Shown: positions 1 through 23,210 of the stretch, in pieces | Layout: each line of letters starts with the position of its first letter | Numbering within the stretch: the stretch's first letter is position 1 | From: a virus | Length of the DNA stretch: 23,210 bases | Direction: 5' to 3' (one strand) | IMG/VR virus record: IMGVR_UViG_3300001847_000533 | Span: 1-23,210 of that record | Translations under genes and position numbers: made by a program | Notes under the pieces: generated by a model | The model's database searches: none | Told to the model about the DNA's origin: nothing | The model's input: only the letters and a program-made list of their open reading frames with translations

Positions 1-94
1 AGGTTCTCAAGGTTCTCAAGGACCATCTGTTTCTGGAAACTCAAACATTACTGCTTATATTGGCACAGGTACAAGAAATGGTCCAGTATCATAA
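1..94 (+). CDS. C-terminal end of a tail-fibre-like protein (partial)
   Basis: Only the last 30 codons and the TAA stop are present, reading in frame from base 2. The visible peptide begins with collagen-like Gly-X-Y triplets (GSQGSQGPS) and ends in GTRNGPVS. Gly-X-Y stretches are common in phage tail-fibre and adhesin trimers. The next gene follows nine bases later behind a GAGGA ribosome site, so this is probably the first visible member of the left operon. Identity as a tail fibre is inferred from the triplets and from T4-like context; the rest of the gene is outside the window. Confidence 0.5.
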   Translation, partial: GSQGSQGPSVSGNSNITAYIGTGTRNGPVS

Positions 95-103
95 GAGGAA
101 AAA

Positions 104-517
104 ATGAATATTCAATACAAAATAGTAGAAGTTTGGCCTAATGATCATGCAATAGTTGTTCGTTATTATACTGATAATTTACCAGAAACAGAATTATTAT
201 CTTCTCCAGAATTGAGAGAAGATGGAACACCTGTTAGATGTAGAACAGATGTTTCTATTACTCTTCCTATTCCAGAACCATCAGAAGAAGAATTGAATAA
301 ACTTATTATGCTCAATTGCCCATTATCTTTTTTTGAAATACAAAAGAAAATAAAAGATCCTAATATTAATACGTCTATGTCACTAAGTTCATCTCTTTTA
401 AACAAAGAAAAAGTGGCAACAGAAGCAGAGATCATAGAATTGTTGAAACCACCAATGCCATCTGAAAACTCACCACTTACTGATGCAGAAATTGAAGAAC
501 TAATTCAAAAACTTTAA
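104..517 (+). CDS. Small conserved-type protein beside the tail fibre, function unknown
   Basis: A 137-residue soluble protein with no signal peptide or membrane segment. The N-terminal half looks like a beta-rich fold (VVRYYTDN, then a DGTPVRCRTD stretch). The C-terminal half is acidic and helical, with Pro-rich linkers (PIPEPSEEE, PPMPSENSP). Similar small proteins lie next to tail-fibre genes in marine T4-like phages, so a fibre accessory or chaperone role is possible; this rests on memory and position, not on a diagnostic motif. The ATG has a good GAGGA site. Its TAA overlaps the next ATG (TAATG), implying translational coupling with the first PP-loop gene. Confidence 0.7.
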   Translation: MNIQYKIVEVWPNDHAIVVRYYTDNLPETELLSSPELREDGTPVRCRTDVSITLPIPEPSEEELNKLIMLNCPLSFFEIQKKIKDPNINTSMSLSSSLLNKEKVATEAEIIELLKPPMPSENSPLTDAEIEELIQKL

Positions 518-1557
518 TGACAATATTTTGGTATGATAATGATAAAAACGTCTATAGAACACATATAGATGCTTTAAAATCTGGAAAACAATGTTACATA
601 TATTACAATGATACATTATATGGTTCTGTTGATTGGAAGACAGAACCATCTTTTTCATTGAAAGAATTATACAAATTAAGAGCACAAGAAATAAGAGATT
701 CCTATGAAAGAGTTATCTTGTGTTTATCTGGCGGAATAGATTCTCGGAATGTTCTGGAATCATTTTATTATAACAATATACACATAGATGAAATAATATC
801 TGTAGGTGCATTTTCACAAGATGAATTTTTTGGATCAGATGAAAACAATAATCGAGAAATATATGTAAATGTGAAACAATTTTTGAATGAATTGACTTTA
901 CCAAATACAAAATTCACTATCATAGATTATACAGAAATGTTTAGTGATCCAAAAAGATTTGATACGATCAAAAATTTAGAAGAATATTGGTACACTGATT
1001 TAGGTTGTTGGAAAAGTTTACATAATTTATATTGGAAAGACTTGAAAAAATACTTAATAAAAGATAACAAGAAAACATGTTATGTAATGGGGACTGGAAA
1101 AACAAGAATAGATTTTACACAAAACGACCCTTTTGTTTTTTTCGATGAAACTGATTTAACTGACTATGGTTTCAATTATTCTGATGAAAACTTACATAGA
1201 GAAAATTTCTATTGGGGTAATACAAAAGTTTCTATAGAAATAATTAAAAAACAAGCATATACAATGTTGAATGCTTATAAGATCATGAATAATACATCTT
1301 TTTTTCTAAAATACATGAAAATATATGATAGAATAATTTATGATATAAAAACCCCTTTATATATGCCAACGAAGAAATCCAATACATTTCTTTTAAGTAT
1401 ACGAGATGAATTTATAAAAAGGAAAATGAACTCTGAAATATTTAAATATTATGCTGAAGGATTGAAAAAAATGTCATGTGATATTGGTTTGAAACACAAA
1501 ACACACATATCTAGAAAATATTATCTAAGTCATGACGAAAATACTAATCTTTTCTGA
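517..1557 (+). CDS. PP-loop ATPase-fold protein A (SGGIDS), 346 aa
   Basis: The PP-loop signature SGGIDS sits at residues 71-76 after a hydrophobic strand (VILCL). This is the ATP-pyrophosphate-binding loop of the N-type ATP pyrophosphatase/AANH superfamily (asparagine synthetase, QueC, TilS/TtcA, NAD synthase), which adenylates a substrate before amide, nitrile or thio transfer. Lead-in residues EPSFSLKELYKLRAQEIR and the following NNIHIDEI closely match the protein at 3867-5006, so the two are paralogues. A second shared element near residue 190 is GTGKTRIDF here and GCDKPRFLI there. No glutaminase domain and no Cys-based thiolation motif is visible, so the product chemistry cannot be named. 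The start is fixed by TAATG overlap with the upstream gene; the end overlaps the radical SAM gene by 26 bases. Confidence 0.85.
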   Translation: MTIFWYDNDKNVYRTHIDALKSGKQCYIYYNDTLYGSVDWKTEPSFSLKELYKLRAQEIRDSYERVILCLSGGIDSRNVLESFYYNNIHIDEIISVGAFSQDEFFGSDENNNREIYVNVKQFLNELTLPNTKFTIIDYTEMFSDPKRFDTIKNLEEYWYTDLGCWKSLHNLYWKDLKKYLIKDNKKTCYVMGTGKTRIDFTQNDPFVFFDETDLTDYGFNYSDENLHRENFYWGNTKVSIEIIKKQAYTMLNAYKIMNNTSFFLKYMKIYDRIIYDIKTPLYMPTKKSNTFLLSIRDEFIKRKMNSEIFKYYAEGLKKMSCDIGLKHKTHISRKYYLSHDENTNLF

Positions 1558-3058
1558 TTGTTTCATCTATAATGAAAAGCAATATATGAAAACATCATCA
1601 TCAATGAGATTGTCTTATTCATTGAGAAAATATGGTAATAATGTAAAACAGATTTTCCAATTCATGTCTTTTACCAAAGATGAAATTAAATACATGATAA
1701 CATCATACAAACCAGACATTATCTGTATCAGTACATCTTTTTTATCAAACACAAATCATAGACATAATATACTGAAACAAGGAAGTACTATAGGATATCA
1801 CTGGGGAAAATATGAAAATTTTGAAAAGATATTAAGTATATGTTATTATGGAAAATTGTTTGGTAGTAAAGTAATTGTAGGTGGTTGGGAAGTAACAATT
1901 GATACTTTGAAAACCAATGATAAGAAAAAATATGCATATCAATATCTAAAGAATTATGTTGATTTGTTTGTGATTGGTGATGGTTGTGACATCATACAAA
2001 AAATTGTTATTAATGATAAAATAAACACTTTTACGATAAACGGATTAACAGCAACAGCAGGAACAACTTTAGATTTTGAAGATAAAGCATCATCTGGTTC
2101 AAAAGATGATATAATACTTGATGATGAGGCATTGATAACAGAATTATCAAGTGGTTGTATATTCAGCTGTTCTTTTTGTAATTATTCTATGTTAGGTAAA
2201 AAGAAAAATGAGTATGTCAGATCATATGATAGTTTGAAAACAGAAATTGTGAATAACCACCATAATTTTAACACAAGATTTTATCTAATGACAGATAATA
2301 TCATGAATGATTATGATGAGAAAATGAAAATGCTTATTCGTATCAAACAAGAAACTGGCATTAATTTACGATGGACTGGATATGCTAGACTTGACAATAT
2401 AAAGGATGAAAAGGATGCTCTGTTAATTAAAGAATCAGGTGCTGCATCATTGACATTTGGTATAGAATCAATGCAAAAAACTGTAGGGCCTTATATAGGT
2501 AAAATGACGGATAAGACTAGATTATTAAAAAAACTAAACTTGTGTCGTGATGTTTTTGGAGATGATGTGTTGATAACAGCATTGTTCATTAATGGATTAC
2601 CAACAGAAACATTAGAATCTTGTGACGAAACTTTTTATTTTTTAAATTCTGATGAAGGCAGACATCTGATAGATTATTATTCATTTTCAACATTATACAT
2701 ATACAAAGATAATGATACGAAAAATGATATAAATAAGAAAAGGAATAACCCATTCAGAGATTATGAAATGATAAACAATTCAGATTATTGGAAAAGTCCT
2801 TGGGGAGAGAAAAAAGATTTTATCAACAAAACTCTTTTCTATGATAGTAATAAAAAATGTAAAAGTGATTATTTTGGAGGATTTAAATTACCAGCAGCAC
2901 ATAATGCTGGAATAAAAATAGAAGATGCCATTAAGATGAAAAGAAAGTTGCAAAAAACCCCAGACAATAATCTTGAAAAAGATATTCATGAACAATTAAA
3001 AACAAAAACAGAACAGAAAATAGCTGAGTATAAGGCCCTAGTTTTATCGAATGTTTAG
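1532..3058 (+). CDS. B12-binding-type radical SAM enzyme, 508 aa
   Basis: Residues 209-216 read CIFSCSFC, a CX3CX2C motif with C209, C213 and C216 as predicted ligands of a [4Fe-4S] cluster. A later GIES motif (FGIESMQ) is typical of the SAM-binding core of radical SAM enzymes. The first 160 residues resemble a cobalamin-binding Rossmann domain: KILIFSD strand, KPDIICIST, VIVGGWE, then VDLFVIGDG. The classic DxHxxG lower-ligand motif is not seen, so B12 binding in a base-off state or loss of B12 is possible. Such enzymes do radical methylation, methylthiolation or ring chemistry. The C-terminal third is charged and unassigned. The ATG lies 26 bases inside the preceding gene, and the Rossmann strand begins at once, which supports this start. 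It is co-transcribed with three PP-loop proteins. Confidence 0.9.
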   Translation: MTKILIFSDCFIYNEKQYMKTSSSMRLSYSLRKYGNNVKQIFQFMSFTKDEIKYMITSYKPDIICISTSFLSNTNHRHNILKQGSTIGYHWGKYENFEKILSICYYGKLFGSKVIVGGWEVTIDTLKTNDKKKYAYQYLKNYVDLFVIGDGCDIIQKIVINDKINTFTINGLTATAGTTLDFEDKASSGSKDDIILDDEALITELSSGCIFSCSFCNYSMLGKKKNEYVRSYDSLKTEIVNNHHNFNTRFYLMTDNIMNDYDEKMKMLIRIKQETGINLRWTGYARLDNIKDEKDALLIKESGAASLTFGIESMQKTVGPYIGKMTDKTRLLKKLNLCRDVFGDDVLITALFINGLPTETLESCDETFYFLNSDEGRHLIDYYSFSTLYIYKDNDTKNDINKKRNNPFRDYEMINNSDYWKSPWGEKKDFINKTLFYDSNKKCKSDYFGGFKLPAAHNAGIKIEDAIKMKRKLQKTPDNNLEKDIHEQLKTKTEQKIAEYKALVLSNV

Positions 3059-3066
3059 AGGAAAAA

Positions 3067-3870
3067 ATGATAATAGAAAACAATTGGTTAGTAACAAACA
3101 TTAAATCTAGATTACAAGATTCCTTTCTTGAATTTGATGTTAGTATTACAAACTACCCTTATAGTGTTGTTTCTTTTGAAACAGCATGTAACAATGTAGC
3201 AAAAAAGATTCAAAATCTAAATAAACCAATTTACATTGGATATAGTGGTGGTGCAGATTCAGAATTTGTTGTCAGACTATTTAATACTTTAAATATACCT
3301 TTTACCTCTATTACTGTCAAAGGTCCTGGAAATTTCTATGAGTATGAATATGCTTCATATTTATACAAAGAACTTCCAGAAATAAACAAGCATATCATAG
3401 AAATATCAGAAAGAGACTATGTTACTAATTATGTATATGTAACAAAGAAAATGAATTTTTCTGCACCAAATTTTATACCTTCTTATGTAGCAGCAAAATA
3501 TGCCAAATCACAAAATGGAATATACATCACAGGAGATAATGTTCTAGACGTTGGTTATGCAGAAAACAATCTTATGTTGGTCGGTTTTTGTGAATGGGAT
3601 TATTATTATGATGCTTTGATTGATGAAAATTTAGCAATTCCGTTTTTCCAATATGATTTACCTATAGTACGTTCTGTTGTCGATAAAATGAATATATCAG
3701 AATTAAGTTTCTTCAAAAACACTTTATATCAAACTAGTTTTAGACCCAAGTTATATGGTCATTATAAAAATGAAAAAATAAGAAATCTAATTAATAGAAT
3801 GGTACAAGAAACAGTTCGTAAGAATCCTCAAAAAGCATATAGTATACCAAATTTTCTCAGCATGATATGA
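3067..3870 (+). CDS. PP-loop ATPase-fold protein B (SGGADS), 267 aa
   Basis: The PP-loop SGGADS lies at residues 60-65 after the strand IYIGY. The downstream region has the expected alternating strands (FTSITVKGPG; KHIIEIS) and GIYITGDNVLDVGY, reminiscent of the second nucleotide-side loop of asparagine-synthetase-like folds. It is shorter than the two other PP-loop proteins here and does not align with them well outside the loop, so it is a distinct branch and not a recent duplicate. A strong GAGGA site precedes the ATG. The last four bases (ATGA) overlap the start of the next gene, so the two are probably translated in coupled fashion and may form a complex. Substrate unknown. Confidence 0.85.
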   Translation: MIIENNWLVTNIKSRLQDSFLEFDVSITNYPYSVVSFETACNNVAKKIQNLNKPIYIGYSGGADSEFVVRLFNTLNIPFTSITVKGPGNFYEYEYASYLYKELPEINKHIIEISERDYVTNYVYVTKKMNFSAPNFIPSYVAAKYAKSQNGIYITGDNVLDVGYAENNLMLVGFCEWDYYYDALIDENLAIPFFQYDLPIVRSVVDKMNISELSFFKNTLYQTSFRPKLYGHYKNEKIRNLINRMVQETVRKNPQKAYSIPNFLSMI

Positions 3871-5006
3871 TTCAACATATACGTGAATATGGTTGTTATT
3901 ATTATGATAATATGCCATATATAAATAAACTTGATGTTTTGGATGCTGCACTCCTTAAAAAAGACTATGATCCACAAATCAAATTTTGGTTTCATGATGA
4001 TGTTCTTAGTTATATTAATTGGACGATTGAGCCAGAATTGAGTTTAGATAAACTGTATAAAATTCGTGCTGAACAACTAAGACAAGAATTTGAATATTTG
4101 ATCCTAATGTATTCTGGAGGTTCTGATTCAAATCAAATTCTTCATACATTTGTAAAAAATAATATATATATTGATGAAATCCGTTCATATTGGCCCGAAA
4201 AAATTGCTAAAAAAATTAAACCAACAACCAATCCAAAAGATCCTAAAGGATTGCTTAGTGAATATCATTCAGTTATTCCTGAAATTCAAAAATTTGCCAA
4301 AATTAGTCCAAACACTAAAATATCAATATTAGATTATTCTGATGATATAAAAACAATAGTGAATGATAAGTTTATTTCAGATTGCGGCAAAAAACTTACA
4401 ATAGTCAATGGAGCAATATTTCAACAAGCAAAACAAAAAATAGAAGTAGAATATTTAAATAAAGACGTTGAAAATTTAAAAGGAAAGAAAGTTGGTGTTA
4501 TATATGGATGTGATAAACCTAGATTTTTAATAAACAATAATAGACTATATTATTACATTTCAGATATATCTAGAACATCATCATCTTTTTATCAGAAAGA
4601 AAGTTCAAACTTCACTCCTAAGATGTTTTTTTTAACTCGTGATTTACCAGATATTATGATAAAACAAAGTCATGTATTTTTGAAATATGTAAAATTGAAC
4701 CCATCTATATTACAAGTAGTAAAACAGGCACCTCACAAAATACCAGAAAGCACATTAATAAAAAGATTAATGTATCCTGATTATAATCCAAATATATATC
4801 AAAAAACAGGAAAACCATCAGGAGGCGATATAATTCTAAAAGATTGTCTTGAATATCAAAATATTTTTCAATTTTTAGATGAGAAAAATAGATTTATCGA
4901 TAATACTTATAGAAAAATAACTAATACAAAAAAACTTAATGATGGAACATATAATTCACCTCTTAGTGTAACAATATCTAAACCATATTATATTGGTTCC
5001 GTGTAA
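3867..5006 (+). CDS. PP-loop ATPase-fold protein C (SGGSDS), 379 aa, paralogue of A
   Basis: SGGSDS at residues 83-88 follows YLILMY. Around it, INWTIEPELSLDKLYKIRAE and KNNIYIDEI align with the protein at 517-1557, as do GCDKPRFLI and HVFLKYVKL further on (FFLKYMKI there). A and C are therefore a divergent pair from an old duplication. C has extra residues after the loop (Lys/Pro-rich segment TTNPKDPKGL) and a C-terminal Gly/Ser patch (KPSGGD). It overlaps gene B by ATGA and is the last + strand gene before a convergent junction. It is probably an ATP-dependent activating enzyme working with the radical SAM protein; the reaction is not deducible from sequence. Confidence 0.85.
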   Translation: MIQHIREYGCYYYDNMPYINKLDVLDAALLKKDYDPQIKFWFHDDVLSYINWTIEPELSLDKLYKIRAEQLRQEFEYLILMYSGGSDSNQILHTFVKNNIYIDEIRSYWPEKIAKKIKPTTNPKDPKGLLSEYHSVIPEIQKFAKISPNTKISILDYSDDIKTIVNDKFISDCGKKLTIVNGAIFQQAKQKIEVEYLNKDVENLKGKKVGVIYGCDKPRFLINNNRLYYYISDISRTSSSFYQKESSNFTPKMFFLTRDLPDIMIKQSHVFLKYVKLNPSILQVVKQAPHKIPESTLIKRLMYPDYNPNIYQKTGKPSGGDIILKDCLEYQNIFQFLDEKNRFIDNTYRKITNTKKLNDGTYNSPLSVTISKPYYIGSV

Positions 5007-5011
5007 TCAAC

Positions 5012-5036
5012 AAAAGCATATGTAATACATACTTTT
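5012..5036. terminator. Weak hairpin at the convergent junction
   Basis: Between two converging genes, the arms AAAAG/CTTTT and TATGT/ACATA pair around an AAT loop, with a two-base CA bulge on the left arm. T-rich bases follow in the + direction. It overlaps the stop codon of the - strand gene. It could act as a bidirectional terminator, but the stem is AT-rich and imperfect, so this is a tentative call. Confidence 0.35.
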
Positions 5037-5976
5037 ATTTGAAATTATTCAATATGTGTTTAGGTGTTTTTTTCATATCATCAATTATTTTTTCTGCTTC
5101 TGACCAAGATATATAATTAACAGCAATATTTTTTGATAATGCTTCTTCTATAAAATCATTATCATTCACTGCTAAATGAAACATTTTTCTTAATTCGTTT
5201 TGTGCAGTTTTTGGAATATTTGGTGGTGCAACATAAGGTCTTAATAAAAAAGACATTTGTTCAAATGCCAAAATTTCTTCTTTATTATTTGATGTGGATA
5301 ACTCAGCAATAGTTGGAACATTAGGCAAAGAACTATTTCTGGTAGAAAAATTTCCAAATTGCAATAAAATATGATACTTATTATCGAGTATCCAATTAGG
5401 TCTTGTTGCTCTCAATCCATTTAAGTTAGCAATTAAAGCATCAATTTCTTTTCTTTCAAAAGACAGTCTAACATCATTAACACTCTTATATCCTTGTATA
5501 TCTTTAATATTCCAATTTAATACTCTTTGTATGAAAGAAGAAGGTGATGCTATATCTATATTATTACTTCCAATTATGATTTCACCATCATATTTTTTAT
5601 GTGATAATAAAATTACAGCATCTTTTCTACCATCATCTACAGATCCCAACCATACAAAATTAGATGGATCATAATCGATATTTTGACCACCAATTATTCC
5701 TATCAATGGAATGTTTTTCATAAAAACACCGATAGTAGATCCATCTTTAGATGCAATATTATACAAATAATTAGCAGCAATAATACTACCAGCACCAGGA
5801 ATTATTTTATATTCTATCTTCTTGATATTGTTATTATGTTTTATAAAATATTTTGACAGAATTCTTGCTGTCATAGAATGAGTATCTTCTCCAGATGTAT
5901 TCATGACAATTGTTAAAGTATTTGCTTTAACTGTCACAACAGACATTATTAAAAATAAGAAAAACAATCTAATCAT
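5035..5976 (-). CDS. TctC/Bug-family periplasmic solute-binding protein
   Basis: The protein begins with a short basic n-region and hydrophobic core (MIRLFFLFLIMSVVTV) ending in VKA before Asn19, a plausible signal-peptidase I site, so the mature protein should be periplasmic. The body fits the substrate-binding subunit of tripartite tricarboxylate transporters: PGAGSIIAANYLY resembles the family ligand loop PGAGG..A, followed by DGSTIG, NFVWLGSV, and a late LPNVPTIAEL segment that matches the family's usual P..PT..E motif. The length of 313 residues is about normal, so it looks intact. No TctA/TctB membrane genes are present, so it would have to use host permease parts or act alone as a binding protein. 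It is last in the - strand operon, with GAGGA overlapping the upstream stop. Confidence 0.85.
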   Translation of the reverse strand: MIRLFFLFLIMSVVTVKANTLTIVMNTSGEDTHSMTARILSKYFIKHNNNIKKIEYKIIPGAGSIIAANYLYNIASKDGSTIGVFMKNIPLIGIIGGQNIDYDPSNFVWLGSVDDGRKDAVILLSHKKYDGEIIIGSNNIDIASPSSFIQRVLNWNIKDIQGYKSVNDVRLSFERKEIDALIANLNGLRATRPNWILDNKYHILLQFGNFSTRNSSLPNVPTIAELSTSNNKEEILAFEQMSFLLRPYVAPPNIPKTAQNELRKMFHLAVNDNDFIEEALSKNIAVNYISWSEAEKIIDDMKKTPKHILNNFK

Positions 5977-5983
5977 ATTATCC

Positions 5984-6595
5984 TCAACTAAATTTTGGAC
6001 CTAAACACCACACAACCAATGACCTTCTTTTACCTTTGGTAACTGGTGTTACTCTATGGCACATGAATGAAGGAAACAACAATGATCTTCCTTTTCTAGC
6101 AGGTAGAATTGCAGGTGTGTTTTGATTTCCAGTATTCAATTGAAACTCACCACCTTCAAAATCATCATTCAATAATAGGGTCAATGAAAGTTTTCTTATG
6201 TGATGTTGATCATATGATCCCATGCATGTATCCATATGCCAATCATAGTTACCATTCTTTTCTGCGTCATAAGTTGTATATTGAAATGAATCATAACCAT
6301 TCAAATTGAAATTATAAAACATTTCATTAGCACTTTGTAAAATAAAATTTACTTTATCAAATATCCAAGCAGTTTCTGGATTTCTATTATGAAAACCTAT
6401 ATTAGATATTCTAACCTTTTCAATTTCTTCTTTTGATTTCTCACCAAAAGTTGTTCCGTGAATAAGTTCTTTTGATTCACAATATTCTATCACTTTATTC
6501 AATTCATCATTACTGAATACATCATCCCAATAACACCATGGTTCAAATACGGTTGCTCTACGAATAGGATCATTGTAAATTGTTGTATATTTCAT
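5984..6595 (-). CDS. 2OG-Fe(II) oxygenase, prolyl-hydroxylase-like (PKHD type)
   Basis: The double-stranded beta-helix motifs are all visible: H120-x-D122 in YDWHMD, distal H180 in FMCHRVTPV, and the 2-oxoglutarate-binding Arg at R190 or R191 (GKRRSLVVW). These fit an Fe(II)/2-oxoglutarate dioxygenase of the P4Hc/PiuC type that hydroxylates a protein or small-molecule substrate. LTLLLNDDFEGGEF is the typical strand pair between the two iron-ligand motifs. At 203 residues it is near full family length. The start ATG overlaps the upstream stop as ATGA, and the N-terminus matches a broken paralogue at 8126-8290. 2OG oxygenases are frequent in marine T4-like phages, where their substrates are mostly unknown. 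Confidence 0.9.
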   Translation of the reverse strand: MKYTTIYNDPIRRATVFEPWCYWDDVFSNDELNKVIEYCESKELIHGTTFGEKSKEEIEKVRISNIGFHNRNPETAWIFDKVNFILQSANEMFYNFNLNGYDSFQYTTYDAEKNGNYDWHMDTCMGSYDQHHIRKLSLTLLLNDDFEGGEFQLNTGNQNTPAILPARKGRSLLFPSFMCHRVTPVTKGKRRSLVVWCLGPKFS

Positions 6596-7281
6596 TTCTC
6601 AAACATTCTCCAATTTTTTATAGGTTGTAATCCTAAGTGTTTTGCTATTTTTTCTTTATAAGTTAATATAATATCACCAGCAATAGAAATTCTTCTATTC
6701 TCAACATCGTTAATACCTTCTATTTTATTTGTAGACAATTCATCATGACCAATAGTATCGTGATTTAAAGTTGCTGGAAATACCATTAATTGACCATCTA
6801 TTGGTTTAAATTGCCATGTGTAAGAATTGAAAATGTCCCAAACATTATTTTCGTTGTTTATTTTACAAAAAGAAGTGAAAGGTTCATGTCTGAAAACATA
6901 ATTATAGAATCGGATTGAGTTATATACATTTTCTGGAACATGAACATAATAAACAAACGCAATATGAGCATCTGCATGATTATGATTTGGATTAGATTGT
7001 CCTCCAGTGATATTCAACCAAGATTTGACAATGTTGATATCAAATAATTCTGGATTTACATTGTAAGTTTTGATAAACTCTTTGATACAAGATACAACAA
7101 ATGTGTAAAGATATTTGTATCTATCATCATGGTGAATTGTTACATGACCGGTACTTTCATCTGAAACTCCTCTATCATTCAGATGATCAAAAACACTGTT
7201 GAAGAAAATATTTTTAAATTGTTTATGTTCATCATAATGAAATTCACTAACCAATACTGGAAATAATGCATGATTATTCAT
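6592..7281 (-). CDS. Putative 2OG-Fe(II) oxygenase, TIGR02466-like
   Basis: The pattern fits the small phage/bacterial 2OG-Fe(II) oxygenase group often labelled TIGR02466. It starts with a short LFPVLVSEF lead and has SWLNITGGQSNPNHNH (H100 and H102 as candidate iron ligands), then AFVYYVHVP. The strand QLMVFPATLNHDT holds distal H174, and NRRISIAGDI holds the candidate 2OG-binding Arg196/197. In family members the lead is usually followed by SGVYYL; here it is AFVYYV. The length of 229 residues is normal. It overlaps both neighbours by four bases (ATGA), so it is translationally coupled between the Rieske protein and the second oxygenase. Substrate unknown. Confidence 0.85.
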   Translation of the reverse strand: MNNHALFPVLVSEFHYDEHKQFKNIFFNSVFDHLNDRGVSDESTGHVTIHHDDRYKYLYTFVVSCIKEFIKTYNVNPELFDINIVKSWLNITGGQSNPNHNHADAHIAFVYYVHVPENVYNSIRFYNYVFRHEPFTSFCKINNENNVWDIFNSYTWQFKPIDGQLMVFPATLNHDTIGHDELSTNKIEGINDVENRRISIAGDIILTYKEKIAKHLGLQPIKNWRMFEK

Positions 7282-8114
7282 TTACAAATCCTATTTTCTT
7301 TAACCCATTTTCCAAAAATTACAGTTTGATCTTCCAACCTATTAATACTCTTTTTATATGGAATAAATCTTGTTTTTTGTTGCTCTGCTACAAAAACATC
7401 TTCACGAAACACATCCTCAATTTTATTGAAAATTTCTCTTTTTTCATTTGATATGATAGGGTCGTAGTATAGTTGTGTCATCCAACTATATCCTGTTTCT
7501 TTATTGATATCAAATGGAAAGGTAGAATTAATTGACAGACATCCTTTTGACCATTCTATGAATATGAATGGAAATACATATACCCACCATCCATCAGGAT
7601 GTTCCTGGTATATCCAACCATCACCATTTTCCAACTTAACATCATTAGGATCAACTTGTGTTGCTAACCAAGGATGTACTCCATTTTTCAATATATGAAG
7701 CAAATCTGCTTCAATTTCCATCAACCATAACCAATTGCCATTACTTTTACCTGTATAACAATGACTATACTTTAAATTAGTTTCTTTATAAACATCATCA
7801 ACCCATTTATGATCAGGTTCTATAAAATTTTGAAAAACAATCCCCGATTTACCAAGATTATGTCTATGGCAATTTAATTTATACAAACTATTGTTTGCAC
7901 TGCCATCATTATTAAATGTGAAACCATGCAATTTACACTTGATGTTTTTTTCATGATTTCCCACCTCTCCGATAGGATAAAATCTATGAGGGCATAATCT
8001 ATTAAATATCTTTATTTCATCTTCCACTTTGCTCATAATATATTCTTGTCCTATAAAAGGACCGTCTTGTAATGCAGATACATGTCCAATCACTTTTGGT
8101 AGTTTTTTAAACAT
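7278..8114 (-). CDS. Rieske-type [2Fe-2S] non-heme iron oxygenase-like protein
   Basis: The N-terminal Rieske domain has C41-x-H43 (CPHRFYPIGE) and C60-x2-H63 (CKLHGF), the four ligands of a Rieske [2Fe-2S] cluster. The C-terminal part contains D137-x2-H140 and H147 (ADLLHILKNGVHP), compatible with the mononuclear iron site of ring-hydroxylating and demethylating oxygenases, although the His spacing is wider than usual. At 278 residues it is short for an oxygenase alpha subunit. A reductase partner is absent and would have to come from the host. I place the start at the ATG with AAGGA seven bases upstream; the open frame extends five codons further to a GTG that lies within the remnant gene's stop region. 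It is in an operon with two 2OG-Fe(II) oxygenases. Confidence 0.85.
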   Translation of the reverse strand: MFKKLPKVIGHVSALQDGPFIGQEYIMSKVEDEIKIFNRLCPHRFYPIGEVGNHEKNIKCKLHGFTFNNDGSANNSLYKLNCHRHNLGKSGIVFQNFIEPDHKWVDDVYKETNLKYSHCYTGKSNGNWLWLMEIEADLLHILKNGVHPWLATQVDPNDVKLENGDGWIYQEHPDGWWVYVFPFIFIEWSKGCLSINSTFPFDINKETGYSWMTQLYYDPIISNEKREIFNKIEDVFREDVFVAEQQKTRFIPYKKSINRLEDQTVIFGKWVKENRICK

Positions 8115-8125
8115 AATATTTCCTT

Positions 8126-8290
8126 TCACACAAAACCATAGTACATTTCATTAATGCTTTGCAATATAAAATTTAGTTTATCAAATATCCACCCTATATC
8201 AGGTGTTTTTTCATGAAACCCAATCTTAGAGATTTTTATTTTCTCAGTGCTTCTTCTGATAGGGTTATTATAGATAGCTGTGTATCTCAT
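8126..8290 (-). pseudogene. Remnant of a second prolyl-hydroxylase-like 2OG-Fe(II) oxygenase (54 codons)
   Basis: Reading the - strand from the ATG at 8290 gives a 54-residue peptide beginning MRYTAIYNNPIRRST and ending NEMYYGFV. Residues 1-15 align with residues 1-15 of the intact oxygenase at 5984-6595 (MKYTTIYNDPIRRAT). Residues 16-54 align with its residues 59-97 (KIGFHEKTP versus NIGFHNRNP; FILQSINEM versus FILQSANEM). About 43 codons are missing in frame and the whole catalytic half (HxD, distal His, Arg) is gone, so it cannot be an oxygenase. It keeps a GGAG ribosome site and lies just after the divergent late promoter, so it is probably still translated as a leader peptide ahead of the Rieske gene. 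Divergence from the intact copy implies a separate paralogue and not a recent tandem copy. Confidence 0.8.
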
Positions 8291-8301
8291 ATCAAATTCT
8301 C

Positions 8302-8331
8302 CATAAATATAAAAACATAAATATATTTATG
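8302..8331. promoter_or_regulatory. Divergent late promoter region with palindromic CATAAATA
   Basis: A perfect 16-bp palindrome CATAAATATATTTATG spans 8316-8331 and gives one CATAAATA element per strand. A second + strand CATAAATA lies at 8302-8309. T4 late promoters are TATAAATA and marine T4-like late promoters are of the NATAAATA type. The region lies between the - strand operon (first ATG at 8290) and gp13 (8359), at suitable distance from both starts. Function as a bidirectional late promoter is inference from motif and position. Confidence 0.7.
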
Positions 8332-8358
8332 CATAAAATAACATTCAAAGAGTAATAT

Positions 8359-9099
8359 ATGGCTATACCTACTACAAGAGATGGTTTTAAACAGCTTTGC
8401 TTAAGACAGCTGGGTGCACCGGTAATTGATATCAACGTATCTGAAGAGCAAGTAGATGACTGTGTTGATCTTGCTCTACGTTATTGGCAAGATTACCATA
8501 TGGATGGTACTGATAAGCAGTACTACAAATATAAGATTACTTCTCAAGACATCATTAACAAGTATATAACAATACCAGAAAATATCATTGGTGTTATTAA
8601 TCTCTTTCCTATTGGTGATGCTCTCAACACTGCTAATATGTTCTCTATTCGATATCAGATCGCATTGAATGATCTTTATACATTAACAAACGTATCTCTA
8701 GTACCATATTATATGGCGTTAACCCATGTCAGATTAATTGAAGAAATTCTTGTTGGTAAGCAGATGCTTCGATATAATAGACATATGAATAGATGTTATA
8801 TCGATATGGATTGGACAAAACTACAGACAGATTACTATTTAATTCTAGAATGCTATGGTGTTGTTGATCCAGATACATACCCTGATGTGTGGAAAGACTG
8901 GTGGATAACTCGTTACACAACTGCACTAATTAAGAAGCAGTGGGGAAATAATCTTAAAAAGTTCACAGGTATGATGCTACCAGGTGGTGTACAATTTAGC
9001 GGCCAGCAAATATATGATGAAGCAGTTCAAGAAATACAAGATCTAGAAGCTAATATGATAAACAGCTTTAGTCTTCCCGTGGCCGACCTCATAGGTTGA
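8359..9099 (+). CDS. gp13: Neck protein gp13 (head completion)
   Basis: This 246-residue protein fits T4 gp13, which with gp14 forms the neck collar closing the filled head and receiving the tail. Recognisable features are the N-terminal TRDGFKQLCLRQLGAPVIDINV with the following VDDCVDLALRYWQDYH helix, and a C-terminal LILECYGVVDPD..PDVWKDWW segment ending in an acidic helix. Order (first of 13-14-15-16-17-18) and size support the call. The divergent late promoter lies about 30 bases upstream. Its end is followed at once by a homing endonuclease gene, so the T4 adjacency of 13 and 14 is interrupted by five inserted genes. Confidence 0.9.
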   Translation: MAIPTTRDGFKQLCLRQLGAPVIDINVSEEQVDDCVDLALRYWQDYHMDGTDKQYYKYKITSQDIINKYITIPENIIGVINLFPIGDALNTANMFSIRYQIALNDLYTLTNVSLVPYYMALTHVRLIEEILVGKQMLRYNRHMNRCYIDMDWTKLQTDYYLILECYGVVDPDTYPDVWKDWWITRYTTALIKKQWGNNLKKFTGMMLPGGVQFSGQQIYDEAVQEIQDLEANMINSFSLPVADLIG

Positions 9100-9110
9100 A
9101 ACAAATAAAT

Positions 9111-9791
9111 ATGACTCAAGTTTATTGGATACATCTAGATGAACATAACGATATTAATTCTCAAGGGTATATTGGAGTGTCCAAAAATGCATTGAATAGA
9201 TTCAATGTTCATCTAAAGCATCTTAAAAACAATATTCATGAAAATATTCATTTGTCCCGTGCATATGATAAATATAAAAATATTTTATTAACAATTATAT
9301 TTGAAGGTTCGCTAGAAGAATGTTATAATTTAGAACATGAATTAAGACCTTATAAAGATATAGGGTGGAATATAGCTCAAGGGGGAGGTGCACCCCCTAT
9401 TAATTATGGCAATGAATGGAATAAAGGAAGAGTTTTTTCTGAAGAAATAATAAAAAAACGAGCTGATAAACATCGGGAAAGTATTAAAGAAAAATACGGT
9501 ATAATTAATGTTTCACAGTTATCTCATGTTAGATTAAAAAAATCTATTAAAATGAAAAAAAGGTATTTTTCAGATGATCATAAAAATAGAATAAGCTTGA
9601 ACAGAAAAGGTAAAGGTACAGGCTCAAATAATGCTATGGCAAGTGAGGAAAATAGAAAAAAAGTTTCATTATCAAAAATAGGTAGAGTAGCCTTATACAA
9701 AGATGGTAAAAGAAAAATGGCTAAACCTGGTACAACATTATTTGAAGATTTGCAACAACAAGGGTATTTATTAAAACATGCTAACGTTTAA
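9111..9791 (+). CDS. GIY-YIG homing endonuclease with NUMOD3-like repeats
   Basis: The GIY-YIG core is VYWIHL (residues 4-9) and GYIGVS (19-24), with Arg30 and Glu75 (NLEHELRPY) as candidate catalytic residues and a GGG turn (NIAQGGGAPP). The C-terminal half is basic and has NUMOD3-like DNA-binding motifs, such as GKGTGSNNAMASEENR and KVSLSKIGR. Free-standing endonucleases of this kind (Seg type in T4) cut recipient phage DNA and spread themselves by repair. The frame is open back to a TTG at 9096 inside the gp13 stop, but the ATG at 9111 is the likelier start. The 3' end overlaps the next gene by 14 bases. It is inserted between gp13 and a row of small packaged-protein candidates. Confidence 0.88.
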   Translation: MTQVYWIHLDEHNDINSQGYIGVSKNALNRFNVHLKHLKNNIHENIHLSRAYDKYKNILLTIIFEGSLEECYNLEHELRPYKDIGWNIAQGGGAPPINYGNEWNKGRVFSEEIIKKRADKHRESIKEKYGIINVSQLSHVRLKKSIKMKKRYFSDDHKNRISLNRKGKGTGSNNAMASEENRKKVSLSKIGRVALYKDGKRKMAKPGTTLFEDLQQQGYLLKHANV

Positions 9792-10059
9792 TCAGTTTAT
9801 CAAAGAAGAAGCTTGGCAACGAAAAAAATATAAAAATCCCAAAGGGGGTTTAACAGGTGCTGGTGTTATGGCCTATAGAAGAGAACACCCAAGATCTAAA
9901 CTACAGACAGCTGTAACAGAGAAAAATCCATCTGGTAAAAGAGCAGCCAGGAGACGTTCTTTCTGTGCTAGAATGAAAGGTGTAAAAGGACCTATGAGAG
10001 ATAGTAAAGGTAGACCTACAAGAAAAGCTCTTGCATTACGTAGATGGAGATGCCATTAA
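9778..10059 (+). CDS. Highly basic candidate internal head protein with capsid-targeting tag
   Basis: A 93-residue protein starting MLTFNQFIKE, which matches the T4-type capsid-targeting sequence and ends at a possible gp21 protease site (I-K-E). The rest is strongly basic, with KNPKGGLTGAGVMAYRRE, KRAARRRSFCARMKG and a final RRWRC. This KGGLT...SFCAR...RRRW..C layout recurs in small T4-like and other phage proteins that I associate with DUF6321 (name from memory). High Arg/Lys content suits DNA binding inside the capsid, as for T4 internal proteins. The start lies inside the homing endonuclease gene and has only a weak ribosome site. Function is inferred, not shown. Confidence 0.75.
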   Translation: MLTFNQFIKEEAWQRKKYKNPKGGLTGAGVMAYRREHPRSKLQTAVTEKNPSGKRAARRRSFCARMKGVKGPMRDSKGRPTRKALALRRWRCH

Positions 10060-10382
10060 TGAATGAACTAGTTAAGCTTATACTTGAAAAGCATAAAAGA
10101 GGTCTATGGGATAATATCCATGCTAAACAAGAACGTATTAAGCGTGGTTCATCTGAACATATGAGAAAGCCTGGTGAAAAAGGAAGACCAACTAAAGCTG
10201 ATTTTAAACAATCACAAGAGACATCAAAAATACATGAAGCAGAACTGACAGTTCCGTTAAGCACAGCAGGTAAAAGAACAGTAGTATCTGAATTACAAAC
10301 TGTAGTTATATCTGACGTTAAAGGTAAAATAGAAAAACATCCACCTGGAAAAAGTGGATCATCAGGTGGAGGGGATGAATAA
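10059..10382 (+). CDS. Small basic protein with IHAK...RKPG motif, candidate internal protein
   Basis: I take the ATG overlapping the upstream stop (TAATG at 10057-10061), which has GGAG nine bases upstream; the frame is open five codons further. The 107-residue product starts MNELVKLILE, giving an (L/I)xE cleavage-like site, followed by LWDNIHAKQERIKRG and MRKPGEKGRPTK. The LWDNIHAK...RKPG..G.PT block is a recurring short module in phage proteins of unknown function. The middle has a beta-rich segment (VVSELQTVVISDVKG) and the tail is Gly/Ser-rich. It lies in the row of tagged proteins between gp13 and gp14 and ends immediately before the next ATG. No enzyme motif seen. Confidence 0.7.
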   Translation: MNELVKLILEKHKRGLWDNIHAKQERIKRGSSEHMRKPGEKGRPTKADFKQSQETSKIHEAELTVPLSTAGKRTVVSELQTVVISDVKGKIEKHPPGKSGSSGGGDE

Positions 10383-10697
10383 ATGTTAAGATTTAAAGAA
10401 TTTATAGAAGAAGGTAAACTTATTGATAAAATAAAAAATTTTGCTATAAAAGCAGGGGAACATTCTCCTGCAGTAGCTAGTAATGTATTTACAACAACTA
10501 TGGGAGCAACGGCTGGATTGGTAGCAGGAGATCCTGATTTATCTAAAAATCCTATTGCAGCTGCAGCATTAGGTGCATTAGGTGAACATTTAATTAAAGA
10601 TAGAATTAAAAGTGTTTTTAAACCTAAAAAACCTAAAAAACCTAATAATATAAAAGAAGCTAAATCACCCAAAAGTTCAAGCGATAAAGGTGATTAA
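10383..10697 (+). CDS. Tagged small protein with Gly/Ala-rich segment and Lys-Pro repeats
   Basis: The 104-residue product starts MLRFKEFIEE, a good capsid-targeting tag with an I-E-E cleavage-like site. After a short amphipathic helix come a Gly/Ala/Thr-rich stretch (TTTMGATAGLVAGD) and IAAAALGALGEHLI, possibly membrane-active. The next segment is basic with tandem KPK units (FKPKKPKKPNN), encoded by nearly identical 9-base repeats at 10619-10645, then a charged tail. This could be a packaged protein acting on the membrane or DNA at ejection, but that is speculation from composition. The start follows the upstream stop by two bases, and the end overlaps the next ATG (TAATG). Confidence 0.7.
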   Translation: MLRFKEFIEEGKLIDKIKNFAIKAGEHSPAVASNVFTTTMGATAGLVAGDPDLSKNPIAAAALGALGEHLIKDRIKSVFKPKKPKKPNNIKEAKSPKSSSDKGD

Positions 10698-10729
10698 TGA
10701 AATCATTTAAGCAAATACTCAACGAAATT
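10697..10729 (+). repeat. Tag-coding repeat copy 1
   Basis: The first 33 bases of this gene match those at 13435-13467 at about 27 of 33 positions. They encode MKSFKQILNEI. Confidence 0.65.
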
Positions 10730-10882
10730 AATGATAATCCTGACCCTACAGATGTAGTAAAAGAATATGTACGTTTAAAAAATAAATCTAATCGAGACGA
10801 AATGGAAGAAAGTAAATTTATAATTCTTTCTAAACACCCCGCAGTAACCGCAGTAAAAAGAATGAAGGTAGATGGTAACTAA
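10697..10882 (+). CDS. Tagged 61-residue protein, candidate internal head protein
   Basis: It begins MKSFKQILNE, almost the same tag as the genes at 13435 and 14086 (MKTFKQILKE), and the tag ends in L-N-E, a gp21-type site. Only about 51 residues remain after the tag, mostly charged (DPTDVVKEYVRLKNKSN, then SKHPAVTAVKRMKVDG). The start overlaps the previous stop (TAATG), and the end overlaps the gp14 start by 11 bases, so it is embedded in the neck operon. No known domain is recognised. The shared tag and correct spacing are the reasons to believe a gene this small. Confidence 0.7.
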   Translation: MKSFKQILNEINDNPDPTDVVKEYVRLKNKSNRDEMEESKFIILSKHPAVTAVKRMKVDGN

Positions 10883-11612
10883 CGTTTTTTTTCAAAATTA
10901 TGGTCAAACATCTGAACAAGAGTTATTGGAAGATCTTGTTATTGAATCAATACGTACATACGGGCAAGATATGTATTACCTCCCTCGTAAACGTAATAGC
11001 TTTGATGGTATTTACTATGAAGATAGTCAATCATCGTATGATATAGCTTATATGATTGAAGTCTATATGAAATCATATAATGGATTTATGGGGCAAGATT
11101 CATTCATGTCAAAGTTTGGTCTTGAAGTAAGAGACCAGTTTGTGTTTTCTATTGCAAGAAGATCATTTAGTCTGGAAATAACTAATCCACAGCCAGAGAT
11201 ACTAAGACCTAGAGAAGGTGATTTACTTTATTTTCCTCTTAACAGAAAGACATTTGAGATACGATTTGTTGATAACAAACCTTTCTTCTATCAGTTAGGT
11301 GAATTGCAGATGTATGATATTACATGCGAGCTATTTGAATACTCTAACGAGAAGTTCAATACAGGTATTGAAGAAATCGATCAGCTTCAATCTAAACTAT
11401 CATTTAACGTTATTGATTACTCTGTTAAAAACGAGCAGGGGGAACCTATCAAGACAGAAGATGGGGATTATATCATCAGAGATAAATTTGATCAAAATCA
11501 ACAAGAGTTTGATCCAATACAGGATAACGAACGCATACAGAAGGAAGTTGATGATAATAGCTATATTGACTGGTCAGAGACTAATCCTTTTGGAGAAAGA
11601 AGTAGATACTAA
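10872..11612 (+). CDS. gp14: Neck protein gp14 (head completion)
   Basis: The 246-residue protein fits T4 gp14, partner of gp13 in the neck. The N-terminus has TNVFFQNYGQTSEQELLEDL, then IESIRTYGQDMYYLPRK, both typical of the family; the middle has FEIRFVDNKPFFYQLG; and the C-terminus is an acidic tail ending NPFGERSRY. Size and order agree. The ATG lies within the preceding small gene, with a GAAGG ribosome site just upstream. Its TAA overlaps the next ATG (TAATG), so gp14 is coupled to a tagged accessory gene and not directly to gp15 as in T4. Confidence 0.9.
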   Translation: MVTNVFFQNYGQTSEQELLEDLVIESIRTYGQDMYYLPRKRNSFDGIYYEDSQSSYDIAYMIEVYMKSYNGFMGQDSFMSKFGLEVRDQFVFSIARRSFSLEITNPQPEILRPREGDLLYFPLNRKTFEIRFVDNKPFFYQLGELQMYDITCELFEYSNEKFNTGIEEIDQLQSKLSFNVIDYSVKNEQGEPIKTEDGDYIIRDKFDQNQQEFDPIQDNERIQKEVDDNSYIDWSETNPFGERSRY

Positions 11613-12250
11613 TGATAGAAAAACATAAAATACTGATAAATGAAGTTCTTCGTAATAATATTGGTAAATCTACACCTGATTCTGGGTCTAATGCATTACC
11701 ACCATCTAAGCTAGATTTAAAGGGTGATCATAAAGGGTATAAATTTAACCATAAACATGGTGATTATGATGTGTACCATAATATAAAAGGGTATAATAAA
11801 TCAACATTCTTATATGTACACCCTAAAACAAATGAGATTCATTACACTGTAAAAGGTAATGTTAGAAAGTTACTAAACGGTATGCATGTAATGAATAATT
11901 TATATATGGGACCAAAACGACCAGAATTTACTAGTAATGCAGCTGATGCTTATCATGATATACTTAAAAAAACTCATGTAGATATGTTAGTTGCTGATAA
12001 TCATTCTTTTGGTGCTTCTAAAGTTTGGTATAAAATGTCTAATGATCCTAGGTTTCACGTGTATGCTTGGAATCCTACTGATTGGGATACTGGTACAGCA
12101 CATCAACTACATACACCTGAATATAATCTTGGACCTAAAGGCGGTAATGTAACTGTAGGCCGGGACGATGAATCAAGAATGCCTGGTAAGATGGAAAAAA
12201 GAGGCCCTATTGAGCTAGTAGCAATGTTAAACAAACGTAAGAGAAAATAA
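11612..12250 (+). CDS. Unknown 212-residue protein between gp14 and gp15, possible internal protein
   Basis: The N-terminus MIEKHKILINE ends in I-N-E, a looser version of the tag seen in neighbouring genes. The body is soluble and aromatic, with FNHKHGDYDVYHNIKGYN, a beta-rich FLYVHPKTNEIHYTVKG, and DMLVADNHSFGASKVWYKM leading into HVYAWNPTDWD. The last motif, Ser/Gly before a VW helix, vaguely recalls acetyltransferase-like folds in phage polyproteins, but I cannot assign it. The C-terminus is very basic (MLNKRKRK). It overlaps gp14 upstream and ends on the gp15 ATG (TAATG). It is an insertion relative to T4, where 14 and 15 are adjacent. Confidence 0.7.
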   Translation: MIEKHKILINEVLRNNIGKSTPDSGSNALPPSKLDLKGDHKGYKFNHKHGDYDVYHNIKGYNKSTFLYVHPKTNEIHYTVKGNVRKLLNGMHVMNNLYMGPKRPEFTSNAADAYHDILKKTHVDMLVADNHSFGASKVWYKMSNDPRFHVYAWNPTDWDTGTAHQLHTPEYNLGPKGGNVTVGRDDESRMPGKMEKRGPIELVAMLNKRKRK

Positions 12251-13062
12251 TGTTAGGTAATTCACCATTCTATTTCTCAACTATACGTAAGATGGTTGTA
12301 GTTCTAGGAAACCTCTTCAACGAAACTTATATCACAAGAACTGATTCTGAAGGTAATGTAGCTCAGCTTATCAAAGTACCTCTAGTATATGCATCCAAGA
12401 ACAAGATGCTAGTACGCGTAGATGAAGACCCTGAGATTCAGAGATTAACTGCCATAACTTTACCTAGAATGTCGTTTGAGATGACTGGTCTTGAGTATGA
12501 TGGTTCAAGAAAACTTAATACTGTTGGTAGAAACGTGGTTAAAGATACTACTAATGCTAATAAGCTAAAGCAACAATACAATCCTGTACCATATAACTTT
12601 AATTTCAATCTATACATATACGTTAAAAATGCTGAAGACGGTACTAAAATAGTAGAACAGATATTACCATTCTTCACACCTGACTGGACAGTATCTGTTA
12701 ATTTAATACCAGAGATGAACGAAACAAAAGATATACCTATAGTACTTACTAGTGTTCAACAGGAAGATCACTATGATGGAGATTTTCTAGAAAGAAGAGC
12801 TATTGTATGGACGTTACAGTTTACCATGAAAGGTTATATGTATGGTCCAGTTGCCCATAAACCAATTATTAAAGTATCAAAAACACAATTCTATGTAGAC
12901 ACCTCAAATGATATTATAGGAACAATTAGAGTACAGCCTGGCTTATTATCTAATGGTTCTCCTACTACTAATAGCCAGCTATCAGTAAACACTTCAATTA
13001 TTGAGGTTGATGATGATTATGGTTTTTGCGTTGATACGATAGGGAGTGTAATGTTATCATGA
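12250..13062 (+). CDS. gp15: Tail sheath stabiliser / tail terminator gp15
   Basis: The 270-residue protein fits T4 gp15, the hexameric cap that ends the tail tube and sheath and joins the tail to the neck. Diagnostic stretches are NSPFYFSTIRKMVVVLGNLFN at the start, VYASKNKMLVRVDEDPE, then ITLPRMSFEMTGLEYD and a PVPYNFNFNLYIYVKN strand, followed by VEQILPFFTPDWTVS. All are in the expected order. The product is full length. Its start overlaps the upstream stop (TAATG) and its end overlaps the gp16 start (ATGA), so gp15 and gp16 are translationally coupled. Confidence 0.92.
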   Translation: MLGNSPFYFSTIRKMVVVLGNLFNETYITRTDSEGNVAQLIKVPLVYASKNKMLVRVDEDPEIQRLTAITLPRMSFEMTGLEYDGSRKLNTVGRNVVKDTTNANKLKQQYNPVPYNFNFNLYIYVKNAEDGTKIVEQILPFFTPDWTVSVNLIPEMNETKDIPIVLTSVQQEDHYDGDFLERRAIVWTLQFTMKGYMYGPVAHKPIIKVSKTQFYVDTSNDIIGTIRVQPGLLSNGSPTTNSQLSVNTSIIEVDDDYGFCVDTIGSVMLS

Positions 13063-13448
13063 CAGATGAAATTGCGAAAGCTCTAGACTTAACTCCGTTA
13101 GTACCTGATAAAAAAGAAATTAGATCTATCAAAGGGGCTAATGAATATGAGACAGCTAAAGGTAATATGGAGCAGATTCTTGATGTAGGTCAGCAAGCTG
13201 TTGGAGAATTATATGAGCTTGCTAAATTATCTCAAGACCCTAGGGTTTATAGAGTATTTACAGAATTAATTTCTGCAATGACTACAGCAAATAAAGAGCT
13301 GATGGAAATTAAGAAAGTGGACACAGAAGTTAAAGAGATAGAAAGAGTTAAAGATCAACCTCAGACAATTAATCAAAATCTATTTGTTGGTTCAACAGCG
13401 GAGCTAAGCAAATTTATAGAAGGAATAAAGAAAAATGAAAACATTTAA
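13059..13448 (+). CDS. gp16: Terminase small subunit gp16
   Basis: A 129-residue, helix-rich protein between gp15 and gp17, matching T4 gp16, which forms ring oligomers that regulate DNA packaging by the large terminase. The central part (AKGNMEQILDVGQQAVGEL, then VYRVFTELISAMTTANKELM) is the coiled-coil oligomerisation region typical of the family. The tail (TINQNLFVGSTAELSKFI) resembles marine T4-like small terminases. It is slightly shorter than T4 gp16. The 3' end overlaps by 14 bases the start of the tagged gene at 13435, and two tagged genes separate it from gp17, unlike T4. Confidence 0.9.
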   Translation: MTDEIAKALDLTPLVPDKKEIRSIKGANEYETAKGNMEQILDVGQQAVGELYELAKLSQDPRVYRVFTELISAMTTANKELMEIKKVDTEVKEIERVKDQPQTINQNLFVGSTAELSKFIEGIKKNENI

Positions 13449-13467
13449 GCAAATATTAAAAGAATTA
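13435..13467 (+). repeat. Tag-coding repeat copy 2
   Basis: These 33 bases differ from 14086-14118 at only two positions (codon 3 wobble and last base), while the rest of the two genes is unrelated. This is a short conserved 5' module. Confidence 0.8.
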
Positions 13468-14082
13468 GCCACAACAGACGGTGGCTATAAGGGGCCTCCT
13501 AAAACTCCTGGAGCTAATAAAAAAGGAGGAGGTGGTAATAACCCACTTTCACACGAACAAGCTGTAAAAGCTCTTATAACACATTTTGAAAAAATGCATG
13601 GTGTACGCCCAGATAAAATTTCAAGTTCAGGTGAAGGACCAACACGTACTACTATTATAAGCCATAGTAGTATGCCTCATGTTGAAATGTCAGTAAACGG
13701 GGGCCCTATAGATCCTGTTTTGCTACATAGCATAGGTGGGAAACATGAAAGGCTAAGGGCAGAGGAAACTAGTGTACCTGGTTTGTTTAGAGTTGCACCT
13801 GATTTGCTACATAATCACGAAATGGAAAAAATGAATAAACAGGAAACAGCTGACCTTGAAAAACTTCATAGTCCAAATGAATTAGCTGCTAAACGTCATC
13901 CTGATCCATTAAAAGGTGCTGTTGTATTAACCCATCATCCTGATCATCCTGAATCAGAATATCAAATAGTACATACTACAGGGCATAATTTCCCAGTTAA
14001 AGCTTCATCTCACGGTGAAGCGAAAAAAATATTTGACAATTATATGGATACATTATATCGTCGCTACAGTGGGGGGCGATAA
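13435..14082 (+). CDS. Candidate internal head protein with MKTFKQILKE tag, 215 aa
   Basis: The tag MKTFKQILKE is identical in protein to that of the next gene and ends in a gp21-like L-K-E site. The following linker is Gly/Pro/Lys-rich (GPPKTPGANKKGGGG), as expected for an exposed processing region. The body has several His-rich stretches (LLHSIGG; LLHNHEMEKM; LTHHPDHPESEYQ) and a C-terminal part EAKKIFDNYMDTLYRRY. No enzyme domain is recognised. It starts inside gp16 with AAGGAATAAAG upstream, and ends three bases before the next tagged gene. Together with the next gene it forms a pair inserted between the two terminase subunits. Confidence 0.75.
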   Translation: MKTFKQILKELATTDGGYKGPPKTPGANKKGGGGNNPLSHEQAVKALITHFEKMHGVRPDKISSSGEGPTRTTIISHSSMPHVEMSVNGGPIDPVLLHSIGGKHERLRAEETSVPGLFRVAPDLLHNHEMEKMNKQETADLEKLHSPNELAAKRHPDPLKGAVVLTHHPDHPESEYQIVHTTGHNFPVKASSHGEAKKIFDNYMDTLYRRYSGGR

Positions 14083-14085
14083 AAA

Positions 14086-14118
14086 ATGAAAACGTTTAAG
14101 CAAATATTAAAAGAATTT
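14086..14118 (+). repeat. Tag-coding repeat copy 3
   Basis: Near-identical to 13435-13467 (31 of 33 bases) and encodes the same MKTFKQILKE. Identity stops at the predicted protease site. Confidence 0.8.
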
Positions 14119-14649
14119 ACACCACCAGAAGAAGAAGATGGTGGTGATCATAACCATGGTTACACATTAGGACCGATGACACATTTATATTTACATAATA
14201 TTGAAGGTGAAAAAACAGGACATATAGGATTCATGACAACACCTGAAGGTCATGCTGTTTCTGTACATCATAATAAATCAGGTCAAGAACATGGTAATCC
14301 TATGACTCACGCACCTGATGATGATATGGATGAACCTGTTGGAGGGCACACAACAGTTCATTCTGTTTTCAGAAACGGTAAACATATTGGAAATTTATAT
14401 GTCCATTATAATCATTATTATGGACATGGTATGACATTTGTAGGAAATAAAGAAGGAAACCATCCTAGAGAAACTGCCGATATGAGACCTTCTTTAAAAT
14501 CAATGAAAGAATATAGAAAAAACTGGTCAGTTGATGACGAAATGAAAGACATTAACCCTACTGATAAAAAATCATTGTCAAGATTGGCTGAGGCTCATAG
14601 ATCAATGGCAGAACAAAATTTTTCATCCTTGATTAAGAAAATGTATTGA
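14086..14649 (+). CDS. His-rich candidate internal head protein with MKTFKQILKE tag, 187 aa
   Basis: The tag is the same decapeptide as in the previous gene, followed by an acidic Pro/Glu linker (FTPPEEEDGGDHNHG). The body is unusually rich in histidine, about 18 of 187 residues by my count, in patterns such as VSVHHNKSGQEHG and YVHYNHYYGHG, often alternating in beta strands. That suggests metal binding, but no known metal-site motif is seen. The C-terminal 50 residues are helical and charged (LSRLAEAHRSMAEQN). The DNA encoding the tag is almost identical to that at 13435, which suggests the tag region was copied or recombined while the body was replaced. It precedes gp17. Confidence 0.75.
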   Translation: MKTFKQILKEFTPPEEEDGGDHNHGYTLGPMTHLYLHNIEGEKTGHIGFMTTPEGHAVSVHHNKSGQEHGNPMTHAPDDDMDEPVGGHTTVHSVFRNGKHIGNLYVHYNHYYGHGMTFVGNKEGNHPRETADMRPSLKSMKEYRKNWSVDDEMKDINPTDKKSLSRLAEAHRSMAEQNFSSLIKKMY

Positions 14650-14683
14650 TTTAAAAGGTTGTTGTAACGCGTGGCAAGAATAA

Positions 14684-16321
14684 ATGGATTTTAAAGGTTA
14701 TAACGGTAACCCTAACCTTAAAAAGGTTAATACCAAGATTGAATGGACTCCTGATCTAGTCAAAGAATATATTAAATGTAAAGAAGATATAATATATTTT
14801 GTTGAAACTTACATGAAAATTGTTCATGTTGATAAGGGATTAATCAATTTTAAATTATACAGTTATCAAAGACAAATGCTTAAAGATATGCAAGAACATA
14901 GATTTAATGCATTTTGTCTTTCGAGACAGTCTGGTAAATCAATAACCGTTAGTGCATTTATTTTGTGGTTTATTATATTTAATAATGAAAAGGAAGTTGG
15001 TATTCTAGCTAACAAAGGTGATACAGCAAGAGAAATTCTTGGTAGGATTCAACTAGCGTATCAACACTTACCTAAATGGTTGACTCACGGGATTACAATT
15101 TGGAATAAAGGATCTTTTGAGTTAGAAAATAAATCTAAAGTAATAGCAGCTGCAACCTCATCTGATAACGTTCGCGGTCATACTTTTGCACTCGTATATT
15201 TGGATGAGGTTGCTTTCGTAGAAAATTATAATGAATTCTTTGCATCAGTTTTTCCTACTATATCTTCCGGACAAACTACTAAAATAATTATGACAAGTAC
15301 TCCTAATGGTTTAAACCATTTCTACCAAACTATAACAATGGGTTTAAATAAACAAAATAATTTTAATGTTCGAGTAGTTCCGTGGCATCAAGTCCCAGGT
15401 CGAGATGAAAATTGGAAAGAACAAACGCTAAAAGCATTAAACCATGATCAAGCTAAATTTGCTCAAGAATTTAATGTAGAATTTTTAGGTTCGTCAGGTA
15501 CACTTATTGCAGGCTGGAAATTACAAGAACTTGTACCTCAGATAGCTATTAATGAAAAGCAAGGTATCGTTCAGTATGAGAAACCTAACAAAGGTAGAAC
15601 ATATTGTGGTGTAGCTGACGTTTCTAGAGGTAAAGGTCTTGACTACTCTGCATTACAAATAATTGATGTAACAGAGATGCCATACAAGCAAGTGTGTGTA
15701 TTTCGTGATAATATGACTACACCAGGTGATTTTGCTGAGATTATTAATAGACTAGGAAGACAGTATAATAGCTGTCCTATTCTTGTAGAAGTAAATGATA
15801 TCGGGCAACAAACAGCAGAAACATTATATTTTGATTATGAATATGAATCAATGCTATTTACTGAATCAGCTGGTAAAGCTGGTAAGCGTATTACAACAGG
15901 AGCATCTAAACCAGGATCAGTAGATAGAGGTATTAGAACAACAAAGACAGTAAAAAATGTAGGTTGCTCAATGTTAAAGTTACTTATTGAGCAGAACCAG
16001 CTAATTATCAATGACTATAACACAATACATGAACTATCTACATTCTCTAAGAAAAATAATACATATGAAGCAGAACCAGGTAATAACGATGACTTGGTAA
16101 TGTGTTTAGTATTGTTTGCATGGTTAACAGAACAAAAATATTTTAAAGACTTGACAGATATTAATACATTGTTAATGCTCAAAGAAAAAAATGAAGAGCA
16201 GCTATATAATGATCTACTTCCTTTTGGATTTATTGATGATGGTATAGGTCAAGATCCTACACCTGATTCTAACGGTGATAAATGGTATGATGTTGATCAA
16301 AACTCCTTTTTCTATAAATAA
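14684..16321 (+). CDS. gp17: Terminase large subunit gp17 (packaging ATPase and nuclease)
   Basis: This is the DNA-packaging motor. Walker A is SRQSGKS at residues 80-86, Walker B with the catalytic Glu is VYLDE at 171-175, and the coupling motif is TSTPNG at 204-209. The C-terminal RNase H-like nuclease shows D312 (GVADVSRG), D320 (GLDYSAL), an acidic VEVNDIG strand and a NNDDLVM segment as metal ligands. The length of 545 residues is normal for marine T4-like phages, with no intein or intron. The 34 bases upstream hold no clear late promoter and only a weak purine-rich site, so it probably relies on read-through from the gp13-gp16 operon. Its stop codon overlaps the gp18 promoter. Confidence 0.97.
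   Translation: MDFKGYNGNPNLKKVNTKIEWTPDLVKEYIKCKEDIIYFVETYMKIVHVDKGLINFKLYSYQRQMLKDMQEHRFNAFCLSRQSGKSITVSAFILWFIIFNNEKEVGILANKGDTAREILGRIQLAYQHLPKWLTHGITIWNKGSFELENKSKVIAAATSSDNVRGHTFALVYLDEVAFVENYNEFFASVFPTISSGQTTKIIMTSTPNGLNHFYQTITMGLNKQNNFNVRVVPWHQVPGRDENWKEQTLKALNHDQAKFAQEFNVEFLGSSGTLIAGWKLQELVPQIAINEKQGIVQYEKPNKGRTYCGVADVSRGKGLDYSALQIIDVTEMPYKQVCVFRDNMTTPGDFAEIINRLGRQYNSCPILVEVNDIGQQTAETLYFDYEYESMLFTESAGKAGKRITTGASKPGSVDRGIRTTKTVKNVGCSMLKLLIEQNQLIINDYNTIHELSTFSKKNNTYEAEPGNNDDLVMCLVLFAWLTEQKYFKDLTDINTLLMLKEKNEEQLYNDLLPFGFIDDGIGQDPTPDSNGDKWYDVDQNSFFYK
16313..16320 (+). promoter_or_regulatory. Late promoter TATAAATA for gp18
   Basis: An exact T4 late-promoter octamer lies across the last codons and stop of gp17, 42 bases before the gp18 ATG. 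AAGGAG precedes that ATG. Placement and exact match make it convincing. Confidence 0.75.
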
Positions 16322-16362
16322 TCAATAATTAATAATAATAACAACTCTAAAAGGAGAATGAT

Positions 16363-18843
16363 ATGGTTAGTCTAGTTTCACCTGGTGTACTAGTTAAAGA
16401 AATTGATCTTACAACTATTGTTCCATCAGTTTCTACTACAGAAGGTGCTATTGGTGGTGTATTTCGTTGGGGTCCAGTAGGTCAAAGAGTTCTTGTTGAT
16501 TCAGAAACAAATCTAGTAACAAGATTTGGTAAGCCAACAAACCTTAACCCTGAAACATTCTTTACTGCAGCTTCATTCTTAAGCTATGGTAATAGATTAT
16601 TTATATCTCGTGCTGCTAATACAACTGGTGTATCACCACAAGTAACATGTACAGTTCAAGCAGGTAACTCTACAGTTGTTCTTTCAGCAGGTAACACTTC
16701 AACACTCCATGCAGGTTATACAGCTATTGGGTCATCAAATAGCGGTGTTCTAACTGGTGCAACTATTCAGGCTATTGTTAACTCTACAGCATTTACACTT
16801 GCTAGCGGTTCACAAGCTTTAGCTAATACAACATCAGATGTAGTTCAGTTTATTTCAAATACTGCCTTCACAGCTTTTGCTAACACTGTAGCAGTTGCTA
16901 ATATTGAAACACTTATTGTTAAGAATGAAACTGATTTTACACATAAAGATGGTACTTTTGATCCCAACGTACAGTTTATAGCAAGATACCCTGGTGCAAT
17001 CGGTAACTCTATTCGTGTGTCAGTTTGCGGTAACTCAACAGGTTATAGTTCAGTTATTAACCTACAATCTTATGCATTAGGTGCTTATATACCTATAACA
17101 GTAAATTCAAACACTGCAACTGCAACAATATATGGTAGCAATGCTGCAGTAGTATCAGCTAATGTTCTTCAATTTAAGCAAGATCTTAACGTAACTGATA
17201 GAATTGAAGTAGGTAATACACTAATTGGTACAGAATATCTTAAAGTTACTGCTATTGGTGATGCTACAGTATATGGCAACGTTTCAGCTACAGTTGTTAT
17301 TACAACAATAGCTGGCAATAACGTTGTTATTGCTAATACAACAGTAGGTCTTAATAATGGTATGCTTGTAGATAACTCTACAGCATTCTTAGATGTAAAG
17401 CCTAGAATTACAACAATTGTTAACTCTACAGCATTTACAGTATCATCTGTTGCTGATGCTAACGTAACAACAAGCAGCACTACTGTATATCCTAGAGCTG
17501 TATTTACAATTAACTTTGAAGAACCATATAAGCTTGGTGCTAATCTAGTTTATCAGGGTTCCAATACCCAGACACAAAATATAACTCGTTACTGGGAATT
17601 CTTTAACTTAGTAGATACTGCACCTGGTCAATCAGAGTATGTTATCAATTTTGGTAACTCTGCTATTAACTCAGACGAAATGCACGTTGTAGTTGTTGAT
17701 GATGGTGGTAAGTTTACAGGTGTACCTGGAGAAATTCTAGAAGTGTACCGCGGTGTATCACGTGCTACTGATGCAAAAACAGTAGATGGTGGTGCAAATT
17801 ACTGGAGAACAGTAATCAATGATATGTCTCAGTACATCTATGCTGTTAACGATATATCAGGAGCAGCTTCTGCTACTGCATTAAATCTTACTGACTCTAC
17901 TCTCGATGATGTTTCATTAACTCTAATGAACGGTAATGATGGACATGATGAAACAAATATTGAGCTTGGATGTGTACTAAATGCATACGATATGTTCAAG
18001 TCAAAAGAAGAAGTTGATATTTCACTTGTTCTACAAGGCAAGGCACGTTCATTCGTTCTAGCTAATTATCTAATCGATAATATTGCTGAACCTCGTATGG
18101 ATTGTATCGTTCTTGCTTCACCTCAGAAAGGTGACGTTGTTAATAACGTTGGTAACGAGGCAGATGCAGTAGTTCTATTCCGTGAAAATCTTCGTTCATC
18201 ATCTTACGGTGTGCTTGACTCAGGTTATAAGTATATGTACGACCGCTACAATGACATTTATCGCTGGGTACCTTTAAATGGTGATACAGCAGGTCTTTGT
18301 GTGCGTACAGATTATACTAACGATGCTTGGTGGTCACCTGCAGGATTTAACCGTGGACAAATTAGAAACATTGTTAAGCTTGCATTTAATCCAAGACAAG
18401 CAGAGCGTGATACTCTATATAAAGCTGGTGTAAACCCAGTAGTTACATTCCCTGGTCAAGGTACAATCCTTTACGGTGATAAGACACTACTATCTAAACC
18501 ATCAGCATTTGATCGTATCAACGTACGTAGATTGTTCATTGTTCTTGAGAAAGCTATTAGTAAGGCAGCTCAGTATACTCTATTCGAGTTCAACGATGCA
18601 TTTACTCGTGCTCAGTTCAAGAACCTTGTAGTTCCATATCTACGTGATATCCAGGGTCGTAGAGGTGTTACAGACTTCTTAGTAGTATGTGATGAAACAA
18701 ATAATACCCCAGAAATTATTGATAGAAATGAGTTCGTAGGCGATATTTACATTAAACCAGCTCGTTCTATTAACTTCATTACTCTAAACTTCGTTGCTGT
18801 TAGAACTGGTGTAGCCTTTAGCGAGGTCGTGGGCAAATTCTAA
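16363..18843 (+). CDS. gp18: Contractile tail sheath protein gp18 with large beta-rich insertion, 826 aa
   Basis: N-terminal SLVSPGVLVKEIDLTTIVP and GAIGGVFRWGPVG are hallmark sheath sequences. The C-terminal part has GLCVRTDYTNDAWWSPAGFNRG, then INVRRLFIVLEKAI and FLVVCDETNNTPEIIDRNEF, the conserved core that forms the contractile lattice. At 826 residues it is much longer than T4 gp18 (about 660). The excess lies between roughly residues 100 and 390 and is Thr/Val/Asn/Ser/Ala-rich, with two repeat units sharing IVNSTAFT. These resemble Ig-like or other surface beta modules that decorate the sheath outside. It has its own late promoter and ribosome site, and is followed by a hairpin, so it may form a single-gene late transcript of high abundance. 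Confidence 0.97.
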   Translation: MVSLVSPGVLVKEIDLTTIVPSVSTTEGAIGGVFRWGPVGQRVLVDSETNLVTRFGKPTNLNPETFFTAASFLSYGNRLFISRAANTTGVSPQVTCTVQAGNSTVVLSAGNTSTLHAGYTAIGSSNSGVLTGATIQAIVNSTAFTLASGSQALANTTSDVVQFISNTAFTAFANTVAVANIETLIVKNETDFTHKDGTFDPNVQFIARYPGAIGNSIRVSVCGNSTGYSSVINLQSYALGAYIPITVNSNTATATIYGSNAAVVSANVLQFKQDLNVTDRIEVGNTLIGTEYLKVTAIGDATVYGNVSATVVITTIAGNNVVIANTTVGLNNGMLVDNSTAFLDVKPRITTIVNSTAFTVSSVADANVTTSSTTVYPRAVFTINFEEPYKLGANLVYQGSNTQTQNITRYWEFFNLVDTAPGQSEYVINFGNSAINSDEMHVVVVDDGGKFTGVPGEILEVYRGVSRATDAKTVDGGANYWRTVINDMSQYIYAVNDISGAASATALNLTDSTLDDVSLTLMNGNDGHDETNIELGCVLNAYDMFKSKEEVDISLVLQGKARSFVLANYLIDNIAEPRMDCIVLASPQKGDVVNNVGNEADAVVLFRENLRSSSYGVLDSGYKYMYDRYNDIYRWVPLNGDTAGLCVRTDYTNDAWWSPAGFNRGQIRNIVKLAFNPRQAERDTLYKAGVNPVVTFPGQGTILYGDKTLLSKPSAFDRINVRRLFIVLEKAISKAAQYTLFEFNDAFTRAQFKNLVVPYLRDIQGRRGVTDFLVVCDETNNTPEIIDRNEFVGDIYIKPARSINFITLNFVAVRTGVAFSEVVGKF
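16774..16797 (+). repeat. 24-bp direct repeat in gp18 insertion, copy 1
   Basis: Identical to 17416-17439 and encoding IVNSTAFT in both copies. It marks the duplicated beta module inside the sheath protein. Confidence 0.9.
17416..17439 (+). repeat. 24-bp direct repeat in gp18 insertion, copy 2
   Basis: Second exact copy, in the same reading frame. A shorter related stretch (AACTCTACAGCATT, encoding NSTAF) is also present about 40 bases upstream. Confidence 0.9.
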
Positions 18844-18854
18844 TAAAATAAAAA

Positions 18855-18880
18855 ATAGGAGAGTGGCAACACTCTCCTAT
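18855..18880. terminator. Perfect 11-bp hairpin with GCAA tetraloop after gp18
   Basis: The arms ATAGGAGAGTG and CACTCTCCTAT pair perfectly around a GCAA (GNRA) loop, starting 11 bases after the gp18 stop. On the + strand there is no T-tract after it; on the - strand it is followed by TTTTTATTTTATT. It may therefore be a 3' stabiliser or processing structure for gp18 mRNA, and a classical Rho-independent terminator only for antisense transcription. Confidence 0.7.
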
Positions 18881-18887
18881 GCAACGA

Positions 18888-18895
18888 TATAAATA
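18888..18895 (+). promoter_or_regulatory. Late promoter TATAAATA for gp19
   Basis: An exact late-promoter octamer seven bases after the hairpin and 21 bases before the gp19 ATG, which has an AAGGAG site. It gives tube protein its own late transcript. Confidence 0.72.
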
Positions 18896-18916
18896 AAAAT
18901 AAAAAGGAGTAAATTA

Positions 18917-19555
18917 ATGCCATTTAATATACATGATTTCAAATCTAAAGGACTTGCTCTTAATGGTGCGAGACCATCACTATTTAGTGTTGATATTCCT
19001 CAGGGGTGGCCTCATATGAATGGTTCAAATAGCCAAGTACCATATATGGCTAAGGCATCATCATTACCTCAATCTACTATTAATGAAGTTGAAGTAGGTT
19101 ATTTTGGTAGAAAAATTAAATTGGCAGGTGACCGTACTTATGCTAACTGGGCTTGTACATTTTATAATGATGAAAGTTTTTCTATTAGAAATGGTATGTT
19201 GAACTGGCATCAATTTATAAATTCTACTGTACCTAATTTAATGGAAGGGTCTGCACCAGCTTCACCTGAAAGTTATAAGAGTGATATTACTATTACACAG
19301 TGGAGTAAAGCTGGTAAAGAAAATGTTGGAACAGCTTTATTTAACTGTACATTAATAGGAGCATTCCCTGTTATTGTTGGACCTATTACATTAGATTGGG
19401 ATGCTACAAATCAAATTGAAATGTTTGATGTAGAGTTTGCATATGATTACTGGATTGCAGGTAAAACATTTCCTAATTCTGGGCAACTTAACACTGTACC
19501 CAACTACTTAGAAACTGCTGCTACAGTTCCAAGTACTCTTAGCATCTCTCAATAA
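18917..19555 (+). CDS. gp19: Tail tube protein gp19
   Basis: The 212-residue protein has tail-tube features of T4-like phages: KSKGLALNGARPSLFSVDIP at the start, PYMAKASSLPQSTINEVEV, YFGRKIKLAGDRTYANW, and a closing WDATNQIEMFDVEFAYDYW. gp19 polymerises on the baseplate into the DNA conduit inside the sheath. It is longer than T4 gp19 (163 residues), as is usual for marine relatives. Its own late promoter and strong AAGGAG site fit high expression. A short gap follows before gp20. Confidence 0.95.
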   Translation: MPFNIHDFKSKGLALNGARPSLFSVDIPQGWPHMNGSNSQVPYMAKASSLPQSTINEVEVGYFGRKIKLAGDRTYANWACTFYNDESFSIRNGMLNWHQFINSTVPNLMEGSAPASPESYKSDITITQWSKAGKENVGTALFNCTLIGAFPVIVGPITLDWDATNQIEMFDVEFAYDYWIAGKTFPNSGQLNTVPNYLETAATVPSTLSISQ

Positions 19556-19581
19556 TAATTTTTATATGAAAGATATACATA

Positions 19582-21147
19582 ATGAGTGATAATCAAGGTT
19601 GGTCGTTATTTGGATTTCAGATTAAGCGTAGGCCTCAACCTGATTCCATACGATCGTTTACTCCTGAAATAAAAGATGACGGTGCAGTTGTTGTAGCAGC
19701 TGGTGGTACATTTGGACAATATATCGATCTTGACGGTACAGTTAGAACTGAAGCCGAACTGGTTGCAAAGTACAGAGAAATGGCTTTGCAACCAGAAATC
19801 GATAGAGCTGTTAATGAAGTGGTTAACGAAGCTATTGTTGTTGAAGAAGGTGAACATACAATTGAAATTGTGCTAGATGATCTTGAAATTGATGATAAAA
19901 TTAAACAAATCATTGAGCAAGAGTTTAACGGTATTCTAGACCTTCTAGATTTTCAAAATCAAGCATATGATATATTTCGTAAATGGTATGTAGAAGGTAG
20001 ACAATATTTCCATGCTGTAATTGATGAGAAGAGACCTGAAGAAGGTCTAAAAGAACTTCGTTATGTTGATCCTCGTAAGATTAGAAAAATACGAGAGGTA
20101 CAAAAAACAAAAGATAGAAATACTGAAGCTGTAATACAGAAGACAAAAAGCGAGTATTATATCTATAACGAAAAAGGTCTAAATTACGGTTCTAAGGTTA
20201 TATCAAATCTAGGAACAACTGGTGTTAAAATTCATGCTGATTCAATTATCCATGTAACATCAGGATTAACAGATCAAAACGGTTTAATGGGACTTTCATA
20301 TCTTCATTCAGCCATTAAACCACTAAATCAGCTTAGAGCTCTAGAAGATTCAGCAATTATATATCACTTATCAAGAGCCCCTGAACGTAGAATTTTCTAT
20401 ATCGATATCGGTAATCTTCCTAAAATTAAAGCTGAGCAGTATTTACGTGATATGATGGCTAAGTATAAAAACCGTCTATCATATGATGCTCAGACTGGTG
20501 AGATACGCGATGATCGTAAATTTATGACAATGCTAGAAGATTATTGGCTACCAAGACGTGAAGGTGGTCGAGGAACTGAAATATCAGTTCTTTCAGGTGG
20601 TACAGCTCTTCCACAGCTATTGCAATCAGTAGAGTACTTTGAAGATAGATTATATAAAGCTCTGCAGGTACCTATCACCAGATTAAAACCAGATACTGTA
20701 TACTCAATTGGCAGAGCTACTGAAATTACTAGAGATGAAGTTAACTTCTCTAAGTTTATCGATAGAATTCGTAACAAGTTTTCTCAGTTATTCCTAAAAG
20801 CTCTTGAAAAGCAAGTTATTCTCAAGCGTATTGCATCACCAGAAGATTGGGATGCTATAAAAGGTAAAGTAAAGTTTAGATATCTTCGCGATAATTACTT
20901 TGCAGAGCTTAAAGAGATGGAAATCTTTACAGATAGAATGAATAGAGTTCAGCTAGCTGAACCATTTGCTGGTAAATACATTTCACATACATGGATTCGT
21001 AAGAATATTCTTAAACAAACTGATGAAGAAATTGAGCTTATGGATGAACAAATTAGAATTGATATGCAAAATCCATTGTATAATCAAGATTTAATTATGC
21101 AAGCTCAACAAGCTCAAGCAGAAGCAGAAGCTAATAGAAAGAGGTAA
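19582..21147 (+). CDS. gp20: Portal protein gp20
   Basis: The 521-residue protein matches T4 gp20, the dodecameric portal at which prohead assembly starts and through which DNA is packaged. Typical parts are YREMALQPEIDRAVNEVVNE near residues 64-83, KWYVEGRQYFHAVID, LRYVDPRKIRKIR, LEDSAIIYHLSRAPERRIF, and the tunnel-region LEDYWLPRREGGRGTEI with SVEYFEDRLYKAL. The C-terminus is Gln/Ala-rich (MQAQQAQAEAEANRKR), forming a helix. No promoter consensus is visible in the 26 bases before it, so it is probably read from the gp19 promoter. The prohead-core gene follows after three bases. Confidence 0.97.
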   Translation: MSDNQGWSLFGFQIKRRPQPDSIRSFTPEIKDDGAVVVAAGGTFGQYIDLDGTVRTEAELVAKYREMALQPEIDRAVNEVVNEAIVVEEGEHTIEIVLDDLEIDDKIKQIIEQEFNGILDLLDFQNQAYDIFRKWYVEGRQYFHAVIDEKRPEEGLKELRYVDPRKIRKIREVQKTKDRNTEAVIQKTKSEYYIYNEKGLNYGSKVISNLGTTGVKIHADSIIHVTSGLTDQNGLMGLSYLHSAIKPLNQLRALEDSAIIYHLSRAPERRIFYIDIGNLPKIKAEQYLRDMMAKYKNRLSYDAQTGEIRDDRKFMTMLEDYWLPRREGGRGTEISVLSGGTALPQLLQSVEYFEDRLYKALQVPITRLKPDTVYSIGRATEITRDEVNFSKFIDRIRNKFSQLFLKALEKQVILKRIASPEDWDAIKGKVKFRYLRDNYFAELKEMEIFTDRMNRVQLAEPFAGKYISHTWIRKNILKQTDEEIELMDEQIRIDMQNPLYNQDLIMQAQQAQAEAEANRKR

Positions 21148-21150
21148 ACA

Positions 21151-21390
21151 ATGGTAGATACAGTGAATTTAATTCAACACGCTGTTAATGATAGTCCTAC
21201 TCAGATGCAGGATGACCTAAATACTTTAATGCTAGATAAAATTAAAAATATCATTGATCAGAAAAGAGTAGAAGTAGCTCAAAATTTCTTTAATTATGAT
21301 GAACCTGAAGATAATGAAGAAGATTTAGAAGACTACTCTGATCAGGAAGAATATGAAGAACCAGAAGAAGTAGAATATCAAGAGGATTAA
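21151..21390 (+). CDS. gp67: Prohead core protein gp67 (PIP), acidic
   Basis: The 79-residue protein has a helical first half (LNTLMLDKIKNIIDQKRVEV, then AQNFFNYDEPED) and an extremely acidic second half made of Glu/Asp with Tyr. This matches T4 gp67, the small scaffold-core protein located between gp20 and gp68 that is cut to internal peptides by gp21. Position directly after the portal gene and size agree. The acidic tail may neutralise basic internal proteins during prohead assembly. It ends one base before the next gene's ATG. Confidence 0.85.
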   Translation: MVDTVNLIQHAVNDSPTQMQDDLNTLMLDKIKNIIDQKRVEVAQNFFNYDEPEDNEEDLEDYSDQEEYEEPEEVEYQED

Positions 21391-21391
21391 G

Positions 21392-22141
21392 ATGACCAAG
21401 TATCTTAAAGATATTATTAAAGAGTGTAGTGATTATACTACTCCTAAAGCTCCAGCTGATAGAGACTTTGTAGATATGCATTTAAATAATATTGAGAAGA
21501 TTGATCCTCTAGATCAAAAAGCTAAAGAAGGTAATGATGCAGTATTTACAGGTTCAAATGTAAATACTTATGATCGTAATATAAACAAGTATGGATATAA
21601 CCATTCTGAAGACTGGCAGCATTATGATAATTTTAGAGCTTGGAGAGATGGTCAACTTGCAGCTCTAAAACACCATTCTACTGGTGAAGACATGGAATCT
21701 CCTTACGATGAAGATTCTGCTAATCATAAAGACTGGATGATGGGATATACATCTGTTAATAGAATGTATGAAGATTATTCAGAGCATAGTGATATTCAAG
21801 ATGAACATGAAATGGTTCGTACCGAATTGAGAGCAATAGCTGATAAAGCAACTCATCTATTAAACCATATGCCAATGGGTATGCATATTGAACCATGGGT
21901 ACAATCAAAAATTGCCAATGCTAAGATGGAAGTTTCAGGTGTACATGATTATTTAATTTACGGTGATCATGCTAATAAACCAACAAATGAAGAAACAATC
22001 GAAGAGAAATTAAAACATTCTCAAGGTATGGGTGAATGGATTAAAGATTTTGAGCAATCAGATGATCCTAAGTTTGAAGGTAAATCTAAATCTAAAAGAA
22101 GACAAATGGCTATAGCAGCTTTTATGTCATCTAAGAAATAA
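21392..22141 (+). CDS. Tagged protein in gp68 position, 249 aa
   Basis: It stands where T4 has gp68 (prohead core, 141 residues) but is much longer and shows no clear match to it. The N-terminus MTKYLKDIIKE ends in I-K-E, again a capsid-targeting and gp21-site pattern. There are three blocks: FRAWRDGQLAALKHHSTGED (helical), ADKATHLLNHMPMGMHIEPW with VQSKIANAKMEVSGVHDYL, and a C-terminal WIKDFEQSDDPKFEGKSK followed by SKRRQMAIAAF. The last two blocks recur in marine phage virion-linked proteins from memory. It could be a core protein, an internal protein, or both. It precedes the protease gene by 10 bases. Confidence 0.7.
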   Translation: MTKYLKDIIKECSDYTTPKAPADRDFVDMHLNNIEKIDPLDQKAKEGNDAVFTGSNVNTYDRNINKYGYNHSEDWQHYDNFRAWRDGQLAALKHHSTGEDMESPYDEDSANHKDWMMGYTSVNRMYEDYSEHSDIQDEHEMVRTELRAIADKATHLLNHMPMGMHIEPWVQSKIANAKMEVSGVHDYLIYGDHANKPTNEETIEEKLKHSQGMGEWIKDFEQSDDPKFEGKSKSKRRQMAIAAFMSSKK

Positions 22142-22151
22142 GAGTTAACAA

Positions 22152-22814
22152 ATGAAACTTATTCAAGAATTACAAGAAGACGTTAAGCCAATTACAGAGG
22201 CTTCTGAGTCAGGCAAAAAGAACCTTTACATCGAAGGTGTCTTTATGCAATATAATAATGATAGGTTTAACCAGCCTAATCGTAATGGCCGTCTGTATCC
22301 AGAATCTATCATGCGCGAAGAAGTTAATCGTTACAACAGCGAATGTGTAGATACTAAGCGCGCTTACGGTGAACTTAATCATCCACAGGGTCCTACAATT
22401 AATCTTGATCGTGTTTCCCATCTAATTGAGAAGCTTGAATTTCAGAGAGATGGTACTGTTTTAGGTCGTGCTAAGATTCTTGAAACTCCTATGGGTGCAA
22501 TTGTTAAAGGTTTAATTGAAGGTGGTGCAAGACCTGGTGTATCTTCTAGAGGTATGGGGTCTGTTAAGCAGGTTAATGAAGGTCTAATGGAAGTACAGAA
22601 TGACTTTCGTCTTGTAACAGCTGCTGATGTGGTTGCTGATCCTTCTGCTCAGAAGGCATTTGTTAACGGTATTTTTGAAAACGTTGACTGGCTCTATAAC
22701 GAAAAAACAGGTGAATGGGTTCAAGAACAAAAGAAAGTTCTTCGTAATATGTCTACTAGACAGATTGAAGAAAGCAAGTTGAGATTCTTTGAGAATTTCT
22801 TGAAGACATTATAA
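22152..22814 (+). CDS. gp21: Prohead maturation protease gp21
   Basis: The 220-residue protein is the T4-type prohead serine protease. H77 in YGELNHP and Ser131/132 in RPGVSSRG are the expected catalytic His and Ser, and FRLVTAADVVADPSAQKAF is the conserved strand-helix that follows. The N-terminus MKLIQELQE itself ends in an L-Q-E site, fitting self-processing. In T4, gp21 trims gp22, gp67, gp68, gp23, gp24 and the tagged internal proteins after (L/I)xE. Here it is the natural processor of the many tagged small proteins in this window. The stop codon overlaps a tandem late promoter. Confidence 0.95.
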   Translation: MKLIQELQEDVKPITEASESGKKNLYIEGVFMQYNNDRFNQPNRNGRLYPESIMREEVNRYNSECVDTKRAYGELNHPQGPTINLDRVSHLIEKLEFQRDGTVLGRAKILETPMGAIVKGLIEGGARPGVSSRGMGSVKQVNEGLMEVQNDFRLVTAADVVADPSAQKAFVNGIFENVDWLYNEKTGEWVQEQKKVLRNMSTRQIEESKLRFFENFLKTL

Positions 22815-22823
22815 ATATAAATA
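22810..22823 (+). promoter_or_regulatory. Tandem overlapping late promoters TATAAATATAAATA
   Basis: Two exact TATAAATA octamers overlap by two bases (22810-22817 and 22816-22823) across the gp21 stop, 27 bases before the next ATG. They probably drive the scaffold and major capsid genes to the right. Confidence 0.75.
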
Positions 22824-22849
22824 ATAAGAAAATTAATTGGAGTTATTAA

Positions 22850-23210
22850 ATGGTCTCTGGAAGTACTGAAGAAGGTAATTATAGTTGGAAACTTCACCCA
22901 TCAGGTCAAGGTCTTCGTTTAACTCATACTTATGCTGGCCCTAATGCTTTTATTGATTTCCACCCAAATGATCCAGCAATAGAAGTATTAAAAACAATGG
23001 ATAACAAGCCTTCTGATGAAGTAACATCACATCCAGCTTTAAAACGTCATTTTAATAAGCTAAACGTTTATGCGCAGAGCATCGGGCATGTTTCACATGA
23101 ACAAACTCAACTTAAAGGAAAACAAATTATGGAGAAGAAGACTAAAAAGTCAAACAAAGAGGTAATTCATGAAGCAGATGCTGCTTCTGCAGCTGCAACT
23201 CTACAGACTC
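22850..23210 (+). CDS. Probable prohead scaffold region gp22, 5' part (truncated by window edge)
   Basis: The frame is open from the ATG at 22850 (TTGGAG site) to the right edge, 120 codons. In T4 order this is gp22, the main scaffold. The first 93 residues form a compact, mixed domain (NYSWKLHPSGQGLRLTHTYA, then FIDFHPNDPAIEVLKTM). An in-frame ATG at 23129, with AAAGGA ten bases upstream, begins a Lys-rich then Ala-rich stretch (MEKKTKKSNKEVIHEADAAS) that looks more like a scaffold N-terminus and includes an I-H-E cleavage-like site. It may be a fused N-terminal domain, or two products from one frame. Identity rests mainly on position. Confidence 0.6.
   Translation, partial: MVSGSTEEGNYSWKLHPSGQGLRLTHTYAGPNAFIDFHPNDPAIEVLKTMDNKPSDEVTSHPALKRHFNKLNVYAQSIGHVSHEQTQLKGKQIMEKKTKKSNKEVIHEADAASAAATLQT

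Follow-up and report, generated by a model that had tools for sequence, protein, structure and literature searches.

Pelagimyophages and cyanomyophages, which are T4-like, carry a host recognition cluster, a variable island between VrlC and gp14 that contains fibre genes (PMC7029224). In pelagimyophages, glycosyltransferases and radical SAM cassettes are found in this kind of fibre-linked island (PMC7029224). The locus described here resembles the island of pelagimyophages and cyanomyophages in being variable, fibre-bearing and near neck genes of T4-like phages, and in containing a radical SAM gene. However, asparagine-type, amidotransferase and tripartite-transporter genes did not come up in a term search of that paper, and glycosyltransferases like those of the published cluster were not noticed among the genes that we scanned in the flanks of T4-like loci.

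Related enzyme combinations have been described in bacteria. RiPP clusters for nitrilobacillins encode an AsnB-like enzyme together with iron-dependent hydroxylases, and these act on one substrate (PMC13060819). The locus described here has a similar combination, but its oxygenases are of the FA_hydroxylase or Rieske type, whereas the nitrilobacillin hydroxylases are MNIO or HExxH enzymes. In L. casei, the AsnB-like enzyme encoded by asnH alters the cell wall and phage sensitivity (PMC3885529).

We analyzed a stretch of viral DNA of 23,210 nucleotides (positions 1 to 23,210 of IMG/VR record IMGVR_UViG_3300001847_000533; hereafter, the window). An earlier sequence-only reading had placed three PP-loop proteins around a B12-type radical SAM enzyme and knew of no characterized phage or bacterial pathway with such a gene set. 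None turned up in our literature search, and none of the literature covered describes the module of genes A, C and D defined below.

Organization of the locus

The start of the window truncates a fibre gene, and bases 1-92 (plus strand) encode only the C-terminal end of a collagen-like (GSQGSQG...) protein, as read by eye. The next gene on the plus strand, orf1 (104..517), fills the interval between the fibre gene and A and encodes a conserved protein of ~137 amino acids (family c3). Members of family c3 are found immediately 5' of A in most loci, a position that makes the orf1 product a possible fibre-assembly helper.

Four genes follow on the plus strand. A (517..1557) encodes a PP-loop protein of 346 amino acids with the motif SGGIDS starting at residue 71. 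B (1532..3058) encodes a B12-type radical SAM protein of 508 amino acids with CX3CX2C at residues 209-216. C (3067..3870; 267 amino acids) and D (3867..5006; 379 amino acids) encode PP-loop proteins with SGGADS from residue 60 and SGGSDS from residue 83, respectively. All five reading frames are open. The junction of orf1 and A is TAATG, A and B overlap by 26 bases, B and C are separated by an 8-base gap with GAGG, and C and D meet at ATGA. The tight run of genes, its motifs and its position behind a fibre gene are thus as first described.

The neighboring genes are on the minus strand. The first encodes a TctC-like solute-binding protein (5035..5976) with a signal peptide, as read by eye. Its match to Pfam TctC (E 0.008) is below the cut-off; its relatives are about 38-43% identical, and a related family matches TctC with E 1.1e-13. 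Beyond it are two conserved neighbors encoding 2OG-Fe(II) oxygenases, OG1 (5984..6595; Pfam 7.6e-15, PHROG 61) and OG2 (6592..7281; Pfam 7.5e-9, PHROG 81), and a gene for a Rieske-type oxygenase (7278..8129; Pfam Rieske 9.1e-9). The right border of the variable region is a T4 gp13-like head-tail adaptor gene on the plus strand (8359..9099; PHROG 211, 'head-tail adaptor Ad2', 5.4e-40). There is no tRNA in the window.

A, C and D look like stand-alone synthetase domains

We found that the PP-loop motifs are conserved. None of the five fixed letters of SGGxDS varies across the alignments of A (30 sequences) and C (25 sequences), and the motif is kept in 18 of the 19 sequences of the D family, the exception being SSGSDS in locus L036. 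This conservation indicates that the motifs are not due to chance. AF2 predicts the PP-loop (HUP-type) fold for both A and C (pLDDT 91-92; 91.3 for A and 91.8 for C), in agreement with the original assignment. D is a paralogue of A (hhalign E 1.1e-52 over 291 columns) and by this homology would have the same fold.

The predicted structures are most similar to asparagine and beta-lactam synthetases. The best VIA match of A was E. coli AsnB (1ct9; Z 11.7, 273 residues aligned, rmsd 5.8), followed by beta-lactam synthetase (BLS) and human ASNS (Z 11.2 for each). These top matches span 266-279 residues, and every PP-loop protein outside the group of AsnB, BLS, CarA and TsnB9 had Z < 8. C best matched human ASNS (Z 14.2, 252 residues aligned, rmsd 4.2), with AsnB at 13.8, CarA at 12.8 and BLS at 12.7. 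Almost the whole of C and the greater part of A are included in the match to the AsnB/ASNS fold. On the matched chains, this match begins where the glutaminase domain ends, or later (residues about 75-140 onward). The nearest predicted viral structures to A and C are annotated as uncharacterized.

Sequence comparisons gave weaker signals. A Pfam scan found no match to PF00733 (the AsnB, beta-lactam and carbapenam synthetase family) for A, C or D of the window. C orthologues matched it weakly (E 1.5e-4 to 7e-3), with 12.8-17.2 bits and therefore below the cut-off of 21. In profile searches, C matched NadE and TtuA, and A and D gave nothing useful against sequences of solved structures. Alignment of A, C and D to the single E. 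coli AsnB sequence with hhalign was too weak to place any catalytic residue beyond the PP-loop motif. PADLOC reported weak similarity of C to DndC.

Members of the AsnB family have an N-terminal class II (Ntn) glutaminase domain, but A, C and D do not. A search for the glutaminase (GATase_6) in 12 phage records found no match, and all control genomes (14/14) were positive. Based on the shared SGGxDS motif, the predicted folds of A and C and the homology of D to A, the three proteins, at 267-379 amino acids and below the Pfam cut-off in sequence, appear to be related to the synthetase domain of AsnB and beta-lactam synthetase but to stand alone, without the glutaminase.

This similarity bears on the chemistry. 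Amide formation is favored over sulfur transfer of the LarE/TtuA type, because the near-full-length matches are to asparagine and beta-lactam synthetases and the matches to sulfur-transfer enzymes extend over less of the A and C models. QueC-like roles of A, C and D in a 7-deazaguanine pathway were also considered, but AsnB-type proteins are favored by the structural matches. Some relatives do carry a QueC-like family (c20), which is separate.

The module recurs without the radical SAM gene

We surveyed neighborhoods in viral contigs and found that the core of the module is A plus C, usually with D, beside fibre genes in many uncultured T4-like phages. After dereplication, 33 A loci had flanks long enough to assess, and of these, 29 had C, 22 had D, 27 had an FA_hydroxylase or Rieske gene and 28 had TctC. 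A was found without C at L009/L010. The fibre genes are on one side of the module and the head-tail adaptor gene on the other, and the island features identified were the fibre genes and the right border (adaptor and head closure). We found no match to A, B, C-type or D-type proteins with tblastn against 50,697 phage records. Searches of 84,980 prokaryote genomes with the A and C alignments found no relative, although such searches rely on short conserved patterns, which distant relatives can escape.

B belongs to the radical SAM enzymes (Pfam Radical_SAM, 45.9 bits, above the cut-off of 29.5). Its N-domain matches Pfam B12-binding weakly (E 0.23), and the B12-type model TIGR04072 of NCBIfam aligns over residues 30-398, including the N-terminal part (E 2.2e-14). 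The nearest NCBIfam models are PhpK and rSAM_ladder_B12. B shares the core domain and CX3CX2C with these B12-type enzymes and AprD4, but is far under the family cut-offs (69 versus 600 bits for PhpK). PADLOC matched B to PDC-M51A.

A fixed four-gene pathway, with the radical SAM protein as constant partner of the three PP-loop proteins, would fit the tight coupling of A to D in the window. C/D-type, Rieske and radical SAM genes are also combined at L033/L034 and L135, and an SGGxDS reading frame is present in the fetched flanks of 27 of 79 radical SAM loci. However, radical SAM genes were present at just 2 of the 33 A loci. In the closest relatives, L133/L134 (A 67% and Rieske 76% identical in the closest one), the order is orf1-A-C-D-OG1-OG2-Rieske-gp13, without B or TctC, and B is missing from their records, including all 149 kb of that of the closest one. 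The radical SAM gene is located at another point in L027/L045, and in four other phages a B-family gene is unlinked to the module, 43-95 kb away. The survey has largely refuted a fixed set, and we regard such a pathway as extremely unlikely. The PP-loop genes do occur together, as the sequence-only reading had supposed; B is not their fixed partner. Because the same neighborhood exists without B in the closest relative and B-family genes are unlinked elsewhere, B is not part of the core; it is an optional cassette gene in the slot between A and C.

An exchangeable oxygenase slot

The slot between A and C normally contains one oxygenase gene, of the FA_hydroxylase type or, in a few phages, of the Rieske type. 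At 67 C loci, 42 had only FA_hydroxylase nearby, 8 only Rieske, none both and 17 neither, some of the 17 being truncated (Fisher p 1.7e-4 for exclusion). This exclusion may partly reflect lineage rather than function. The exchange is directly visible at L168, L173, L175 and L193, where the Rieske family replaces the FA_hydroxylase type in the slot.

The FA_hydroxylase-type protein is phage-encoded, about 150 amino acids long and absent from the window. It matches Pfam FA_hydroxylase with 4.2e-17. The NCBIfam model weakly nearest to it is OlsE, an ornithine-lipid hydroxylase (8e-4), and it is far under the OlsE cut-off. Known substrates of the FA_hydroxylase superfamily are lipids and other hydrophobic molecules.

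Promoter placement and the probable time of expression

Of 31 fib1 genes, 19 are preceded by a T4-type late promoter, TATAAATA, compared with 0.9% in the background. Before fib7, orf1, A, FA_hydroxylase, C and D, it was found in just 0-6%. From this placement, A, C and D are apparently co-transcribed late with the fibre.

The apparent late timing bears on the possibility that the module hypermodifies bases of phage DNA. Of 9 records carrying either the module or its C gene, 4 have TET/JBP genes, and three of these also have an unlinked B-family radical SAM gene 8-10 kb from TET. However, synthesis of modified nucleotides would be expected early, and neither TET/JBP nor thymidylate synthase was matched in the 149-kb record of the closest relative. 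Both the apparent late-operon position and these missing genes weaken this explanation, and we consider it very unlikely.

Position in an apparent late fibre operon, constantly behind fibre genes and orf1, is what one might expect if the module modified a virion protein. AsnB-like enzymes would amidate a fibre or tail protein or cross-link it, much as in RiPPs, and the oxygenase or radical SAM enzyme would alter side chains. Such enzymes are known to amidate or cyclize ribosomal peptides, and one needs prior hydroxylation by an iron enzyme (PMC13060819). In addition, an Amidoligase_2 gene joins some loci, and B-family members weakly match RiPP radical SAM models, e.g., ApyD. In contrast, the usual oxygenase is from a superfamily that acts on lipids and hydrophobic substrates, and no precursor peptide was noticed in a non-systematic inspection. 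On balance, we think modification of a virion protein rather unlikely.

Transport genes and possible substrates

Genes for transport parts accompany the module. Among the 47 copies of D whose flanks are complete, 37 have TctC next to them, and L034 encodes a TctA protein (Pfam 4.8e-125). In SUP05 phages, tctA is an auxiliary gene (PMC4164917). Carboxylates imported through TctC and TctA might feed carbon or nitrogen metabolism. However, 5 of the 33 A loci have no nearby TctC, and the genome scans turned up neither A nor C in cells, whereas auxiliary genes are typically taken from hosts. We judge auxiliary metabolism to be improbable, although the TctC and TctA neighbors themselves fit nutrient uptake and a change of the envelope equally well.

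We give a similarly low likelihood to the synthesis of a small natural product, diffusible or carried by the virion. Related viral islands do contain clusters of AsnB-type, ATP-grasp, amidoligase, Rieske, 2OG, FA desaturase and B12-type radical SAM genes, but we noticed no gene for a carrier protein, NRPS, PKS or exporter among those scanned.

Discussion

Our results most likely reflect a pathway that acts late on an envelope molecule or metabolite bearing a carboxylate, through ATP-driven amide formation and C-H oxidation. A, C and D would each bind Mg-ATP and adenylate a carboxylate, and ammonia or a substrate amine would attack the adenylate to give an amide or lactam. The slot oxygenase would act on the same substrate as the synthetases, and the module would be transcribed late together with the fibre. 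In this lineage, B would be an optional tailoring enzyme that probably adds a methyl group or rearranges carbon.

As an overall explanation, we lean slightly toward AsnB-like synthetases and an oxygenase that act late, with a host envelope lipid or glycan that bears a carboxylate as the most likely target. Taken separately, such a target, changed late in infection, e.g., to alter a receptor, is plausible but short of probable. The main alternatives to an envelope target are that the module modifies a virion protein, yields a released metabolite or serves nutrient metabolism. More tentatively, and with some doubt, the genes might form a phage-only pathway, in which AsnB-related synthetases and interchangeable C-H tailoring enzymes act late in infection to give the surface of the virion or host a new amide or lactam product.

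The function is testable because the core has one exchangeable slot, and two unrelated oxygenases should serve the same step. The A and C families were found here solely in viruses, and they recur in many uncultured T4-like phages. If the product is a released compound, then the module would be a virus-borne biosynthetic pathway. If it is on the host envelope or the virion, then the module would add a new chemical layer to phage-host recognition.

Genes behind the fibre gene of a T4-like phage

The window makes up the greater part of a viral record of 24,452 bases. Structural and packaging genes recognised by PHROGs (head-tail adaptor, head closure, sheath stabiliser, large terminase, tail sheath, tail tube, portal and head maturation protease) identify its source as a T4-like myovirus. 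The C-terminal part of a collagen-like fibre protein (1-92) is followed on the plus strand by orf1 (104-517, ~137 aa), the PP-loop gene A (517-1557), the radical SAM gene B (1532-3058), and the PP-loop genes C (3067-3870) and D (3867-5006), overlapping or at most 11 bases apart. The tight run behind a fibre gene described in the sequence-only reading is thus confirmed at its stated coordinates. On the minus strand, ahead of the adaptor gene (8359-9099, plus strand), are genes for a TctC-like protein (5035-5976), two 2OG-Fe(II) oxygenases (OG1, 5984-6595; OG2, 6592-7281) and a Rieske protein (7278-8129). Directly after the adaptor gene, a 231-aa ORF with a TTG start (9096-9791) resembles, by eye, a GIY-YIG-type homing endonuclease; it had no match among PHROGs.

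A and C resemble the synthetase part of asparagine synthetases, and D is homologous to A

A, C and D of the window were named by no Pfam, PHROG or NCBIfam model. We found relatives of A at 38 viral loci and of C at 78. Profile comparison with hhalign shows A and D to be homologous (E 1.1e-52), with C more distant from both, and SGGxDS is invariant in the A and C alignments and nearly invariant in D.

The AlphaFold2 models of A and C (mean pLDDT 91.3 and 91.8) aligned to the synthetase part of AsnB/ASNS (VIA-align 2). A matched E. coli asparagine synthetase B (Z 11.7, 273 residues, rmsd 5.8) and beta-lactam synthetase (Z 11.2); all PP-loop proteins beyond the AsnB/BLS/CarA/TsnB9 group scored Z <8. 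C matched human asparagine synthetase (Z 14.2, 252/267 residues of C, rmsd 4.2), AsnB (13.8), carbapenam synthetase (12.8) and beta-lactam synthetase (12.7). C orthologues match Pfam Asn_synthase under the cut-off, and the C profile also matches NAD synthetase and TtuA sequences. The glutaminase domain GATase_6 had no match in 12 phage records. The description that fits A, C and D best is that of AsnB/BLS-like synthetase domains standing alone; two features that define the AsnB family do not hold for them, and we do not file them in it.

Among predicted viral structures, those closest to A belong to uncultured Caudovirales phages and are of uncharacterised proteins. Pattern-limited scans of 84,980 prokaryote genomes did not find A or C, and tblastn of isolate phage records did not find A, B, C-type or D-type proteins.

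The L038 phage record has a separate Asn_synthase-like protein (L120:1498-2307; PF00733, 4.9e-15) adjoining a DNA-polymerase-like ORF (by eye). In some phages a QueC-like PP-loop protein family with weak QatC similarity lies near the module (L028:3800-4708 and L035:10016-10924, both minus strand).

The module has an exchangeable oxygenase and an optional radical SAM gene

The modular architecture of the locus is well supported. The 84 copies of A dereplicated to 44, of which 33 had sufficient flank. Near these were C (29/33), D (22/33), TctC (28/33), FA_hydroxylase or Rieske (27/33) and radical SAM (2/33). The survey supports co-occurrence of A with C and D; it does not support the radical SAM protein as a fixed member of a set of four.

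The position between A and C is usually occupied by an FA_hydroxylase gene (~150 aa). At four loci (L168, L173, L175 and L193) it holds a Rieske protein, and one family model matches both this protein and the window's. Among 67 dereplicated C loci, 42 had FA_hydroxylase only, 8 Rieske only, 17 neither and none both (Fisher p 1.7e-4, ignoring shared lineage and with some loci incomplete).

D adjoins a TctC gene in 37/47 full-flank copies. In the phages of L031, L033 and L034 the PP-loop genes are accompanied by TctC, a TctA permease subunit and an ATP-grasp protein. L020, L024, L026 and L028, where the searched flanks showed no D, have an Amidoligase_2 family protein immediately 3' of C.

B carries CX3CX2C and scores above the Pfam cut-off for radical SAM proteins. 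Its nearest families are B12-type, with B far under their cut-offs, and it is similar to AprD4 (PDB 6fd2). The wider family is large in viruses, with a relative in 460 candidate stretches.

B is optional to the module. The window's closest relatives, L133/L134 (identity: A 67%, C 48%, Rieske 76%, OG1 85%, D only 28%), read orf1-A-C-D-OG1-OG2-Rieske-gp13 (gp13, the adaptor), without B or TctC, and a search of their records (149 kb and 48 kb) turned up no member of the B family. In L027/L045 a radical SAM gene lies between C and D, adjoining an intact FA_hydroxylase. Four other A-bearing records have one ~43-95 kb from the module by contig coordinates; in three of them this gene, a member of the B family, is 8-10 kb from a TET/JBP gene. 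TET/JBP genes occur in 4/9 related phage records (L214, L215; G002:69198, G003:118613, G005:51275, G006:117241).

Viral islands at L066, L108, L112 and L116 are dense in B12-type radical SAM genes and C/D-like PP-loop proteins and variously hold FA desaturase, TauD, PhyH, AspH-like, Rieske and glycosyltransferase genes.

Late promoters and possible function

TATAAATA, the T4 late promoter sequence, is upstream of 19/31 genes of the fibre family fib1 (background 0.9% per 130 bases), in contrast to 0-6% for fib7 (another fibre family), orf1, A, FA_hydroxylase, C and D. This distribution suggests that the fibre promoter may drive transcription of the module late in infection. In the window, TATAAATA lies just ahead of the sheath gene (16313; gene at 16363), the tube gene (18888; 18917) and an ORF at 22850 (22810 and 22816), although its total is not above chance (8 matches, 5.8 expected).

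The enzyme class of the module proteins is well supported. Judging from their families, the synthetase-like proteins would adenylate a substrate, and amide or lactam formation, C-H oxidation and, optionally, methylation might take place. What is modified is a guess. We tentatively favor an envelope molecule, at somewhat below even odds. A virion protein is an unlikely target; a role in nutrient metabolism and a small-molecule product are each a little less likely again, and DNA is a very improbable target. A similar island linked to fibre genes, the host recognition cluster, is described in pelagimyophages and holds glycosyltransferases as well as radical SAM cassettes (PMC7029224). In nitrilobacillin synthesis an AsnB-like enzyme and iron hydroxylases act on one peptide (PMC13060819), and in L. 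casei an AsnB-like enzyme changes the cell wall and phage sensitivity (PMC3885529). Rather than evidence of membership, these cases are precedents for how the module could work.

Follow-up and report, generated by a model that had tools for sequence, protein, structure and literature searches.

Probable T4-type capsid-targeting tags on internal-protein cassettes in the virion operon of a T4-like viral contig

The internal proteins of bacteriophage T4 share a ten-residue N-terminus, which reads MKTYQEFIAE in IPII and IPIII and begins MKTFKEF in IPI, and T4 proteins that begin in this way reside inside the head (PMC9026906). Mutagenesis of IPIII assigned targeting to residues 4 and 7 and processing to residues 8 and 10. 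The core protein gp67 and other core proteins are likewise substrates of gp21, the prohead protease (PMC9026906). The bodies of the internal proteins differ even among T-even phages. Alt, an injected ADP-ribosyltransferase, has an enzymatic body behind the similar N-terminus MELITELFDE. A comparable arrangement is described for the giant phage SPN3US, which belongs to a different phage group; two papers report ejection proteins that are packaged in the head, matured by the prohead protease and ejected (PMC5694885, PMC7411985). Enzymes have been found repeatedly in the virion proteomes of cyanophages, where they were left unexplained or ascribed to possible contamination (PMC10665884, PMC9602691). 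In the open-licence literature, the concept of a capsid-targeting sequence was found for T4, and no paper was found that applies it to cyanophage virion enzymes.

The window, which is the whole analysed stretch of 23,210 nucleotides, makes up the greater part of a 24.5-kb IMG/VR fragment, and its 29 genes were scored. It carries a T4-type virion operon in the order gp13, gp14, gp15, gp16, gp17, gp18, gp19, gp20, a gp67-like gene, the gene-68 slot and gp21, and the gene 3' of gp21 occupies the gp22 position. The first-pass annotation had stated that gp21 is encoded here, and the gene was confirmed (Table 1); its own N-terminus is MKLIQELQE. The eight N-termini quoted in that annotation are all present at the starts given, and the bodies behind them show no similarity to one another, as it had claimed. 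The locus resembles T4 in its ten-residue N-termini with the same key residues, in its unrelated bodies and in the presence of gp21 in the same genome. Unlike the T4 ip genes, which lie apart from the virion operon, the tagged genes of the window are interspersed among neck, terminase and portal genes, and their bodies are unrelated to the T4 internal proteins. All eight bodies were compared with Pfam and PHROG without a match to the T4 internal protein or Alt families, and no ADP-ribosyltransferase was recognised by Pfam among the tagged proteins of the window. Because internal protein bodies vary among T-even phages, this mismatch does not exclude the mechanism. A tagged protein of the ADP-ribosyltransferase family (ART-PolyVal) does occur in contig L212. 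Genes 21151 and 21392 fill the slots of the T4 prohead core proteins gp67 and gp68 between portal and gp21; 21392 is likened to gp68 by position and, unlike gp68, carries an IxE site at residue 11.

The tags of the window are probably T4-type capsid-targeting sequences, and the genes that carry them exchangeable cassettes for internal proteins. Residues 4 and 7, which are hydrophobic or aromatic, would dock the protein onto the assembling prohead core, and gp21 would cut after (I/L)xE at residue 10, leaving the mature body free inside the head and able to exit via the tail along with the DNA. Each tag and body would form a cassette placed between conserved virion genes, here gp13/gp14 and gp16/gp17, and recombination at the tag repeats would add or remove it. 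The bodies would be unrelated because the tag is the sole part that needs to be kept. We infer docking, cleavage, packaging, injection and body functions for the window's own proteins.

Table 1. Tagged genes, prohead genes and related features of the window and of other contigs.
Feature	Position	Strand	Basis
Tagged gene MLTFNQFIKE; body DUF6321	9778..10059	+	Strict motif; Pfam PF19846, E=5.5e-22
Tagged gene MNELVKLILE; small basic module	10059..10382	+	Strict motif; phrog_16028, phrog_11180
Tagged gene MLRFKEFIEE	10383..10697	+	Strict motif; no family match (Pfam, PHROG)
Tagged gene MKSFKQILNE; short body without known relatives	10697..10882	+	Strict motif
Weak candidate MIEKHKILINE; E at residue 11	11612..12250	+	Fails strict motif
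Tagged gene MKTFKQILKE	13435..14082	+	Strict motif; absent from sibling contig L292
651-bp cassette missing in L292	13444..14094	+	Both ends inside tag DNA
Tagged gene MKTFKQILKE	14086..14649	+	Strict motif; L292 homologue tagged MKTFKQILQE
gp67-like prohead protein	21151..21390	+	phrog_1064 prohead, E=3.6e-5; position after portal
Gene-68 slot protein MTKYLKDIIKE; E at residue 11	21392..22141	+	Position; homologues in same slot in L003/L004
gp21 prohead protease	22152..22814	+	Pfam PF03420 (S77), E=1.8e-38; GELNHP and SSRG motifs kept
Multi-domain module proteins (other contigs)	L064, L065, L066, L068, L070, L072, L074, L081, L091, L113; L265 6285-8282		

The strict motif used for scoring, M..[FYLIVMW]..[FILVMY][ILVMF].E, was fixed from the published IPIII mutagenesis (PMC9026906). 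It is matched by six of the 29 window genes (9778, 10059, 10383, 10697, 13435 and 14086), all of which were on the earlier list, and by no other gene of the window. The background rate of the motif, taken at methionines inside T4, G003 and G005 proteins, is 7/3,018 (0.23%), which gives P=7e-11 for six of 29; with a deliberately generous rate of 2%, the result is still P=2e-5. None of 5,000 residue shuffles reached six matches, the maximum being two. A repeat finder that does not use the motif, run over 9700-14700, recovered the tag DNA as a set of scattered direct repeats, and the copies at 13435 and 14086 are one base apart over the ten tag codons and divergent beyond. The proposal of eight tagged genes stands for these six, while 11612 and 21392 are weaker cases because their E lies at residue 11, one later. 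The first-pass wording of a basic/polar and then an aromatic residue was loose; what the tags have in common is that positions 4 and 7 are hydrophobic or aromatic, with I or L at 8 and E at 10. Among the 280 called genes of T4, the strict motif picks out IPII, IPIII, Alt, gp24 and gp61.1. The N-terminus of IPI is MKTFKEF and that of gp61.1 is MKTFKEFIKE, so that MKTFK is identical letter for letter in T4 and the window. From its sequence, gp61.1 is predicted to be a T4 internal protein. The product of gene 61.1 (NC_000866 18966-19130), listed as hypothetical, is also similar to small tagged proteins of L147, L171 and G003. No strict match was found in G005, although the gene caller misplaces some starts.

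The bodies of the tagged genes are diverse. That of 9778 is basic (net +22), and the module of 10059 elsewhere occurs fused to DUF6321. A pattern scan found no relatives of 11612 or 13435, and tblastn against phages found none of 11612. Single-sequence structure predictions of 11612 and 14086 reached pLDDT 34 and 36, and the models were useless. Protein 21392, in the gene-68 slot, more likely belongs to the prohead core than to any injected set. Other genes surround this set. Between gp13 and the first tagged gene, at 9096-9791, lies a GIY-YIG-like endonuclease gene (weak Pfam match), which is possibly a homing gene. Three proteins at 517-1557, 3067-3870 and 3867-5006 contain SGG(I/A/S)DS motifs, which are typical of PP-loop enzymes, and have no Pfam match; they adjoin a radical SAM protein (1532-3058). 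The minus strand at 5035-8129 encodes a TctC-like binding protein (weak), two 2OG-Fe(II) oxygenases and a Rieske protein. Late-promoter-like sites (TATAAATA) are not more frequent in the window than expected by chance.

The tag is not confined to the window. Viral contigs were scanned for DNA encoding MKTFK[QE]F only, with no E required, and at least 79 distinct, unrelated bodies were found behind it. Among the matches listed, E stands at residue 10 in 45 of 79 (P=2.5e-34, against 6% per position further in) and at residue 9 or 10 in 65 of 79 (P=3e-47), and the residue that most commonly follows E10 is A. A Pfam/NCBIfam search of 58 tagged proteins, comprising most of this set and seven picked by eye, identified SAM lyase, ADP-ribosyltransferase, cytidylyltransferase, thioredoxin reductase, RlpA-like and DUF6321 families. 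In L212, six consecutive tagged genes lie between gp18 and gp19. A thioredoxin-reductase-like protein with the tag MLDFTQFFSE is encoded between portal and gp21 in L006 (5541-6689). An HK97-type capsid protein with MKTFKQF in one viral contig (probably L201) was set aside as a likely chance match. The idea that the gp16-gp17 slot is always tagged was rejected because only 2 of 49 distinct genes in this slot of gp17 relatives carry the tag. The distribution of tags among relatives is patchy, and the cytidylyltransferase of P-HM2 is untagged. Cultured relatives that do carry tags include S-CREM2, DSL-LC02 and P-TIM40.

DUF6321, the body of 9778, is found in three settings: alone with the tag, inside multi-domain proteins and alone without the tag. 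A tag or an (I/L/V/M)xE-type site lies 5' of DUF6321 in all 14 contigs that carry T4 hallmarks versus 6 of 19 without (P=5e-5), where the contigs without hallmarks were of at least 20 kb and the table was compiled by hand, which puts this comparison below the motif tests in rigour. The six contigs that have a site and no hallmark may be T4-like fragments. DUF6321 is untagged in the podoviruses S-RIP1 and HTVC119P. The first form of this test, which accepted any T4 marker including gp17, gave 10 of 14 versus 8 of 44 (P=4e-4); contigs with gp17 only were then dropped because other phages share that terminase. DUF5661, DUF6321 and other small modules are also strung together in multi-domain proteins of T4-like contigs and of the cultured phage DSL-LC02, with (I/L/V/M)xE sites between them, some of which lie inside tag-like stretches (TLSQFMIE, TYDQFMIE). 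Their layout suggests that these may be polyproteins cut by gp21.

Virion proteomes of cultured cyanophages were compared with the motif, which had been set before the proteome was read. In S-CREM2, 52 ORFs were detected in CsCl-purified virions (Table 3 of PMC10665884). The strict motif occurs in 6 of its 219 proteins, and five of the six are in the virion proteome (Fisher P=0.003); without the T4-type structural genes, as classed by us, the value is P=3e-4. The five are ORF6 (SAM hydrolase), ORF13, ORF14 (APH/ChoK-like kinase), ORF136, which occupies the gp16-gp17 slot, and ORF154 (cytidylyltransferase). This proteome reports protein detection, without N-termini, and its authors note that enzymes in virions may be co-purified contaminants (PMC10665884). 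A relaxed motif with E at 8-12 and an aromatic residue was too loose, with 6 of 15 matches detected in S-CREM2 (P=0.11). The virion protein ORF12, annotated as Cas9, is missed by the motif from its annotated start, and near its N-terminus it contains LRFASFMAE followed by AA; similar stretches occur, at roughly this position, in neighbouring genes of S-B68, MA01 and S-CRM01. ORF12 (OR473000 7704-10313; L270) has no Pfam match, and its Cas9 annotation looks doubtful. The kinase of S-CRM01, cited as a virion protein, begins MISFDQFLSE, and its alignment with the S-CREM2 protein starts only at residue 22. In S-SZBM1, which has a shallower proteome with 30 proteins listed, none of four strict matches was detected; two of these are chance-like (annotated endonuclease V and RecA) and two are clear tags on small proteins. 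The cytidylyltransferase that was detected in S-SZBM1 has a tag one residue shorter, MRFRQFIIE. The claim of a capsid-targeting tag cleavable by gp21 finds good backing in the T4 IPI and gp61.1 N-termini, the E10 enrichment and the S-CREM2 proteome, and the S-SZBM1 proteome did not confirm it. One positive and one negative proteome, from relatives and not from the window's virus, are support and not proof.

The tagged proteins might be parts of the prohead core or scaffold, like T4 gp67, gp68 and gp22, which are destroyed or expelled at maturation and never reach the host. Protein 21392, which is acidic (net -15) and sits in the gene-68 slot, and 14086, also acidic (net -7), would fit this, as would the processing of T4 core proteins by gp21 (PMC9026906). 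However, there are enzymes among the other tagged bodies (SAM lyase, kinase, cytidylyltransferase, thioredoxin-reductase-like), several tagged bodies were recovered from mature S-CREM2 virions, and the cassette turnover between siblings would not be expected of scaffold parts. This explanation is unlikely for the set as a whole. The tag might instead be a docking signal for another virion site, such as the neck, tail or baseplate, and be retained uncleaved. Most tags of the window do lie among neck and tail-completion genes, and virion detection does not separate head from tail. Such a role is nonetheless very improbable, because the gp21 site, E10 with A as the commonest next residue, shows strong enrichment, the T4 proteins that share this N-terminus lie inside the head, and the DUF6321 boundary site tracks T4 hallmarks.

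The cassettes themselves turn over between close relatives. Identity between the sibling contig L292 and the window is 96.4% as far as 13443 and 94.2% from 14095 onwards, and L292 is without exactly gene 13435 (651 bp). In another pair, G2 and G1 differ by 575 bp, which correspond to one tagged gene and start at the tag. Recombination between tags, leading to gain or loss, is the simplest reading of these insertions or deletions. The 14086 body shows 25 nonsynonymous and 3 synonymous differences between window and sibling. Its dN/dS is about 2, which is not significantly above 1 (P=0.15), compared with 0.07 for gp16 (difference P=3e-6); recombination may distort the value for 14086 because dS differs between neighbouring genes. 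Positive selection on this body is suggestive only. Since both cassette differences break within tag DNA and the tags are DNA repeats, the repeat could be a DNA or mRNA element, that is, a recombination or translation-start signal with an incidental peptide. This is still less credible than a docking role elsewhere in the virion: tag copies in L212 differ synonymously while the peptide is kept, E10 is enriched though it lies outside the searched DNA pattern, and in S-CREM2 the peptide tag goes together with presence in the virion. A recombination role of the tag DNA can coexist with the peptide role. Single matches do occur by chance, as for two of the four in S-SZBM1. Chance likeness of AT-rich, lysine/hydrophobic N-termini is nonetheless the least probable account of all, since six of 29 compares with 0.07 to 0.6 expected and the tag stands on at least 79 bodies; chance is strongly disfavoured for the six strict cases and possible for 11612.

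Beyond the preferred reading of the window tags as capsid-targeting sequences, a broader claim has about an even chance of being right. It holds that a portable tag is common to marine and freshwater T4-like phages, that its DNA serves as the crossover point, and that head-packed effectors, among them anti-restriction SAM lyase, ADP-ribosyltransferases, NAD-pathway enzymes and kinases, are swapped tag-to-tag in the virion operon, with some phages making cargo polyproteins with internal gp21 sites. Exchange of this kind would explain the turnover of cargo amid fixed neighbouring virion genes. Should the tag prove to be a capsid-targeting sequence, it would offer an explanation for the enzymes in cyanophage virions. 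Many 'hypothetical proteins' of T4-like genomes would then become predicted first-contact effectors, and a sequence rule would predict which proteins such viruses carry into a new host cell.
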